Of a stretch of 64,000 bases of DNA, positions 1 to 64,000 are shown one piece after another (within the stretch, counting starts at the first letter, position 1; the number at the start of each line of letters is the position of its first letter). A program made the position numbers and the translations under genes. Source of the stretch: Fundidesulfovibrio putealis DSM 16056 (GTDB taxonomy: Bacteria > Desulfobacterota > Desulfovibrionia > Desulfovibrionales > Desulfovibrionaceae); the NCBI RefSeq assembly GCF_000429325.1, contig NZ_KE386885.1, forward strand, positions 461,958 through 525,957. The letters are read 5' to 3'. The notes below the pieces were generated by a model that saw nothing but the letters and a program-made list of their open reading frames with translations, had not been told where the DNA came from and made no database searches.

Positions 1-19
1 CGCGAAGCTAACTGAGGGT

Positions 20-40
20 CCAGGGGGATCATCCCCCTGG
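20..40. repeat. Perfect 10-bp-stem hairpin upstream of hemB
   Basis: A 21-nt palindrome with two 10-base arms (20-29 and 31-40) and a single central base. It is very G/C-rich and has no following T-run. It could terminate the unseen upstream gene or be an intergenic hairpin repeat. It is the first of two hairpins placed in tandem before hemB. Confidence 0.6.
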
Positions 41-49
41 CGGGAGAGT

Positions 50-74
50 CCAGAGAGGGCGGAGCCCTCTCTGG
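50..74. repeat. Second perfect hairpin upstream of hemB
   Basis: Two 11-base complementary arms (50-60 and 64-74) flank a 3-nt loop. No T-tract follows directly, although a pyrimidine-rich stretch runs to about 115. Both hairpins start with CCAG and end with CTGG, which suggests a paired intergenic element. The hemB promoter must lie within or upstream of this region; I see no convincing sigma-70 boxes. Confidence 0.6.
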
Positions 75-138
75 CCGCCGGAGGCATCTTCTCCTCCTCT
101 TATCTCCTCCCCACAAGCTATCTCAGGAGACCGTCACC

Positions 139-1119
139 ATGTACGACTTCCATCGCGGCCGCCGCCTGCGCCGCACCCCGGCCATGCGCGACCTCGTGCG
201 CGAGACCGTCATACGCCGCGAAGACCTGATCATGCCCTATTTCGTGGCCGAGACCGGCCCCGAGGACATGGTAAAGCCCATAGGGGCCATGCCCGGCCAG
301 AACCAGCTGGGCATGAAGGCCCTGGTGGAGCGGGTAGGCAAGGCCGTGGACAAGGGCCTGAAATCCGTCATCCTCTTCGGCATCCCCAATGAGAAAGACC
401 CGGTGGGCAGCCAGGGCTATGCTGAAAACGGCGTGGTGCAGCGGGCCGTGCGGCAGCTGAAGGCGAAGTTCCCGCAGCTGGTGGTGGTCACGGACGTGTG
501 CCTGTGCGAGTACACGTCGCACGGCCATTGCGGCGTGCTCACCGACGATGGCAAGGTGCTGAACGACCCGACCTTGGGCCTCTTGGCCAAGGTGGCCCTG
601 TCGCACGTGCAGGCCGGGGCGGACATGGTGGCTCCTTCCGATATGATGGACGGCCGCGTGGCTATGATCCGCGCCGCCCTGGACGATCACGGCCACGTGG
701 AAATCCCCATCATGTCCTACGCCGTGAAGTACGCTTCGGCATACTACGGGCCGTTTCGGGAAGCGGCAGAGTCGGCTCCCAAGTCGGGCGACCGCAAATC
801 CTACCAGATGGACCCGGCCAACTGGCGCGAGGGATTGCGGGAAGCCGCAGCGGACCTGGCCGAGGGCGCGGATATTTTGATGGTGAAGCCTGCGGGGCCG
901 TATCTGGACATCATCCGGCAGGTGCGGGACAACTTTGATCTGCCGGTGGCCGCCTATCAGGTAAGCGGCGAGTATTCCATGATCAAGGCTGCTGCGCAGC
1001 TTGGCTGGATGGACCACGACGCGGTGATGATGGAGTCGCTTGTGTCCATCAAGCGCGCCGGAGCGGATTTGATTTTGACGTATTTCACGGAAGACGTTTT
1101 AGAGCGTCTGCAAGGATAG
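139..1119 (+). CDS. hemB: Delta-aminolevulinic acid dehydratase (porphobilinogen synthase)
   Basis: Cytoplasmic enzyme that condenses two 5-aminolevulinate molecules into porphobilinogen, the second committed step of tetrapyrrole synthesis. The 326-residue length is normal for the family. The metal-binding segment [14 protein letters not shown] (Cys121, Cys123, Cys131) marks the zinc-type enzyme. The two active-site lysines are visible in SYAVKYAS (Lys197) and MVKPAGPY (Lys250, Schiff-base lysine). The ATG start follows a purine-rich CAGGAG about 10 nt upstream. ahbD starts 3 nt after the stop, so the two are probably co-transcribed and supply and use tetrapyrrole in one pathway. Identification is by direct family recognition. 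Confidence 0.97.
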
Positions 1120-1122
1120 CGT

Positions 1123-2310
1123 ATGCACTCCAATTCCAATGGACACCCCGGCCCGCAGTTGGCCGGTTCGCCCGGCGCGGGCCATGCTGGTGGTGGTCAC
1201 CCTGGCGGTCATCCCCTGGGCCATCCCGGCGGCATGCCGAAGACGCTCCCGAACGGTGCGCCCCCGGTGCGCCTCATCGCCTGGGAGATCACCCGCCGCT
1301 GCAACCTGGCCTGCAAGCACTGCCGCGCCGAGGCCCACTTCGAGCCCTATCCTGGCGAGCTGACCAACGCCCAGGCCAAGGCCCTCATCGACACCTTCCC
1401 CGAGGTAGGCAACCCCATCATCATCTTCACGGGCGGCGAGCCGCTCATGCGCCCGGACTGGGACGATCTGGTGTCCTACGCCAACGACAAGGGCCTGCGC
1501 TGCGTCATGGCTCCCAACGGCACGCTGATCACCGCCGAGATAGCCCATCGCATGAAGGAAGTGGGCATCCAGCGCTGCTCCATCTCCATCGACGGCCCGG
1601 ACGCCGCCACCCACGACGAGTTCCGGGGCGAGAAGGGCGCTTTCGAGCAGGCCCTGCGCGGCATCCAGTACCTGAAGGACGCGGGCATAGAGTTCCAGAT
1701 CAACTCCACGGTCACGAAGTCCAACCTGCACAACTTCAAGCACATCTTCAAGCTGGCCGAGCAGCTGGGCGCGAGCGCCTGGCACATCTTCCTCCTGGTG
1801 CCCACGGGGCGCGGCGCGGACATCCTGGCCCAGGTGATCACCGCCGAAGAGTATGAAACCGTGCTCAACTGGTTCTATGACTTCCGCAAGACCACCAAAA
1901 TGCAGCTCAAGGCCACCTGCGCCCCGCACTACTTCCGCGTGATGCGTCAGCGCGCCAAGGCCGAGGGCGTGGCCGTGACGCCCGACACCTTCGGCCTGGA
2001 CGCCATGAGCCGGGGATGCCTTGGCGGCATCGGGTTCTGCTTCATCTCGCATTCTGGCATGGTGCAGCCCTGCGGCTACCTGGACCTGGACTGCGGCAAC
2101 GTGCTGGAGACGCCGTTTCCGGAGATTTGGGCCAATACCATGTGGTTCAAGAAGTTCCGCGACCAGAAAGCCTACGAGGGCAAATGCGGCCCCTGCGAAT
2201 ACCACAAGGTCTGCGGCGGCTGCCGAGCCCGCGCCTACACCATGAGCGGCGACCCCATGAAGCCCGAGCCGCTGTGCAGCTACGAGCCCAAGCGGAGCGG
2301 CGCGAAATAG
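1123..2310 (+). CDS. ahbD: Heme b synthase AhbD (radical SAM, SPASM-type C-terminus)
   Basis: Probably converts Fe-coproporphyrin III to heme b by oxidative decarboxylation, the last step of the siroheme-dependent heme pathway. The radical SAM cluster motif CNLACKHC gives Cys60, Cys64 and Cys67, and FTGGEPLM is the SAM-binding GGEP motif. The C-terminus carries a Cys-rich auxiliary-cluster region (GCLGG, QPCGYLDLDCGN, KCGPCEYHKVCGGCRARAY). The lead-in RLIAWEITRRCNL matches AhbD rather than AhbC, whose proteins begin with a different conserved N-terminus. Residues 2-38 form an unusual Gly/His/Pro-rich tail (HPGG and GHPG repeats) ahead of the conserved core. The gene lies 3 nt after hemB and ends at a good intrinsic terminator. 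Confidence 0.9.
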   Translation: MHSNSNGHPGPQLAGSPGAGHAGGGHPGGHPLGHPGGMPKTLPNGAPPVRLIAWEITRRCNLACKHCRAEAHFEPYPGELTNAQAKALIDTFPEVGNPIIIFTGGEPLMRPDWDDLVSYANDKGLRCVMAPNGTLITAEIAHRMKEVGIQRCSISIDGPDAATHDEFRGEKGAFEQALRGIQYLKDAGIEFQINSTVTKSNLHNFKHIFKLAEQLGASAWHIFLLVPTGRGADILAQVITAEEYETVLNWFYDFRKTTKMQLKATCAPHYFRVMRQRAKAEGVAVTPDTFGLDAMSRGCLGGIGFCFISHSGMVQPCGYLDLDCGNVLETPFPEIWANTMWFKKFRDQKAYEGKCGPCEYHKVCGGCRARAYTMSGDPMKPEPLCSYEPKRSGAK

Positions 2311-2340
2311 GCGCACGAACCGGAACTGAAGCTTCCGATG

Positions 2341-2372
2341 GCCGGGGCCGCACATGCGGTCCCGGCTTTTTT
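2341..2372 (+). terminator. Intrinsic terminator after ahbD
   Basis: A long G/C stem (GCCGGG-CCGCA paired with TGCGG-CCCGGC, with one mismatch) is followed immediately by six T residues. It lies 31 nt past the ahbD stop and should end the hemB-ahbD transcript. Confidence 0.9.
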
Positions 2373-2395
2373 GGTGTGAGGCTGCTGGGCGGTCC

Positions 2396-2545
2396 CGGAC
2401 AGTCCGGAGAGCGCCGGACATCCCGGAGCAGCCCGAGAGTAGCCCGACAGAGAGCCCAGAGCGGTCCTGAACAGTCCCAGTAGCCCCGGATAACCCCAGA
2501 GCAGCCCGGAGAGCGCCCCGAGCAGCCCAGGGCGGGAGCAGAGTG
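2396..2545. repeat. Degenerate GCAGCCCGGA-like short repeats
   Basis: About 150 nt built from irregular variants of a 10-12 base unit (AGCAGCCCGAG, AGTAGCCCGAC, AGCAGCCCGGA, AGCAGCCCAGG) with CCGGA/TCCGG pairs that could fold. No gene is supported here. It lies between the ahbD terminator and the SGNH hydrolase gene. Confidence 0.5.
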
Positions 2546-2679
2546 GCGCACTCCCAATCAGGATGAAACGCTTCCCGGCGGGGGAAAACCCGGCTGCGCG
2601 GCTCGCCTTTCCGCTCTTTTATTTGAGAAGGCGACACGGTAAGGGAGCACTGAGCACAGGCTCTTCAGTGCAGGACGGC

Positions 2680-4146
2680 ATGAATAAATCAAAGAAATAT
2701 CTCGCTTTGCTCGTGGTTCTGGTTCTCGCCGGTGCTGGTGGCGCGTTCTATAAGTACTACAGCGAGCGTCTGCATTATCTCGATCATCACGGTTTCAGGC
2801 ACGAACCCACCACGGAGTACGATCTTTCACTTGGCTTTCGTCTCAGGAAAAACGTTTCGATGAACGGATTCCGGCACAACGCGCAGGGCTTCATCGGGCC
2901 TGATTTCCAGCAGCGCAAGCCGGAGGGTACGTTCAGGATATTCTGCCTGGGCGGCTCCACGACCCTTGGCGCGGGCGTTGAAACCGACGCCCATGCCTAT
3001 CCTGCGATTCTCCAGGCGATGTTCGACACCATGCAGAAGGGTGCGTCAAAGCGCATCGAGGTCATAAACGCCGGGGTTTTCGGCTACAGGTCGCTTCATA
3101 CGTCACTTCTGGTTTCGAGGCTGTTGGATGACTACCAGCCTGACATGTTCATCGTCATGGACGGGTTGAACGATCTCGATGCGGCCAAGGCCCTGACCTT
3201 GCCCCAGTTGTGCAAGGCTGCCGGAAAGACAGACGGCGGTAAGGTCGAAGGGTATGGCCTCCAGAGTATCGAAGAGAAATTCGAGCTGGTGGGGTACAGG
3301 GACAATATCCGCAAAGTGATCGATCACGCCAAGGCCAGGGGGATTCAGGTCGTCCTGGTGAGCGACCCGATGCGCGTCGGCGAGGACGGGAAGGCGCGGC
3401 TCTCCGGAGACAATACGGAGTTTGCGGCGTTGCTGGCATTTGGCCGGGCGGTCCTGCCGGAAATCAATGCGTCGTTGGCGCATACGGGCGGCGTGTCTTT
3501 CGTAAATGCTCAGGCGACATTCGACGCGATGCTGGCAAGTCCGGAAGCGGTCAGGAGGGCGTGGGCAGATGACCTGCACCTGACCCGCTACGGTTATTAT
3601 CTCCTGGCCAGGGATGTATACCTGCGCCTCCTGGCCATGCCTGCCTTCGTGGAGGCGGTCGGCGCCGGAAGTCCGCCCGTTCCCGGGGAGTTGGACGCGC
3701 GGTTTCCCGAGTTTGTCCTGTGGCGGCCCTCGGACGGCATGGGTTGGGCCAAGGACCGGGACGTGGTCGAAAGTGGCGGGATAACTGCCGTCAATACCCG
3801 GGATTCCAAGCCGAACGGGGATGGCTGGAGTTGTTTCACTCCGGCGGACCCGGCGTTTCCGGGCGAGATTGACCTGGGGAACGCCGTGGCCGGGCGGTTC
3901 CGGGTGTATCCGCGCATCCAGAGCATGCGCGATGGAGTGGGCGTCTACCTGGTGTTCCCCGATGGAGAGCGCAAACTCCTCTTTGAGCAGAAGAAGCTGG
4001 CTGAAGACGGATTGTGGACTCCGGAAACCGCCTGGTACGCGGTGGACGTGCCTCAATGTGGGCAATGCCGGATCGTGGTTCGCCTGACTGGCGAGAATGC
4101 CCAGCTGTGGCATAAGGCCGGAGCGATCCTGTTCACGGGCGGATAA
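2680..4146 (+). CDS. Exported or membrane-anchored SGNH/GDSL hydrolase with C-terminal YPR-type domain
   Basis: The ATG at 2680 is preferred to an in-frame codon at 2563. It is preceded by CAGGACGG and opens directly into a Lys-rich start and hydrophobic segment (LALLVVLVLAGAGGAFY), a signal anchor. SGNH hydrolase blocks follow: FCLGGSTTLGAG (nucleophile Ser block), INAGVFGY, MDGLNDLD (Asn block) and DDLHLTRYGYY (Asp-x-x-His block). The likely role is deacylation or acyl transfer on cell-envelope glycans; the substrate is unknown. The last 120 or so residues form a separate module with VYPRI, a G-W block, WYAVDV and ENAQLWH, which recurs at 24.4, 45.2 and 51.8 kb. The gene stands alone between ahbD and the siroheme decarboxylase gene, splitting an otherwise heme-related cluster. 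Confidence 0.8.
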   Translation: MNKSKKYLALLVVLVLAGAGGAFYKYYSERLHYLDHHGFRHEPTTEYDLSLGFRLRKNVSMNGFRHNAQGFIGPDFQQRKPEGTFRIFCLGGSTTLGAGVETDAHAYPAILQAMFDTMQKGASKRIEVINAGVFGYRSLHTSLLVSRLLDDYQPDMFIVMDGLNDLDAAKALTLPQLCKAAGKTDGGKVEGYGLQSIEEKFELVGYRDNIRKVIDHAKARGIQVVLVSDPMRVGEDGKARLSGDNTEFAALLAFGRAVLPEINASLAHTGGVSFVNAQATFDAMLASPEAVRRAWADDLHLTRYGYYLLARDVYLRLLAMPAFVEAVGAGSPPVPGELDARFPEFVLWRPSDGMGWAKDRDVVESGGITAVNTRDSKPNGDGWSCFTPADPAFPGEIDLGNAVAGRFRVYPRIQSMRDGVGVYLVFPDGERKLLFEQKKLAEDGLWTPETAWYAVDVPQCGQCRIVVRLTGENAQLWHKAGAILFTGG

Positions 4147-4275
4147 GTTGCGAGCTGTGCCGCCTCCTGCCCCGGCAGGGTGATGGCGTGAGCGGTCGGC
4201 TTTGCTCCGAACCGGGGCCGTCGCCGCGCCAAGCTGCGCGTGACATCCGCCTGACCATCGGGTATCCCTGACGCC

Positions 4276-4728
4276 ATGGACGCATACGACCGCAAGATTC
4301 TGGACATCATCCAGTCGAGTTATCCCATCTCCGCCCGGCCTTACGCCGACGTGGGCGCGCAGGTGGGCCTGACCGAGGCCGAGGTGCTGGCCCGGGTGCG
4401 CGCGCTCAAGCAGAGCGGCGTGATCCGGCGCATCGGCGCCAACTTCCAGTCCAACAAGCTGGGCTGGCAGTCCACCCTGTGCGCCGCGCGCGTGCCGGAG
4501 GACCAGATCGAGGCCTTCGTGGCCGAGGTCAACCGCCATCCCAACGTCACCCACAACTATCTGCGGCAACACACCTTCAATGTCTGGTTCACCTACGTTG
4601 GCCCATCCATGGAGGCGGTGCGCGAGGCCCTGGCCGAGATAAGCCGCAAGACGGGCATCTCGGTCTTGAACCTGCCTGCCGAGAAGCTGTTCAAGATCAA
4701 GGTCGATTTCGCCATGGGGGACTCCTGA
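4276..4728 (+). CDS. Siroheme decarboxylase subunit (AhbA/AhbB type, Lrp/AsnC fold)
   Basis: A 150-residue protein with an N-terminal winged helix (AYDRKILDIIQ ... LARVRALKQSGVIRRIGA) and a C-terminal RAM-like domain. In the alternative heme pathway AhbA and AhbB together remove two carboxyl groups from siroheme to give 12,18-didecarboxysiroheme. The sequence alone does not let me decide firmly between the AhbA and AhbB subunits. The placement close to hemB-ahbD supports the heme role over a plain AsnC-type transcription regulator. The stop overlaps the rpe start by 1 nt (ATGA), so the two are translationally coupled. The partner subunit and ahbC are not in this window. Confidence 0.85.
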   Translation: MDAYDRKILDIIQSSYPISARPYADVGAQVGLTEAEVLARVRALKQSGVIRRIGANFQSNKLGWQSTLCAARVPEDQIEAFVAEVNRHPNVTHNYLRQHTFNVWFTYVGPSMEAVREALAEISRKTGISVLNLPAEKLFKIKVDFAMGDS

Positions 4729-5390
4729 TGATACTCTCCCCGTCGCTGCTCTCGTGCGATTTCGGGCGTCTGGCAGAGGAGCTGGCCGCCCTGGAGGCCG
4801 CAGGCCTGGAGTGGGTGCACTGGGACGTGATGGACGGCATGTTCGTGCCCAACATCACCCTGGGGCCGCTCATCGTGAAGGCGCTGCGCAAGCGCTCCAA
4901 GCTCTTTTTCGACGTGCACCTGATGATCGAGAAGCCCGAGCGCTACCTGCACGAGTTCGTGGACGCCGGGGCCGACCTGGTCTGCGTGCACGCCGAGGCC
5001 ACCGTGCATCTTGAGCGCGCCGTGGCCGAGATCGCCCGCCTGGGCGCGAAGCCCGCCGTGGCCCTGAACCCGGCCACGCCGCTCTCCGCCGTGGAATACC
5101 TGCTGCCCCAGCTGTCCATGGTGCTGGTGATGAGCGTGAACCCAGGCTTCGGCGGACAGTCCTTCATCCCCTTCAGCATCGAGAAGGTGCGCCGCCTGCG
5201 GGCCATGATCGACGAGCAGAACCTGTCCACGCTGATCCAGCTGGACGGCGGCGTCACCGTGGAGAACTGCGCGCAGCTGGTCGAGGCGGGTGCGGACGTG
5301 CTGGTGTCGGGCTCAGCCTTCTTCTCCCATCCTCCCTACGACGAGCGGCATCTGGCTTTTCAGGAAGCGGCGGGGCAGTCCGCGCGGTGA
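4728..5390 (+). CDS. rpe: Ribulose-phosphate 3-epimerase
   Basis: Interconverts D-ribulose 5-phosphate and D-xylulose 5-phosphate in the pentose phosphate pathway. At 220 residues it is the usual length for this TIM-barrel enzyme. Family blocks are clear: ILSPSLLSCDF at the start, HWDVMDGMFVPNIT, DVHLMIEKPERY, VMSVNPGFGGQSF, IQLDGGV and LVSGSAFF. The ATG at 4728 overlaps the preceding stop, and the 3' end overlaps the next gene by 4 nt. A longer in-frame reading from 4479 is unlikely because it would run antiparallel to this conserved N-terminus. Confidence 0.96.
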   Translation: MILSPSLLSCDFGRLAEELAALEAAGLEWVHWDVMDGMFVPNITLGPLIVKALRKRSKLFFDVHLMIEKPERYLHEFVDAGADLVCVHAEATVHLERAVAEIARLGAKPAVALNPATPLSAVEYLLPQLSMVLVMSVNPGFGGQSFIPFSIEKVRRLRAMIDEQNLSTLIQLDGGVTVENCAQLVEAGADVLVSGSAFFSHPPYDERHLAFQEAAGQSAR

Positions 5391-5728
5391 CCGCCCTTGA
5401 GAGGCGTATCCGGCAGCATTTTTCGGACACTTTCGGCTTATCAGGCGAAGCGGTGCAAAGGCTGACCGAGGCCACCAGGACCTCGCTGGCCGACGGCATC
5501 AGTCTGCTGGTGCGCGCGGGCGACGCCCAGGACGCAAACGGCGTGGCCCATTGGGCGCACAGCCTCAAGGGCAACCTCCTGAACGCGGGCCTGCGCGAAC
5601 TGGCCGCCGTGGCCACGGACATGGAGCAGCAGGCGCTCTCGGGTGTGATTCCCCCCCTGAGGGGGCGGCTTGAGGCCGTGGAGGCGGATCTGGACGACTT
5701 TCTGGCCGGGGTGGCCGCGCGGGGCTGA
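5387..5728 (+). CDS. Orphan Hpt-domain phosphotransfer protein
   Basis: A 113-residue, all-helical protein. [15 protein letters not shown] matches the Hpt consensus, with the phospho-accepting His in AHSLKG near residue 57. It should relay phosphate between a hybrid kinase and a response regulator in the cytoplasm. It starts with GTG inside the rpe stop (4-nt overlap), so it is the last gene of the decarboxylase-rpe-Hpt unit. No kinase or receiver domain is adjacent, so its partners are elsewhere. Confidence 0.85.
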
Positions 5729-5901
5729 GCGGTCCCGCAGGTCCGGCCTTCGTTTCCCGATGCCGAGCTTTCCGGCATCGTCCGGGAGAGCGTCAAGACA
5801 CCCGTCTCATCGCCCGCCAGAGCTCCGGGCGAGGCACTAGCCAAGCATCCCTGGCCGTGGTAAGAGGCGCGGGCTTCCATTCCTCCTACGGTGGACTCCA
5901 A

Positions 5902-6861
5902 GTGAACCATTCTCGCATCTTTGTTGCTGGCCACAAAGGCCTGGTGGGATCAGCCGTGGTCCGGGCGCTTGAAAGCCGAGGCAACGTCGAGGTCATCACC
6001 CGTGACCGCGCACAGCTGGACCTTACCGATCAGGCGGGCGTGCGCCGGTTCATGGCCGAGGTCCGCCCCCAGGCGGTGGTCCTGGCTGCGGCCAAGGTCG
6101 GCGGCATCCGCGCCAACGACGCCTACCCCGCCGAATTCATCTGGAACAACTGCATCATCCAGTGCAACGTCATCGACTCCGCCTACCGCTGCGGCGTCGA
6201 GAAACTGCTGTTTCTGGGCTCGTCCTGCATCTATCCCAAGTTCGCGCCTCAACCCATGCGCGAGGAGCACCTGCTCACCAGCGAACTGGAGCCCACCAAC
6301 CAGTGGTACGCCGTGGCCAAGATCGCGGGCATCAAGACTTGCCAGGCATACCGCCGCCAGTACGGGTTCGACGCCGTGAGCCTCATGCCCACCAATCTTT
6401 ATGGCCCGGGCGACAACTTCGACACCGTTAACTCCCACGTGCTGCCCGCGCTCTTGCGCCGCTTCCACGAGGCCAAGCTGTCCGGCGCGTCCAGCGTGAC
6501 CGTGTGGGGCACGGGCAACGCCCGCCGCGAGTTCCTGCACGTGGACGACTGCGCCCAGGCCATCCTGTGGTGCCTGGCCAACTACCAGGGCGAGGACTTC
6601 CTCAACGTGGGCACCGGCCAGGACGTGACCATCCGCGAACTGGCCGAGACCGTGGCCCGCGTGACCGGCTTCACCGGGGAGCTTCTGTTCGACGCAACCA
6701 AGCCCGACGGCACGCCGCGAAAGCTCCTGGACGTGTCGCGCCTGCGCGAGCTTGGCTGGCAGGCCAGCATCCCCCTGGAGCAGGGCATCGCCGACACCTA
6801 TCGCTGGTTCCTGGAGCACCAGGACTCCCTGCGTACCGAACCCCGCTTCGACGGGAAATAA
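5902..6861 (+). CDS. fcl: GDP-L-fucose synthase (extended SDR)
   Basis: Converts GDP-4-keto-6-deoxy-D-mannose to GDP-L-fucose by epimerisation and NADPH reduction. [13 protein letters not shown] is the nucleotide-binding GxxGxxG, SSCIYPK holds the catalytic Ser, and YAVAKIAG is the YxxxK motif. The GTG at 5902 gives 319 residues, the normal length; the in-frame start at 5857 would add 15 residues absent from the family. It is the first gene of the + strand polysaccharide operon. Its substrate could come from the GDP-mannose dehydratase-like SDR at 30.7-31.7 kb (inference). Confidence 0.93.
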
Positions 6862-6871
6862 AGACGGATTC

Positions 6872-8035
6872 ATGCGCTTCAAATCAATCGTACTGGTGAG
6901 CCACGTCACGGACCTCTCCGGCCCCTCCGAGGCTGTTGAGAACTACCTGAAGACCCGCTCGGACAAGCTCGGGGTCATCTACCACCCCTTCCACTACTGC
7001 GCGGACCGCCGCTCCCGCCTGAAAGAGTACAGGCAGGGACAGCTGAAACGCGAAGTCAGCCAGGGCGGTTGGAACCTGCCGCCGCTTTTGACCTACGTGA
7101 AGGACGCGGTGTTCTCGCTCTTGTATTTCCTGCGCCTGGGCGCGAAGTTCGACGTATATCTTGGGGCCGACCCCCTGAACACCGTGGTGGGCGTGCTGCT
7201 CAAGTGGCTTGGGCTCACCAACTTCGTGATCTTCTACACCATCGACTGGATGCCCGAGCGCTTCTCCAACAAATACCTGAACGCCGTGTACCACTGGCTG
7301 GACCGCTTCTGCGTGCGCCATTGCGACGCGGCATGGAACATCTCGCCGCGCATCCAGGAGGTGCGCCGCTCCCAGGGGCTGCCCGATTCGCGCAACATCC
7401 TGGTGCCCGTGGGCGTTGACCTGGAAAAGATCGACCTGCCCGACAAGTCCGGAAAGGAACCCAGCGAGCTGGTGCTTCTTGGCGCGCTGGCTCCCTCCAA
7501 GGGCGTGGACATGGTCATCGAGGCCTTCCCCAGCCTGAAGGAGCGCTTCCCGCAGCTGACGCTCCATGTGATCGGCAAGACCCCACACGACGCCGTGGAG
7601 GACGGGGTGGTCTACCAGCCCTACGAGCCGCGCCTGGCCGCGCTGGGAACGGGCGTGGTGCTGCACGGGGCAAGGCCCCACGACGAGGTCCTGGCCATGC
7701 TGCCCGGCTACGACATCGCCCTGGCGCTCTATAAACCCTCGCCCAACAACCTCTCCCAGTGGGCGGACCCAAGCCGCGTGAAGGACTATCTGGCCTGCGG
7801 CCTGCCCACGATCATCACCCCCGTGCCGGAGATCCACAAGGACATCCGCACCCTGGAGGCTGGCATCGTGGTGGACTACGCAGTGGAGCCTTTGGCCGAG
7901 GCCATTGGCCGTCTGCTGGCCGACCCCGGCCTGTGGCGCGCCATGCGCGAGAACGCGCTGCGGTACATGGATTCCTATGCCTGGAGCGCAATCCTGGACC
8001 GGGTGTTCGACGAGTCCTTCCAGGGCAGGGCGTGA
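6872..8035 (+). CDS. Glycosyltransferase, GT4/GT-B type
   Basis: A 387-residue cytoplasmic glycosyltransferase with two Rossmann-like halves. The C-terminal half shows LVLLGALAPSKGVDMVIEAF followed by WADPSRVKDYLACGLPTII, which resembles the donor-binding region of GT4 enzymes. The ATG at 6872 is 10 nt after the fcl stop. Two aromatic/hydrophobic stretches (VFSLLYFLRLG and GVLLKWLGLTNFVIF) suggest peripheral membrane contact. Donor and acceptor are not predictable; a fucosyl donor is possible from the adjacent fcl. Confidence 0.82.
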   Translation: MRFKSIVLVSHVTDLSGPSEAVENYLKTRSDKLGVIYHPFHYCADRRSRLKEYRQGQLKREVSQGGWNLPPLLTYVKDAVFSLLYFLRLGAKFDVYLGADPLNTVVGVLLKWLGLTNFVIFYTIDWMPERFSNKYLNAVYHWLDRFCVRHCDAAWNISPRIQEVRRSQGLPDSRNILVPVGVDLEKIDLPDKSGKEPSELVLLGALAPSKGVDMVIEAFPSLKERFPQLTLHVIGKTPHDAVEDGVVYQPYEPRLAALGTGVVLHGARPHDEVLAMLPGYDIALALYKPSPNNLSQWADPSRVKDYLACGLPTIITPVPEIHKDIRTLEAGIVVDYAVEPLAEAIGRLLADPGLWRAMRENALRYMDSYAWSAILDRVFDESFQGRA

Positions 8036-8183
8036 TTTCGGGCTGCGCGATGCGCCAACACGGTTTCGCAGGGCGTGGGTTCCTGGACGCGCGCGCCCAG
8101 GTGATCCAGGTGCTTCCGTTGTGTGCCGTGACCTCCCGGTTCCTGCCGCACGCTCCTGAACGCGTCCCTGCAAGGTCCGCCCG

Positions 8184-11054
8184 GTGAAAAAGCCGCTTCC
8201 CCTGGCCGCGTTGGCCGCTGCCGCCACGGTCGTCGCCCTGGCGCTCCTATCCTTTGCGGGGGTGCTGTCTCGTCCCGGTCTGGTGGGCCATACATGGGAC
8301 TGGGGCATTCCCAGCTTTGCCGAGCAGTTCCGCTCCATGGCCGAGCACCACTTCTCCACCTGGGACTCCTACTTCGAGACCGGGCGCTACCACTACTTCA
8401 AGCTGGAGCTGCTCTACTGGCAGCTGATAACCCCCCTGGCCGTCATCGGCGGGGAGTGGATGTCCAAGCTGTTGCCGCTCGTATTCGTCACGGCATCGGG
8501 GCTGGCCATGCTGCCCCTGGCCCGCAGGCTCGGCCTTAACTGGTTCTATGCCACCCTGGCCGCGCTGTTCTACGCCTTCTCGCCCTACACCTACAGCCGG
8601 GTGGTGGCCGGGCACATGCCCATGCTGGCCGGGTTCGCGCTCATCCCGCTTCTGCTGCTGGCGTATTTCAATCTGGTGCGGGCCATCCGGGAGCAGGGGC
8701 GCATATCCGCGCGCCTGGTCATCGTGTGCGGGCTCATTCTCGGCCTTACCTCGCTGCACCCAAGCGTTGGCGTGGGCTCGGCGGCCATGCTCGGCATCCT
8801 GAGCCTGTACTTTCTGGCCAAAGGCCCTGGCCGGGGCAGGCTCACAGTAGCTGTTGGTCTGGTGCTCACCCTGGCCATGCTCATGAACATCCACTTCATG
8901 GCCCCGTTTTTGGCCGATTACCTGGGCAAGGGAGCCATCCGCCACGGCTGGGGGCTGTCGGCTTCGGCCAAGGGCGACGTCACCGTGGATACGGAACTCC
9001 CCATGCGCGAGGGCTTCCACCAGTCCACCAGCCAGCCGGTGGACGCGGTCATCCGCCTGGACCTGCGCCCCGGCATGGACACCGAGTACGCCTTCCCTGC
9101 GCCGGGGGGACTGCGCGTGCCCTGGGTGGGGGCGTCGCTCACGCTGGCCGGGCTGGCCCTGTGTTCGTTCCTGGCCCGGCGCGGACGCCCCGAGGTCCAG
9201 GGTCTGTTCTTGGTGGCCGTGGTTGGCGTGCTTTTGGTGTGCGGGTCGCGCACGGCCTTCGGCTTCGCCTTCTACCAGTGGCTGCTCAAGGGCTTCGTGC
9301 CCATCCTCTTTGCCGCGTTCTCCAACACCACCCGCTGGTTGCCGCTGATCGTCACGGCCTATGCGCTGCTGGCCTTCCAGCTGCCCCAGGCCTGGGAGGA
9401 GCGCGGCGCAAAGCGCGCGTGGCTCCTGCGCGCGGCCATGCTGCTGGTCGTGCTCCTGTTCATCTCGCCGTATCTTGGCCAGAAGCTCCTGGACAACTCG
9501 CCCAAGGACCAAGTGCCCCAGCCCCTGGCCCTCAAGCACACGCCCATCCACTCCGAGGACGCGGCGGTGTACTCCTTCCTGCGCGACCAGCGCGCGGGCT
9601 TCCGCGTGGCCTACCTGCCGCCTGTCGGCATCAGCTGGCCCGGCGATTCGCCCTACGGCTACGAGTGGTCCTCGGCCTATTCGCCCAAGCCCTTCTTCCT
9701 GGCCTTCTACAACAACCCCCTGGGCAACGAGATCATAAAGACCATGTACGCCGAGCAGCCCAGCCCCCGCCTGGACCGTCTGTTCGGGCTGGCCTCGGTG
9801 AAGTACCTCGTCTACCCGCACGACGAGTTCTTCATCTCCTACCAGGATTTCCAGCCCGCCTACCGGGGCGAGCCGGTTGTGGACGGCTTCAAGAACTACA
9901 AGCCCGTGCTGGACCGCACCCTGGCCCTGCAAAAGGGGCTGGTGCCGGTGAAGCGCTTCGACACCGTGGACGTGTACCGCAACCCCCTGGCCGCGCCCTA
10001 CGTGCTGGCCGCCAACCAGTTGCTGGCAGTGGCCGACGCCTCGGGCGACGGGGCTGATCTGGTGGCGGCGTCGCTGCCGGACGTGGCGGGCCTGGACATG
10101 TACCGGCCCGGACAGGCGCTCGTCTCCGCAGGGGACGACCCGCGCTTTCTGGAGCTCCTCACGCGGGTGATGGGCCAGGAGCGCACGCGGGCCTTCCTTT
10201 CGGACCGCACCGGCAAGCGTCAGGCGCTCCTGTATCTGGGGCGCGAGTACGCGGCCCCGGCCCTGGAGTTCCGCAGGCTCGGCCCCACGGCCTGCCTGGT
10301 GCGCCTCTCGGGCGTGACCGAGGGCTTTCCGCTCCTGTTCCAGGAGACCTTCCACACCGGGTGGCGCGCCTACGTCATGCCCGTGCCCGCCCCGGCCCAG
10401 ACGCTTCCCGCCGCGCTCCTGGATCAGTACCGCGTGTTCAAGGACAACGAGGACGATCAGGCCGCCCCGGACGAGCTGAAGGATTTCGTGGCGCGCGGCT
10501 TCGTGAGCACCCTGGGCGACGGCGCGCCGCAGTCGCGCACGGTGTACCGGTACGGCCCCGGCGGCAAGGTGGTCGGCGAGAAGGCCAAGCCCTTCACCGT
10601 GGATTTCGTGTCCAAGCGCTTCCTGACCAGCCTGCAGAACGACAACCTGCCGCGCCCGGCGCTGCGGGCCGCCTGGAGCGAGGGTTCGCTCGACCCCGTG
10701 GGCGCGGACCAGCCGGGCTTCGACCCGCTCTCGCCCGCCTCCTGGAAGGCCACGGGCGCGCAGGAGGGCAGGGCCATGTCTTGGCCGGAGATGCTGCACT
10801 GGCAGGCCAGCGGCTTCGCCAACTCCTGGTGGATCGACCCGGAGGTCCTGAAGAGCCTGGGGCCGGACGCCACCCGCTATGTGCGGCCCAACCCGGCTGG
10901 CGGCATCGACCTGGAGATACTGATCGAGTTTCGGCCCCAGCGCTTCTACCTGCTGGGCCTTGCTGCGTCCGGCCTGACCGTGTCCGCCTGCCTGCTGGCC
11001 CTGGCGCTTATGACAGTGCGTTCCTTCCTGTCGGCAAGGAGGGCGCGTGGCTAG
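8184..11054 (+). CDS. Large YfhO-like polytopic membrane protein
   Basis: 956 residues, starting with GTG. An N-terminal hydrophobic half of about 12 predicted membrane spans starts with a Lys-rich signal-like segment and LAALAAAATVVALALLSF. A long hydrophilic extracytoplasmic region follows, then one last span near the C-terminus (LLGLAASGLTVSACLLALALM) and a basic tail. The organisation fits the YfhO/GT-C superfamily, proposed to move sugars from polyprenyl-phosphate donors outside the membrane. The segment FQETFHTGWRAYV resembles the C-terminal YfhO signature. It follows a 148-nt spacer and overlaps the next gene by 8 nt. Confidence 0.72.
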   Translation: MKKPLPLAALAAAATVVALALLSFAGVLSRPGLVGHTWDWGIPSFAEQFRSMAEHHFSTWDSYFETGRYHYFKLELLYWQLITPLAVIGGEWMSKLLPLVFVTASGLAMLPLARRLGLNWFYATLAALFYAFSPYTYSRVVAGHMPMLAGFALIPLLLLAYFNLVRAIREQGRISARLVIVCGLILGLTSLHPSVGVGSAAMLGILSLYFLAKGPGRGRLTVAVGLVLTLAMLMNIHFMAPFLADYLGKGAIRHGWGLSASAKGDVTVDTELPMREGFHQSTSQPVDAVIRLDLRPGMDTEYAFPAPGGLRVPWVGASLTLAGLALCSFLARRGRPEVQGLFLVAVVGVLLVCGSRTAFGFAFYQWLLKGFVPILFAAFSNTTRWLPLIVTAYALLAFQLPQAWEERGAKRAWLLRAAMLLVVLLFISPYLGQKLLDNSPKDQVPQPLALKHTPIHSEDAAVYSFLRDQRAGFRVAYLPPVGISWPGDSPYGYEWSSAYSPKPFFLAFYNNPLGNEIIKTMYAEQPSPRLDRLFGLASVKYLVYPHDEFFISYQDFQPAYRGEPVVDGFKNYKPVLDRTLALQKGLVPVKRFDTVDVYRNPLAAPYVLAANQLLAVADASGDGADLVAASLPDVAGLDMYRPGQALVSAGDDPRFLELLTRVMGQERTRAFLSDRTGKRQALLYLGREYAAPALEFRRLGPTACLVRLSGVTEGFPLLFQETFHTGWRAYVMPVPAPAQTLPAALLDQYRVFKDNEDDQAAPDELKDFVARGFVSTLGDGAPQSRTVYRYGPGGKVVGEKAKPFTVDFVSKRFLTSLQNDNLPRPALRAAWSEGSLDPVGADQPGFDPLSPASWKATGAQEGRAMSWPEMLHWQASGFANSWWIDPEVLKSLGPDATRYVRPNPAGGIDLEILIEFRPQRFYLLGLAASGLTVSACLLALALMTVRSFLSARRARG

Positions 11055-12606
11055 GCTGGGCATCATTCCCGAGGAGAACCCGCGCTGGCCCTGGACCATG
11101 GGCCTGACGCTCTTTGGCGCGCTGACGGCCCTGGCCTGCATGCGCTATCTGGCGCTGCGCTCCACGGTGTTCGATCTGGGCGTGTTCGTGTGCAACCTGT
11201 CGGCCATGAGCCAGGGCGGCGAATGGTGGCGGGCGCTCAACGGCCACATTCAGCCGGTGCTCTGGGCCTATTCCTGGCTCATAAGCCCGCTGCCGGACTG
11301 GCTTGCGCCTCTTGGCCTCATGGTGGCCCAGGCCTTCATGCTCTGCCTGCCCCTGCCGTTTTTGGCCCGGCGCTACGGGGCCTTCACCGCCCTGGCCTAT
11401 TTCGCCAGCTTCGCGGTGTGGCACAACGGCCTGTTCGATTTCCACCCGGACCATCTGGCCATCCCCATCGGCTTCTGGTTCTTCTTCCTGGTGGAGGACG
11501 ACAACCCCTGGGGGGCGGCCTTCGCGGCGCTGTGCCTGTGCCTCATCAAGGAGACCTTCGCCATCCAGGCGGCGGCCTGCGGCATCTACCTGGCCTTCCA
11601 GCGCCGGGGCGGCGTGGCCGGGACGGTGGTCTTTTTCGCGGGGCTCATCTGGTTCTGGCTGGCAACGGCCAAGCTGATCCCGTTCTTCACCATGGACGCC
11701 GGCGTGGGCGTGTCCGCCGGGGCCTTCGCCTGGATCGGCGGCGGCTCGGTGCTGGGCAAGCTCTGGTTCGTCATCACGCATCCGTTCACGGCTTTGGCCA
11801 ATATCTTCGGAGACTTCAAAAAAATAAGATATTTGGGCGCGCTGCTGGGTTCCGTGGCCTTCCTGCCGCTTTTGAGCCCCGGCCCGCTGGTGGTGGCGCT
11901 GCCCGTGGTGGCTTTGTCGCTTCTGTCCACGCGCCCGGATTATTTCTCCATCACCAACCACTACACGGCCGGGCTGGTGGCTCCGCTCATCGTGGCGTTC
12001 GCCCAGGCCATGCCCGTGGCCAGGGAGCTGGTGCAGTCGCGCCGCAGCCGCCTGGACCGCTGGGCGGGCGTGCTGTTCCTGGTGCTGCTGGCCGGACACA
12101 TCGTACTTTCGCCGTCGCCCCTGTCGGTGCACTTCTGGCGTGCGGGCGGCTTCTCCGGCTACTGGCCGGACTCGCGCGACACCCGCATCATCCGGGCCAT
12201 GGAGACGCTCCTGCCGGACGACCCGTCCGTGGTGGTCATCACCCAGAACAGCCTGAACTGGGGCAAGGCCGTCAGCCGCGACTTCTCCAACAGCTTCCCC
12301 ATGGCCGTGTTCGAGCCGCACCACGCCCAGAATTCCGGCTCGGCCACCTTCCGGGACTTCCGGCGCTTCATAGCCACCGGTGAGAAGCCGGTGTTCCCGG
12401 TGACCCAGAGCCTGGCCGAGTACGTGGTGCTGGACTTGAAGCGCCCCTGGTTCGTGGTGGACAAGGGCTGCGAGTGGAAGGACGGCGTCTGCCGCGACCA
12501 GGCCCTGGCGGCGGTGTTCAGGGAAAACCTGGAGCAGACGTTGCGGCTGTTCGAGACCGTGGTGGAGGACGACGGCTTCATGATCCTCAAGCGCAGGCCC
12601 CAATGA
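11047..12606 (+). CDS. DUF2079-family polytopic membrane protein
   Basis: 519 residues. STVFDLGVFVCNL, then NGHIQPVLWAYSWL and NGLFDFHPDHLAIPIGFW, followed by an acidic loop and LCLIKETFAIQAAACGIYL, matches the DUF2079 pattern of GT-C-like membrane proteins. About ten spans are followed by a soluble C-terminal region of 150 or so residues. It overlaps the upstream YfhO-like gene by 8 nt and the downstream gene by 4 nt, so these three genes are translationally coupled and probably work together on one envelope glycan. The enzymatic activity is inferred only from the GT-C-like architecture. Confidence 0.78.
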   Translation: MARLGIIPEENPRWPWTMGLTLFGALTALACMRYLALRSTVFDLGVFVCNLSAMSQGGEWWRALNGHIQPVLWAYSWLISPLPDWLAPLGLMVAQAFMLCLPLPFLARRYGAFTALAYFASFAVWHNGLFDFHPDHLAIPIGFWFFFLVEDDNPWGAAFAALCLCLIKETFAIQAAACGIYLAFQRRGGVAGTVVFFAGLIWFWLATAKLIPFFTMDAGVGVSAGAFAWIGGGSVLGKLWFVITHPFTALANIFGDFKKIRYLGALLGSVAFLPLLSPGPLVVALPVVALSLLSTRPDYFSITNHYTAGLVAPLIVAFAQAMPVARELVQSRRSRLDRWAGVLFLVLLAGHIVLSPSPLSVHFWRAGGFSGYWPDSRDTRIIRAMETLLPDDPSVVVITQNSLNWGKAVSRDFSNSFPMAVFEPHHAQNSGSATFRDFRRFIATGEKPVFPVTQSLAEYVVLDLKRPWFVVDKGCEWKDGVCRDQALAAVFRENLEQTLRLFETVVEDDGFMILKRRPQ

Positions 12607-15467
12607 TGCTCCGTTTGTTCGTCCTCCTTGTGCTGGCTGTCATGGGCATCGCAGACCCATCTGCCGCCCAGAAGCTCACCGAAACCAAAAACCTGCCCCT
12701 GCCCCCGGCGCTCTGGGCGGGCGGGGCGTCCGCCGTTGGTGGCCAGCTTATGGCGCGGGTGGCCATGCGTAAGGTGAAATACGCCAGAGTGCTTTCGCAG
12801 CGCGCCCTGGCACTGCCCGAGGCGGCCATTGCGTGGCCCGTTTCGCAAGTGCCGGGCGGGGTGCGCCGCCTGGAGCTGGCCGGGTCGGATTCGGCTCTCA
12901 AACTGTCCGATTTCAACGAAGCCCGCCTGGACTACCTGACGGACTCCCCGGACCAGCCCGGATGCCTGGGGTTCGTGGTCGAGCTTTCCGGCAACGGCGA
13001 GCGGGCCGTGTTCGTATCCGACCCGTTGGAGACCGTGGACCACCTCACGCCGCAGTGGGCCGACGGAGCGGGGCGCGAGTCCATCCCCGTTGCCAGCGCC
13101 TCCTGGACCGGAAAAGGCCTGCGTTATCAGCTCTCGCGCCTGCTGGACCGCGCGCCCGACGACCTGTGGCGCACCTCCCAGGACGGGTTGTCCACCTTCC
13201 TGCAGCGCCGCTTCAACAAGCCCGTGCAGGAGCTTGGAGCCATCGACGTGGTGCTGCTGCGCGGCCAGGAGGTCCAGGTGAACGCCGTGGTGGCCCTGGA
13301 TCCGGGAAGCCGGTCGCGCACGGTTCTGGACTGGTACGCGCTGCCCAAGCGCTTCTTCGACCTGGGCGACGGGCGCACCATCCTGCGCCTCTACGTGGGA
13401 CGCCACCTGCGCGAGATCGCGCCGGGACGCTCCGGCGTGCTGCTCAAAGAGCTCTCGCTCATGTTTTTCAAGCAGAACGTGGGGGACGTGGAGCGCGACC
13501 GCAACGTGGAGAAGATCCTATTCGTGCCCACCGGCCTGGACGGGGAGCTTCTGGCACAGGGCCTGCCCCGCAACCTCCCGGCCAGGGCCAGGGAGGTGTT
13601 CGCCGGGCGAGGCGAGCTGGCCGCCAACCTCCAGGCGCTGGGTCAAGCCCCCTGGAAGGGCATGGCCCTGACCCGGTTCAGCGTGGTGCAGTCGCCCCAA
13701 AATCCCCAGGGAGCCCAGACCGGTCAACCTTTCCGGCAAGTGCTGGAATCCGCGCGTCTGGCCAACGTGGCCCCGCGCCGCGACGTTCCGGCCATCGTGG
13801 CCGCCATGGCCGAGCGCTGCGCGAGTTTCGGCGCGGCCTGCGACGTGGAGGCAGCGGACGGGCTCGTCAGCCAGGCGCCGCTGTGGAGCCTGGACTTCCA
13901 GGCCCTTGCTGGCTCCGGGAACGGCTCCGGCGCGGCGGTGCATCCGGCGCTTACCGGTAACTTGATCACTTCACCTGGGCGGCTTTCCTTCGCCAGCGCG
14001 CTGGACGGGCTGAGCGTAGAATCGGCCAGCGGCTCGCTGGTGCTGGAGACCGGCGCGGCCTTCCTGCCGTCGGCGAACACGCGCTACAGCCTGTGGCTGG
14101 AACTTGGGCGGGAGCGCCAGGGGCTGGCCTCCGTGGTGGCCGAGGCCTACGGCCCGGACAAGAGCGTTCGCGTAGCCGTGAAACCAGGGTTCCCCGCGAT
14201 CTTTCCCGAAATGCCTTCCCGCGTGGACGGGGTGCGCCTGCATTTCACGGCCTCGGGCCAGGAGATGCCGGAAATGTCGGTCACGCTGCGCCGGGCCGCC
14301 CTGAACGCCCTGACCACAGACGCCCCGCCTCAGAGCGTGTTCACCGCCCAGACTCTGTTCGACGAGGCCCAGGCCTTGACCCCCGTGAGCCTGGGCGAGT
14401 CCCGCCTGAAGCTCGCGCCGTCGGGACCGCTCTTTACGCCCCAGTGGCTCATCCTGGATCTGACCACCACACACTGGACCGTGAAGGACCGGCCCGCGCA
14501 CCTGGAACTCACTGTTGGCGGCAGGTCCACGACGCTGCCCCTGCCGGGCGCGGCGTCCAGAGTGGCCGTGTATCTTCCTCAGTTTTTGGGGACGCTTCCC
14601 AGCGGCGCGTCCTGGCCGGAGATCATCCTGGCGCTCTCCGGCGGCGCGCAGGGAGCAGGGCTCGAGTGCTCCCGCGCGGTGCTGTCCGGCCAGCGTCTGG
14701 CCACGTGGCCGCAGGTGCTTGGGGGCGAGGCTCTCCTGCAACTGGCCGGGGAAGAGCGGGCACTTGCCGGGCTGGACGCCTCTGGCGCAGCCGCCATGGC
14801 TGTCAGCGCCCACTGGCTCCTCATGGGAGGGGCCAACCTGCCCGAGGGGACGGCCCCTGCGCGTTTCGTCAGAAACCCCTGGCTTGAGGTGGAGGCGCTG
14901 CTTCTGGCTGATGCCTCCGGCCCTAAACTTTCGAGCCTTGGCCGCGACGATCAGGCCCGGAAATCGGGAACGGCTGGCGCCGCGTCCAAGGCGGGCAAGT
15001 GGCTGGCCGGTCTGGGCGTTCTCCTGGTGGGGCTGGCTGGCTGGCGCATGGCGCGCCGCGCCGGGCATGGGAAGCTTGCTCGCATAGCAGATTGGCTGCG
15101 AGGAGACGGCGCAGCGCGCCCCGCCGCGAAGCGCGCCTGGGTCTGGTCCGGGCTTCTGGCCCTGGTGCTGGCCTGTCGTTTCCTGCTTGGACCGGAGATC
15201 TTCCGCGCCGTGGCGCTCGTGGGCACGGTGCTGGCGGTGCCGGTCTGGCGCGCCCTCAGGCCCTGGCTTGCAGCCAAGGCCCCCGGCCTTGCCAAGAGCG
15301 CCACGGTTCATTATTGCACGGGCTTCCTGGCGGCGGCGGTCATGGCCACTGCGCTGCGGCTGCTGGGAGCCGCGCCCCTGTCCGAACTGCTGGGCCTTGG
15401 CGGCCTTTGGCTCTTCCTGGCCGCCCTTGCCTCCCAAACGCCTTGCAGCCCCACCACGCGTGAATAA
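12603..15467 (+). CDS. Large exported membrane-anchored protein of unknown function
   Basis: 954 residues from the ATG at 12603, which overlaps the previous stop (ATGATG). The N-terminus is a clear signal peptide (LRLFVLLVLAVMGIADPSAAQ, cleavage after SAAQ likely). The next 800 or so residues look beta-rich and extracytoplasmic, with many short alternating strands. The C-terminal 140 residues contain about five membrane spans, beginning AGLGVLLVGLAGWRMARR. I recognise no catalytic motif. Coupling to the YfhO-like and DUF2079 genes suggests a periplasmic partner, perhaps a glycan-binding or scaffold subunit. The 15-nt gap to the flippase gene keeps it in the operon. Confidence 0.75.
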   Translation: MMLRLFVLLVLAVMGIADPSAAQKLTETKNLPLPPALWAGGASAVGGQLMARVAMRKVKYARVLSQRALALPEAAIAWPVSQVPGGVRRLELAGSDSALKLSDFNEARLDYLTDSPDQPGCLGFVVELSGNGERAVFVSDPLETVDHLTPQWADGAGRESIPVASASWTGKGLRYQLSRLLDRAPDDLWRTSQDGLSTFLQRRFNKPVQELGAIDVVLLRGQEVQVNAVVALDPGSRSRTVLDWYALPKRFFDLGDGRTILRLYVGRHLREIAPGRSGVLLKELSLMFFKQNVGDVERDRNVEKILFVPTGLDGELLAQGLPRNLPARAREVFAGRGELAANLQALGQAPWKGMALTRFSVVQSPQNPQGAQTGQPFRQVLESARLANVAPRRDVPAIVAAMAERCASFGAACDVEAADGLVSQAPLWSLDFQALAGSGNGSGAAVHPALTGNLITSPGRLSFASALDGLSVESASGSLVLETGAAFLPSANTRYSLWLELGRERQGLASVVAEAYGPDKSVRVAVKPGFPAIFPEMPSRVDGVRLHFTASGQEMPEMSVTLRRAALNALTTDAPPQSVFTAQTLFDEAQALTPVSLGESRLKLAPSGPLFTPQWLILDLTTTHWTVKDRPAHLELTVGGRSTTLPLPGAASRVAVYLPQFLGTLPSGASWPEIILALSGGAQGAGLECSRAVLSGQRLATWPQVLGGEALLQLAGEERALAGLDASGAAAMAVSAHWLLMGGANLPEGTAPARFVRNPWLEVEALLLADASGPKLSSLGRDDQARKSGTAGAASKAGKWLAGLGVLLVGLAGWRMARRAGHGKLARIADWLRGDGAARPAAKRAWVWSGLLALVLACRFLLGPEIFRAVALVGTVLAVPVWRALRPWLAAKAPGLAKSATVHYCTGFLAAAVMATALRLLGAAPLSELLGLGGLWLFLAALASQTPCSPTTRE

Positions 15468-15482
15468 AGCCGGGAGCGCTCC

Positions 15483-16739
15483 GTGAAACGGTTTCTCAAG
15501 CAGAATTTCCTGATCCTCGTGCTCATGAACTCGGGAAATATCTTCAACTATCTCTTTCAGTTGACGATAGGCCGGGCCATGACGCCCGACGAGTTCGGCA
15601 GCTTCAACGCCTTGAACTCCAGCACCGTGATTCTGGCCGCGCCTCTGGGGGTCGTGCCGCTCATCATGGCCCGCTTCACCGCAGGGTTCGCGCTGGACGG
15701 CATGGGGCGGGTGAGCGGGCTGTTCCGCCAAGCGCTGAAGGTCGCTGCCGTGGCGGCGGCGGTCATCGCTGCTGTGGGGTTTTTCCTGGCTCCGCTCATC
15801 AAGGATTTCCTGCACCTGGAGTCCATCGTTCCGGTGTACATCATGCTGGCGATGGTCTCCGTGTCCCTGATGGCTCCGATTCCCACGGGCATGCTCCAGG
15901 GCCTGCAGCGCTTTCTGGGATTCGGACTGTCAGGAGCCAGCAACGCCTGCATCCGCTTCCTGGCGGCCCTGGTGCTGCTCACCGGCCTGGGTTGGGGCGT
16001 GAACGGAGCCATGCTCTGCGGCCTGCTGGGCATCCTGTTCCAGGCCGGGCTGGCCTTTCTTTTCCTGCGCGATATCTTCCCGGTGAAGCCTGACCCCCTC
16101 CCCGAGGGATTCCACAAGGAAGTCGGTAAGTACGCCCTGGCCATGGTGGTCAGTTCCGTGGTCACCATGTGCCTGAACAACCTGGATCTAGTGCTGGTGC
16201 GCCATTTCTGCCCTGGTCCAGAGGCCGGGCTCTACGCAACGGGCGCGATCCTGGGGCGCATCGCCTTCTACGGGCCTTCCGTGCTCATGAGCGTGCTGTT
16301 CACGGAAGCGGCCACGGCCAAGGCCAGCGGCGACCAGAACGACAAGAGCCTGTGGATGTCCATGGGCATGACCACCCTTTTGGGCGGGGGCTTCGCGCTT
16401 CTGTGCGTGGTGGCCTCGGAGTTCATGGTCACGCTGCTGTTCGGCGCGCAGTACAAGGCCGCCGGGCCGCTCCTGGCGGTGATAAGCTCGGCCATGGCGC
16501 TTCTGGCCTGCGCCAACGTGCTGTTCGTGTATTCCCAGGCCCGCAACGAATTCGGCTTCATGTGGGTGCAGGGGCTTGGCGTGGCCCTGTTTGCAGGGCT
16601 CGTCTTCATCAGGCATGAGAGCGCCATGCAGGTGGCGCAGATGCTGCTGGCCTGCGTGGTGTTCATTCTCGCGGCGACGCTGGCCTGGTTCTTCCTCAAG
16701 GTGCGCCGGACCCAGCCCGTAAGGCAGGAGAGAGCATAG
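15483..16739 (+). CDS. Wzx/MATE-like polysaccharide flippase
   Basis: 418 residues with about 12 membrane spans. The N-terminus (KRFLKQNFLILVLMNSGNIFNYLFQLTIGRAM, read in short pieces) and TPDEFGSFNALNS match the opening of oligosaccharide flippases of the MOP superfamily. PPTG-like loops (MAPIPTGMLQGLQRFLGFG) and the central NNLDLVLVRHFCPGPEAGLYATG, also quoted in parts, fit as well. It would flip a lipid-linked glycan across the inner membrane. GTG start at 15483; the next gene begins at the nucleotide directly after its stop. Confidence 0.85.
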   Translation: MKRFLKQNFLILVLMNSGNIFNYLFQLTIGRAMTPDEFGSFNALNSSTVILAAPLGVVPLIMARFTAGFALDGMGRVSGLFRQALKVAAVAAAVIAAVGFFLAPLIKDFLHLESIVPVYIMLAMVSVSLMAPIPTGMLQGLQRFLGFGLSGASNACIRFLAALVLLTGLGWGVNGAMLCGLLGILFQAGLAFLFLRDIFPVKPDPLPEGFHKEVGKYALAMVVSSVVTMCLNNLDLVLVRHFCPGPEAGLYATGAILGRIAFYGPSVLMSVLFTEAATAKASGDQNDKSLWMSMGMTTLLGGGFALLCVVASEFMVTLLFGAQYKAAGPLLAVISSAMALLACANVLFVYSQARNEFGFMWVQGLGVALFAGLVFIRHESAMQVAQMLLACVVFILAATLAWFFLKVRRTQPVRQERA

Positions 16740-17318
16740 ATGAAAAGTTCAGCCGAGGATTTCTACCGCACCATGTGCGGCCTGACCCAGGCCATCGTGT
16801 ACACCCGGCCCGGGCGCGACCCCATGGACCTGCCCACGGGCGTGGCCGAGGCAGCCGGGCTGCTCGACGAGCGCACCCGCGCAGGATCCAAGCTCATGTT
16901 CATCGGCAACGGCGCCTCGGCGGCCATCTCCTCGCACATGGCCACCGATTTCTGGAAGACCGGCGGCATGCGCGCCCTGGCCTTCAACGATCCCGCCGGG
17001 CTCACCTGCATCGGCAACGACTTCGGCTATCCGCACCTCTTCGAGAAGCCCGTGGAGATGTTCGCGGACCCAGGCGACGTGCTGGTGGCCATAAGCTCCT
17101 CCGGGCGCTCGGAGAACATCCTGAGGGCAGCGGAGGCCGCTAGGGCCAAAGGCTGCCTGGTGCTGACCCTCACGGGCTTCGCCCCGGAAAACCCCCTGCG
17201 GGCCATTGGCGACGGCAACTTCCACGTGCCTGTGGACTCCTACGGCCAGGTGGAGGTGCTGCACCACTCCATATGCCATTGTCTGCTTGATACGATTGTG
17301 GCTGTACGGGGAAGCTAG
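16740..17318 (+). CDS. SIS-domain sugar-phosphate isomerase (GmhA-like)
   Basis: 192 residues with one SIS fold. IGNGASAAISSHMATDFWK corresponds to the phosphosugar loop of sedoheptulose-7-phosphate isomerase, and AISSSGRSENILRA is the second SIS loop. GmhA makes D-glycero-D-manno-heptose 7-phosphate for LPS and for GDP-heptose-derived glycans. The GNGxSA core deviates from the common GNGGSA in having Ala for Gly. It is the last gene of the + strand operon, directly abutting the flippase. No other heptose gene (gmhB, hldE) is visible, so the substrate remains an inference. Confidence 0.8.
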   Translation: MKSSAEDFYRTMCGLTQAIVYTRPGRDPMDLPTGVAEAAGLLDERTRAGSKLMFIGNGASAAISSHMATDFWKTGGMRALAFNDPAGLTCIGNDFGYPHLFEKPVEMFADPGDVLVAISSSGRSENILRAAEAARAKGCLVLTLTGFAPENPLRAIGDGNFHVPVDSYGQVEVLHHSICHCLLDTIVAVRGS

Positions 17319-17546
17319 CGCGATCCGAGTGTCATGACGCCACCAGCGCACGTCCCGGGTCGCCCGTAAAAGTCAGGGTAAGCCAGACTCGTCCAGGTTC
17401 ATGATGACAGAAATCTGAGAAAGAGATGCAGGAATCGCTGGATTAATCTTGCCAGCACTGCGACCGGGAGCAGCCGAAGGTCACACCTTAGGCTGACGGA
17501 GTTTGCACAGGCCTCTGGACATGTGTTGAGGAAGGATGTGTGACTT

Positions 17547-18320
17547 TCACGGCATTGACCACCTTGGCTCCAATTCTTTGATCATTCTGGAGGGAACCCC
17601 GCCGACCACCGTCCCGGCGGCCACGTCCCGGGTGACCACGGCTCCGGCCGCGACCACCGCGTTAGACCCCACGTTCACGCCACCCAGCACCACAGCCCCG
17701 GCTCCAATCCAGACGTTGTCACCAATGGTGATGGGCCTGCCGGTGTAGCCACGCTGCGTCGCAGGAAGGTCCAGGCGGGAGAAGTCGTGATCACCGGTGA
17801 CCAGCACCGCCTGAGGGCCGATAAGAACGTCGTTCCCCAGGAACATGCCACCCTGTCCCGAAGCCAGCACGGCGTTGACCCCCACCCAGCAGCGCGCCCC
17901 GGCGCGGATGCCCTCCCCCGGACGGGCATTGGACACGTAGGAGCACAGGTAGGCTCCGCGCATCACCCGCGTGCAGTCCCCCAGTTCGATCTCGGCCCTG
18001 GAGGCGTGCAGGCGGCTCAGTCGGTCCACGTAAACGCTGTGCCCCAACCGGATGTTGCCCATGTGCATGAACTCCGCACCGCTTTCGCATACTGGGGCGG
18101 CTGAGCCTCTCGCCAGGAGCGCGGAGTACAGCATTTTGCGGACAAGCATCCCCACCGGGCCGGGAATCCACCCCGACAACCACTGCGCGCCCTGTTCCAG
18201 TACATAGCGAGTCGGGCTAGCGGCGCGGGTATCAAGATATTTACGGACCGCCCCGGTCGAGGCCTTGCCCATATAATCGTTAAGACCCTCGCCGGGCCCC
18301 TTCTCTTGTCTCCGGGTCAT
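17547..18320 (-). CDS. Hexapeptide-repeat acyltransferase (left-handed beta-helix)
   Basis: 257 residues. An N-terminal helical extension of about 80 residues is followed by left-handed beta-helix repeats. VLIGPQAVLVTGDHDF and ITIGDNVWIGAGAVVLGGVNVG have the [LIV]-G-x-x-x-x hexapeptide rhythm of maltose-type acetyltransferases, and VVGGVPSRMIKEL is the usual C-terminal closing. It probably acetylates a sugar of the surface glycan in the cytoplasm. It is the last gene of the 22-17.5 kb - strand group, 1 nt after the GT2-aminotransferase fusion, and converges on the SIS gene across 228 nt. Confidence 0.85.
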   Translation of the reverse strand: MTRRQEKGPGEGLNDYMGKASTGAVRKYLDTRAASPTRYVLEQGAQWLSGWIPGPVGMLVRKMLYSALLARGSAAPVCESGAEFMHMGNIRLGHSVYVDRLSRLHASRAEIELGDCTRVMRGAYLCSYVSNARPGEGIRAGARCWVGVNAVLASGQGGMFLGNDVLIGPQAVLVTGDHDFSRLDLPATQRGYTGRPITIGDNVWIGAGAVVLGGVNVGSNAVVAAGAVVTRDVAAGTVVGGVPSRMIKELEPRWSMP

Positions 18321-18321
18321 G

Positions 18322-20388
18322 TCAACCTGCTACTTGGCGTTGCCAGTCCATGCAGGCCGCGACGACGCGCTCGGCAACGCGCATGCTCATCCCCGGGTGG
18401 CAGGGCAAGCTCACCACGTGCGACGCGGCTTCCTCCGCGATGCGGCAGGGACCACCAACACTGTTGGCAGCCAGATACGGGTGGCAGGTGAGCGCTAAAG
18501 GATAGTGGACGCCTGTGTCCACGCCGTGGACCTTAAGGTGGGCGCGAAAGCCGTCGCGGTCAATTGGACGCACGACGTAGAGATGGGGCACGCGTCCCTG
18601 GCCGCCGACCACAGGATTCAGGAACGCCAGCTCTCTGTCGTAGAGGGCGGCGATGCTGCGCCTGGTCTCGTTGTGCTCATCGAGTACGCGCAACCGCTCG
18701 GAAAGAAGCGCCGCCTGCAGTTCATCCAGCCGGGAATTGAATCCCTGCATCACGCACGCCCCTGTGGCGTCCTGTCCGTAGAACCGCATCATTCGCAGCT
18801 GCTCGGCCAGAGCCGCGTCGTCAGTGAGGATGGCCCCGCCGTCGCCGTAGCAGCCAAGATTCTTGGTCGGGTAGAAGCTGAACGCGGAGGCCGCGCCGAA
18901 GAGCCCGCAATGCGTGCTGTTATACCGTGAGCCCGTGGACTGGGCGCAATCCTCGACCAACGTGAGGTCAAAGCGGCGACAGACCTCCATGATTTCAGCC
19001 ATGGCGCAGGGCGTGCCGTACAGGTGCACGGGCACGACGGCGGTGGCCCCAAGGGATGCGGCGTGTTCGAGGCTGGCGGGGTCGAGAGTCAAGGTGTTTG
19101 CGTCCACGTCTGCGAAAACCGGCGTGCACCCTGCCCGCAGGACGGCAACAGCCGTCGGCGGAGCGGTCAGAGCGGGAATAACGACCTTGGCCCCTGGCGG
19201 CACTTTGGCCGCCCAAAGCGCGAGTGTGATTGCATCCGTACCATTGGCCACGCCAACGCAATGCCTGGCTTCTGCCCATGATGCGAATTCCCGTTCGAAA
19301 CGGGTGACGGCAGGGCCCAGAATGGTTTGAGGACTCTTAAGCACCCTGAACGCAGCATCCTTCAGCTCGCGTGAAACAGATGCAGAGACTCCGCGCATGT
19401 CGAAAAACGGTACCCGGCCGTCCTCGGACCAAGCGTCGCCAGAAGGACCGACGCGCTTTTCGATGATGAACAGGGGGCGTTTGCGAGTTTGCTCAAGGTT
19501 GATCCACAAGTATCCCCCGATCACGCCAAAGCCCAAAAACAGGGCGGTGATGTTCACCAGTTGGGAAAGCATGATTGAAGCCCACCCCGGTGAGGTGATG
19601 AGGCCCATGAACGACGCCAACAGAATGTAGGCCATCCCTACGAGGCTCAGGCAGGTGAGGACGAGCCCGATAACGCCGAACAGCTTCATGGGGAAACTGG
19701 AGAAGGCCACGATGGAGTGCAAGGCGTAGGAAATCTTGCGGCCCAGACCCCACATGCTCTTGCCGTGCTTACGCGGAGCCCTTTCGTACTCGATGATCGC
19801 CCTGTCGAAGCCAGCCCAGAGGATGAGGCCCACAAGGCTCGTTTTCTTTTCTCCGGACTCCAGGATCACCTTGATGACGGCTTTGTCGATGAGACAGAAG
19901 TCGAAGCCTCCCGGTGGCATCTCTTTGAGTGCGATGCGCCGGAAGAGCCAGTGGAAAGTCTCGGAAAACAAGCGTGTGAGGGGGGGGTCGTCCCGCTTGG
20001 CCCTGACGCATAGCACGACCCGCTTGCCTTCCCGCCAGCGGTCGACCATCTGGGGGATCGTTTCAGGCGGATCCTGCAGGTCTGCTGACAGAATGATGGC
20101 CGCGTCATGGTCGGCGATCTGGGTCAGTCCGGCCGCGATGGCCACGAATGACCCGTGGTTGCGCGACAAAAGAATCACTCGCACACGGGGATCGCGCTCG
20201 GCCAGCTCCTCGAGCACCGTCTGCGAATTGTCGGGGGAGCGGTCATTGACGAACTGAATCGTCAATTCAACGTTGGCCTTTTCCGAGGCTGAAATAATAC
20301 GCTCATAAAGTTCCAGCAGGCTCGCTTCATTGCCGTAAACAGGCACGACCACTGCTAGTCTGGGGCGTGCTTTCACGCTGCTGAACAT
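18322..20388 (-). CDS. GT2 glycosyltransferase fused to a DegT/DnrJ aminotransferase
   Basis: 688 residues made of two complete enzymes. Residues 1-315 are a DPM1/ArnC-like GT2 with VVVPVYGNEASL, VNDRSPDNS, LSADLQDPPE (DxD-like) and two membrane spans (237-260 and 276-295), ending RPLFIIEKRVG. This type transfers a sugar to polyprenyl phosphate. Residues about 326-688 are a sugar aminotransferase: NGTDAITLAL, the acid pair VEDCAQ and SFYPTKNLG with the PLP lysine Lys509. The chain crosses the junction without a stop or a start-like gap. Overlap with the upstream acetyltransferase is 16 nt. A cytoplasmic aminotransferase tethered to a lipid-sugar synthase could channel an amino sugar (inference). 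Confidence 0.88.
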   Translation of the reverse strand: MFSSVKARPRLAVVVPVYGNEASLLELYERIISASEKANVELTIQFVNDRSPDNSQTVLEELAERDPRVRVILLSRNHGSFVAIAAGLTQIADHDAAIILSADLQDPPETIPQMVDRWREGKRVVLCVRAKRDDPPLTRLFSETFHWLFRRIALKEMPPGGFDFCLIDKAVIKVILESGEKKTSLVGLILWAGFDRAIIEYERAPRKHGKSMWGLGRKISYALHSIVAFSSFPMKLFGVIGLVLTCLSLVGMAYILLASFMGLITSPGWASIMLSQLVNITALFLGFGVIGGYLWINLEQTRKRPLFIIEKRVGPSGDAWSEDGRVPFFDMRGVSASVSRELKDAAFRVLKSPQTILGPAVTRFEREFASWAEARHCVGVANGTDAITLALWAAKVPPGAKVVIPALTAPPTAVAVLRAGCTPVFADVDANTLTLDPASLEHAASLGATAVVPVHLYGTPCAMAEIMEVCRRFDLTLVEDCAQSTGSRYNSTHCGLFGAASAFSFYPTKNLGCYGDGGAILTDDAALAEQLRMMRFYGQDATGACVMQGFNSRLDELQAALLSERLRVLDEHNETRRSIAALYDRELAFLNPVVGGQGRVPHLYVVRPIDRDGFRAHLKVHGVDTGVHYPLALTCHPYLAANSVGGPCRIAEEAASHVVSLPCHPGMSMRVAERVVAACMDWQRQVAG

Positions 20389-20948
20389 TTCATTCCTTCT
20401 TCAGGAGCAAGCCCGTGCCAGTCTCCAGCCATGCAGGCCATGCCTTCCGCAGTTGATTTCAGTGGAGCGCCGCAGACGCATACCAGCCCGGCAGGGCGCG
20501 CGGGATTACCTTTGACAAGCGTAAAAGGTGCGACATCTCGTGTTACGACTGCACCTGCGGCCACCAGGGCAAAAGTTCCTATAGTCACGCCAGGAAGAAT
20601 TATCGCCCCCGCCCCGAGGGAGCATCCTCGCCCGAGTTGGGTCACTGGGTGCTCCACATACCGTTTGGAGCGGGGATACCGATCATTGGCAAAACTGACC
20701 CCAGGACCGATGAACACATCGTCCTGGACACGCAAGCCGTCATACAGGGCGACGAAATTCTTCACCGTCACCCTGTCGCCCAGAATCACGTCGTTCTCGA
20801 TGAACACGCCGTCGCAAATATTACAGTCCCGGCCTAGCCGCGCGCCGGGAAGAATGTGGGAGAATGCCCACACCCTGCACCCCTCGCCCACGGCGGATGA
20901 TTCGCAAATGCCCTGGGGATGGACGAAAATGCCGTGAGTGGCGTTCAC
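20373..20948 (-). CDS. WbpD/WlbB-like sugar N-acetyltransferase
   Basis: 191 residues of left-handed beta-helix: VGEGCRVWAFSHILPGARLG (20 residues), ICDGVFIENDVILGDRVTVK and LGAGAIILPGVTIG repeats. VAAGAVVTRDVAPFTLVKGNPAR is typical of enzymes that N-acetylate UDP-3-amino sugars or TDP-amino sugars. The C-terminus keeps a remnant zinc-ribbon-like CVCG...C. Genes of this type normally act right after a DegT aminotransferase, and here the fused aminotransferase lies directly downstream with a 16-nt overlap. It also overlaps the SDR gene upstream by 4 nt. Confidence 0.85.
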   Translation of the reverse strand: MNATHGIFVHPQGICESSAVGEGCRVWAFSHILPGARLGRDCNICDGVFIENDVILGDRVTVKNFVALYDGLRVQDDVFIGPGVSFANDRYPRSKRYVEHPVTQLGRGCSLGAGAIILPGVTIGTFALVAAGAVVTRDVAPFTLVKGNPARPAGLVCVCGAPLKSTAEGMACMAGDWHGLAPEEGMKCSAA

Positions 20949-21955
20949 CAGTAACGCTCTTTGTTCATGCGGTAATAATCCACGGTGCGTCGTATGCCTT
21001 CGGCGAGCTCCGTCTCCGGTTTCCAGCCCGTTACCTGATGTATTTTCGTAATGTCGGTATAAAAATCCCCGGGCTCCTGGGCTTTGCGTTCCGGCGAGAA
21101 CGGGGTGTGCTGGTAGCGTCCGGTTCCGGCGACATCAACGATCGTACGCGTTAGTTCCAGGAAGTTGGACGGCTGATCATGGCCCACGTTGTACACTTGG
21201 CCGCAGGCTTCGGGCAGCACCGCCAGACGCAATAGCGCCTCCACGCAGTCGTCGATATACAGGAAGTCACGTTTGATCAATCCGTCACCGAACACGGGGA
21301 TGGTTTGATCTTCAATGGCCAGACGGACAAACCAGTTGGCCACACCGAAACGGTTGTGGCGCATCTGTGCCCGTGGGCCGTAGATGTTGGTCAGACGGGT
21401 CAGTACCCCTTGGATGCCATGGTTGCGGCAATAGGACCCGATGATGTGCTCGGCGGCAAGAAGCGAAATTTCGTAGATGCCCTTGGGATCGGGTTTGGCC
21501 TCTTCCCCGGCAGGAAGCTTCAGCACAGAGCCGTATTGCCCGCGCGACCCGAGCTTGATCAGCTTGGCCGTGGGGTTGTGCTTGCGAAGGGCTTCCATGA
21601 TCACGGCCGTACCACGGATGTTGATGTCGATGTCAGGGAAGGGATCGCTCAGACTTTTCAGATGGCAAACCTGGGCCGCACTGTGAAAAATATAATCCTG
21701 CCCGCAAACCAACTGGCCCATGGCGTGCTCGTCGCGGATGTCGCAATAGTTGACCTGAACATCATCCTTTACGGGCTCAATGTTGAACAGGTTGCCGCCA
21801 TACTCTTCAACCATGGCGTCAGCCAGCAGGACGCGAGCGCCCATTTTCGCCAAGCGTATAGCCAGACTGGAGCCAAGAAAGCCCAGGCCTCCCAGGATTA
21901 AGACTTTCTTTCCTGAAAAAACAGAGGTTCTGCTTTGCCAAAAGTCCTGTGTCAT
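20945..21955 (-). CDS. NAD-dependent epimerase/dehydratase (extended SDR)
   Basis: 336 residues. VLILGGLGFLGSSLAIRL is the Gly-rich NAD-binding loop, and FLYIDDCVEALLRL and VYNVGHDQPSN are typical C-terminal epimerase blocks. The family usually has YxxxK in the active site; here the segment reads YEISLLAAEH, so the lysine position holds leucine. The enzyme may belong to a divergent subfamily or have altered chemistry. It is the first gene of an SDR, acetyltransferase, GT2-aminotransferase, acyltransferase operon that would make and mount an N-acetylated amino sugar. Its 5' side faces the gene-poor, IS-containing region. Confidence 0.85.
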   Translation of the reverse strand: MTQDFWQSRTSVFSGKKVLILGGLGFLGSSLAIRLAKMGARVLLADAMVEEYGGNLFNIEPVKDDVQVNYCDIRDEHAMGQLVCGQDYIFHSAAQVCHLKSLSDPFPDIDINIRGTAVIMEALRKHNPTAKLIKLGSRGQYGSVLKLPAGEEAKPDPKGIYEISLLAAEHIIGSYCRNHGIQGVLTRLTNIYGPRAQMRHNRFGVANWFVRLAIEDQTIPVFGDGLIKRDFLYIDDCVEALLRLAVLPEACGQVYNVGHDQPSNFLELTRTIVDVAGTGRYQHTPFSPERKAQEPGDFYTDITKIHQVTGWKPETELAEGIRRTVDYYRMNKERYW

Positions 21956-22991
21956 TTTGGATACGTCGCCTTCGTTAGGAAGTAACAGTATGAAATTCGC
22001 AGCTGTTTATAGCAATAATTTATACTGGATGAATAGCTCATGCAACCGGTTTGCCGGGCCGGACTGTGCTTGCCGATCAAGGGTTCTGGGGGCCGTTTCA
22101 ACCCGAGCCTGTTCCCGACAAAAAGGTCCAGTGGTGTTGTCCAGAGGATAATAGTCCCATAAAGCGGGGAACGCTCACCATCCAGGTGCTTAATGGCCGA
22201 GCCGTGCCTTCCGTAGATGATGTGCGAAGCAGAGTCGAGAGCAGAATGGTTCGCATGGCCATCTCCGGAGTTGAGAACGCCAGAGTGCACAAAACGCCCG
22301 CATGGCGTTAGACCGCCTTGACCCAAGGTTGTATATACCGCCTAGTTCGGAGATGTATTTCCGATCCACAAGCATCTGCGAAAGTTGAATTAATTGATTT
22401 ATAGGCTCTGTTGGGCGGTGAGGTTTCCCGACGCGGCACATCGACCTCATCGAATTCGTGCGCCAGGACGTATCGCCAAAGGCTGTTCGCTGGAAACGGT
22501 TCTCGACACGCAGCAGTCACGTCCCGCAGCGGTATGGTCGTCTCGGAGGGCTTTGTAGACAGTCCGGGTGACATATCATCGCCTGCGGCGACGAGGCAGA
22601 GCCAATTGAAACTCGCTTGGGACCGTATCCGCACGGTGAGCGTCGACAATTGGTAGGTGCTTCTGAGAATCCCAGGCAGCATGAATTGAGACACGGTAAC
22701 CATCCGATATGTCGTAGCTTACGAAGCCAATCGAGAGTAAAGGAGAGTGCCATTGTCCTGGGCAGAGATTACCCGACTTTTGGGCGATTGGGAAGGGTGT
22801 CGCGTAGGGACCGTCCTGCGTTTTGAGAGAGGGGTAAGGGAACCTCTGGCCGAGGTTTGGATCGAGCTTTTGCAGCTCAAGCGAAGGCAGATGCGTTGCT
22901 GGGGGAGGCGAACTTGCGGACAAGGTCCACGAAATCGAGGAGCGGTGGATTCGCGATCTACCACTTCTAGGCGTGGTAACGGAACTTCTGG
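21956..22991. other. Gene-poor, probably decayed region
   Basis: No open reading frame here has recognisable family motifs, a good ribosome site and an acceptable length. Short overlapping frames on both strands (for example 22051-22311 + and 22308-22703 -) have erratic composition. The stretch sits between the SDR start and a mutated insertion sequence, so it is most simply read as residue of lost genes plus the upstream control region of the 20.9-22 kb gene. Confidence 0.5.
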
Positions 22992-24089
22992 TAATCCCCT
23001 GACAAAAGGTTGTTCAGAAAAGTATAATTTTCTCTCAAGCTTAGGCGAGAAGTTTTACATGAAGACATCCGGCTACTCCGACAGTCAGATCATGAGCGCC
23101 CTGAATCAAGCCGAGAGCGGCATCGCCGTGCCGGAACTTTGCCGAGAACACGGCATGAGTAGCGCCACGTTTACAGGTCGCGGGCAAAATACGGTGACAT
23201 GGATGCTTCCCTCGTGGCTCGGATGAGGGGACTTGAGGAGGAAACCCCTGACTCAAGCGCATGTACGCCAAAGCCCAGAAGAAGGCCGATGTTCTCCGGG
23301 AGGCGCTTGGATAAAGTAGCAAGGTCATCTCGCCGCCGTGAGATGGCCAAAGACGCCGTGAAGGGAAAGGCCCTGACCATCAGACGAGCCTGCGATGCAT
23401 ATGGCATCAGCCTGACGTGCTACCGTTATGAGTCCAAGCTGTCTGACGAGATCGAATTCGTGGCCGACTGGTTGGTCGGCTGACTGCCATCCAGCGCAAC
23501 TGAGGCTTCGGGCTCTGGTTCATGTATCTGCGAAACGTGAAACGGTACGGCTGGAACCACAAACGGGTGTACAGGGTCTATTTCGAGCTGGAACTGAACC
23601 TTCGTATCAAGCCCAAGAAACACTTGGTGCGGAAGAATCCGGAGCCGCTGGTCCAGCGTGAGGCTGCAAACCCGGCGTGGTCCATGGACTTCATACACGA
23701 CCAGTTGCATGACGGGCGAAGCTATCGCCTGTTGAACATGATCGATGACTTCAACCGGGAGGGCTTGGCCATCGAAGGGGACTTCCCGCTGCCATCAGAA
23801 CGTGTCATCCAGAGTTCCTGGAACAGGTCATGGGGTGGCGGAAAACCGAATACCATCCGGTGTGACAACGGCCCTGAGTATGTCAGCTGTCACCTGCAAG
23901 TCTGGGCCGTGAAGAACAGGATACGCATCGGCTGCATTCAGCCTGGCAAGCTGCAGCAAAACGCCTACGTGGAACGCTACAACAACGAACGGCCCAACAT
24001 AGGCATCAGCGGCATCATTCCGAGGCAGAAACTGAGAACGGTTGCATAGCCCAACTTTTCCGACTGTCAAAAAAGGGGGGAGGGGATTA
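22992..24089 (+). mobile_element. Degraded IS3-family insertion sequence
   Basis: A mutated IS3-family transposase (IS407-like type, as far as I can judge) fills 23059-24049. Possible ends are an inverted pair: TAATCCCCT at 22992-23000 and its exact complement AGGGGATTA at 24081-24089. The interval is about 1.1 kb, shorter than a full element, in line with an internal deletion in the transposase 3' part. I could not identify a target-site duplication. Confidence 0.7.
23059..24049 (+). pseudogene. IS3-family transposase orfA/orfB remnant, multiply frameshifted
   Basis: The reading starts KTSGYSDSQIMSALNQAESG, PELCREHGMSSATF, typical of the OrfA helix-turn-helix, then loses frame near 23172. 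It continues in another frame as KYGDMDASLVARM, breaks again near 23245, and resumes as KRMYAKAQKKADVLREALG. OrfB follows with MAKDAVKGKALTIRRACDAYG, another frameshift and a TGG-to-TGA-like stop near 23500. [34 protein letters not shown] and [10 protein letters not shown] follow. The DDE residues are still visible ([19 protein letters not shown]). About 40 codons are missing between VERYN and NERPNIG. It cannot encode an active transposase. Confidence 0.9.
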
Positions 24090-24093
24090 GGGG

Positions 24094-24123
24094 TTGACAA
24101 CGTTTGGTTCGCTTCATTAAAAT
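24094..24123 (+). promoter_or_regulatory. Near-consensus sigma-70 promoter beside the IS right end
   Basis: A perfect -35 box TTGACA (24094-24099) is followed after 18 nt by TAAAAT (24118-24123, 5 of 6 matches to TATAAT). It begins 5 nt outside the inferred IS end and points toward the genes at 24.2-26.4 kb, about 80 nt upstream of the first start codon. The local A+T-rich sequence contrasts with its surroundings. Confidence 0.65.
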
Positions 24124-24206
24124 TAAAGAAGTGCTAAATATCGTATCTACTCCATAATACCATGGTCTTATATGTCTAAACATTTCCTCCTCTCCCTGGC
24201 GCACGG

Positions 24207-24799
24207 ATGATACAATCACCCCCAGTTAAGGAATTGTCCGAGGACCGCAAGCGTACTGTCTTCGGAACTATCGTATTATCCTTGGCTCTTTTCTGCAGCA
24301 TTACACTGGCTTATGACAATTTCTGGAATTCCGTGTTGTGCGCGTTCTATTTTCCATTCGAGGACAAGGACACTGGAAGGACCAAATTTTTGTTCTGCAG
24401 CAACGTCGAACAGGTTCTCGACGGCGACAACAGCCGTAATCTCGCCGACAACGCCGAATCCGGTGCAGACTGGAGAGTCTTTTCCCCAGCATCGCCCGAG
24501 AGCCGGCAGTGCTGCGGGTCACAGTCAAAAAAGACCGGGACGTGGTGTTTTTCTACCCCCGCCTGGAAGGCGCGGACAGCTCTGTCGTTGTTTACGCAGA
24601 AGATGGTCCCGGCCTGCGGCGCCTGTTTGCGCTCCAGGGGAAGAAGGGGTTGTGGACGGAAATGGGACGACAATATGTTCTTGATCTGCGTAGTGCGCCG
24701 TACGGATGGGTCCGCAAGGATGTAGACGTGAAACTCACCATCGTTCTGACCGGAAAATGGAGCCAGGTTTGGCATCTCGGATCAGCCGTTCTTTTTTAG
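24207..24799 (+). pseudogene. Single-pass membrane protein with YPR-type domain, frameshifted
   Basis: Frame 1 starts at the ATG at 24207. It gives a short cytoplasmic N-terminus, one membrane span (FGTIVLSLALFCSITLAY) and FLFCSNVEQ, then GADWRVFSPASPE. Around 24490-24508 the homology jumps to another frame: VLRVTVKKDRDVVFFYPRL, LWTEMGRQYVLDL, LTGKWSQVWHLGSAVLF, ending at 24799. The intact paralogue at 45143-45715 reads straight through the same points (CTNVRQ, GWKMYTAADPE, TVCKDRSQMIFYPRV), which locates the break. So this is either a true one-base indel or a sequencing error. The 3' end overlaps the next gene by 43 nt. Confidence 0.75.
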
Positions 24800-26424
24800 C
24801 CGCGCCGGCCTCTCTGGCGGGTTGGATCCTGGTGGCCGCAGGGATATGCGTCCTTCCGTGGGTTGTGCTGTGCCTGCTCTTGAGGATCTACCTCGGGGCA
24901 TCCTTGGCGGACGCCATACCTGGGGGAGGGGATTTTATTCTATACTGGCATGAGATTGCCACTTATGCAGCCGTGGGTTTCAAGGGCGGCTACTACGGCT
25001 TCGAAGAACTGGTTGCTCCAGCGTCACGTCTTGGCACGGGCGGATTCGGCGCGCACAGTGCTTTTTTCCCCATGCTATTCGGTTCGGTGGGTGTATTGCT
25101 GGGGTGGGGGCCGTCTTCAGGCACGTTCTACGGCCTCGGAGCGGTGAGCATCGGGGTCGCTGGGTTCGTTCTGCTAACTTGGCGGGACCGCAGGCTCCAC
25201 CTCCTGGCAGGGGCTCTTCTGCTGACGAATGTCTACATTTACTGCTATTTGGCAAAATGTAGCCCCGAAGGTATTCACGTCGCTTGCGCTTTCCTGCTCG
25301 CAGGGCTTTTCATCCGCTACTTCGAGGCTCCCTCTCGCGCTAGAACGGCCTGGTTCACCGCGCTCTACGGCGCTATCATGGTGGCCTCTCTGATCAGGTA
25401 CAGTTGGGGCCTTGCCTTTGTGCCTCTGTTTTTCTCGTTCGATGACCTGGTCCGGCGGCCTACGCTACGGACCTGCGTTCGAGCCGCAGCCTGTTTGTCC
25501 AGCATCGCCGCAGTTTATTTTGTCTATAACCTGTTTATGGCTCCATATCCATATGAGCCGTTTACTGGATCCATTTTTGGCTTGCCCGTTTATGTTCAGG
25601 CCTTCAAGGGAAATTTCGCTCCTTTGCTGCGGCTCGTCGCCGACAACTTCCGAAGCCTAGTCCCTTCTCAACAGCAAAACCTTCCCAGCAGCATTCTCTA
25701 TGTCTATCTGGTCTATATGGCCATTACGACCGTGACCGTATTCCTCCGCCTTGTCGACCGGTCCCAGCCCGATCCTCTCCGGCGTGAGCGCCTTAAGTTC
25801 GTGTTGTTTTTCATGCTCGCAACCATGGTCCCCCTGCTGGTCCTATGTTTTTGCTACTACTATATCTCTGTCGGTGGCATCGGGGCAAAGATCCTCCTTC
25901 CGTCATTTCTTATGAGCTATCTGATAACAGCCCGCTACATGCCCGTGCCCTCGGTTCCGGCGGTCCTTGCCATCTTCCTTGGGCTGATGCCCATGGGCCT
26001 GCAGACGTTTCAGTCCTGGAATCTACCCGACTATGACCCTGCCTCGACCTCCGTCTCCAGGGCCGAGGCGGGTCTGGTCCGGAAGACAATGGGGCTTCAC
26101 GCCGCCTACCAACCGGGTGACGAGCCCTGGTGCAATACCCTGGTGACCCTGGACAACGACCTGCCGTCCGCTTACATGGGAGTGCCGCCCGGCATCGCTA
26201 TACAGGTGCTGCGGTACGATCCAGCCGCCCCAAATCCGTACGGATACTCAGCTTGGCATGCGGAAACGGGCATCCTTTCGCGCTGGATCGTCACAAAGAA
26301 TTCGCAGTTGAGCGCCGCGCTTTCTCAACATAACAGACTCGTTTTTCTTGGGGATACCCCTCTTGGGAAGCTCTACCGGAACGACTCTTCGCCCTGTGGA
26401 GAACGGGCGAAAGGTCATCCTTAG
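24757..26424 (+). CDS. GT-C-like polytopic membrane protein
   Basis: 555 residues with about 10-12 spans. The ATG at 24757 is chosen because it leads straight into basic residues and the first span (LAGWILVAAGICVLPWVVLCLLL). The first extracytoplasmic loop has GGGDFILYWHEIATY, with Asp and Glu in the place where GT-C glycosyltransferases keep their catalytic acids. The C-terminal 120 residues are extracytoplasmic. It overlaps the frameshifted YPR-domain gene by 43 nt, pairing a GT-C-like enzyme with a small anchor protein as seen again at 43-45.7 kb. The specificity is unknown. Confidence 0.72.
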   Translation: MEPGLASRISRSFLAAPASLAGWILVAAGICVLPWVVLCLLLRIYLGASLADAIPGGGDFILYWHEIATYAAVGFKGGYYGFEELVAPASRLGTGGFGAHSAFFPMLFGSVGVLLGWGPSSGTFYGLGAVSIGVAGFVLLTWRDRRLHLLAGALLLTNVYIYCYLAKCSPEGIHVACAFLLAGLFIRYFEAPSRARTAWFTALYGAIMVASLIRYSWGLAFVPLFFSFDDLVRRPTLRTCVRAAACLSSIAAVYFVYNLFMAPYPYEPFTGSIFGLPVYVQAFKGNFAPLLRLVADNFRSLVPSQQQNLPSSILYVYLVYMAITTVTVFLRLVDRSQPDPLRRERLKFVLFFMLATMVPLLVLCFCYYYISVGGIGAKILLPSFLMSYLITARYMPVPSVPAVLAIFLGLMPMGLQTFQSWNLPDYDPASTSVSRAEAGLVRKTMGLHAAYQPGDEPWCNTLVTLDNDLPSAYMGVPPGIAIQVLRYDPAAPNPYGYSAWHAETGILSRWIVTKNSQLSAALSQHNRLVFLGDTPLGKLYRNDSSPCGERAKGHP

Positions 26425-26851
26425 ACTTTTGCACGATTGCTATAATTTCATTGCGGTCACATGGTACACGATGCAATAGTACTTACGTAAAACGCGCTCA
26501 TTTCTATCGCCGCTGAGTACATTGTGGGTGCCTTCGGGAAGTTAATGCCCTTTGCGAGTGTTTTTTTCTTGCGAATATTCGGATGCTACAATTTCACAAT
26601 GGTTGTCGGCGTTTTGGGGGAAAGGTCAACGGAGCGCCATCATCCGCACCTTCTGATCGTTTCCACCGTGAGCATCTCCTGTTCTTCCCTCCTGCCTTTG
26701 CGTTCAAAAGCAGGATAGGAGTTCGCAGACGGGGGTCAAAATTCGGCGCGGTTTATCTCAAGAGGGGATCAATATTGCACGCTGTTCAACAGGAAGTTTA
26801 CAGCGTCCAGAACACTCACCATTAAATGGCCCGTATAAACGGAAGCGGAGT
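26425..26851. other. Intergenic region without a supported gene
   Basis: It separates two convergent genes (24757-26424 + and 26852-28219 -). It is A+T-richer than average and contains T-runs (for example around 26563) that could serve termination. Two related G-rich pieces, GGGGTCAAAATTC near 26732 and GGGGATCAATATTGC near 26764, might be the worn end of an insertion element, but this is not certain. Confidence 0.5.
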
Positions 26852-28219
26852 TTAGCGGCGCTCGCAACTGTATACGTTGTCGCGCATAAAAATCATGAGT
26901 TCATGGAACGTCAGCGCATTGCCGACAAGGCACGATGAAAGGAAGAGACAAACCAGAACTTTGATACGGAGACTTTTGCCAACGGTCTTCATGTAGAGGT
27001 ACCGGGCGCACAAAATGTAAGTGGCCAAGGCGCCAAGGGCTACCTTGTAGTATAAAAAGGGTTGAGAATTGTACGGACGGAACTTGACGAAGTTATGGGT
27101 CAAAGACCCGCAAAGCAGCATGAGGAGCAGGGCGATAGTGATGTAATTGCTTTTCTCACAAGAACGGAAACAGGTGCGGAGGTTTTTTATGATCGCCTGC
27201 GCGAAAAGAACGCAAGCCATGCCGACCGGAAGATACCAGGAAAATAGGTGACTGTAGTATGTTAGTTGTGTGCATTCAGGATGATAGCCGTTTTGTGTCG
27301 CAGCCACATTGGCTGGGCCGACGGAGAACAAGGGGAGAACCGGCAGGCAACCCAAGGACATAAGAGGCGATATGAGACTCATGAAAAGGTAGCGCGCAGC
27401 GTTGAAAAACATGTCGTGAACGGACATCAGTACTGCCTGCCAAAATGGAAGGTCGGAGAAATAGTTTAGCACCATCTCCGCTTCTCGCCCTTTTCGAAAG
27501 TGTTCTTGAACCGAGGAAAAGTGAAATTTCCCCAACAAATAAAGGCAGAGAATAATGAGAGTAGAGCCGAAGATAAACAGACAATGCCGATGGTTGATAT
27601 AGGTTAGCTTTCTGCGTAGAAACAAAGTTAACATGCAGAGTGCCACCAGAAAACCTCCGTAGTCGAGCCACTGTTCGAACCAGACAGCCAGACAGACAAG
27701 AGAGAGCAAGAATATAACGCGAAGCCAGAGAGAGGATGAAGTGGTATTAAAAAGCAGTTCATGGACGCACAACAGGTTAATAAGGATGTAGCAATAGCCG
27801 AGATAAAACAGTCCAACCGCTGTTATTTGATAGTACCAGTAGAATTGTGAGCCAAAAGCGACGAACGGCAGGAAGACGGCGCAAGCGTAAACCGACTGAG
27901 TGGCACGGAAAGCACAAGCGCCGGCGACGGCGACCAGCAGGAGATTGAGGCAATAATAAGCCGCAGCGGGTGAACTCGCCTGCTCAAGGAAATACTGCAG
28001 CGCAAGTCCGGTCGTGCTCCACCGGACAAAGCCGGCACCGATGTGAAACGGTAGCAGAAACCGCCAAGGCTCGTCCAGCAACTGCTGGTCAGGGTGCAAG
28101 TACGCCACGAGTGTGAAACCCGAGACCTCATGTATGCGAAGGAGAAGGTTGGCAATGGCGTATGCCGTTCCTACTAAGAGGAGCAGCAGCACTGACCAGC
28201 GTGACTGGGAAAATGTCAT
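26852..28219 (-). CDS. Polytopic membrane protein, probably GT-C-like
   Basis: 455 residues with 9-11 hydrophobic spans starting right after the N-terminus (WSVLLLLLVGTAYAIANLLL). The first extracytoplasmic loop carries AYLHPDQQLLDEPW, acids in the position used by GT-C enzymes. No other family motif is clear. Codon use and base composition are A+T-richer than in neighbouring genes, which suggests separate acquisition. It is the last gene of the 33-26.9 kb - strand group, after a methyltransferase gene with a 92-nt gap. Confidence 0.65.
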   Translation of the reverse strand: MTFSQSRWSVLLLLLVGTAYAIANLLLRIHEVSGFTLVAYLHPDQQLLDEPWRFLLPFHIGAGFVRWSTTGLALQYFLEQASSPAAAYYCLNLLLVAVAGACAFRATQSVYACAVFLPFVAFGSQFYWYYQITAVGLFYLGYCYILINLLCVHELLFNTTSSSLWLRVIFLLSLVCLAVWFEQWLDYGGFLVALCMLTLFLRRKLTYINHRHCLFIFGSTLIILCLYLLGKFHFSSVQEHFRKGREAEMVLNYFSDLPFWQAVLMSVHDMFFNAARYLFMSLISPLMSLGCLPVLPLFSVGPANVAATQNGYHPECTQLTYYSHLFSWYLPVGMACVLFAQAIIKNLRTCFRSCEKSNYITIALLLMLLCGSLTHNFVKFRPYNSQPFLYYKVALGALATYILCARYLYMKTVGKSLRIKVLVCLFLSSCLVGNALTFHELMIFMRDNVYSCERR

Positions 28220-28311
28220 ATCGCACCTGTGGCAAGATTCGTTGGGGGCATGTCCAAGACAGAAACCTAGTCCTGACGAAATCGAAACGAACGATTAGGC
28301 GTTTTTCTCTC

Positions 28312-29214
28312 TTATCCTTGTGAACAAGTCCTAGAGGTACTCGCTTCCTTGCGGGCCACCAGGAGTAATTCTCCGCTTATTGGCATGGGCACCATCAGGT
28401 TGTTGATGACGGGGAGCGATAAAATCGGGTGCACTAGGCGGTGGAGGGTTTCGTACCGGCTGAGGCTTTTGGACAAGGACTCCACCTTAAAGTAGAGGGG
28501 CATATTGAGGGTTCGGATGGTGCGCAGGCCGTGAAGGCCAAGCAACCGGGAGAGATTCTTCTTGGAAAAATAGTGCAGGTGCATTCCCTGATACCACCAC
28601 CACTTTTTCCGCAGAAGGCGCGGCAGCCAGGCATCTACGTCGCCTGTATAGACCAAGAATAGCCCCCCTGGCCGCAACATTTTGGAAATATCAGCTATAA
28701 GAGTCTGAGGGGTATAGAGATGCTCGATGACTCCTAGCAGAGTGATGATGTCGAAGGTCTGTCCAGCAAAGGCGTCAAGTGAGGCTGCCACGTGATGCCG
28801 GGGGGCGCATTGGGTGCGCGACCAAGCCGAAGGCTCGACGCCGAAGGTCCGGTACCGTTCGGCCATGACGTCAAGCAGGATGCCTGTGGCGCAGCCGATG
28901 TCTAACAGGTCACCGGAAGGAAACTCCCGCCACAGAGGATGGGCCAGCTTGCGGAAACATTTTTCACGTTGTTCACGGTGTTGCGAATAAACTTCGTCTT
29001 CGGAATCCTGATAGACATCGTCCAGGAGCGGCATGGGGTCAGTGTAGATGTGTCCACACTGCCGACACTTTGCAATGGCGTAAGTCTTCCGTGTGTCCGG
29101 CGTGAAGTTGTATTCCACTGCAGGCGCTGTGTCGTTAAGTTCGTCGCGGTACAACGTCTCCGGTTCGTACGCGCCGCATATGCAACAAGGCAGCTTGTGC
29201 TTTTGTATCCTCAT
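28312..29214 (-). CDS. Class I SAM-dependent methyltransferase with N-terminal zinc-finger-like region
   Basis: 300 residues. N-terminal Cys pairs (LPCCICG and AKCRQCG) resemble the metal site of sugar and small-molecule methyltransferases. LLDIGCATGILLDV is SAM motif I, and TLLGVIEHLYTP and LRPGGLFLVYTG are later motifs of the Methyltransf_23 type. It probably O-methylates a glycan residue or a nucleotide-sugar. It lies 110 nt downstream of the GT2-methyltransferase fusion. The acceptor is unknown. Confidence 0.83.
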   Translation of the reverse strand: MRIQKHKLPCCICGAYEPETLYRDELNDTAPAVEYNFTPDTRKTYAIAKCRQCGHIYTDPMPLLDDVYQDSEDEVYSQHREQREKCFRKLAHPLWREFPSGDLLDIGCATGILLDVMAERYRTFGVEPSAWSRTQCAPRHHVAASLDAFAGQTFDIITLLGVIEHLYTPQTLIADISKMLRPGGLFLVYTGDVDAWLPRLLRKKWWWYQGMHLHYFSKKNLSRLLGLHGLRTIRTLNMPLYFKVESLSKSLSRYETLHRLVHPILSLPVINNLMVPMPISGELLLVARKEASTSRTCSQG

Positions 29215-29324
29215 GCTCTATCCCACTTCAGTTCTACCCCGCCGTGGATTTGCCGGCTGTGACAAGTCACGCCTGCGAATACTGCGCAACTGGAGTTTCT
29301 TGTAATGTTTAACGGATCTCCGGT

Positions 29325-30749
29325 TCAGTTGGTGCCATCTCCCGTACCGACGACCACCGCCTGGACAAAGAAGTCCCGCCATCCAAATTGGTAGTCCACC
29401 AGCCGCAGGTCGGCCCGGTTAAGGAGGGCTTGCGCGTGCTCCCGGCCTTTTAGCAGTGTGATTTCGTCCGGATGGAGCTTGCCGGTCCGTCCGAAATGTT
29501 TCAACACCACGTGGACGGCGTCGAGCACGGCCACACTGGTGGCACGGGAATGTGGCCAGAACATGACCACCTTGCCGTCGCTACGCAGTACACGTCGGAA
29601 TTCTCGGAGGATGGCCTCGATGTCCGATTCGGAGAAATGTTCCATGACCCCCAGGTTGTAGACGCCGTCGAAGGAGGCATCCGCGAACGGAAGCTTGAAG
29701 ATGTTTCCCTGCGCCACGTGTCGGTTCGTAGGATTGTTTTGTGCATAAAGTCGCAGGGCGGCAGCGGAAAGGTCCACGGCCGTAATTTCGTAGTCGCCAG
29801 GCAGGGTGGCATCGGCCTGGCCCGATCCGCAGCCGGCATGGAGAAGACGGCCCCCCCACGGAAAAGCGCGGCGCAATGCATAAACAAGATTCGGGCGGAT
29901 CACCAGCAAGCGGTAGGCGGCGGCAACCATGTCGTAGGCGAGCAGAGATGGGTGCGCCTTGCGGCTCCAATATGCATCCCATGCGGAACCGGGCCCCCCG
30001 GCGCGTGCCGGGGCGCGGGAAAGCCGGAAACGTTCCGGGTGGAGCAGCGACGCCAGGGTCAGCCAGAAAATATATGAGCCACCGCCGAAAATATCCTTCA
30101 AGGTCAGTTTGGAACTACCGTAAGTCCGGGCTGGAAGGACAATGGGAATCTCGTTGATCTGCAGCCCGTTTCGAGCCAGGACAAACAAGCTTTCAAAGAA
30201 AAACGAATAGCTCCTCGAAGGAACGAGCGAAAAGAGATCCCTGTCAATCCGGTGCAGGTCGTAGGCCCGGAAAGCGCCGCTGGCATCTTGGGGCAGGCCG
30301 AGCAGACGAGTCGTCAAGAAATGCCCGAAAAGCGTCAGACTCCGGCGTACCAGGTTCCACCCCGGCAAGCTTCCTCGTTTGAGATAGCGCGACCCCACGG
30401 CCACATCATAGCCCTCCAGGGCAGCCAAGAGCCGGGGGATATCCTTGGGATCGTGGGTAAAGTCGCAGTCAAGGCTAATCAGGACGTCGTAACCCCCGTC
30501 ATAGGCCCAGGCGATACCGATTTGGTGGGCCGACCCGATGCCCTGTTTGCCCGAGCGGTGGATGACGGACATTCGAGGGATTTGCGCAGCGAGCCGGTCC
30601 AGGGTCTCGCCAGTGCGGTCCGGGGAGTTGTCGTCCAGAAACAGGATATCAGCGTCTAGATCTAGCTCGCTTATCTCCCGTGCCATGCGTTCCACGTTAC
30701 CGCGTTCGTTGTACGTGGGGATGAAGATGAGAAGACGGGAGTGGCTCAA
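29325..30749 (-). CDS. GT2 polyprenyl-phosphate glycosyltransferase fused to a SAM methyltransferase
   Basis: 474 residues. Residues 1-240 are a DPM1-like GT2: FIPTYNERGNV, FLDDNSPDRTGE, LDCDFTHDP (DxD) and ASGAFRAYDL. This class makes polyprenyl-phosphate-mannose or -glucose, and this copy lacks the membrane spans found in ArnC-type enzymes. Residues about 296-474 are a class I methyltransferase: LLHAGCGSGQADATLP (motif I), VDLSAAAL, NLGVMEHFSE and LRSDGKVVMFWP. It starts with TTG, overlapping the TGA of the upstream SDR gene. The fusion suggests that sugar transfer to lipid and methylation act on the same product (inference). Confidence 0.87.
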   Translation of the reverse strand: MSHSRLLIFIPTYNERGNVERMAREISELDLDADILFLDDNSPDRTGETLDRLAAQIPRMSVIHRSGKQGIGSAHQIGIAWAYDGGYDVLISLDCDFTHDPKDIPRLLAALEGYDVAVGSRYLKRGSLPGWNLVRRSLTLFGHFLTTRLLGLPQDASGAFRAYDLHRIDRDLFSLVPSRSYSFFFESLFVLARNGLQINEIPIVLPARTYGSSKLTLKDIFGGGSYIFWLTLASLLHPERFRLSRAPARAGGPGSAWDAYWSRKAHPSLLAYDMVAAAYRLLVIRPNLVYALRRAFPWGGRLLHAGCGSGQADATLPGDYEITAVDLSAAALRLYAQNNPTNRHVAQGNIFKLPFADASFDGVYNLGVMEHFSESDIEAILREFRRVLRSDGKVVMFWPHSRATSVAVLDAVHVVLKHFGRTGKLHPDEITLLKGREHAQALLNRADLRLVDYQFGWRDFFVQAVVVGTGDGTN

Positions 30750-31690
30750 TGATGACGTCCTTCATACTTGAAGAGTATCTCCAGCATCCGGCCGAACGGC
30801 GTGGTCGGCGACCAGCCGCACCTTTCCCGGATGCGCGATATGTCGCCGACGAGCCGCCCTCGTCTGCGCCGCAGCAGCTGTTGGTCTTCGCGCACATAGT
30901 CCTGCCAAGCGAGTCCGGCCAGGGAAAAGGCCCCCTCCACCCAGTCTTGCACCCTGTGCGGCGTACCGGTGGCGATCACGTAATCGTCTGGGATCGTGGC
31001 CTGGAGGCTTAGCCAGAACGCTTCCACAAAGTCCGGCGCGTACCCCCAGTCCGTTTGGGCGGACAGGTCCCCGAGCGTGAGTTCGTGTTCCTGGCCGCGC
31101 TTGATGCGCCAGACCGCGTGCATGATCTTACGTGAAAGGAAATGCTCGGGGCGTAGGTGGGACTCGTGGTTGAAAAGGATGCCCGTCACCGCAAAAAGGC
31201 CGTGTGTTTCTCGATACAGGCGTACTGCATGGTTCCCGGCGGCCTTGGAGATGCCGTAAACGCAGTCTGGTCGCAGACAAGTGCGTTCGGTCTGGGGGCT
31301 TTCATGGGGACTCCCGAAGGCGAGGCAACTGCCTGCGTAGAAAAAACGAGCCTCAGGAGTATGCTGGCGCAGGGCCTCCATGACGTGGACCGGCCCTGTG
31401 GCGTTGACGTCCATGCTCGCCGTCCACAAGGATTGCTGCGAGGTGTTCGGAGCCTGTTGCGACGAGTGGTGTAGGGCGGCCAGATAATAGACTTCGTGGG
31501 GCACCACGCGTTCAACGAGGGCGGCCATAGCGGAAGGATCGAGCACGGACGTCGGCGAGCCGAGCGTCCCGTCCGGACGTTCTTCGGCTTGGCGGGCCAA
31601 ACCGGTCACCAAGTAGCCACGGCGCGCGAGAAACTCTCGCAGCAACACCCCGTCCTGGCCTCGACAGCCCACGATAAGAGCCCGCTTCAT
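30746..31690 (-). CDS. GDP-mannose 4,6-dehydratase-like SDR
   Basis: 314 residues. ALIVGCRGQDGVLLREFL is the NADP-binding loop with the GQDG signature of GDP-mannose 4,6-dehydratases, AGSCLAFGSP has the active-site Ser, and YGISKAAGNHAV is YxxxK. It would make GDP-4-keto-6-deoxymannose, the substrate of the GDP-fucose synthase at 5.9 kb; a related GDP-sugar SDR such as an RMD-type reductase is also possible. It overlaps both neighbouring genes by 4 nt in a compact operon. Some blocks of classical Gmd are replaced, so the exact substrate is uncertain. Confidence 0.8.
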   Translation of the reverse strand: MKRALIVGCRGQDGVLLREFLARRGYLVTGLARQAEERPDGTLGSPTSVLDPSAMAALVERVVPHEVYYLAALHHSSQQAPNTSQQSLWTASMDVNATGPVHVMEALRQHTPEARFFYAGSCLAFGSPHESPQTERTCLRPDCVYGISKAAGNHAVRLYRETHGLFAVTGILFNHESHLRPEHFLSRKIMHAVWRIKRGQEHELTLGDLSAQTDWGYAPDFVEAFWLSLQATIPDDYVIATGTPHRVQDWVEGAFSLAGLAWQDYVREDQQLLRRRRGRLVGDISRIRERCGWSPTTPFGRMLEILFKYEGRHH

Positions 31691-32931
31691 CTTGAGACGA
31701 TTTCAATCCGTGGCAGGGGGAAGATCAATTTCCCCCCCCCGGCGAGGAACTCGCGCTCCCGGGCCACGATGGCATCCCGGAAGTGCCAGGGGAAAACAAG
31801 GAAATAGTCGGGGCGGCGCGCCCTGGCCTCGGCCTCGGAAATGATGGGGATGCCTGTGCCTGGAGTGTAGGCGCCGAACTTGGAAGCATTCACTTCGGCG
31901 ATGGCCGGGAGCATGTCGGGAGTAAAACCGCAATACTGCAAAATGACGTTGCCCTTGGTGGAAGCACCATAGCCGAGTACGGTCTTGCCTTGTTCCCGGA
32001 TGTCCTCAAGCATTCTGAGCAATTCTGTTTTATGGATGCTGATGGCGTCCGCGAAAAGGGCGTAGATTTCCGGTTTGTCCAGGCCCGCCTTTTGCTCGGA
32101 TTCGAGCAACGCAGCGATGGCCTTTTCGTTGCAAGGAAATCCGGCGCCGACATGAGACACAGTGATGGCAAAGCTGCCTCCGTTAGTGCCGTTGAGATCT
32201 ACATCCAGAATCTCAAGGCCCGCCCTGTCCGTCAGCCATTTGATCTGGCGCAGGCCATAATATTCAAGATGTTCGTGGCAGATGGTGTCGTAGGCGTTGG
32301 ATTCAAGCATAAGTGGCAGATAGCTTTGTTCCAGGTGCCATATCCCCTGCGGGTGGAGGATTTCCTTGATCTGTCGCACGAATTCAAAAGGTTGCTCAAG
32401 GTCGTAGAACATGGCGATGGATGTGATGATTTTGGCCTTGGCGTCGTCACCATGTTCCTGACGAAACCGTTTGGCCGAAAAGAAGTCCGTCACCAGCTTG
32501 ATATCTTCCCTGTAATAGGACCGGAACTGTTCGGAGGAAGGGTCCATGCCGCACAGCGTGGCGCGACCAGGGGGGTAAAAAGAAAGAAGCGTCCCGTCGT
32601 TGGAACCGATGTCCAGGATGAGGTCGCCATTTTCAACCGGACAGAGCTCGTGCAATTTCTCGACCTTTGTCCGCAGATGATCAACCATGGAGCGGTTGAG
32701 ACCCGACCTGTATCCATACTCCTTGCCGTACATTTCATTAATGTCGTAGGAGTGGCGCAACTGGATCAAGCCACACGTGTCACAAAGCATGAGTTGGAGC
32801 GGACCCTTGGTCAGCGCAGCATCCAGAGTCTTCGGGAAGACGCCGGTCAGGCACTGTTCTCCAAGGTCAAGCAGATCGGTCAACTTTGACTCGGAGCAAA
32901 GGCGACAGGTTTGAGACTTTTTTACTTTCAT
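31687..32931 (-). CDS. C-methyltransferase-type SAM enzyme with zinc-binding N-terminus
   Basis: 414 residues with the three-part layout of NDP-hexose C-methyltransferases (TylC3-like). The zinc-binding N-terminus has CRLCSESK, LMLCDTCGLIQL. The central SAM domain has LILDIGSNDGTLLSFY and ICHEHLEYY. The C-terminal Methyltransf_14-like domain has VLGYGASTKGNVILQYCG. It likely adds a methyl group to a keto-deoxy sugar, or a related carbon, in the glycan pathway. It is the first gene of its operon and overlaps the downstream SDR by 4 nt. Confidence 0.87.
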   Translation of the reverse strand: MKVKKSQTCRLCSESKLTDLLDLGEQCLTGVFPKTLDAALTKGPLQLMLCDTCGLIQLRHSYDINEMYGKEYGYRSGLNRSMVDHLRTKVEKLHELCPVENGDLILDIGSNDGTLLSFYPPGRATLCGMDPSSEQFRSYYREDIKLVTDFFSAKRFRQEHGDDAKAKIITSIAMFYDLEQPFEFVRQIKEILHPQGIWHLEQSYLPLMLESNAYDTICHEHLEYYGLRQIKWLTDRAGLEILDVDLNGTNGGSFAITVSHVGAGFPCNEKAIAALLESEQKAGLDKPEIYALFADAISIHKTELLRMLEDIREQGKTVLGYGASTKGNVILQYCGFTPDMLPAIAEVNASKFGAYTPGTGIPIISEAEARARRPDYFLVFPWHFRDAIVAREREFLAGGGKLIFPLPRIEIVSR

Positions 32932-33492
32932 GTGCTGTGCGGGAGGGTGAATTCCAGTTTGTATTGCTCAAGGGGCAAGCAAGTGTGGTCCAGGACCCCA
33001 GGTGGATTGGCTGACTTGGAGCCAGGCCGACGCAACGAGATTCCAGGGGGCGTTGCCAATCTTGGCTACGCAGTCGTGTTTGATGCCGTCAGGACCTAAG
33101 GGTTTAAATCACCGTTTTTTTCGGTCAGCTTTCAGCTGGCAGTTGAATGTATCCCGGTAGCGGGATCATATTCGTGACCATTCCCCAGTTCGCGAAAGCG
33201 ACAGGGTAGACTCACAATCACCAGCTGTGCAACCCGCCCAATTATAGCTGTACGTTTAGTCCGCAGGTTTCAAACCCGCCAGCCTCAGTCGCTGGGTGTT
33301 TAGAAACAATCCTGTGAGTATTGCAATGGCAGCGAGGCCGCCGCTGCCCCCGTGCAGGATGCAGGCCGTGCGAGAGAACTGTAGTAAGAGTGCCTGAAAT
33401 TATCTTGATTTGCAAGCCACTCAGGGCCAGGCGTCTCAAGCCGGATTTCCTCAGAAATCACTGGCTTGCCCACCGCCTGAATCCGCACTCTG
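32932..33492. other. 560-nt intergenic region without a supported gene
   Basis: Short open frames here have no recognisable motif or ribosome site. The region should hold the promoter of the 32.9-26.9 kb - strand operon and the 3' end of the 34.5 kb transcript. I see no strong terminator hairpin. Confidence 0.5.
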
Positions 33493-34527
33493 TCAGGAGA
33501 AATCCTGAGTTGACAGTTTGTTATCGCTGCTTGGAGCCGCCTCAGTGCATTTCGATCGGAAAAATGAGAAGCTCAGATGCAGCTGACGCATGGCTCCCAG
33601 GCCCAATATGGAATTAAACAGAATTTGCACAGCCTGTACCACCAAAGACAGCGGAATTGCCGCCTGCATGGGCAGGTCGAGCATGGAGAAAGACAGCACT
33701 GTACTGGCCTGATGGATGCCGATACTGCCCGGCGCCGATGGGAGGAGCCCTCCAAAGTTCATGATGGCGAACGTGAAATAGGCGTCGATAGCCGAGCCAG
33801 GCACGGAGAAAGCACGGAAGCCAGCCCAGACGGTGAGCCCCTCGATGAGCCAGACAATAAGGCTCAGGGCTGCGAACCCGGTGAACTCGCGGTCCGGCCG
33901 GATGAAGAAGAGAGAATCCTGGAGGCCCGCCACAATATGCGCGGCCTTTGATCCGAGGCTCCCGGGCAGCCTGGAAACCAGGGCGCGAAACCACCCAAGC
34001 ATGCCCGGAAACGCTCTAGCGGCCACAAGTCCGGCAAGAGCACCGATGAACAGCGCTCCCGCGCCGAAGGAAATGTCCCGCATGGTGCTCCGGAAAGTAG
34101 GTGCCAGATTCACGGCCAAGCCCGCAACCTGAAGGATCAGGAGCAGGGCCAGGCCGTCGAAGATTCGCTCCACGGCGACCGAAGTCAGGCCGAAGAGGAA
34201 CCGAACGTCGCAGCACCTGGAGAGAATCACCGCCCTGGCTACGTCACCGCCCTTGGCCGGTAGGAGGTTGTTGGCGAAATTTCCCACCAGGATGATGTTG
34301 CCGCAGTCCTTCATCGAGACCTTTCTGGCCGGGGCGAGCAGGCACTGCCATCGCCAGGCCCGAAGGATAAGACCGGCAGCGAACAGGCCTACCATGGGAA
34401 ACATCCATGCAGAGTCCATACCGGCGAAGCTCAGAGCCAGATCTTCCAACCCCACAGAGAGCACGATCCAGCCCAGGAGACCAAGGCTCAGAACCATTCC
34501 GAGCCAAGTCTTCCAACGTCTATTCAT
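33493..34527 (-). CDS. LPG-synthase-type flippase-like membrane protein (UPF0104)
   Basis: 344 residues from the ATG at 34527, which follows a GAGAGGCC ribosome site; an upstream in-frame start at 34662 would add an Arg-rich tail and is rejected. Seven or eight spans with RAWRWQCLLAP, NNLLPAKGGDVARAVIL, ERIFDGLALLLILQ and GGLLPSAPGSIGIHQA match the transmembrane half of lysylphosphatidylglycerol synthase. In polysaccharide clusters such proteins are thought to move polyprenyl-phosphate-linked sugars across the membrane. That would suit the lipid-linked donors made by the nearby GT2 enzymes (inference). Confidence 0.85.
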   Translation of the reverse strand: MNRRWKTWLGMVLSLGLLGWIVLSVGLEDLALSFAGMDSAWMFPMVGLFAAGLILRAWRWQCLLAPARKVSMKDCGNIILVGNFANNLLPAKGGDVARAVILSRCCDVRFLFGLTSVAVERIFDGLALLLILQVAGLAVNLAPTFRSTMRDISFGAGALFIGALAGLVAARAFPGMLGWFRALVSRLPGSLGSKAAHIVAGLQDSLFFIRPDREFTGFAALSLIVWLIEGLTVWAGFRAFSVPGSAIDAYFTFAIMNFGGLLPSAPGSIGIHQASTVLSFSMLDLPMQAAIPLSLVVQAVQILFNSILGLGAMRQLHLSFSFFRSKCTEAAPSSDNKLSTQDFS

Positions 34528-34677
34528 ATGGCCTCTCGTTATGTTGCCGCATTGCGGCCGCCGTGCAACTCCCCTGACGGACATGCGTTGTGCCGTAAAA
34601 GCCCTTTTTCTGGCCCCGTGCGAGGGCACAGCGAAAACCAAAGCGGTGCGTAATCGCGGCATAAGGAGGTGGCTTGG

Positions 34678-35508
34678 TCAGGATTTCCCTTCCTTGCAGA
34701 GTTCGGAGGGCAAATCCAGGATCAGGTCGTCGGCCGTACCGGGCAGGCCGTCCGGACCAGCCGAACGGAGTTGGTCCTTGGTGCAGTCCTCGGGACCGCC
34801 TTCGCCTTCGTTTTCGTTAAGAAGATAGGGCGCGCCCCAGGCGTCACGCTTCCAATCGCTCGGCAGGTGGTCGAAGCCCGTCCAATCGATCGTCTTCCTG
34901 CCATGCAACACGGCATAGGCCTTGTCCAATGCCATCCGCCAGTTACTCCGGCAGATGTCCCCTTCTGGCAGATTGCCAAGCAGTCCTCGCTCTTTGCAAG
35001 GACATTCGGTGCATGTGTTCCCGGAGATATCCTTGAGAGGTCTATGTCCTACAGCCTTGGCCTCTGCCAGGAAGCCGCCCAGTTCTGCCAGAGCCTGATG
35101 CGTCCGTTCAAGTTTCCGCGTCTGGGTGAAAAACAAGGCAAAGGTGAGGACTGCAACAAGGGCGATGCCGCCCATGGTCAAGCTGGAAAAGAGGCGGGCC
35201 ACGAAAATGGCCCGGATTTCTTCAGAGTGTTTCGGTTTGGAGAGCCTTTCAGGGCAGACGCCTTCCCGTGCCTGAATTTCCAGAAGATGTGCCGCCATCT
35301 CGCACAGGTTTTCCAGAGGAGAGGTTGGTGCGGTTTCTTCCAACCGTACAGCCAACTCGAAGGCCTTGGTGCTGCCCCGGTTCGAGGCGATCCGAACCAG
35401 GCGAGCCAGTCCGACGTAGGCGTCTCTTGCCTCGGCCGACCGTCCTAACCGTGAGAGGCGGCAGGCCCGCAGAAATTGATGGGCAAAGGGCTCAGATGTT
35501 CGGATCAC
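34678..35508 (-). CDS. Single-pass membrane protein with Cys-rich and GspG-like C-terminal domain
   Basis: 276 residues. Residues 1-100 are helical and cytoplasmic, perhaps TPR-like. One membrane span lies at 109-127 (LTMGGIALVAVLTFALFF). The extracytoplasmic part begins ISGNTCTECPC (Cys166, Cys169, Cys171), then DICRSNWRMAL (Cys186). It ends with DAWGAPYLLNENE ... LRSAGPDGLPGTADDLIL (223-264). The last segment mirrors the DPWGNPY ... SxGxDG ... DDI block of type II secretion pseudopilin GspG, here without a pilin N-terminus. The same tandem forms the C-terminus of the membrane protein at 45.7-47.5 kb. It overlaps the upstream GT-C-like gene by 4 nt. Confidence 0.75.
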   Translation of the reverse strand: MIRTSEPFAHQFLRACRLSRLGRSAEARDAYVGLARLVRIASNRGSTKAFELAVRLEETAPTSPLENLCEMAAHLLEIQAREGVCPERLSKPKHSEEIRAIFVARLFSSLTMGGIALVAVLTFALFFTQTRKLERTHQALAELGGFLAEAKAVGHRPLKDISGNTCTECPCKERGLLGNLPEGDICRSNWRMALDKAYAVLHGRKTIDWTGFDHLPSDWKRDAWGAPYLLNENEGEGGPEDCTKDQLRSAGPDGLPGTADDLILDLPSELCKEGKS

Positions 35509-37277
35509 TGGCGCGTCCCCAGGTCGAACAGGCAGAAGGCATTGTCGCGGCCATTCTGGCTCCCAAGGTGGGCTGAGTAGTCGTGGTTACCGATGGCGTA
35601 GAGCCGCATCGGACGCAAGTACATATCCTTTGGCCAGGCCAGTTCCTGACACAGGCGGGGCACGCCGTGCCGGGTCATGAGGAAACGGGTGACAAAGGCC
35701 ACTTGCTCCGTAAGCTCCGCCATTACCTTCGGATCTTCCGAAGCCATGACTGCGGGCTGACCTTCGCGTGAAGTCAAACGCAGATAGACCACTGGGGAAA
35801 AGAGGATATAGCGGATGTGGTTTTCCGCAAGGAAGGCGGTGAAGGTTTCTTCATTTTGAGGAATGCCGGTTGTCACGAAATCGGAGGGTGAAAAATAGTA
35901 GTCCACAGCCATAGGATGCTTGCCGGCATCTGGAACGACCAGAACCTTGTGGTTGGTGTCCGTGACGATACCCTGTTTCCGGAACGTGTCGCGAAGGGCT
36001 TTGTAGAAAGGCGGTCGGTCATAGAGGTATTGCGGAAAAAGGGACCAGAAGGATGTCAGGGCCACGGTGCATGTCAAACCCACAAGCAAGGTCCGCCCGC
36101 CACGGGGAAGGCCCTGGCACGCTGCCTGGAGGAGCGCAGCCCCGCCGAGAATGGCGAAGGGGGCCAAGGGCAGGAAAAAACGGTCGCCCATGAACCATTG
36201 CTCGAAGCCATTGATACGGGCGATCAGGCCCAGATAGATGCATATACAGATCAGGGCTAGGGAAAACAAAGGTAATGGAGTAGGAAACAGCATTTTCCCG
36301 GCCGCGCTCCAGCTCAGCCCTTCCCGGTGAAGCCGCAGGCCAGTCCAGGCTGCCAGGAGAGCCAGGGCCAAAAAGGTCCAGAACAGAGCTGGCGTCAGTA
36401 CATGAGCGTAGACCATATCCACGCTGTAATGCCGCAGCTTCTCCAGGGAAAAGGTGAATCCGGCTTTCATGTAGGCAGGGTCATCACCGTGTCCGAAGAT
36501 GCTGTGCCAAAACGATTGCACCTTGTACCAGAAGGCGGATTCTTTCTTGACCAGGAGTGCGAAGCCGCAAAATGGTGCTGTGCAGGCCAGGACGTACAGG
36601 AGGAGGTCTTCTATGAGCCAGGCCGGGCTTTTCAGGCAGGTTGCGTGGTAGAGAACCAGGATCAATGGCAGGGCCAGGGTCCAGAGGAGGACGGTGGGGT
36701 GGATGAGACCGCCATAGCCGGCAAGTAACCCTGCCCCAACGACGGCTGCGTAGCGCTCCGTGATACGGGAAACCGGAAGGCTCGTGCGGACAAGGAGTAG
36801 AGCGCAGGCGGAGAGGACAAAGGTGATACTTGCCGGATGCGCCAGGCCGTTGCGGGCCTCGATGACCGCCGTAGGCAGGCAGGCATAGAGGAGCATGGCC
36901 ACGCAGGCGGAGATGAATCCGATGCCAACCAGCCGGGCCAAGACGAGTACGAGAACCGCATTGAGGACGTCCAGTGAGGCATTCAGAAAGGGAAGAGTGA
37001 GGTCGGAAAACCCGAACACCCCACCTGCGGCGGCTCCGAGCAAAACGAACCCGGCTTTGGCATAAGCGGCCTCGGGCTGGACCGCGACAGTGGCCCATTC
37101 CCAGGACAATCTGAGGTAGGTCCATACGTCGAACCCTTCGAGGACGCTCTGGGCAAGCCTGTACCAACGCAGGCTCACTGCGAGGCAGAGCACGGCGAGG
37201 ACAGCGACTGGCCGAAGCACTTGGTTCAGTCTGCGCGAGCGTTTGTGGGCCACTGCGGCAACTTCGGGCATGGGCAC
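35505..37277 (-). CDS. GT39-like polytopic membrane glycosyltransferase
   Basis: 590 residues with 11-13 spans, then a 150-residue extracytoplasmic tail. A basic N-terminus (HKRSRRLNQ) precedes the first span, and the first outer loop SVLEGFDVWTYLRLSWEW carries acids as in GT-C enzymes. RNGLAHPASITFVLSACALLLV resembles the PMT-type span that follows. It would move a sugar from a polyprenyl-phosphate donor to an envelope acceptor. GTG start; its stop overlaps the GspG-like gene by 4 nt, and a 65-codon gene ends directly upstream of its start. Confidence 0.74.
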   Translation of the reverse strand: MPMPEVAAVAHKRSRRLNQVLRPVAVLAVLCLAVSLRWYRLAQSVLEGFDVWTYLRLSWEWATVAVQPEAAYAKAGFVLLGAAAGGVFGFSDLTLPFLNASLDVLNAVLVLVLARLVGIGFISACVAMLLYACLPTAVIEARNGLAHPASITFVLSACALLLVRTSLPVSRITERYAAVVGAGLLAGYGGLIHPTVLLWTLALPLILVLYHATCLKSPAWLIEDLLLYVLACTAPFCGFALLVKKESAFWYKVQSFWHSIFGHGDDPAYMKAGFTFSLEKLRHYSVDMVYAHVLTPALFWTFLALALLAAWTGLRLHREGLSWSAAGKMLFPTPLPLFSLALICICIYLGLIARINGFEQWFMGDRFFLPLAPFAILGGAALLQAACQGLPRGGRTLLVGLTCTVALTSFWSLFPQYLYDRPPFYKALRDTFRKQGIVTDTNHKVLVVPDAGKHPMAVDYYFSPSDFVTTGIPQNEETFTAFLAENHIRYILFSPVVYLRLTSREGQPAVMASEDPKVMAELTEQVAFVTRFLMTRHGVPRLCQELAWPKDMYLRPMRLYAIGNHDYSAHLGSQNGRDNAFCLFDLGTRQ

Positions 37278-37475
37278 TTACGGGAGTTGCCTGCGACCGG
37301 AAAGTTCCGCCATCTCGAAGAACTTCGATGTCGGGGAGTAGCGGCTTGCGGCCGGACGGGCGGTCACGTACCGCCAGATCAGGGCCTTTCGCAATAGGCT
37401 GGTGCACAGTTCGACCCGGCCAAAGGTAATGTTGAAAAGCCGCAGGGCGATGAGCTTAGGGGTGCTCATGCGCAT
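37278..37475 (-). CDS. Small basic protein of unknown function
   Basis: 65 residues. The ATG is preceded by a strong GGAGGT site at proper spacing. It overlaps the 3' end of the upstream toroid-like gene by 20 nt, and its stop directly precedes the GTG of the GT39-like gene. These couplings support a real gene. The sequence is basic (RLFNITFGRVELCTSLLRKAL) with no clear membrane span. I do not recognise a family. Confidence 0.55.
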   Translation of the reverse strand: MRMSTPKLIALRLFNITFGRVELCTSLLRKALIWRYVTARPAASRYSPTSKFFEMAELSGRRQLP

Positions 37476-38412
37476 GGCGCACCTCCATGGCGGTCAGGAA
37501 ATAGTCCACGGCAAAAGCCGTGGTGTAGCGGTCGTCAACCCAGCACGGGTTGATGAGGCTTCCAGCCTCGAGGCCGACGGCTAGGCGCGAGATGGCCGGG
37601 CTCCCCAAGGCCGCCAGGGCTCGGGGATAGACATACTGGGTCCGGCGGCTGTTGCCGCGCCAGTCGACCTCTCCGGCATTCCCAATGCGCGGCTCCACGG
37701 CGGAAAGTCCCCGACCGATGGCGTCCGGAAGCCAGGGAAGTTCCGTAGTGAGGCGGGAGACAGCGGTCAGGGTGCTCAAGGTAATGGTCTGGTAGCCGAC
37801 GTCCAGGCCTCCGTACTCGACAAAGGCTCCGTCGTCGCGAAGAAGGGCCCGCACCTCCGCACCTCGTTCCCGCACCAGAGCGGCCATACCGGCGTCGGCG
37901 GTCAGAGCGGCATAGCCAGAAAGGGCGTGTAGGGAGGCGGCCATCTGGTTGGCAACGTCGGAATTGGCATTGTTGCCAAGCCACCGAAAGGTCGGCTCGG
38001 CCAAGCGCAGTTCCTCCTCGAATCCGACCGGTCCGCCTAAGAGGCGGACCGAATCCACAAAGGCTGCGGCAGAGAAGGACGTGGCACAAAAGGACCGCTC
38101 GTTGGGATAGACCTCCACGGTTGATCCGTCGGCATTTCGGGCGGACAGCCAGAACCGCCACACTCCCCGTATCCAGTCGAGGAGAATGTCTTTGCCCAAA
38201 AAAGGGTTGTCCTGGCCGGGGTACTGCCATGCCAAAGTCAGGAGAAGCCCCGCCTCCTGGGCTCGGCTGTTGGCGAGATCAATGAGCCGGTAGTGCCAGT
38301 AGGCCCGGTCGCAGCACCCAAAGGTCGGTGATTCCGGGTCACGGTCAATAAAGCCGAGTACTCTGGGCACAGTGGCGAGTGCTGGACCTGAAAACAGGGA
38401 CTCAACATTCAC
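37456..38412 (-). CDS. Soluble all-helical, (alpha/alpha)-toroid-like protein
   Basis: 318 residues with no signal peptide. Trp- and aromatic-rich helices (CDRAYWHYRLIDLANSRAQE, WIRGVWRFWLSARN, GNNANSDVANQMAASLHAL, ALLRDDGAFVEYGGLDVGYQ) resemble the toroid part of heparinase II/III and other polysaccharide lyases or hydrolases. I see no definite catalytic triad. It may bind or trim a glycan precursor, but it seems cytoplasmic. The GTG start at 38412 follows GGGAGAT and lies inside the end of the upstream GT2 gene (11-nt overlap). Confidence 0.65.
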   Translation of the reverse strand: MNVESLFSGPALATVPRVLGFIDRDPESPTFGCCDRAYWHYRLIDLANSRAQEAGLLLTLAWQYPGQDNPFLGKDILLDWIRGVWRFWLSARNADGSTVEVYPNERSFCATSFSAAAFVDSVRLLGGPVGFEEELRLAEPTFRWLGNNANSDVANQMAASLHALSGYAALTADAGMAALVRERGAEVRALLRDDGAFVEYGGLDVGYQTITLSTLTAVSRLTTELPWLPDAIGRGLSAVEPRIGNAGEVDWRGNSRRTQYVYPRALAALGSPAISRLAVGLEAGSLINPCWVDDRYTTAFAVDYFLTAMEVRHAHEHP

Positions 38413-39355
38413 TGGAATCTCCCGGGGCAGTGGTGGCCGGGCCTGCCGTGCTCGTGGAGCCTGGAGACAGGGAGCCCGAGGGAGTCGGTTGGTTGAGCAT
38501 GCTCAGGCGGATCTGGGAGATCTGTTCGGCCAGCAGGCCGTTGACGAAACAAAAAAGGCTGCCGAGAAGCAGGATGACAGCCATGCTGTGGATGCCTTGG
38601 GTGGCAAACAACTGGTATATTCCAAGCCCGGCACCCAGAACGAACAAGGTCAGGGAAATCGGAAAAAAGATTTTGAACGGGCGGAAGAGCATGAAAAGGC
38701 GGAAGATGATTCTGAGAAATTTCAGCCCGTCATGGAACGGGCGGATGTTGCTTGTGCCCTGTTCGCGCCGGACGATGGTGTCGAGCGGCAGAAACTTGAC
38801 GAAATGACCTGTGTTGATCAGGGCCAGGGTTATGGTGGATGGGTAAGAATAACGCAGTGGATAGAGGGGGGAAAAGAGGAAAAACAAGTCCCGCCGCACG
38901 GCTCGGAAGCCCGAAGTCAGATCCATGATGGGCTTGCCACCGATGATCTCCGCCACCTTGCGCAGCATGATGTTGCCGAAGTCGCGTACGGGATCGGTGC
39001 GGCACTCGCGTGTGCGGGAGGCGATGACCATGTCGTAGTCCGGCATTTCATTGAGCAGCTTCGGAATGTCCTCAGGCTGGTGCTGGCCGTCGCTGTCCAT
39101 GAAGATCAAGTAGGGACGGCTGGCGGCGATGGCGCCGCTTTTAACCGCCGCGCCGTTGCCGATGTTGTAACGGTGCTCGGTCACGATAGCCCCTGCCTCG
39201 CGAGCGAGAGCAGCGGTGGCGTCGGTGGACCCGTCCGAACAAACAACTATTTCGAATTCTGGAGACACGGCCCGAATGCGTTCGATGATCGGGCCGATGC
39301 ACTCTTCTTCGTTGAATGCCGGGATGACGACGGACACTTGGTTGAAAGGCACCAT
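38402..39355 (-). CDS. GT2 polyprenyl-phosphate glycosyltransferase
   Basis: 317 residues from the ATG at 39355, which has an AAGGGA site upstream; the in-frame ATG at 39385 would overlap the previous gene. VSVVIPAFNEEECIG, VCSDGSTDATAA and FMDSDGQHQPED (DxD) are GT2 blocks of the DPM1/GtrB kind, and MDLTSGFRAVRRDL is the later acceptor block. Two C-terminal spans (IFFPISLTLFVLGAGLGIYQL and MAVILLLGSLFCFVNGLLAEQ, in parts) anchor it. It should make a polyprenyl-phosphate sugar for the neighbouring GT-C-like enzymes. Confidence 0.88.
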   Translation of the reverse strand: MVPFNQVSVVIPAFNEEECIGPIIERIRAVSPEFEIVVCSDGSTDATAALAREAGAIVTEHRYNIGNGAAVKSGAIAASRPYLIFMDSDGQHQPEDIPKLLNEMPDYDMVIASRTRECRTDPVRDFGNIMLRKVAEIIGGKPIMDLTSGFRAVRRDLFFLFSPLYPLRYSYPSTITLALINTGHFVKFLPLDTIVRREQGTSNIRPFHDGLKFLRIIFRLFMLFRPFKIFFPISLTLFVLGAGLGIYQLFATQGIHSMAVILLLGSLFCFVNGLLAEQISQIRLSMLNQPTPSGSLSPGSTSTAGPATTAPGDSSEC

Positions 39356-39356
39356 A

Positions 39357-40811
39357 TTAATCTTTCCCTTGAATGATAAATTCAAAAAGCCTCGTAGAGG
39401 CCAAAGCCACGCGTTTTACGTCGTGGCTGGTCCGCAGACTCTCACGGAAGCATTGAACCCAATATTTGGGACGCATATAGAACCTTCGGTAAGCCTGGCG
39501 GACGAGTTTGGGCAGCTGTTTCTTATCCACGTGGCAGTAGTATTCGTTGAAGAGACCCTCAACGTGGAGTTTGGACAGGTCTGTATGGCTGCCGTCCGTT
39601 ATCTCGGGAGCTACCTTGAGCACTTCTTCGAAGAGTGGTGTACCGGGATAGGGCGTGCAGATGCCAAAGGTCGCAGTCGTGGGGTTTAATGCCAGGACAT
39701 AGTTGATGGTCATCTCTACGGTTTCAAGCGTATCGCCGGGGTTGCCAATCATTGTGTGGGCATGGGTAGCGACACCGTGCTTGCGGGTAGCCGCGAAGAC
39801 CCGCAGGCCTTCTTCCAGGCGGTAACCCTTCTTGATGCCGTCAAGGATATCCTGAGAGCCGGACTCCACGCCGAATTTGAGGGTGTGGCATCCAGCCCGG
39901 CGGGCAAGAGCGATGGTTTCTTCATCGATCATGTTCACCCGGGCGTTAGCGATCCAGGTGAGGTCGAGTTTTTCGTCCAGGATGGCACGGCACATGGCAT
40001 GGTCGCGCTTGCGGTCCACAAAAAAGGTGTCGTCCCGGAAATAAATTTCCTTGATGCCCTTGGACACGAAGTAGCGCAACTGCTCCATGACGTGGTCCAG
40101 GGATTGGCGGCGGAAGATGTTGCCATCAAAGGTGGGGGCGGTACAGAATACACATTTCCCAGGACAGCCTTTGCTCGTGGTCGTGGTCATGTAGGGCATA
40201 CGGCGTACGAGCGGGTTGAAATAGTGGATGCCTGCCGGCAGGAGGTCAACGTCCGGGTGGGGCAGCCAGTCCAGGTTTTTGAGAAAAGGACGGGGTTCAT
40301 GAATGCGCGGTTCCCCTGCCGTGTCCCTGGAGCCGAGCCCGGAGATGGCGTCTGTGCTCCTACCGGAGTCCAGGGCCTGGACCAGTTCGAGAACGGTCTC
40401 CTCGGGCTCGTGCAGGATGACGTAGTCGATGCCAGGGTGGGCCAGGCAGAAGCGGGGCATGAAGGTCGGGTGCGAGCCGAACACTGCCGTGCGCAAACCG
40501 GGGCGGGCCTGCTTGAGGTTCAGGAGATATTCGGCGTCCTCCGTGAAGCTCATGGTGGAGGTGGACATTACCACCAGGCCGTATGCGGCCAAGCGTCCAA
40601 TAACTCCTTCTGGTCCGAGTTGCAGGGCCTGGGCATCGAGGAAATCGGCTTCAAGGCCCTCACGATGCAACAGCGAAGTGAGGACGAGGAGATTGAAGGG
40701 TGGCACCGTGCCGCCCCCGATGCGGTTTCCCTTGCACCAGCAGCCATAAAGCACATCCCTGACTACGTTTCCGGCTTGGCTGGTCATGGGATTGAGCAGT
40801 AACGTCTTCAT
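39357..40811 (-). CDS. B12-binding-domain radical SAM protein
   Basis: 484 residues from the ATG at 40811 (AAGGACA site upstream). The N-terminal Rossmann region (SLLHREGLEADFLDAQAL, AVFGSHPTFMP) fits a cobalamin-binding domain. SKGCPGKCVFCTAP contains the CxxxCxxC cluster motif, and ARRAGCHTLKFGVESGSQ and MIGNPGDTLE are later radical SAM blocks. Class B enzymes methylate or rearrange unactivated carbons and appear in glycan and lipid pathways. It lies between the GT2 gene (1 nt) and asnB (about 80 nt). The substrate is not inferable. Confidence 0.88.
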   Translation of the reverse strand: MKTLLLNPMTSQAGNVVRDVLYGCWCKGNRIGGGTVPPFNLLVLTSLLHREGLEADFLDAQALQLGPEGVIGRLAAYGLVVMSTSTMSFTEDAEYLLNLKQARPGLRTAVFGSHPTFMPRFCLAHPGIDYVILHEPEETVLELVQALDSGRSTDAISGLGSRDTAGEPRIHEPRPFLKNLDWLPHPDVDLLPAGIHYFNPLVRRMPYMTTTTSKGCPGKCVFCTAPTFDGNIFRRQSLDHVMEQLRYFVSKGIKEIYFRDDTFFVDRKRDHAMCRAILDEKLDLTWIANARVNMIDEETIALARRAGCHTLKFGVESGSQDILDGIKKGYRLEEGLRVFAATRKHGVATHAHTMIGNPGDTLETVEMTINYVLALNPTTATFGICTPYPGTPLFEEVLKVAPEITDGSHTDLSKLHVEGLFNEYYCHVDKKQLPKLVRQAYRRFYMRPKYWVQCFRESLRTSHDVKRVALASTRLFEFIIQGKD

Positions 40812-40890
40812 AAACAAAATGTCCTTTTATTCGAATCAAGGGGAGGGACGCCCGGACCCCTTCCGGTTGTTCACCTCCCCGGGCGCGCCG

Positions 40891-42792
40891 CTAGTCCCAG
40901 CGGATGCCGAAGCGTTCCTGCCACATCTGGAATCCTAAAAGCGTGAATAACTGTTTAAAGCCCAACAGGGGAGAGGTCTCGGCCCGAGAAACGATCCTGG
41001 CCACGGCCCCTGGGTCGAGGATGGCCGGGTCAATGGACTCCGGTGACAGATACCGGTTCACCAGTGCTCCCAGCGCTTTCCCATACGCGCCCTGCAAGGG
41101 AAAGTAAAAAGCCTTCTTACGTCCCTGGGGGCGCCCGGGAATGTTGATGTTTGCGTTGAAATACCGGCGCAAGGGATGCTTTCCTTGCCCTGTGCGGAGC
41201 TTCAGGGATCGAGGCAGGCTTACGATAAAGTTTGCGAACCGGTCGTCCAGGAAAGGAACCCGTCCTTCGATGCCGACAGCCATGGTCATCTTGTCGAGTT
41301 TCATGAGGATGTTATCCGGCAGCCAGTACCGGAGGTCGTGCCGGTAGGCGGCTTCCAGGGGATCGGGCGCGGTGTCGATGGTGCGGCGCAGGGGGTCGAA
41401 GAAATCGCTGCGGGCCGTCGCCTCGCCGTCGGCCAGGCGCGGTCCGAGCAAGGCCAGCCGCTCGTCTTCCTCGAAAACCGAGGCGAAAAGGAGGTAGGCC
41501 CGGCCGGGAGAGCCGACCTCTGCCAGGAGTCTGGCCAGTCGAGCTCGACCCAGGGTGCCCATGGAGTCGGGGTAGTGGAAGGCCCGGTCGAGTGCCCCGA
41601 TCGGTACCAGGGGAATGAGCCGCGACAACAGGGACAAGACGGGAGACACCATCCGGACCAGGGGAGAGGTCAGGCCGGCCAGGGTCTCATGATGGATGTA
41701 GCCGAGCATGGTCTCGTCTGCCCCGTCGCCGGACAGGACCACCTTCACGTGCTTGGCGGCCTCCAGGCAGAGCAGGTACAGGGGCAGAAGGATGGAATCC
41801 CCGAAGGGAGCGTCCAAATGGTAGAGCAGTTCAGGAAACAATCCGAAGCTCTCCGGCGGCACAAGGACCGTGTGCTGTCCACAGCCGAAGTGGCGGGCGG
41901 TTCGTACCGCCTCGGTGGCCTCCGACTGTTCACCCCGGAAGTCCACGGTAAAGGTCTCAAGCGGCGAGTGGCCCAGTCCGGCCATGATTGCGGTGATGGT
42001 GGTGGAATCGACACCGCCAGAAAGAAAAGCGCCGAGGGGCACGTCGCTTATGAGGTGGCTGTCCACTGCCCGGCGTAACAGATCATCAAAGTGTTCCTGG
42101 GCCTGCTTCTCGTTCAGATGGGTCTGGTCGGTGTTTGGTAGGCGCCAATACGTCTCCAGCCGGGGCTGGTGTTCACCACGCTGCGTGAAGAATGTACCAG
42201 GCGGCAGACTCATGACGTCGGCAAAAGCGGTTTGAGGACCAGGGATGTAGCGGAGGGTCAAATACAGGGCTGCAGCGGTGGGATTGCCAACTGGGCGGCA
42301 GGCTCCGGCAGCCAGCAAGGCCTTGATCTCGGAGGCGAAGGCAAAGGTTCCGTTGTTCCAGGTATAGTAGAAGGGCTTTATGCCGAAGCGATCTCTGGCG
42401 CCGAACAGCAGGTCGGTGCGGGAGTCATGGATGACGAATGCGAACATGCCTTCGAGGTGGGACAGCATGCCCGTGCCGAAGGCCATGTACATGGCCAAAA
42501 GCACCTCCGTATCGGAGGACGTTCTGAATTGGTGTCCCTGGCAGACAAGTTCGGCGCGCAAGGTCTTGAAGTTGTATATTTCGCCATTGAACACCAGGGT
42601 GACGGTGCCGTCCGGGCTTCGCATCGGCTGGCTGCCGCCGGCCACGTCGATGATGGCGAGCCGGGTATGGCCGAGGCTTATATCTCCGTCACGGAAGATC
42701 CCGTTGCCGTCGGGGCCTCTGTGGGAGATGGCGCCAAGCATTGTTTCCAGGGAGATGGCGCTTCGGGAGCGGAAACCGCAGATACCGCACAT
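40891..42792 (-). CDS. asnB: Asparagine synthase (glutamine-hydrolysing)
   Basis: 633 residues. MCGICGF supplies the N-terminal Cys2 nucleophile of the Ntn glutaminase, followed by ISHRGPDGNG and LVFNGEIYNF. The synthetase domain has FLSGGVDSTTITAI (PP-loop) and VVLSGDGADE. In polysaccharide loci AsnB-like enzymes often amidate uronic acids or make other glycan amides, and this may apply here. Ordinary asparagine synthesis cannot be excluded. It lies upstream of the radical SAM gene; 286 nt without a gene separate it from the 43.1 kb gene. Confidence 0.92.
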   Translation of the reverse strand: MCGICGFRSRSAISLETMLGAISHRGPDGNGIFRDGDISLGHTRLAIIDVAGGSQPMRSPDGTVTLVFNGEIYNFKTLRAELVCQGHQFRTSSDTEVLLAMYMAFGTGMLSHLEGMFAFVIHDSRTDLLFGARDRFGIKPFYYTWNNGTFAFASEIKALLAAGACRPVGNPTAAALYLTLRYIPGPQTAFADVMSLPPGTFFTQRGEHQPRLETYWRLPNTDQTHLNEKQAQEHFDDLLRRAVDSHLISDVPLGAFLSGGVDSTTITAIMAGLGHSPLETFTVDFRGEQSEATEAVRTARHFGCGQHTVLVPPESFGLFPELLYHLDAPFGDSILLPLYLLCLEAAKHVKVVLSGDGADETMLGYIHHETLAGLTSPLVRMVSPVLSLLSRLIPLVPIGALDRAFHYPDSMGTLGRARLARLLAEVGSPGRAYLLFASVFEEDERLALLGPRLADGEATARSDFFDPLRRTIDTAPDPLEAAYRHDLRYWLPDNILMKLDKMTMAVGIEGRVPFLDDRFANFIVSLPRSLKLRTGQGKHPLRRYFNANINIPGRPQGRKKAFYFPLQGAYGKALGALVNRYLSPESIDPAILDPGAVARIVSRAETSPLLGFKQLFTLLGFQMWQERFGIRWD

Positions 42793-43078
42793 AATTTGCC
42801 TTGTCTTTCGTGGAGCCTGGTTGAGATGAAAATTACGCTTTCCGTTGTTGAGGATCTCCCGGAAGAGAGACCGCAGGCGGAGAGGTGTCCGCTCCGCTAC
42901 AAGGGGAGGTGCTCGCAGGTTCTGTGAATATGCCGTAGCGGGAACCGACGGTCAAAAGGCTCGGCTCGGACGCATTCAGGCGTCGTCAAAACAGGGCCCG
43001 TTCCGCAGCGTTGCCGTTGTTCGCTAAGCCGATCTCTGCATTGTTCTGAAAAAAGTGTAAGCGTATTCCCCTTGTTTT

Positions 43079-45109
43079 TCAATAGGCCGCCCGGTCGCCC
43101 GTTTTTGGGGCATAGACGGAAATGGTATACTTCTGACCATCCTTGGCACTGAAGCACTCGGTGTCGAGGCAGTCGGGTTGAGGCAAACGGCCGATCAGGA
43201 GATAGTCGTTCTCGACGCTCAGCCCATGCTGCTGCAAGACTGCAAGTATATCCGGCGTCAGCGGCTCATTGATGAGAAGAAACGAAGACCGGATTTCCCC
43301 GGATGCTGCCAGGGCCAGCATCCGGGAGTTGAAATCCGGGCCGAGTATGCCAGCCGGATAGTAGGTTGGCGTTCCCGGAGACCGGCCGCCCAGGAGGTAG
43401 ACCGGGCCGCCCAGGCCGTAGAAGCCGAGGATGTTGTCTCCGGGCCTGAATCCTGCTTGGCGTAACATCTCATTGAGGGTGTTGTAAAATTTTGCCTGTT
43501 CGTTTGTGAACAGGAGCCCCTTGCTGCGGTGCAGCCCCGGAACAGGAGTAGTGTAGCGCAGCAGAGGAGGGGTCGCGCATTCGGACGTAGGAACAATCAG
43601 GTTTCGAGACTCGCCGGAAGCCAGTTCCTTGTCCAGGCATAACTGGTAGGACATCCATGTGGTGTATTTATATTGCTGTACGATGAGAAACAGACAAAGA
43701 ACCACGACATGGAAAGTGCGGTCGCCTGTCGCTGGCCGCTTCAGAAGAAAGAGGCCGAACAGGGCCAGGGCCACGAAACTCCAACTGCCCTCTTGAATGT
43801 AGTGCATAAGGGCTTGGGAACTGCCGGCGGCCATGAAAAATGGGATGGCGGCCAGAACAATTGCCACGAAACCCACAGGAGCAGACCAGGCTTGATCGGT
43901 CGTGCGGTTTATGAGCTGGTCAAGCAGGCAGGCCGCGAAGAAGAGAAGCACATACTCGGCCAGAGGGAGGCCATAGTCGCTGAGCACGCCATAGCGCTGG
44001 GGGAAAAACGGCAAGGCGAGGCTTTCGATCAGGCTTGGATCGATAGTCGCGACAGCCAGGACACAGACCACGGTCACCCAAAGCGGCGTAGTCACCACAA
44101 CCGGCAAAAGCAGCCGGGTCGGCCTGACCAGAGTTCCCTGGCAGAGGTGTCGCCACCGACCGGAAATGGCTGTCAGAAGGGCGGTCAAGAAGAGCAAGGG
44201 CCAATAGTGCAGGAAAAACGATCCGAGAAACGAGACAAACTCAATGAATTGATTGGAGAGAACCTGCACGGGACTCAGTTTGGCAGACCCGTAGGCCCCG
44301 CCAAATCGTATCTTCGACGGCTCAATGGCGGCCAGGATGTCTTTGAGCGGAGAAATGAAGATAAGGAGAAAACCCAGGGCCGCCAGGAAGCCGAAGACAA
44401 AAAGGCCTACGCCTGATAGTTTTCGCCCCTTGGGGAGAAAATAAAGGACATAGAGGGCAAAAAAGGCCAACAGTCCACCCACGCATGGTATCTTGATCAG
44501 AAGCTGGAAGCCGCTCAAGATGCCTAAACAAACGGGGAGCGTCTTGAAGGAAGGCCTGTCTCCGCCCATCGCCCAGAGATACAGGCACGCTGCAAGCATG
44601 TAAATCCAAGAAGTTAGGTCATGGTGCCCCAAAGGCCAGAACTGAATGAGGATGGCGTTGCCGAGAAAACAAGACAGAAGGAGTGTTGTGGTCCAGGAAA
44701 GGATCTCCCATCCGTTTGGGTTGGCACCGCCGTCCCCCCGCTGCGAGACGAAGCGCCACAGGGTCAGGGCCAACGGGAGTGTCAGCAGAACGGACAAGGC
44801 GTATCTATACAGCCGGTAGTCGGTGATGCCCGGCTCAATCCACCAGAGGAGCTTGGGGATAAGCGGCACCGCGATGGTCATCAATTCATTGAACGTGCCC
44901 TGCTGGTAGCTGAGCATGTAGTGAGCGGTATCCCAGGTGATGGTGGCTGCCGAGCTTAAATGCAGCAAGACGGCAATATCGAGAAGGCAAAATAAGACCA
45001 CCGCCACATGAACGATGCTGGTACTATTTAAGCGCCAGGAAATCCCTTCATGAATAATATTGCAGGAGTGTCCTGCGGCAGCATCACGGCTTTTTTCATT
45101 AACGGTCAT
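43079..45109 (-). CDS. GT-C-like polytopic membrane protein
   Basis: 676 residues with about 12 spans starting SIVHVAVVLFCLLDIAVLLHL. The first outer loop SSAATITWDTAHYMLSYQQG has an Asp in GT-C position. A soluble extracytoplasmic C-terminal domain of 200 residues follows (GVGDNILGFYGLGGPVYLLGG-like turns, EPLTPDILAVLQQHGLSV). It sits 33 nt after the intact YPR-domain anchor gene and forms a triplet with it and the GT-C/GspG-like fusion. It probably acts on a polyprenyl-phosphate sugar; the specificity is unknown. Confidence 0.72.
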   Translation of the reverse strand: MTVNEKSRDAAAGHSCNIIHEGISWRLNSTSIVHVAVVLFCLLDIAVLLHLSSAATITWDTAHYMLSYQQGTFNELMTIAVPLIPKLLWWIEPGITDYRLYRYALSVLLTLPLALTLWRFVSQRGDGGANPNGWEILSWTTTLLLSCFLGNAILIQFWPLGHHDLTSWIYMLAACLYLWAMGGDRPSFKTLPVCLGILSGFQLLIKIPCVGGLLAFFALYVLYFLPKGRKLSGVGLFVFGFLAALGFLLIFISPLKDILAAIEPSKIRFGGAYGSAKLSPVQVLSNQFIEFVSFLGSFFLHYWPLLFLTALLTAISGRWRHLCQGTLVRPTRLLLPVVVTTPLWVTVVCVLAVATIDPSLIESLALPFFPQRYGVLSDYGLPLAEYVLLFFAACLLDQLINRTTDQAWSAPVGFVAIVLAAIPFFMAAGSSQALMHYIQEGSWSFVALALFGLFLLKRPATGDRTFHVVVLCLFLIVQQYKYTTWMSYQLCLDKELASGESRNLIVPTSECATPPLLRYTTPVPGLHRSKGLLFTNEQAKFYNTLNEMLRQAGFRPGDNILGFYGLGGPVYLLGGRSPGTPTYYPAGILGPDFNSRMLALAASGEIRSSFLLINEPLTPDILAVLQQHGLSVENDYLLIGRLPQPDCLDTECFSAKDGQKYTISVYAPKTGDRAAY

Positions 45110-45142
45110 GGTTTCTGTTCGTTGTTGTATAAATTCGAAATG

Positions 45143-45715
45143 TTAGAAGAAAACGCCGTCGTCTTTGAACCAGAGTTGGGCCCATTTCCCTTGAAGAACG
45201 ACGACCAGTGGAATGTCGGCGTCTTTGTCCAGATCACCGGGACCAATGCAGGACAGATCAAGGGCATACTGCATCCCGACCTCAGTCCATCCCTGGCCCC
45301 GGGCACCTATATGGAAGAGCTTCCGCTTATGCTGGCCGTCTTGAGAATAGACGGTGACCATGCTTTGCGGTTGGGAAACCCTGGGGTAGAAAATCATCTG
45401 CGATCGATCCTTGCAGACAGTCAGGAAAATGTATGCGTTTTTTTCAGGATCGGCTGCGGTGTACATTTTCCATCCCTCGATATCCGTTGGCTCGACTTTG
45501 ACATTGTAAAACTTTGCATGCTCTATGCGTTGACGGACGTTGGTGCACGAGAAAAAGTATGATTTCTGCAAGCATTGGTTCGTGGGGGCAAACGCTCTCA
45601 GGCCGCACCGGAGGCTGGGGGCCATGGCGTTAAAGGCCAACGAAAGTAGGATTGCCGTTGCAATAATGATGATAGTCGATCCGCGAATGCTGCGTTTGAG
45701 CATATTTACGGTCAC
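45143..45715 (-). CDS. Single-pass membrane protein with YPR-type C-terminal domain
   Basis: 190 residues. One span at 12-30 (GSTIIIIATAILLSLAF), then an outer segment FFSCTNVRQ and the domain 81-190: GWKMYTAADPE, VCKDRSQMIFYPRV, YSQDGQHKRKLF, GWTEVGMQYALDL, LQGKWAQLWF. The same ordered blocks occur at the C-terminus of the SGNH hydrolase (2.7-4.1 kb), the frameshifted 24.2 kb gene and the 49.3 kb protein. The strand-rich look suggests a beta-sandwich, perhaps glycan-binding (inference). It starts with GTG at the last base of the upstream stop region; an ATG lies 12 nt further in. Confidence 0.75.
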   Translation of the reverse strand: MTVNMLKRSIRGSTIIIIATAILLSLAFNAMAPSLRCGLRAFAPTNQCLQKSYFFSCTNVRQRIEHAKFYNVKVEPTDIEGWKMYTAADPEKNAYIFLTVCKDRSQMIFYPRVSQPQSMVTVYSQDGQHKRKLFHIGARGQGWTEVGMQYALDLSCIGPGDLDKDADIPLVVVLQGKWAQLWFKDDGVFF

Positions 45716-47539
45716 TTATGGACGGAGAGAGAGGGTGATATCGTCATCGTTGTACATGATGCCGTCAACTCCGGCGGATCGAATGGATTCCGCATTTTCG
45801 TCCAGGCCGTACGGGCTTCCCCATGGATCGTGGATCAGGCGTGTTTCCAGGACAAGCCGGCCGTCTTCATTGAATGGAGACTGTCCTGCTGCGGCCATCC
45901 AGATGGCGACAAGGGCTTTTCTCCAGTTTGCGTAGCAGACATCGTCCTCATTGTCGTTCCGCGAATTGTTCAGGCTGCGGCATGGGCATTCCGAACAACT
46001 GTTTCCTGTGATGGAGGGCAGTGGCAGTCCAGTTTTTATTTTCGCTATTTGAACGATCTGTGAGAGAAATACTAGGTCCTTTTTGGCCGTTCCTATGTTG
46101 ATTTGCGTCAAGTGTCTCTCTGCAAGGAGTAGTCCGGTGATCAAGATGGCGGCAAGAATGGTGGCAGGTAGGCGATGCGCGTATATATATTTTAAAAGAT
46201 GAAGCCCGAGTGCTATTGTGCGTTTGTATGTCAGGATGATGATGTTGAATGACAGGAATAAGAAGCCACAGACTAATGCCATCCGTCCGGCAAGGATGTA
46301 ATTGGGATGGGGGATGGTTAATGTCGGGGGAATGCTGGCGATGATAAGCATCCATATGGGAAAGAAAGACTTGAGAAACGAATAGTATTTCCCCCGGGAA
46401 AAATAAAAATGAGTGAGCGATAAGGCCAGGAAAAATACAACCAGCTTGACTCCTCCCATCGTCTCTATCGCCTCGACATGTTTGCGAAATGTTGTTTTGA
46501 AGAAAAACGCTGGATCGTTAGTCAGGATCCTTAGATACAAAATGCGGATGGTGGGCATGTACTTTTCGCTTGCAAAGGTGGCCTGAGGGTCCTCTTGCAA
46601 CGCGTGCTCAGCGCCAACGGAATCGTCATATTTGATGCCATATTTGTTCGGGTAATGTCCAAGTCCGATGTAGAGGGAGTGCCACATTCCGTGAACGCCC
46701 TGGGCAATGGCATGATTCGTACCGGTGACAACTTGGTGAAGACGCAGTATTTCCCGGAAGGTGAAGGATGGAATTGTAGTTGCAGAAAAGAAAATTAGAG
46801 AGAATACAAGCATTCTGAAAGACGGTTTGACAGGGCTTGTGGCATTATTGGGTGTTTTATTTATATAAAAGTGCAGAATCCTGAACCCTTCGAATAAGAT
46901 GATCAGGGCAATGGCACCTTGGGCCACCAGTGCCGCATCCTGCCGCAATAACCCAAGTGTTCCCGTCATCAGTCCAAGAAAAACCGTGAGAAGTGGAAGA
47001 GAGCGTTTTCGTAGTTTATCCTCAAACCAGAGGGAAGCAACCGAAATATAGGTGATGATAACTGCCAGCGCAGGAACCCAATAGCATAAGTATGACCAGT
47101 ATCCGTAGAGATTTTGCCATAAAACTGGCCCCAATGTGAATGATGTGCATATGGAAATAAGCGTAAGCGCGACCAGGACTATCGAGTCTGAAGCTGCGCA
47201 ACAGGCAGCGAGTACAAGGGCGTAGAGTGCGAATTGGATATAGTATACGATGTGCCAGTCAGCTACGTAAGATGGATCGAAAAATGTTTTGACGATCCAA
47301 ATATACATGACTGCCAAGGCACCTAACCCGGGGTCGTCATAAAGGTCAGCATTGATGGAGGTGCCTTCACGCACCTGCATGAAGTGACCGGCGTTCATCA
47401 TGTCGATGAGCCGATACATATGGTTGAAGCGGGTGTTGTCAGAATATCCCGTAAGATGTGGATAATGTTGGAAAAGAGCAGTTAGAGCAATGATGGATAG
47501 GGTGAAATAGAGGAGAGATTTTGCAATGGGCTTGGTCAT
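45716..47539 (-). CDS. GT-C-like membrane protein fused to Cys-rich and GspG-like domain
   Basis: 607 residues from the ATG at 47539, which follows GGGGGT; the start at 47671 would add 44 unlikely residues. 10-12 spans follow a first outer loop with DNTRFNHMYRLIDMM and INADLYDDPGLGALAV. After the last span the chain ends with a 99-residue module (509-607): ITGNSCSECPC, VCYANWRKAL, DPWGSPYGLDEN, IRSAGVDGIMYNDDDITL. This matches block for block the outer part of the 34.7 kb protein and the C-terminus of pseudopilin GspG. The gene is A+T-richer than its neighbours, which hints at transfer. It is first in the 47.5-43 kb operon. Confidence 0.75.
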   Translation of the reverse strand: MTKPIAKSLLYFTLSIIALTALFQHYPHLTGYSDNTRFNHMYRLIDMMNAGHFMQVREGTSINADLYDDPGLGALAVMYIWIVKTFFDPSYVADWHIVYYIQFALYALVLAACCAASDSIVLVALTLISICTSFTLGPVLWQNLYGYWSYLCYWVPALAVIITYISVASLWFEDKLRKRSLPLLTVFLGLMTGTLGLLRQDAALVAQGAIALIILFEGFRILHFYINKTPNNATSPVKPSFRMLVFSLIFFSATTIPSFTFREILRLHQVVTGTNHAIAQGVHGMWHSLYIGLGHYPNKYGIKYDDSVGAEHALQEDPQATFASEKYMPTIRILYLRILTNDPAFFFKTTFRKHVEAIETMGGVKLVVFFLALSLTHFYFSRGKYYSFLKSFFPIWMLIIASIPPTLTIPHPNYILAGRMALVCGFLFLSFNIIILTYKRTIALGLHLLKYIYAHRLPATILAAILITGLLLAERHLTQINIGTAKKDLVFLSQIVQIAKIKTGLPLPSITGNSCSECPCRSLNNSRNDNEDDVCYANWRKALVAIWMAAAGQSPFNEDGRLVLETRLIHDPWGSPYGLDENAESIRSAGVDGIMYNDDDITLSLRP

Positions 47540-47830
47540 GAAACCCCCAGATAGCGAAAAAGCACGGCAAGGATATTTGAAAAGCACTTGTGCTGGGCCA
47601 TGTTTAGCGTGAAGTCGGCAGAGGCCAGATACGTCAAAGCAATTGACTGAATTTGATCTTGAATCATACATGTCAGAGAAAATATGATCCTGTCTCAGTA
47701 ATCAAGACCGGGATCAATCCGTCCCTGCCCCCCCGCCAACGGCATAAGGGTACAACTGGTACGTCTTATTAAGCCGATGGCCTGTCCGAAAACTGGATAC
47801 CACCTCTGGGCAAGCGTGAGCCTTTCCCCT

Positions 47831-48946
47831 TCACACCACTTTCAGTACCTGCTCCACCACGTAATCCACCTCTTCGTCGCGCATCTTGGGATAAAACGGC
47901 AACGAGATGGTGCTGTCACCGATCAACTCGGCGTTGGGAAAGTCGCCGCGTTTGTAGCCGAAGGTGTCCCTGAAGTAGGTGAGCAGGTGGATGGCCCGGA
48001 AGTTGACCGCTACCCCGACCCCTTGCTGCTGGAGTGAGTGCAGAACCTCGTCCCGCCGTTCCAGAGCCACCCAGACAGTATAAAGGTGGTGGCCGCTTTT
48101 GCCCACCACTGCGGGCCTTTGGATATGGGGGGTGGCGCCAAAGCCTCGCTCGTAGTGCTGGTAGAGTTCATGCCGACGGGTCCAACTGGCGTCCAGTCGG
48201 TCCAACTGGCTTACAAGCAGGGCAGAGTGGATGTCGTCCAGGTTGCACTTCCAGCCAAGCCGCAACATATCCCAGTGCTGGTATGCGCCGTGGTACCGGC
48301 TTGCGGCGTTCCTGGTCATTCCATGCAGGGAGACCATCTTGATTGCCTTGGCGAGGTCTTCGTTGCGCGTGGCCACTGCCCCGCCTTCCCCGCAGGCCAG
48401 GTTTTTTGTGGCGTAGAAGCTGTAGCAGGCTGCGTCGGAGAGGTGGCCTGGACGCACGCCGTCGCGTTCGCCCTCAATGCAGTGCGCGCAGTCCTCTACG
48501 ATGAACAGGCCGTGCTTGTCGGCGATGGCCCGCAGGGCCGTCATGTCGCACATGGTGCCGTACAGGTGCACGGGAATGATGGCCTTGGTCCGGGGGGTGA
48601 TGGCCGCTCCCACAGCGCCAGGGTCGATGCAGCCCGTAGCCGGGTCCACATCGACCAGCACGGGGGTCGCTCCGGCGTGCTGGGCGCTGGTGGCGGAAGC
48701 CAGGAAGGTCATGGCGCTGGTGATGACCTCGTCGCCCGGGCCGACGCCCAGAGCGGTTAGGGTCATGTGCATGGCCGCCGTACAGGAGTTGAGCGCCACT
48801 ACGTTCGCAAGTCCGGTGTAGGCCGCGAACTTGCCTTCGAATTCGGCTGTGACTGGACCGGTGCTCAGAAAGATTGAGTTCAGGACCTTTACCACGTTGG
48901 CGATGTCCGCCTCGTCCAGGCCGTGGCGGTAAAATTCGACTTTCAT
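47831..48946 (-). CDS. DegT/DnrJ/EryC1 sugar aminotransferase
   Basis: 371 residues from the ATG at 48946 (GAGGGG upstream). LNSCTAAMHMTLTALGVGPGDEVI (in parts), MTFLASATS, VHLYGTMCDM, VEDCAHCI and SFYATKNLACGEGGAV with the PLP lysine are all family blocks. It transfers an amino group to a keto-sugar nucleotide such as UDP-4-keto-6-deoxy-GlcNAc. It is separate from the aminotransferase fused to GT2 at 18.3 kb, so two different amino sugars could be made. Spacing to the next downstream gene is about 290 nt. Confidence 0.92.
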   Translation of the reverse strand: MKVEFYRHGLDEADIANVVKVLNSIFLSTGPVTAEFEGKFAAYTGLANVVALNSCTAAMHMTLTALGVGPGDEVITSAMTFLASATSAQHAGATPVLVDVDPATGCIDPGAVGAAITPRTKAIIPVHLYGTMCDMTALRAIADKHGLFIVEDCAHCIEGERDGVRPGHLSDAACYSFYATKNLACGEGGAVATRNEDLAKAIKMVSLHGMTRNAASRYHGAYQHWDMLRLGWKCNLDDIHSALLVSQLDRLDASWTRRHELYQHYERGFGATPHIQRPAVVGKSGHHLYTVWVALERRDEVLHSLQQQGVGVAVNFRAIHLLTYFRDTFGYKRGDFPNAELIGDSTISLPFYPKMRDEEVDYVVEQVLKVV

Positions 48947-49276
48947 GATCCCCTCGCGGAATGCCCATGCTCCAGTACACGGCGGGACGCCCGTGAACCA
49001 GCAGGCAATTGGCGCGTTCTTGTCAGATAGCTTACGGGAAGTCCAGGCCGACATTGTTGCCTGCGATGCTTGTCCGGCGTCCGATTACGGAGTTGCGCAC
49101 CTTACAGACACTCGTGAAGGCATCTCCCCTCACCCTGGCGAGAAACGGTACTCAGCACTTGAGAAAGGGAGCACTTCCCCGTAGGCAATTTGTGGTGTTT
49201 GCTTCGGCACTCACCAGTCTGCAACCTCTTCCCGCCGCAGTGGCCTGCGGACATCCATTCCAGGCAAAACAAGACC
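48947..49276. other. Divergent intergenic region
   Basis: This 330-nt region lies between the aminotransferase gene (- strand) and the GT39-like gene (+ strand). It must hold promoters for both. I see no clear near-consensus boxes, and no gene is supported. Confidence 0.45.
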
Positions 49277-52267
49277 GTGAAACCGCTTTCAGAAAAAACT
49301 GCCGACATTCTCCTTCTCTTGGTGATCACGGCTCTTGCGGCTTGGTTGCGACTCGCGCATTCCGGCCAGGCCTCACTGTGGTGGGACGAGTTCATAACCC
49401 TGGGCGCATCCTTGCGTCCGCTTGGCGAAAGCCTGCTCGTCCTGAAGAACTTCGGTCCCTCGGACGTCATCGTGGAGATGTTCCCCCCCCTGCACCACAT
49501 CATTACGCATGCCCTTTTGCTCGCTGGCGGCTCTGATGCGGTCCTGCGCCTGCCCGGCCTGCTCGCCGGAGTGGCCACCGTTCCGGCGCTCTACGTTCTG
49601 GCCAGGGGTCCGCTCGGAAGGCTGAGTGCGCTGGCGTGCGCCTTGCTCCTGGCCCTGTCGGTCTACCATATTCACTACAGCAGAGAGCTCCGGCCGTACG
49701 CCCTGTTCATGCTGGAGAACATCCTGGCCCTTCACGTGTTGCGCTTGGTGCTGATGCAGGCCCGGATACGAATGGCTCTCGTGTATGGCGGTCTGGTTGC
49801 CGCCATGTTCTACACGTCGTACATGGCCACAATTCTTGTGTCGGCGCAGATGCTGTTTGCGGCCGGGTTTCTCGCCATGCGTTCAGTTTGTGACAGGACG
49901 AAGCGCGGAGAGTCCCTCAGAATCGCAGGGTGGCTTGCCCTTGCGCTAGGCTGCGCTGTCATGGCGTATCTACCCTGGGCATCCTCGCAGGCCGTGCTGT
50001 TCAAGGCGTTGCAAGCCCCTTCTCAGTCGCAGACAATTCCCTTCTCGTTCGTCGCAGGGACACTCAAGGAATTCGCCTCGTTCGCCTACCGTGGCGACTT
50101 CCCGGCGGGTTGGCTACTGGCTGGGCTTGGGGTGTCGGGATTTGCAGTGGCTGTAGTACGCCAGGGTCCAGCTTTTCCTCTCATGATGGCGCTCTGGGGC
50201 TTCATGCCTGTAGCCGCGATCGTGTTGGCCCAGACCCGGATGGACCTGAGTTCCCGCTATGTCTTTCCTGTGTTCATGTTTCTTGTTCTTTTTGGCGGGC
50301 ATTTTCTCGCTGAATGCATCGTCATGTTGGGGCGGTGCATCTTTGGCGCGGGACCTGCCATCTTCGCAGCCCGGGCAGTGGTTGCAGGCGTGGTTTGCGT
50401 GCTCGTGAGCGCTCCGAATCTTGAGAGCTTGGGCGAGTATTATTCCCGCGAGTCTTCCAGCTACAAACAGCTCATGTCGTACCTGATGGAGAACAGAAAC
50501 AATATGGACGTTCTCCTGTTCGCCCATCCTCGTCAGTTGAAGCTGATCGCTGGATGGTATGCAGGCGAAACGTTTTCCGATGTTCGACAGATCTCCGGCG
50601 CAGGATATTTTCGGGCCTTCATGATATCCCCCCGTTCCGTCAACGTGGCCGGTTTGCAGGGGGCGGTCAGCCGGGGTCGCATTGTGGACACCGAGATCGT
50701 TTCCCTGGGGGTGGCCCGCGCAGGCGTGGTCCCCATCGCCCCTGACGATTCGGGATCATTCGTCTACGGCGACGATTTTACGACCATGCGTTTTCTGGAA
50801 GACGTTCACGAGAGCCATAATGTGGGGCTTTCATTGGAGCATAAGGTACTCACGCCGTACGATGCCGGCCGTAGCGGGTGGTGCGAGTATCTCTTTCGCT
50901 CCTTGAATCAAAACACCGTGTCTTCGGCGCAGCTGACCCTTGATTTGGCGCTTGTCCTCAATGCGGGAGAAGACTCCGACGCAGTGGTCAGAATTGGAGT
51001 CGCTGCCGGTTCGGGTGAAATCAAAACTGTACGTGAAGCGTCCATTCATGATTTCAAGGATGAATCGGGTCGTCTTCTGCCTGCAGACCAGCTTAAGGTC
51101 CGTCATGCGAAAATTGAGATGGATCTTACAGGGCATCTTGCGGGTGCGGAGGATGTGCGTCTCCGCATCGACTTCGGTCCAAGCATGCGCGCGGGCGCAA
51201 TCGAGATAAGCGGGATGCAGATGCGCCTGGTCCAGGCCGGGCCCGCGCATTCCAAAGTGCGGGGTCTCTCGGAAACCTTGTCCCGCATTCCCCTGGCGGC
51301 GTGGACGCCTGGGCGCCAACTGGTGCTCTCCAACGCGTTATATGCGTTCAGTGTGGACGGAGTGGTCACTGCGGGCGACGTTGGCACGCCCCAGGAGCGC
51401 GCATCATTCATGCGCGAAAATCCCAACGCAACGCCTGTACGAGTTCTTCGCTATCCGGACGGCAACCCTGGCGTGGAGTTGTATGATCCGGCACTGGCGA
51501 ACCCGTATGTACGGGTTCGTCCCTCTCATGGCTCAACATTGGAGTCCGTGCCTGACGCCGCACGCAGTATACGAACCCTGAGGCTGTCGGGGGTCATGGA
51601 CAACCCGCAGGTTGAACTCGGAAAATCCCGGCTGGTCGTTCCGGTTTCGAGCAAATCTCCCGGTGTGTTCACCATGACGGACGCAGGGGAGGCGGAGTTA
51701 ACCCTGACTCCACTGTTCACCCGGCAGGAGTTCGACGCAGCCAAGGTTGAGAGCCTCTCCGGAGCAAGGAAAATACCCGACGAGGACTGCATCACGTGCG
51801 ACTCTCCAAGGCCTTGCTCAGTCACATACGGGGCCAGCTTGGGCTTTCCGGTCCGCTTCGTACGGGTGTTGGCGTATCCTCGAGTGGTGAGCGCGCCGGA
51901 TGGCAGGAACACGGTCCGGACTCTTCTTTCGACAAACGGGACCGACTGGCGTGAGATCAACATCTACAGGGGGGAGGCCTCAGGGCGTTGGGAAGGGCTC
52001 AAGATCCCGCAGTATACGATGGTTGGCCTGGATCAACCGGCATCCAGGGTTTTGATCCGCTTCGAACTGTCCGGGCAGGATGCACAACTCTGGTCGGCTC
52101 ATGACGCCGCGATGCGGCTTGATTTTCGGCTTTCAAGTCCGCAAAGCCTGTTCGTAGCCGTTGAATCCTGGCCGACGAATCTGAACATATCCAATCCGGA
52201 ACCGTTGGACGTCATGCTTCTCAGGGAACGGTTGCAGTTCCCTGATTCGCTCAAAAGAACCCGCTGA
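49277..52267 (+). CDS. GT39/ArnT-like glycosyltransferase with large extracytoplasmic part and YPR-type domain
   Basis: 996 residues from a GTG at 49277, chosen because it leads directly into the basic segment and first span; 49190 is the longer alternative. RLAHSGQASLWWDEFITLG has the WxDE of the PMT_2/ArnT fold, and YHIHYSRELRPYALFM is the later signature. About 11 spans end near residue 385. An outer region of roughly 600 residues follows, with several beta-rich segments. The last 130 residues contain a Cys-rich start (DEDCITCDSPRPC) and the blocks VLAYPRVV, GRWEGLKIPQYT and GQDAQLW shared with the YPR module. Its stop abuts the opposing permease stop with no spacer. Confidence 0.82.
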   Translation: MKPLSEKTADILLLLVITALAAWLRLAHSGQASLWWDEFITLGASLRPLGESLLVLKNFGPSDVIVEMFPPLHHIITHALLLAGGSDAVLRLPGLLAGVATVPALYVLARGPLGRLSALACALLLALSVYHIHYSRELRPYALFMLENILALHVLRLVLMQARIRMALVYGGLVAAMFYTSYMATILVSAQMLFAAGFLAMRSVCDRTKRGESLRIAGWLALALGCAVMAYLPWASSQAVLFKALQAPSQSQTIPFSFVAGTLKEFASFAYRGDFPAGWLLAGLGVSGFAVAVVRQGPAFPLMMALWGFMPVAAIVLAQTRMDLSSRYVFPVFMFLVLFGGHFLAECIVMLGRCIFGAGPAIFAARAVVAGVVCVLVSAPNLESLGEYYSRESSSYKQLMSYLMENRNNMDVLLFAHPRQLKLIAGWYAGETFSDVRQISGAGYFRAFMISPRSVNVAGLQGAVSRGRIVDTEIVSLGVARAGVVPIAPDDSGSFVYGDDFTTMRFLEDVHESHNVGLSLEHKVLTPYDAGRSGWCEYLFRSLNQNTVSSAQLTLDLALVLNAGEDSDAVVRIGVAAGSGEIKTVREASIHDFKDESGRLLPADQLKVRHAKIEMDLTGHLAGAEDVRLRIDFGPSMRAGAIEISGMQMRLVQAGPAHSKVRGLSETLSRIPLAAWTPGRQLVLSNALYAFSVDGVVTAGDVGTPQERASFMRENPNATPVRVLRYPDGNPGVELYDPALANPYVRVRPSHGSTLESVPDAARSIRTLRLSGVMDNPQVELGKSRLVVPVSSKSPGVFTMTDAGEAELTLTPLFTRQEFDAAKVESLSGARKIPDEDCITCDSPRPCSVTYGASLGFPVRFVRVLAYPRVVSAPDGRNTVRTLLSTNGTDWREINIYRGEASGRWEGLKIPQYTMVGLDQPASRVLIRFELSGQDAQLWSAHDAAMRLDFRLSSPQSLFVAVESWPTNLNISNPEPLDVMLLRERLQFPDSLKRTR

Positions 52268-52963
52268 TTACCGCCCCCTGGCCTGATAGCGGTTGATCTT
52301 GGTCTCCAGTCGGCGCGACAGCTCGGTCAGCACGAAGCAGACCAGGAAGTACAGGGCGGCCACGGTGATGAAGATCTCGAAGGGAGCCTTCATGGTGCGG
52401 CTGTTGACCTGGGTGGCGGTCTTGGTGAGCTCGCTCACGCCGATGATGTAGGCCAGGGAGGTGTCCTTGGTGAGCGAGACGAACTGGTTCACGAAGGAGG
52501 GGATCATGTTGAAGAGCGCCTGGGGCAGGATGATGTAGATCATGGTCTGCACGTGCGAGAGTCCGGAGCCGCGCGCGGCCTCCATCTGGCCCTTGGGCAG
52601 CGAGAGTACGCCCGCGCGCACGATCTCCGCGATGTAGGCGCTGGTGAACACGATGAGCGCGATGATGGCAGACTGCCAGTCCGGCAGGCTCTTGCCCATG
52701 ATCACCGGGGCCAGGAAGTAGAACCAGAAGATGACCATGAGCAGCGGCGTGCCTCGGATGATCTCGATGTAGACCATGGCCGGGGCGCGCAACCACACGC
52801 GCTTGGAGAGCCTGCACACGCCGATCAGCAGGCCAAGCCAGAACGCCCCGAAGATGCCGCCTAGGGCCATGAGGATGGACATGGCCAATCCGCCCAGCGG
52901 GCCTTTGGGGTAGGCTCCCCAGAGAAAATAGTCGAAATTGTTCCAGACAACGTCCCAATGCAT
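52268..52963 (-). CDS. Polar amino-acid ABC transporter permease (HisMQ type)
   Basis: 231 residues with five or six spans. VYIEIIRGTPLLMVIFWFYF is the conserved permease entry block, and EAARGSGLSHVQTMIYIILPQAL is the EAA loop that docks on the ATPase. Together with the second permease it forms the channel of a glutamate/glutamine-type importer. It is the last gene of the four-gene - strand operon, 7 nt after the sister permease. Confidence 0.92.
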   Translation of the reverse strand: MHWDVVWNNFDYFLWGAYPKGPLGGLAMSILMALGGIFGAFWLGLLIGVCRLSKRVWLRAPAMVYIEIIRGTPLLMVIFWFYFLAPVIMGKSLPDWQSAIIALIVFTSAYIAEIVRAGVLSLPKGQMEAARGSGLSHVQTMIYIILPQALFNMIPSFVNQFVSLTKDTSLAYIIGVSELTKTATQVNSRTMKAPFEIFITVAALYFLVCFVLTELSRRLETKINRYQARGR

Positions 52964-52970
52964 GGCCGCG

Positions 52971-53669
52971 CTACCTCGCCGCGCGCAGCACGCGCATGTT
53001 GTACTGTTGAATGGAGAAGGAGACCACCAGCGAGATGGACAGATAGATGAGCGTGGCCACGGTGAAGGCTTCCAGGCCGTGGAAGGTGTGCGCCTCGATC
53101 TGGCGGGCCATGTAGGTCAGATCCGCCACGCCGATGGTCATGACCAGCGAGGAGTTCTTGATGAGGTTCAAGAACTGCGAAATGAGCGGCGGAATGATGA
53201 TCCTGAACGCCTGGGGCAGGATGACGTAGCCCATGGCCTGCATGAAGGACAACCCGCAGGCGCGCGAGGCCTCCAACTGGGTCTTGGGGATGGCGAAGAT
53301 GCCCGAGCGCAGGTCTTCGGCGATGAAGGCCCCGGTGTAGAAGGTCAGGGCGATGACGCCGCAGGCGAACTCCTGGTTCACGGTGTTGAGCCAGGCGTTC
53401 ACGGAATCCGGCAGGACGGTGTAGGAACCGAAATACCAGAAGAAAATCTGCACCAGAAGCGGCGTGTTGCGGAAGAACTCAATGTAGGTCCACGCGATCC
53501 ATTCCAGCGGCTTCAACTTGGACAGGCGCATGATGCACGCCAGGGTGCCGAGCACCAGGGCCAAGCCGATGGAGATTCCGGAAATCTGGAGGGTGGTGAT
53601 GAGGCCGTCGACGATCCAGTCGCCGTACTGGCCGGAAACCACGAGTTCCCAGTCGAACTGATAGGCCAA
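52971..53669 (-). CDS. Polar amino-acid ABC transporter permease (HisMQ type)
   Basis: 232 residues. WTYIEFFRNTPLLVQIFFWYFG is the family entry block (20 or so residues, read as parts), and EASRACGLSFMQAMGYVILPQAF is the EAA loop. The four-residue shift between the two permeases fits a GltJ/GltK-like heterodimer. The gap of 167 nt to the binding-protein gene upstream contains a strong hairpin that may lower permease expression. Confidence 0.92.
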   Translation of the reverse strand: MAYQFDWELVVSGQYGDWIVDGLITTLQISGISIGLALVLGTLACIMRLSKLKPLEWIAWTYIEFFRNTPLLVQIFFWYFGSYTVLPDSVNAWLNTVNQEFACGVIALTFYTGAFIAEDLRSGIFAIPKTQLEASRACGLSFMQAMGYVILPQAFRIIIPPLISQFLNLIKNSSLVMTIGVADLTYMARQIEAHTFHGLEAFTVATLIYLSISLVVSFSIQQYNMRVLRAAR

Positions 53670-53697
53670 CGTGCTGCTCCGGTGAGGTTGTCGAAAA

Positions 53698-53723
53698 CCG
53701 GAGGGGCTTTAAGGCCCCTCCGG
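53698..53723 (-). terminator. Hairpin between binding-protein and permease genes
   Basis: Perfect 10-bp stem CCGGAGGGGC/GCCCCTCCGG with a 6-nt loop (53708-53713). In the - strand operon it lies after the binding-protein gene and before both permeases. It has no long T-run, so partial termination or mRNA stabilisation is likely. This would raise binding protein over permease. Confidence 0.75.
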
Positions 53724-53836
53724 CGATCATGCCGATTCCCGCGTTCCCGGCTTCCGGGGCGTTAGCACCCGGCGGGAAATGGGAACCTGTCGTTCATGCG
53801 CTCAAGGCGTTGTTACGCCGCCTGCGCCAGCAAATG

Positions 53837-54652
53837 CTACGGCCAGAGTTCCATGGTCCAGGTCAGGGGGATGTAGTTCTTCGTGTCCTTGCCGAACCAC
53901 TTGTCGTAGACCTTCTTGTACTCGCCGGACTCCCACATCTCCATCAGGGAGACGTTCACGAAGTCGCGGAACTTGGAGTCGTTCTCGATCAAGCCGAAAC
54001 CGTAGGGCTCGGGAGAGATGTAGTCGCCCACGATGTCCCAGGCTTCGGGCTTCTCGTCGGAGTACTTGAGGCCCACCAGGATGGCTTCGTCGGTGGTCAC
54101 GGCCTCGACCTTGCCCTGCTTGAGGGCCAGGAAGGCCTCGGGGTAGGTCTCGAAGGAGACGATGGTGGCGGTGGGCTCAGCCTTCTTGGCGTTCTGCTCG
54201 GAGGTGGAACCCTTCACCGAGCCGATCTTCTTGCTGGCCAGGTCCTTCACGGACTTGATGGGGCCGCCCTTCTTCACCAGCAGGCGCTGTCCGGTCATGA
54301 AGTAGGTGATGGAGAAGTCGATCTGACCCTCGCGGTCCTTCTTGTGGGTCATGGTGGCGGCCACGATGTCCACTTCACCCTGGGTGAGCATGGGGATGCG
54401 GGTGGAGGAGGTGACGGCCTTCACGTCGAGCTTCACGCCCAGCTTGTCGGCCAGGAACTTCATGATGTCGATTTCGAAGCCGACGATCTGGTTGGTCTTT
54501 TCATCGACATAGCCGAAGGGGGGCTGCGAATCCTTCACGCCCGCGACCAGCGTGCCCCTCTTCTTGATGTCTTCGATTTTGCCCGCGAAGGCGGGGGATA
54601 CCAGGAAAGCCAGGACCAGGATGGCCGTAAGAGCCGTGGCAAGACGCTTCAT
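53837..54652 (-). CDS. Periplasmic amino-acid-binding protein of ABC importer
   Basis: 271 residues. Signal peptide LATALTAILVLAFLVSPAFA, cleavage after AFA. GTLVAGVKDSQPPFGYVD and IVGFEIDIMKFLADKLG are the start of SBP family 3, and VKDLASKKIGSVKGST and FLALKQGKVEAVTTDEAI are later blocks. It captures a polar amino acid, probably glutamate, glutamine or aspartate, in the periplasm. It lies 30 nt downstream of the ATPase gene and is followed by the hairpin. Exact ligand selectivity is not visible. Confidence 0.93.
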   Translation of the reverse strand: MKRLATALTAILVLAFLVSPAFAGKIEDIKKRGTLVAGVKDSQPPFGYVDEKTNQIVGFEIDIMKFLADKLGVKLDVKAVTSSTRIPMLTQGEVDIVAATMTHKKDREGQIDFSITYFMTGQRLLVKKGGPIKSVKDLASKKIGSVKGSTSEQNAKKAEPTATIVSFETYPEAFLALKQGKVEAVTTDEAILVGLKYSDEKPEAWDIVGDYISPEPYGFGLIENDSKFRDFVNVSLMEMWESGEYKKVYDKWFGKDTKNYIPLTWTMELWP

Positions 54653-54682
54653 CGAAACCTCCTCCGGTTTGAATTGATGTGT

Positions 54683-55411
54683 TTAGAGGATTTCCCTGAG
54701 GAACGCGCGGGTGCGTTCATGCTTGGGGTTCTTGAAGAATTCCTGCGGCGGCCCTTCCTCGATGATCTCTCCGCCGTCCATGAAGATGATGCGGTCGGCC
54801 ACTTCGCGCGCGAAACCCATCTCGTGGGTGACGCAGAGCATGGTCATGCCGTCGCGGGCCAGATCCTTCATGACGTTCAAGACTTCGTTGATCATTTCGG
54901 GGTCCAGGGCCGAGGTGGGCTCGTCGAAGAGCATCACCTTGGGGCGCATGGCCAGGGCGCGCGCGATGGCCACGCGCTGCTGCTGGCCGCCGGAGAGCTC
55001 CGCCGGGTACTTGTGGGCCTGGTCGTGGATGCCCACGCGCTCCAGGAGGTCCAGGGCCAGGCGGTCGGCCTCGACCTTGTCCATCTTGCGCACCTTGACC
55101 GGAGCGAGGCTGACGTTTTTCAGCACGGTGAGGTGCGGGTACAGGTTGAACTGCTGGAACACGATGCCGATTTCGGAGCGCAGCTGGTTCACGTCCATGC
55201 TGCGGTCGTGGATGTCCTTGCCGTCGAAGAGGATGGTGCCGCGCTGGTACTCCTCAAGACGGTTGACGCAACGGATGAGCGTGGACTTCCCCGAGCCGGA
55301 AGGGCCGCATATGACCAGCACCTCACCCTGTTCGACGGACTCTTCGATGCCCTTGAGGACGTGGAAATCCCCGTACCATTTGTGGACATCCTTGAACTCG
55401 ATCATGGGCAT
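54683..55411 (-). CDS. glnQ: Polar amino-acid ABC transporter ATPase
   Basis: 242 residues from the ATG at 55411, 10 nt after AGGAGG; the in-frame start at 55471 is rejected. Walker [12 protein letters not shown], signature [16 protein letters not shown], Walker [15 protein letters not shown] and the H-loop CVTHEMGFA are all intact. It energises the permease pair downstream. It is the first gene of the ATPase, binding protein, permease, permease operon, so the promoter should lie in 55412-55531. Confidence 0.94.
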
Positions 55412-55531
55412 CGGGCGCTTTCCTCCTGGGTGAACGTAAGACGGGCTGATTTGCAAAAACAGGCAAACCAAAGAAGCTTACCCGGTTACAGGCTCATGTC
55501 AAGGTCGATGCTCGGCAGCCTGCGTGCCGCC

Positions 55532-55948
55532 TCAGTTCCCGACCTTCATCATGGGCGAGTCGAAGGGCCTGCCGCCGTAGTTGTGGAATACCTGTCCTTC
55601 CTTCACGAAATAGATGCTCGGGTCCTCGGAGGAGTTCATGGTTTTCCCGTCGATCACGAACGGGAACCAGCCCCGGACCACTTTCCCGCGCTTGTCGTCC
55701 CAGTGGTAGAACAGCGCGTAGCGGTCGCCCTTCTTGATCAGCCAATAGTTGAACACGTGGGGGCGGTTGAAATTTCCGGGCGGAATGCGGCGCCAGTAGC
55801 CCAGGAGCGTCTCGTCCGGCGGGCTGTTGACCGTGCAGTAAACGGTCGGCTCGCCTGAGATGTCCATCCTGGTGATGGGCGAACACGCGCACAGGAGCAG
55901 TACGGCCAGCAGTGCGGACAGCATCAGCGGGGACGGCGGTCTGTTCAT
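55532..55948 (-). CDS. Small lipoprotein of unknown function
   Basis: 138 residues from the ATG at 55948 (GGAGGAATCC site). The N-terminus LMLSALLAVLLLCACSP is a signal with a lipobox ending at Cys22. The mature part is rich in aromatic residues (NYWLIKKGDRYALFYHWDD, VRGWFPFVIDG, VFHNYGGRPFD) and looks beta-rich. I recognise no family. Its start overlaps the end of the upstream gene by 4 nt, so it belongs to the MshEN-like and TPR unit. Confidence 0.75.
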   Translation of the reverse strand: MNRPPSPLMLSALLAVLLLCACSPITRMDISGEPTVYCTVNSPPDETLLGYWRRIPPGNFNRPHVFNYWLIKKGDRYALFYHWDDKRGKVVRGWFPFVIDGKTMNSSEDPSIYFVKEGQVFHNYGGRPFDSPMMKVGN

Positions 55949-56832
55949 GCGGATTCCTCCGGTTTGTCGCGGTTGGTGACCAGCGAGACGGTAAGGCCGA
56001 CGCTGGCCACGGGGCAGGCAAGTTGCAGGCGCAGGCAGCCCTCCCGGACCTCGCCCTTGCCGCCGGGGTCGGGGACGCCGGACGGACAGTCCGGCGCGGG
56101 AAGGTCGCGCGCCCTGATGCTCAGGCAGAGGTAGCGTCCGATGATCTCCAGGATGTCCAGGACCGCGGCCAGCGCCTCCTCCGGAGTGCGCCCGGATTCG
56201 CTGCTGCCGCACCTGCCTGCCGTACCCATGGCGTCGAGCATGTCGCGGCCGATGTGCAGGGTGAAGCGCATGGCGGAGCTGGAATTCAGGGGGATTTCCA
56301 GGGTGTGTTGCAGGGGCAGGGCTTCCAGCGCAAGGTCGTCCAGGTAGGCCTGGGCCTTCAGGGGGCAGTGGGCGAAGCGCAGGAATGCGCGCTCCAGGGT
56401 GTCCACCAGGGACTCCAGGGGTTCCCGGGCGCAGTGTCCCTCGAACAGCCGGGCCAGGGCGTCCTTGCGGGCGGTTTCCCGGGCGGCGTAGTCGTTCAGG
56501 CAGTCGCAGAATTGCCGGACCGTCAGGTGGCCGAGGGTCAAAAGCGCCTCGCCAAGATGCACCATGTGCACCTGCTGGCGGAACAGCAGGGCGTCCAGGG
56601 CGCTCCTGCTGACGAACCCCAGGGTCACCGCCAGCGTGCCGAAATTGAGGTCCGTCTCGCGCTGGCGTTCGAGAATTTCGTCCACCTGCGCCAAGGTGAG
56701 CAGGCCGCTCTCCATGGCCAAGTCGCCCAGGCGTCGGTTGGCCTCGGCCTGATAGGCCGCCGCCTCGTCGATCTGGGCCTGAGTGACCACGCCGCGCTCA
56801 AGCAGGTAGTGGCCGAGAAACTGAAAGCTCAT
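55945..56832 (-). CDS. MshEN/GspE-N-like and CheX-like protein
   Basis: 295 residues. The first 110 or so residues contain two repeats resembling GspE/MshE N-terminal domains (FLGHYLLERGVVTQAQIDEA, RLGDLAMESGLLTLAQVDEI), which in some proteins bind cyclic di-GMP. The C-terminal part may be a CheX-like domain (SSAMRFTLHIG, EEALAAVLDILEIIGRYLCL). Both assignments are tentative. It overlaps the lipoprotein gene and the TPR gene by 4 nt each, so a coupled three-gene unit is clear. A signalling role is possible. Confidence 0.6.
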   Translation of the reverse strand: MSFQFLGHYLLERGVVTQAQIDEAAAYQAEANRRLGDLAMESGLLTLAQVDEILERQRETDLNFGTLAVTLGFVSRSALDALLFRQQVHMVHLGEALLTLGHLTVRQFCDCLNDYAARETARKDALARLFEGHCAREPLESLVDTLERAFLRFAHCPLKAQAYLDDLALEALPLQHTLEIPLNSSSAMRFTLHIGRDMLDAMGTAGRCGSSESGRTPEEALAAVLDILEIIGRYLCLSIRARDLPAPDCPSGVPDPGGKGEVREGCLRLQLACPVASVGLTVSLVTNRDKPEESA

Positions 56833-57650
56833 GGCTTCTCCGGTGAGACGCCTTCGGAGCTGGCGCTGCCTTGCGGGAGCTCCGTGTCGTCGATGATGGT
56901 CGTGGTGAGCATTTCGGTTATACGGCGCCGGAACTCAAGGGCTTCCTTGAAATTCTGCCTGATGGTCAGGGCCTTGTCCAGAAAGCGCAGGGCCGCGCGC
57001 AGCTTTCCCTTCTCGAAAAGAGCGCGCGCAAGGTTGTAGAGCAGGTGTTCGTCGTCGGGACTCAGGCGCAGGGCCTTGCCGTAGTGTCCCAGGGCCTGGG
57101 GATACATGCCGTTCTTGCGCAGCTTGATGCCGAATTCGTTGAACAGGTGCTTGTATTCAGGATCTGTCACGCCCTCCACGCGGGAGAGCTTGCGGAACAC
57201 GATGTCGGCGTTGTCCGGATCGCCCCGGTCCAGGTAGGTCAGCCCCAGGCCGAAGGAGGCCCGGATGTGGCCCTCGTCCAGGCGCAGGGCGTTCTTGAAT
57301 TCGAACTCGGCGGTGAAGAGCTGGCCTTCCTTGCGGCAGCGCTCAGCCGAGTCCACGGCCTGCTCCAGGGCGGCCAGGGCGGGCAGCACCCTGTCCAGGT
57401 AGATGTGCGGGGCAGGGACGAACTTTTTCAGCAACTCATCGCGCGTGACCATGCGCTTGTCGCCCTGGGGGATGAACCCGGAGCTCAGGCTGCGGCAGGC
57501 CATCATGCCGTCGGCGGCCTCTTCGGCGTAGACGTAGACAGTCTGCTTGACCCGGCGTTTGGTGGCTCCGAAGCCGACCGAGGTGACCGTCTCGGTGGCG
57601 AAGACCCCGCGTACGGCTTGGCTCGCGGTGCTGGCTGTTTCGGTGGGCAT
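56829..57650 (-). CDS. TPR-repeat protein
   Basis: 273 residues from the ATG at 57650, with no strong ribosome site; the longer reading from 57704 adds 18 residues. The N-terminal 80 residues (AVRGVFATETVTSVGFG, KQTVYVYAEE) have a beta-strand look seen in other Desulfovibrio-type TPR proteins. Residues 90-250 hold TPR-like helices: AEFEFKNALRLDEGHIRASF, GMYPQALGHYGKALRLSPDD and KGKLRAALRFLDKALTIRQN. It is probably a scaffold. It is the first gene of the coupled unit and diverges from the ABC export operon. Confidence 0.75.
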   Translation of the reverse strand: MPTETASTASQAVRGVFATETVTSVGFGATKRRVKQTVYVYAEEAADGMMACRSLSSGFIPQGDKRMVTRDELLKKFVPAPHIYLDRVLPALAALEQAVDSAERCRKEGQLFTAEFEFKNALRLDEGHIRASFGLGLTYLDRGDPDNADIVFRKLSRVEGVTDPEYKHLFNEFGIKLRKNGMYPQALGHYGKALRLSPDDEHLLYNLARALFEKGKLRAALRFLDKALTIRQNFKEALEFRRRITEMLTTTIIDDTELPQGSASSEGVSPEKP

Positions 57651-57757
57651 GATTATGGCCGATTTTTTAAGCCAACGCCTGCGTCTTGTCCAGGGCAACG
57701 GCATGACGGAATTTGCTGATGACCAGTGATGCGGCCTGGGCTATGGTTCGCCTCGCT

Positions 57758-58972
57758 ATGAAACAAGATCTCGAAAAGTTGCGTATTGACCGGTCCGGAC
57801 AGGCCGCGCCGGGCGGCCCGGGCGTCCGGAAAAGGTCGCGAAAATGGCTGTGGCTCGCTCTTGTCGTCGTCGTTCTTGCCGGAGCTTTCCTGCTGATGCC
57901 CCGCAAGCACGAAGTGGAGACTTCCCCGGCGGTGATGGTCCATCCCACGCGCGCGCTGACCCTGGTGAACGCCACGGGCTACGCCGTGGCCGACCGCAAG
58001 GCCGCGCTTGCCTCCAAGGTCACCAGCAGGCTGGTGTGGCTTGGCGTGGAGGAGGGCAGCCGCGTCAAGCAGGGTGACGTGCTGGCGCGCCTGGAGAGCG
58101 ACGACGTGAGCGCCTCGCTCAAGCAGGCCGAGGCCGACCTGGCGGCCGCGCGCTTCCGCGTGGACCAGGACAACGCCGAGCTGGTTGACGCCAAGCTGAA
58201 CCACGACCGCTTCGCCCAGTTGGAAAAGCGCGCCGTGGTGGCCCGCTCCGAGTACGACCAGGCCGTGGCCCGCTACCGCAAGGCCCAGGCCGCCCACGAG
58301 AACTCCCTCCGGGCGCTGGAGGCGCACAAGGCCGGGTTGGAACTGGCCCGCGCCAACAAGGAATACACCGTGCTGCGCGCCCCGTTCGACGCGGTGGTGC
58401 TCACCAAGAGCGCGGACGTGGGCGACATCGTGACCCCCATCGGGGCCAGCAGCACGGCCAAGGCCTCGGTGGTGACCATCGCGGACCTGGGGTCCTTGCA
58501 GATCGAAGCCGACGTGTCCGAATCCAACCTGGCGAAAATCCGCCAGGGCCAGCCCGTGGAAATCATGCTGGACGCCTACGGCGAGGAGCGTTTCCCCGGC
58601 TACGTGCACATGATCGTGCCCACGGCAGACAAGACCAAGGCCACGGTGATGGTCAAGGTGCGCTTTGACAAGCTGGACCCGCGCGTCCTGCCCCAGATGA
58701 GCGCCAAGGTGGCCTTTCTGGATCGTGCGCCCACGCCCGAAGAGCGCGCCCCCAGGCTGTCCGTGCCTGTAAAGGCCGTAGTCGAGCGAAACGGCGGCAA
58801 AGCCGTGTTCCTGGTGGACGCAGGCGTGGCCCGGCTGACCCCGGTGAAGGCCGGGCAGACGCTTGGGGATATGTTGGAGATTGTGGAAGGGTTGAAGTCT
58901 GGCGACCGCGTGGTGGTTTCACCGCCGGATTCCCTCAAAGACGGCGGAGCCGTATCGGCGGCGGGCAAGTGA
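57758..58972 (+). CDS. MacA/HlyD-type periplasmic adaptor of an ABC exporter
   Basis: 404 residues. A basic N-terminus (KRSRKWLW) and one span ([15 protein letters not shown]) anchor it in the inner membrane. [21 protein letters not shown] is the lipoyl-like half, followed by a coiled-coil hairpin rich in Ala and Glu ([20 protein letters not shown]), then [21 protein letters not shown]. It should bridge the ABC transporter to an outer-membrane channel. The ATPase gene overlaps by 4 nt. The outer channel is not present nearby. Confidence 0.9.
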
Positions 58973-59673
58973 CCACCCCGGAAACGCTGATCGAGATTCG
59001 CGGGCTGGCCAAGTCCTACCAGCGCGGCGGGCAGGTCATCCCGGTGCTGACGGACATCTCCTTCGACATCGCGCGCGGGGAGTTCCTGGCCCTCATGGGG
59101 CCGTCCGGGTCGGGCAAGTCCACGCTGCTGAACTGCCTGGCGGGCATCGACCGTGCCGACGCCGGGCAGATCGTGGTGAATGGGCAGGACATCACCCAAC
59201 TGGACGAGACCGAGCTTGCCGAGTGGCGCAGCCGAAGCGTGGGGTTCATCTTCCAGTTCTACAACCTGATCCCGGTGCTCACCGCCTTGGAGAACGTGGA
59301 GCTGCCGCTGCTGCTCACGGATCTTTCGCGCCGGGAGCGCCGCGAACACGCCGAGTCCGCCCTGGCCGCCGTGGGCCTGGACGACCGCATGGACCACTAC
59401 CCGGCCCAGCTCTCCGGCGGGCAGCAGCAGCGCGTGGCCATCGCCCGGGCCATCGTCACCGACCCGGACATCCTGGTGGCCGACGAACCCACCGGCGACC
59501 TGGACCGCGTCAGCGCCGAGGACATCCTGAACCTGCTGGACCGCCTGAGCGCGGAGCTTGGCAAGACCATCATCATGGTCACCCACGACCCGCGCGCCGC
59601 GCAGCAGGCCCACGTTCTGCGCCATCTGGACAAGGGGGAGCTTTCCCGTGTTGCTGATCCGGCTGGCCGTTAG
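58969..59673 (+). CDS. MacB/LolD-type ABC transporter ATPase
   Basis: 234 residues, GTG start. Walker [12 protein letters not shown], signature [15 protein letters not shown], Walker [13 protein letters not shown] and H-loop MVTHDPRAA are intact. [20 protein letters not shown] is typical of the LolD/MacB branch. It powers efflux or lipoprotein/peptide extraction through the two FtsX-like permeases encoded next. It overlaps the adaptor by 4 nt and the first permease by 26 nt. Confidence 0.92.
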
Positions 59674-60808
59674 GAACGCCTTCCGGCACCGGCTGCGCTC
59701 GTTTCTGACCATCCTGGGCGTCATGGTGGCCATCCTGGCCTTCGGGCTTTTGCGCACGGTTATCGACGCATGGTACGCCGGTGTGGAGGCCAGCTCCGCC
59801 AACCGGCTGGTGACGCGCAGCTCCGTGTCGCTCATGTTCTCGCTGCCCATGGCCTACAAGGACAAGATCCGCGCCGTGCCGGGCGTCACCCAGGTGTGCC
59901 AGGGCAACTGGTTCGGCGGCATCTACATCGACGAGAAGAACTTCTTCGCCAACTTCGCCTACGAGCCGCAGACCCTGCTGGATCTCTACCCGGAATACGT
60001 CATCGACGACCCCGCGCAGCGCTCGGACTTCCTGCGCGACCGCAAGGGGTGTCTTGTGGGGGTGAAGCTGGCCAAGCGCTTCGGCTGGAAGGTCGGCGAC
60101 AACATCACCCTTCGCGGCACGATTTTCCCTGGCGACTGGGTGATGACAGTGCGGGCCATCTACCGGGGGGCGCGCTCCGGCACGGACGAGAGCCAGCTCT
60201 TCTTCCACTGGGCCTACCTGGACGAGACCATGCGCGTGAACTACCCCTCGCGCGCCGGGCAGGTGGGCTTCTACATGGTGGGCATAAACGATCCGAACAA
60301 GGCCGCCGAGATATCGCGCGCAGTGGACGCCCAGTTCGCCAACTCCCTGGCCGAGACCCTCACCGAAACAGAAAAGGCATTCCAGATGAGCTTCGTGTCC
60401 ATGTCCGAGGCCATAATCCTGGCCATCCGGCTGGTGAGCTTCGTGGTGGTGCTGATCATCCTGGCGGTGTCGGCCAACACCATGGCCATGTCCGCCAGGG
60501 AGCGAACCGGGGAGTATGCGGTGCTGAAAACCCTGGGCTTCAGCGCCCGGACAGTGGCGCTGCTCATCGCGAGCGAGGCCCTGGTGATAAGCCTGACCGG
60601 CGCGGGCCTGGGACTTCTGCTCATCCTGCCCTGCGCCGAGGCCTTCGGCACCCTCATGACCGATTTCTTTCCGGTGTTCGCGGTCTCTCGCGAGACGATC
60701 ATCTATGGCGTGGTGGCGGGGGTTGCCGTGGGCATCCTGTCGGGAATCTATCCGGCCATGTACGCAGCCAGGGTGCGCATCGCCGTGGCTCTGCGAAAGG
60801 TAGGCTGA
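59648..60808 (+). CDS. FtsX/MacB-type ABC permease 1
   Basis: 386 residues from a GTG at 59648 (GGGGGAGC upstream); the start at 59558 would lie in a different context inside the ATPase gene. [22 protein letters not shown] is the first span, followed by a MacB_PCD-like periplasmic domain with Asp/Arg-rich loops. Three C-terminal spans come next, including the FtsX block [19 protein letters not shown]. It pairs with permease 2 as two different subunits. Confidence 0.9.
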
Positions 60809-60812
60809 ACCC

Positions 60813-61979
60813 GTGGCCATCCCGCTCAGTTATTCCTGGCGCAACCTGCTCACCCGCAGAGCTACCACCATCCTGACCGCCGGGGGCATGGCCCTGGTTG
60901 TGTTCGTGTTCACGGCCACGCTCATGCTGGCCGAGGGGCTGCGCCAGACGCTTGTTTCCACGGGCAGCCCGGACAACGTGGTGGTGATGCGCAAGAGCTC
61001 CGAGACCGAGGTGCAGTCCACCCTGGAGCGCCAGGTGGCCCAGGTGGCCGCCACCCAGCCCCAGGTGGCCGTGGACGTGCAGGGGCGTCTTCTGGCCGCG
61101 CGCGAGCTGGTGATACTCATCTCGCTGGCCAAGCGCAGCAGCGGGGCCGCCTCCAACGTGGTCATCCGGGGGATCGGCCCGGCGTCGCTTGAGCTTCGGC
61201 CCCAAGTGAAGCTTGTGGCCGGGCGCATGCCCGAGCCAGGCTCCACCGAGATCATGGTGGGCCAAAGCGTGCTCTCCAAGTTCGCTGGCGTGGCCCTGGG
61301 CCAGACACTCACTTTCGGGCAGCGCGAGTGGGCCGTGGTGGGCGTGTTCGATGCGGGCAACACGGGCTTTGCGTCAGAGATCTGGGGCGACGCGGACCAG
61401 CTCATGCAGGCGTTCCGCCGCCAGAGCTATTCGGTGGTGGTGGCCAAGCTCAAGAGCTACGATGATTTCGACGCATACAGAGCTGACATCGAGTCCGACC
61501 CCAGGCTCCAGGCCGAGGTGAAGCGCGAGCGCCAGTACTACGAGGACCAGTCCAAGGCCCTGTCGCGCTTTTTGCGGGTGCTGGGCATATCGCTGACAGC
61601 CATCTTCTCCATCGGGGCCATGCTCGGGGCCATGATCACCATGTATTCGGCGGTGGCCACGCGCATCGGCGAGATAGGCACAATGCGGGCGCTGGGGTTC
61701 AAGCGCCGGGCCATCCTGGCGGCGTTTCTCGCGGAATCCTTGCTGCTGGGCTTTCTGGGCGGCGCGACCGGGCTCTTTTTCTCGGCTTTCCTGTCCTTCA
61801 TGAGCTTCTCCACCACCAACTTCCAGACCTTCGCGGAGCTGGCCTTCAAGTTCACGCTCACCGGCGAGATCGCCATGTGGGCCATGGGCTTCGCGCTGTT
61901 CATGGGTGTGAGTGGCGGGCTCCTGCCCGCGCTTCGGGCGTCTCGCCTGAACATCGTGGAGGCGCTGCGCTCAGGGTGA
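60813..61979 (+). CDS. FtsX/MacB-type ABC permease 2
   Basis: 388 residues, GTG start 4 nt after permease 1. YSWRNLLTRRATTILTAGGMALVVFVFT (first span, in parts), a periplasmic domain and GEIGTMRALGFKRRAILAAFL are the FtsX blocks. Two non-identical permeases and a separate ATPase replace the fused MacB. The operon ends here and is followed by a strong hairpin. Confidence 0.9.
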   Translation: MAIPLSYSWRNLLTRRATTILTAGGMALVVFVFTATLMLAEGLRQTLVSTGSPDNVVVMRKSSETEVQSTLERQVAQVAATQPQVAVDVQGRLLAARELVILISLAKRSSGAASNVVIRGIGPASLELRPQVKLVAGRMPEPGSTEIMVGQSVLSKFAGVALGQTLTFGQREWAVVGVFDAGNTGFASEIWGDADQLMQAFRRQSYSVVVAKLKSYDDFDAYRADIESDPRLQAEVKRERQYYEDQSKALSRFLRVLGISLTAIFSIGAMLGAMITMYSAVATRIGEIGTMRALGFKRRAILAAFLAESLLLGFLGGATGLFFSAFLSFMSFSTTNFQTFAELAFKFTLTGEIAMWAMGFALFMGVSGGLLPALRASRLNIVEALRSG

Positions 61980-62000
61980 GATTTGCGTCAATAATGCGAA

Positions 62001-62031
62001 AGGCCCCGGACGGCCGATCCGTCCGGGGCCT
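62001..62031 (+). terminator. Strong hairpin after ABC export operon
   Basis: Perfect 13-bp stem (62001-62013 with 62019-62031) and a 5-nt loop, 21 nt after the permease stop. No T-run follows, but the stem is very stable. It should terminate or protect the exporter mRNA. Confidence 0.8.
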
Positions 62032-62146
62032 GCGCGTGGAGACTCCGGCAGCGCATGTGGGCGGCGTTTGCCGGAGTGGGCAGGAGGGCGTTCCCGGGCC
62101 TGGCCAGCCGGCCGCACGGGCTGTCGTCGTGCGGCTTGGGCTGTGT

Positions 62147-62236
62147 GGCGGCCGCGAGATTTCTCGTGAGTGCGGCCGCCGCCCTGGCGCTCCTGCCCTG
62201 CCGGGCTGAAGGGGTGGTGGGGGTCCCCTTCAGCCC
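62147..62236. terminator. Two further hairpins between convergent genes
   Basis: A 9-bp stem GGCGGCCGC/GCGGCCGCC (62147-62155 and 62172-62180) and a 12-bp stem (62203-62214 and 62225-62236). They lie between the exporter (+) and the gene at 62264 (-). The second is 28 nt past the end of that gene and would serve as its terminator. Confidence 0.6.
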
Positions 62237-62263
62237 TTCTCAGGGGGGTGGCGGGGCAGGGGA

Positions 62264-63289
62264 TCAGGCTGCGCTTCTCTTCTCCCAGTCGCGCAGGGCA
62301 AGCTTGAGCGCTCCCACCGTGAAGGTGTCACAGTCGAGCTTCCTGATGACCCTCTTCAGCAGCGGGTGCAGGTCCTCGTTGGTCAGGGTGTAGCAGTCGT
62401 ACACGGTCATGCCCGGAAGCATCGAGGCCAGGGCGGTCAGGCACTGCTTGCTGTAGTCGCATCCGGCGGCCCATCCGCCAGCCTGGACCACCACGTCATC
62501 CTCGATGCGCAGATCCACCCGGATGGAATTCTTGCAGGTGGTGCAGCCGTGCATGCCTGTGGCGTTGGGGTTGTCCACCCCGATGACCAGCTCGGCCAGG
62601 CCGTTGTCGCAGGGGGGCGCTGGCTGCAAATCCTCGATGATGGCGGCGGGCTCCGCCTTGGGCGACGCCTGGGCCGTGACTTCGGGCGCGGCTGCCTTCT
62701 TTGGCGCGCGCGGCTTGGGAGCCGTGGGCGCGGGAGGTTCTATGCCCAGTTCGCGGCGCACCTCGTCCAGGTCGATGACCCTGGGGTCCACAAGGCTGAA
62801 GCCGCAGCTGCCGCCCCAGTCCTGCTCGTCCGCGAAATCGCCCGCGTAGCGCACGTCGTCCAGGATCAGGAAGTCCTCTTCGCCCAGGATGCGGTCCCAG
62901 CGGTGCACGAAGAAGTCGAACTTTGCGGGGTCGTATTCGGTGATGTTGCTCCAGGTCCAGGTCATGTTGCAGTATTCGTCGTCATAGCCGAGCAGCGCCA
63001 GATAGCGGGCCTTGCTTTCCAGGTAGTGGCGGCGGCGCAGCAGAACTGCGGACTGTGGTATGGCAGCGGAGTCGAAGGGGAGGTTTTCGCCCCCCAGGTT
63101 CACCCGCACGGAACATTCGTCGTCGAACTTCATGCCGCAGGTGCTGGTGTTGCCGTTGCGCCACCAGTGGATGTACTTCTTGGTGTAGAACTTGCGCCCC
63201 AGGTTCTGGATGCGCTCGACGGTCTTGGATGACACGGGATGCAGCGACAGATCGCAACGACGTCCCGAGATGGTGAGTGTAAGTGTCAT
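62264..63289 (-). CDS. Protein with NifU/IscU-like C-terminal domain
   Basis: 341 residues. The N-terminal 170 residues (KKYIHWWRNGNTSTCGMKFDDE, GYDDEYCNMTWTW, DWGGSCGFSLVDP) have scattered Cys and many aromatics and are not recognised. A Pro/Ala-rich linker follows (about 185-225). The last 110 residues have MHGCTTCKNSIRVDLRIEDD, GGWAAGCDYSKQCLTALASMLPG. The DLRIEDD ... GC ... S pattern resembles the NifU_N/IscU scaffold fold, with extra Cys. It may carry a metal cluster, but no catalytic role can be inferred. Confidence 0.6.
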   Translation of the reverse strand: MTLTLTISGRRCDLSLHPVSSKTVERIQNLGRKFYTKKYIHWWRNGNTSTCGMKFDDECSVRVNLGGENLPFDSAAIPQSAVLLRRRHYLESKARYLALLGYDDEYCNMTWTWSNITEYDPAKFDFFVHRWDRILGEEDFLILDDVRYAGDFADEQDWGGSCGFSLVDPRVIDLDEVRRELGIEPPAPTAPKPRAPKKAAAPEVTAQASPKAEPAAIIEDLQPAPPCDNGLAELVIGVDNPNATGMHGCTTCKNSIRVDLRIEDDVVVQAGGWAAGCDYSKQCLTALASMLPGMTVYDCYTLTNEDLHPLLKRVIRKLDCDTFTVGALKLALRDWEKRSAA

Positions 63290-63554
63290 GTCCCTTCCTC
63301 CTCGCGTTATATATGGAGAGCGCCCGGCTCTCCCTGTTGGGGTTCAGGGGCTGCCCATGCCCCGCTTGTGAAAAAAAGAGCACAAAGTGGGCCAACTCGA
63401 AATCCCTTTAAAAACAGCAATTTGAAAGTTCTCCGTGTTTTTCCTCCTAACGGCAGGACGAAATACTCGTCCGTATTGGATTGACCGCATAAGGCTTGGG
63501 AGGCACAGTGGAGCCGTGCTGCGCGAGGCCCGGGGGGGCCTTGAAAGGGGCGGT

Positions 63555-64000
63555 ATGAAAAATTTCGAGAGGCCTTTCCCGTGTACGTCCATGTGCTCCT
63601 TCATCATGGACAGCGTGGCCGACGGCGTATTCACCATAGACCTGGACTGGAACATCACCTTCCTGAACAGGTCTGCCGAGATCATCACCGGCGTAAGCCA
63701 CGGCGAAGCCGTGGGGCGCAAGTGCTGGGAGCTGTTCCGCACCGAGAACTGCAAGGACGTGTGCGTGCTGCGCTCCTGCATCCAGGAAGACCGCCACATT
63801 GCCCACCGCATCATGAGCGTGCACCGCCCCGACGGGGTCACCGTCCAGGTGAGCGTGAGCGCGGCTCCGCTCAAGGATCAGGACGGGCGGATCATCGGCG
63901 GGGTCGAGACCCTGCGCGACCTGAACGGCGAGGGCTCGGTGGAACGCATCGTGGGCTGCACCTCGTCCAACGACTTCTGCACCACAGACCCCCACCTGTC
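63555..64000 (+). CDS. PAS-domain signalling protein, N-terminal part only
   Basis: At least 148 residues up to the window end, so the 3' part is missing. The ATG at 63555 follows AAAGGGGCGG. The PAS domain reads SVADGVFTIDLDWNITFLN, AEIITGVSHGEAVGRKCWEL, VCVLRSCIQE, then VSVSAAPLKDQDGRIIGGVE and TLRDLNGE. The Cys-x-x-Leu-x-x-Cys pattern is often seen in sigma-54 activators and sensor kinases of this group. Which output domain follows cannot be seen. Confidence 0.8.
   Translation, partial: MKNFERPFPCTSMCSFIMDSVADGVFTIDLDWNITFLNRSAEIITGVSHGEAVGRKCWELFRTENCKDVCVLRSCIQEDRHIAHRIMSVHRPDGVTVQVSVSAAPLKDQDGRIIGGVETLRDLNGEGSVERIVGCTSSNDFCTTDPHL

Follow-up and report, generated by a model that had tools for sequence, protein, structure and literature searches.

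In the stretch of DNA analyzed here (hereafter the window; 64,000 nucleotides of Fundidesulfovibrio putealis DSM 16056), a single open reading frame (ORF) encodes a GT2 glycosyltransferase that runs without interruption into a DegT aminotransferase. Both enzymes are of known kinds, but their union in one chain is rare, being confined in our searches to a small clade of Desulfovibrionaceae, and we found no description of a GT2-DegT fusion in the open-access literature. We favor, with a probability of roughly two in three, the view that the protein is a genuine bifunctional enzyme: the DegT half would aminate C-3 of a sugar, a cassette acetyltransferase would acetylate it, the GT2 half would load the 3-acetamido sugar on undecaprenyl phosphate, and a GT-C transferase would use it. 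If so, one specific aminotransferase would be linked to one specific lipid-sugar synthase, a "Rosetta stone" for hard-to-predict GT2 donors, and the idea that amino-sugar synthesis can be anchored at the membrane could be tested on this protein.

The fusion gene and its conservation

The ORF (Table 1) starts with an ATG and encodes 688 residues with no internal stop. Pfam placed Glycos_transf_2 (PF00535) at residues 13-145 (76.9 bits, cut-off 23.3) and DegT_DnrJ_EryC1 (PF01041) at residues 341-678 (299.7 bits, cut-off 19.8), the latter being nearly full-length with profile positions 6-358 of 360 covered. When solved structures were searched, the protein split cleanly: GtrB sll0501, the nearest to the GT2 half (172 bits by phmmer), matched residues 7-310, ArnC (114-117 bits by phmmer) matched residues 9 to 317-323, and DesV matched residues 321-686. 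An AlphaFold2 model of the fusion (18 rows) had a mean pLDDT of 85.5 and a pTM of 0.57, with both domains modeled with good confidence and a pLDDT below 50 at residues 303-309 and 313-322. Identity at residues 312-330, which span the linker, was 0.42-0.47 when the DSM 16056 fusion was compared to those of UBA7700, G003 and G002. None of the NCBIfam families shown reached its cut-off for the fusion, the cassette SDR or either acetyltransferase, and these proteins can thus be given no exact name.

Table 1. Features of the fusion gene and of its surroundings in the window
Feature	Position	Strand	Basis or remark
GT2::DegT fusion gene, 688 aa	18322..20388	minus	single ORF; PF00535 + PF01041; same fusion in five other genomes
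GT2 domain, residues 1-312, polyprenyl-phosphate sugar synthase type	19453..20388	minus	phmmer; alignment of six fused and two stand-alone forms
Predicted membrane helix 1, residues 232-260	19609..19695	minus	AlphaFold2 model, hydropathy
Predicted membrane helix 2, residues 269-303	19480..19584	minus	AlphaFold2 model, hydropathy
Linker, residues 313-325	19414..19452	minus	low pLDDT; low identity between copies
DegT aminotransferase domain, residues 326-688	18325..19413	minus	PF01041; DesV, QdtB, WbpE among best matches
Codon of PLP-binding Lys509	18862..18864	minus	conserved in 6/6 fused proteins
Second hexapeptide acetyltransferase, WcaF-like, below curated cut-off	17547..18320	minus	starts 1 nt after the fusion
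Hexapeptide N-acetyltransferase, probably 3-N-acetylating	20373..20948	minus	Hexapep; 16-nt overlap with the fusion; 11/11 cassettes
Extended SDR, catalytic Lys replaced by Leu	20945..21955	minus	Epimerase + GDP_Man_Dehyd; 4-nt overlap with the acetyltransferase
Probable GT-C fold periplasmic glycosyltransferase	24706..26424	plus	relatives in cassettes; low-confidence model
LPG_synthase_TM protein (PF03706), candidate flippase, weakly linked	33493..34662	minus	homolog inside the cassette in G001 and G003 only

These data are in good agreement with the initial annotation, which had described a GT2 with both membrane spans running unbroken into a complete DegT (the stop-free ORF, Pfam, hydropathy and the model all bear this out), a PLP-binding lysine at residue 509 (motif YPTK, residues 506-509), a junction near 19410-19440, where we place the linker, and an overlap of 16 nt with the acetyltransferase gene, confirmed by the ORF coordinates. 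Its impression of two active enzymes is likewise supported, judging from the key residues, which are kept in both domains. It gave no strand for the ORF, which lies on the minus strand.

A stop-free fusion was found in 6 of the 288 genomes of the family (G000-G004 and G357). The five further copies are 56-80% identical to the DSM 16056 fusion, and three more genomes of the family carry the GT2 half alone (64-66%). In all six fused genes the junction is in frame and free of stops, and the letters of the linker vary. Over four pairs, with G004 outside them, dN/dS (NG86) was 0.08-0.28 for the GT2 half and 0.11-0.30 for the DegT half. The underlying dN/dS rates, of which dS values above 1 are rough, were 0.113/1.369 (GT2) and 0.150/1.411 (DegT) for DSM 16056 versus UBA7700, 0.011/0.108 and 0.025/0.137 for G003 versus G001, 0.175/1.135 and 0.274/1.273 for DSM 16056 versus G003, and 0.300/1.084 and 0.365/1.208 for DSM 16056 versus G002. 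Such values point to purifying selection on both halves, the DegT half being apparently a little less tightly held.

Because the fusion is shared by these six genomes, with differing linker letters, and both halves appear to be under purifying selection, we regard an artefact (an assembly join, a frameshift error, a chance ORF or a stop lost between two genes) as ruled out for practical purposes and as extremely improbable; nothing was found in its favor. The initial annotation had seen grounds for doubt in a possible break in the linker and in homologs that might always be separate genes. A stop at the junction was found in none of the six fused genes, and five other genomes have the fusion. 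Its view that separate genes are the usual arrangement holds for G011, G691, G055, G193, Azospirillum and Phyllobacterium, and also for arnB/arnC.

We also scanned 84,980 species genomes with short patterns, the reach of which is limited to close relatives, and obtained 16 loci, two of them fused (L038 and L039) and both within the six already counted. Among 395 genomes of the phylum searched at 1e-85, the sole fusion was that of DSM 16056 itself, and none was found among 398 genomes of the phylum of G727 at 1e-78; in both searches distant fusions could be missed. No relative of the fusion was found on viral contigs, and two phage records had at least 80% coverage. Among plasmids, 121 records reached at least 80% coverage, of which the best 20 were viewed and three matches (H1, H2 and the GT2-only H14) were followed in detail, so that the others could hold fusions. 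Three candidate fusions were rejected. An apparent single match over residues 7-571 in the Verrucomicrobia locus L050 consists of two matches in different frames. DegT and GT2 of Phyllobacterium (H2, 96% covered) are overlapping separate ORFs in the opposite order. Finally, the match at 5-437 with two TGA codons in G691, a candidate fusion or read-through, comes from four separate genes (SDR, acetyltransferase, DegT and GT2).

Nearest relatives of the two halves

The GT2 half is predicted to be a polyprenyl-phosphate synthase of the GtrB/ArnC/DPMS type that would transfer a sugar. Like these enzymes, it consists of a GT2 domain followed by two membrane helices, but a full aminotransferase follows the second helix in the fusion. 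Hydrophobic stretches were found at residues 225-267 and 271-298, with five and six K/R residues in the flanks and none in the loop, and from this charge distribution we infer that both ends of the helix pair are at the cytosolic side. The sequence ADLQDPPE, which we take to be the acidic metal motif, is present in all six fused and both stand-alone GT2 proteins aligned. The fusion missed the ArnC equivalog cut-off of NCBIfam widely (133.2 of 529 bits), and the PgfS equivalog cut-off was not reached either. For the fusion model, matches with the DegT half took up the Foldseek and VIA lists, so that the GT2 half is assigned by sequence.

The DegT half looks most like C-3 amino-sugar enzymes, judging from the sequence and fold of its nearest named relatives. 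It scored about 253-256 bits with DesV, 232 with QdtB and 230 with WbpE, compared to 165 bits with perosamine synthase and about 131 with ArnB, and the ArnB equivalog cut-off of NCBIfam was missed widely (169.4 of 631 bits). DesV and WbpE presumably act at C-3, and the record titles of QdtB, WlaRG and Pcryo_0616 name 3-amino-sugar enzymes; 7b0d, 4qgr, 7n63 and 3uwc are also among the best structural rows, yet carry no stated position. In Foldseek, the first presumable C-4 enzyme came at rank 25 among the best 50. In VIA-align, where rows within Z 1 are tied, rows 1-15 had Z scores of 51.7 to 48.5 (DesV 51.4), followed by perosamine synthase (48.1; rmsd 1.8, 354 aligned) and ArnB (46.6). Because of these ties, fold alone cannot decide between C-3 and C-4, and since the C-3 and C-4 DegT enzymes share one fold, we argue for the position of amination mainly from the sequence score.

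With DesV, QdtB, WlaRG and WbpE the DegT half shares the whole domain and the PLP lysine (32-41% identity, Z about 49-51), which stands in the motif YPTKNLG in all six fused proteins. The solved enzymes are separate chains, whereas the DegT of the fusion would be tethered to the membrane via the GT2 half. To our knowledge, no activity has been assigned to any fused member.

The cassette and its history

The fusion lies in a tight cassette on the minus strand, in the order SDR, acetyltransferase, fusion and second acetyltransferase, with the overlaps and the 1-nt gap given in Table 1. We compared 11 such loci, six fused and five unfused; as they were picked by similarity to the fusion, the fractions describe the cassette and not bacteria at large. 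All 11 have SDR, acetyltransferase and GT2. DegT forms part of the fusion in six, is a separate gene upstream of GT2 in two (G011 and G691, in which SDR, acetyltransferase, DegT and GT2 follow one another as separate genes), and is absent beside GT2 in three, all of them Solidesulfovibrio cassettes (G030, G062 and G362). Since these three keep SDR, acetyltransferase and GT2 without an adjoining DegT, DegT is not strictly bound to GT2. G030 has one DegT close to FdtA, G062 has one DegT on a contig different from that of FdtA, and FdtA is present in G362; additionally, a 31% DegT lies about 6 kb from GT2 in G062. Elsewhere, DegT, GT2 and an acetyltransferase/FdtA protein are close together in G055, G193 and Phyllobacterium, and GT2, a WxcM-like protein and DegT are annotated in a row in Azospirillum. 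Judging from their gene content, these genomes support an amino-sugar/lipid-loading pathway.

The best solved relatives of the acetyltransferase that overlaps the fusion were 7s43 (151.8 bits), the WxcM-like 4mzu (150.2 bits) and 3mqg (116.7 bits), compared to 55 bits for QdtC, 32 for PerB and 27 for VioB, the last two of which we take to be C-4 acetyltransferases. By these scores it appears nearest to enzymes acting on nucleotide-bound 3-amino sugars. Of the 10 other cassettes, 5 have an ortholog of the second acetyltransferase that shares at least 64% of its residues. No formyltransferase was found among the cassette proteins scanned with Pfam; the SDR and both small transferases belong to the SDR and hexapeptide families.

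The ORF at 24706-26424 had no Pfam match, and relatives of it (24-36% identity) occur in 8 of the 10 other cassettes. Its model was weak (mean pLDDT 61). The best Foldseek row was ArnT bound to undecaprenyl phosphate (E 0.037, probability 0.99), with none below 0.001. VIA-align rows 1-31 (Z 12.7 to 6.5) comprised Pmt4, oligosaccharyltransferases, AftA/B/D, ALG9/12, PglB, ArnT and DPY19, all presumably GT-C enzymes, and were followed by unrelated helical proteins. For helical proteins, a Z below 13 does not settle the matter by itself, but the uniformity of the list persuades us that the ORF probably encodes a GT-C transferase.

To trace the two halves, we built quick trees of 19 GT2 rows (5 duplicates of 24 dropped) and 46 DegT rows (4 duplicates of 50 dropped), after setting aside 15 loci whose genes were already represented by other loci. 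The GT2s of the six fusions group with the three stand-alone Solidesulfovibrio GT2s (SH-aLRT 99), and this set joins the GT2s of unfused cassettes and the FdtA-associated GT2s in an open fork. Within the set, the Solidesulfovibrio GT2s and the G004 fusion also meet in an open fork, which fits a loss of DegT in Solidesulfovibrio as well as its original absence. The DegTs of the six fusions are monophyletic (SH-aLRT 100) and branch with ten stand-alone DegTs of the family (SH-aLRT 86), not with the DegTs of the unfused cassettes, so the fused DegT may be a recruit and may act on a different substrate. In G011 and G691, DegT precedes GT2, the reverse of the order in the fusion. Since the halves differ in history and the unfused order is reversed, the fusion probably arose once, when a recruited DegT came to lie behind GT2.

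The copy of UBA7700, which belongs to another genus, is 80% identical to the DSM 16056 fusion, compared to 56-71% for the copies of the same genus. The G+C content of SDR, acetyltransferase and fusion is 0.56-0.61, that of the flanking genes 0.68 on the left and 0.64 on the right, and that of the second acetyltransferase 0.65. The copy of S. carbinolicus is located on plasmid pDCAR1. Taken together, these three observations suggest that the cassette moves between lineages.

Proposed pathway, alternatives and a possible source of the ketone

In the pathway that we propose, the DegT half would aminate a nucleotide-bound 3-keto sugar at C-3, and the overlapping acetyltransferase would acetylate the new amine. 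On the cytosolic side, the GT2 half would then pass the 3-acetamido sugar from its nucleotide on to undecaprenyl phosphate. The loaded lipid would be flipped to the periplasm, where the cassette GT-C transferase would use the sugar to decorate a surface glycan. The fusion would thus tether amino-sugar synthesis to the membrane and fix an enzyme ratio of 1:1. The acetyltransferase occurs in all 11 cassettes, and its closest relatives appear to be enzymes that act on 3-amino sugars bound to a nucleotide. Acetylation therefore probably follows the DegT reaction and precedes that of GT2, so that the two fused steps are probably not consecutive. For the same reason, the earlier suggestion that an amino sugar passes directly to the lipid carrier is unsupported as worded. 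Fused enzymes need not be consecutive: according to PMC12650200, the bifunctional ArnA carries out steps 2 and 4 of the Arn pathway, flanking step 3, which belongs to ArnB. Additionally, a fusion survey (PMC4921024) mentions one study in which channelling was reportedly not enhanced by the mere joining of two enzymes. The modest reading of the fusion is therefore tethering with matched amounts, and channelling may occur.

We consider it unlikely that the two reactions are consecutive after all, with a free 3-amino sugar going straight from DegT to GT2 and the lipid and acetylation occurring later or on another sugar. Two domains on one chain with a short linker would suit such a hand-off, and the acetyltransferase is a separate chain; on the other hand, the latter accompanies the cassettes whether fused or not, with the relatives described above, the pTM of 0.57 and the low-confidence linker of the model do not point to active sites in a fixed arrangement, and ArnA (PMC12650200) provides a precedent for fused steps with another enzyme between them. 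Quite unlikely, too, is a role in co-expression or tethering only, in which DegT would serve another sugar branch and the GT2 half would load an unrelated sugar. The 3 of 11 cassettes with GT2 and no adjoining DegT fit this idea, as does the lineage of the fused DegT, which differs from that of the unfused cassettes. However, DegT, acetyltransferase and GT2 of the same type adjoin one another unfused in G011, G691, G055, G193, Azospirillum and Phyllobacterium, and a DegT could act in trans in the genomes of the DegT-less cassettes, as partly shown for G030 and G062.

An Arn-like pathway, in which a C-4 aminotransferase would lead to a 4-amino sugar on undecaprenyl phosphate, seems very unlikely to us. 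The DegT half does have ArnB, presumably a C-4 enzyme, among its relatives (130.5 bits), as the GT2 half has ArnC (117 bits), and the Arn system also combines an aminotransferase and a polyprenyl-phosphate GT2 in one pathway and has a fusion of its own, ArnA. Nevertheless, the DegT half has much better scores with C-3 enzymes (DesV 253 and QdtB 232 bits), the ArnB and ArnC cut-offs were widely missed (169 of 631 and 133 of 529 bits), and the cassette proteins scanned include no formyltransferase. ArnB and ArnC are separate proteins (arnB/arnC neighbors were seen in 14 of the 20 plasmid matches listed, the best 20 of 121) and belong to a route with C-4 amino arabinose and formylation, whereas the DSM 16056 cassette probably combines a C-3 amine with acetylation. 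The readings overlap in part, and their probabilities need not sum to 1.

The favored bifunctional enzyme with amination at C-3 would require a 3-keto sugar. The cassette resembles the Fdt/Qdt routes to dTDP-3-acetamido sugars (FdtA/FdtB/FdtC and QdtA/B/C) in having a probable C-3 type aminotransferase and a probable 3-N-acetyltransferase. FdtA is the usual ketone maker of Fdt-type routes; the cassette, however, lacks FdtA and has an SDR without the catalytic lysine instead. As a point against the favored reading, FdtA had no match in the DSM 16056 genome, which is 99.99% complete and in which RmlB was found above its cut-off, and the FdtA domain was found in none of the 11 cassette stretches at E 1e-8. 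FdtA is missing from four of the six fusion genomes, G004 and G357 having one at another locus. The cassette also differs from the Wbp/Wlb route (UDP-GlcNAc3NAcA), the Gfo/Idh/MocA 3-dehydrogenase of which was not found in DSM 16056, as PF01408 had no match in this genome. Gfo/Idh/MocA proteins, assigned by family, do occur in the remaining five fusion genomes, so the argument about the ketone source is strongest for DSM 16056.

YxxxK is the catalytic pair of classical SDR epimerases/dehydratases. In the cassette SDR, the tyrosine is kept and the lysine is replaced in all 11 orthologs (Leu in nine, Thr in one and Asn in one), whereas both residues are kept in six of six ordinary SDRs of the DSM 16056 genome aligned as controls; these were taken from eight RmlB-family matches, leaving out the cassette SDR itself and L111. 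This hints that the cassette SDR may supply the ketone. Tentatively, we put forward a membrane-tethered 3-acetamido line in which the Lys-less SDR replaces FdtA, makes the 3-keto sugar by an undescribed reaction and feeds the fused aminotransferase/lipid-sugar synthase, although we find this doubtful as a whole. A Lys-less SDR where two known 3-keto sources were not found would be a possible new enzyme for 3-amino sugars, and the odd SDR beside the fusion may be the more novel part. The SDR might catalyze 3,4-ketoisomerisation without redox chemistry, or it might oxidize the sugar in an unusual way. Another known kind of route, such as one with a DesII-type radical enzyme, could also serve.

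Eight more distant SDRs in the same alignment carry an asparagine at the tyrosine position. Five SDRs of this distant type adjoin a DegT (those of G056, G024, G052, L041 and L042), in line with a role in ketone supply. Speaking against such a role, a DegT neighbor was seen in only three (G056, G024 and G052) of the 12 loci fetched for these SDRs; five with usable gene calls had none (L087, L090, L091, L094 and L096), and four were poorly gene-called (L086, L088, L089 and L093).

Substitution of the catalytic lysine in the cassette SDR

Alignment of the SDR orthologues from the cassettes revealed that the catalytic lysine was replaced, by leucine, threonine or asparagine, in all of them (11/11). 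More distant SDR relatives harbored an asparagine at the tyrosine position, and some of these adjoin DegT aminotransferase genes.

Probable mobile elements and small proteins in and near the cassettes

Between the SDR gene and the gene for the probable GT-C fold glycosyltransferase, a Pfam match to the rve integrase core was found in a 175-aa ORF (23522-24049, +), which adjoins a further ORF (22747-23226). The stretch 22747-24049 probably represents the remains of an insertion element. A cassette with a stand-alone GT2 is carried by plasmid pDCAR1 of Solidesulfovibrio carbinolicus (NZ_CP026539.1), where genes for a recombinase and for an IS5 transposase lie nearby. In several cassettes, a small protein of 180 to 188 aa adjoins the GT-C gene; none of three copies (L054, L058 and L059) reached any Pfam family cut-off.

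Other GT2 and DegT genes

None of the three ORFs next to the second DegT gene of the window gave any Pfam match. Elsewhere in the window, a single protein combines a GT2 (residues 8-161) with a methyltransferase domain (residues 303-395). A second kind of locus, present in genomes G030 and G004, contains a GT2, the 3,4-ketoisomerase FdtA, one further gene, a Gfo/Idh/MocA-type gene and a DegT gene (41%) as consecutive genes. In L113, the GT2 is encoded within a longer ORF of 613 aa, as its C-terminal portion.

Features in the window and in loci of other genomes (L-numbers; coordinates within each locus)
Feature	Position	Strand	Basis or context
Extended SDR, catalytic Lys to Leu	window 20945-21955	-	alignment of orthologues
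Probable insertion-element remnant, SDR/GT-C gene interval	window 22747-24049	+	rve integrase core match
GT2-methyltransferase fused ORF, 474 aa	window 29325-30749	-	domain matches
Three consecutive ORFs (676, 190, 651 aa)	window 43079-47671	-	directly downstream of second DegT gene
Second DegT gene of window	window 47831-49054		
Small protein next to GT-C gene	L054 5160-5717; L058 12065-12631; L059 13895-14437		
Second kind of locus (genomes G030, G004)	L112 5512-10437; L113 4245-10266
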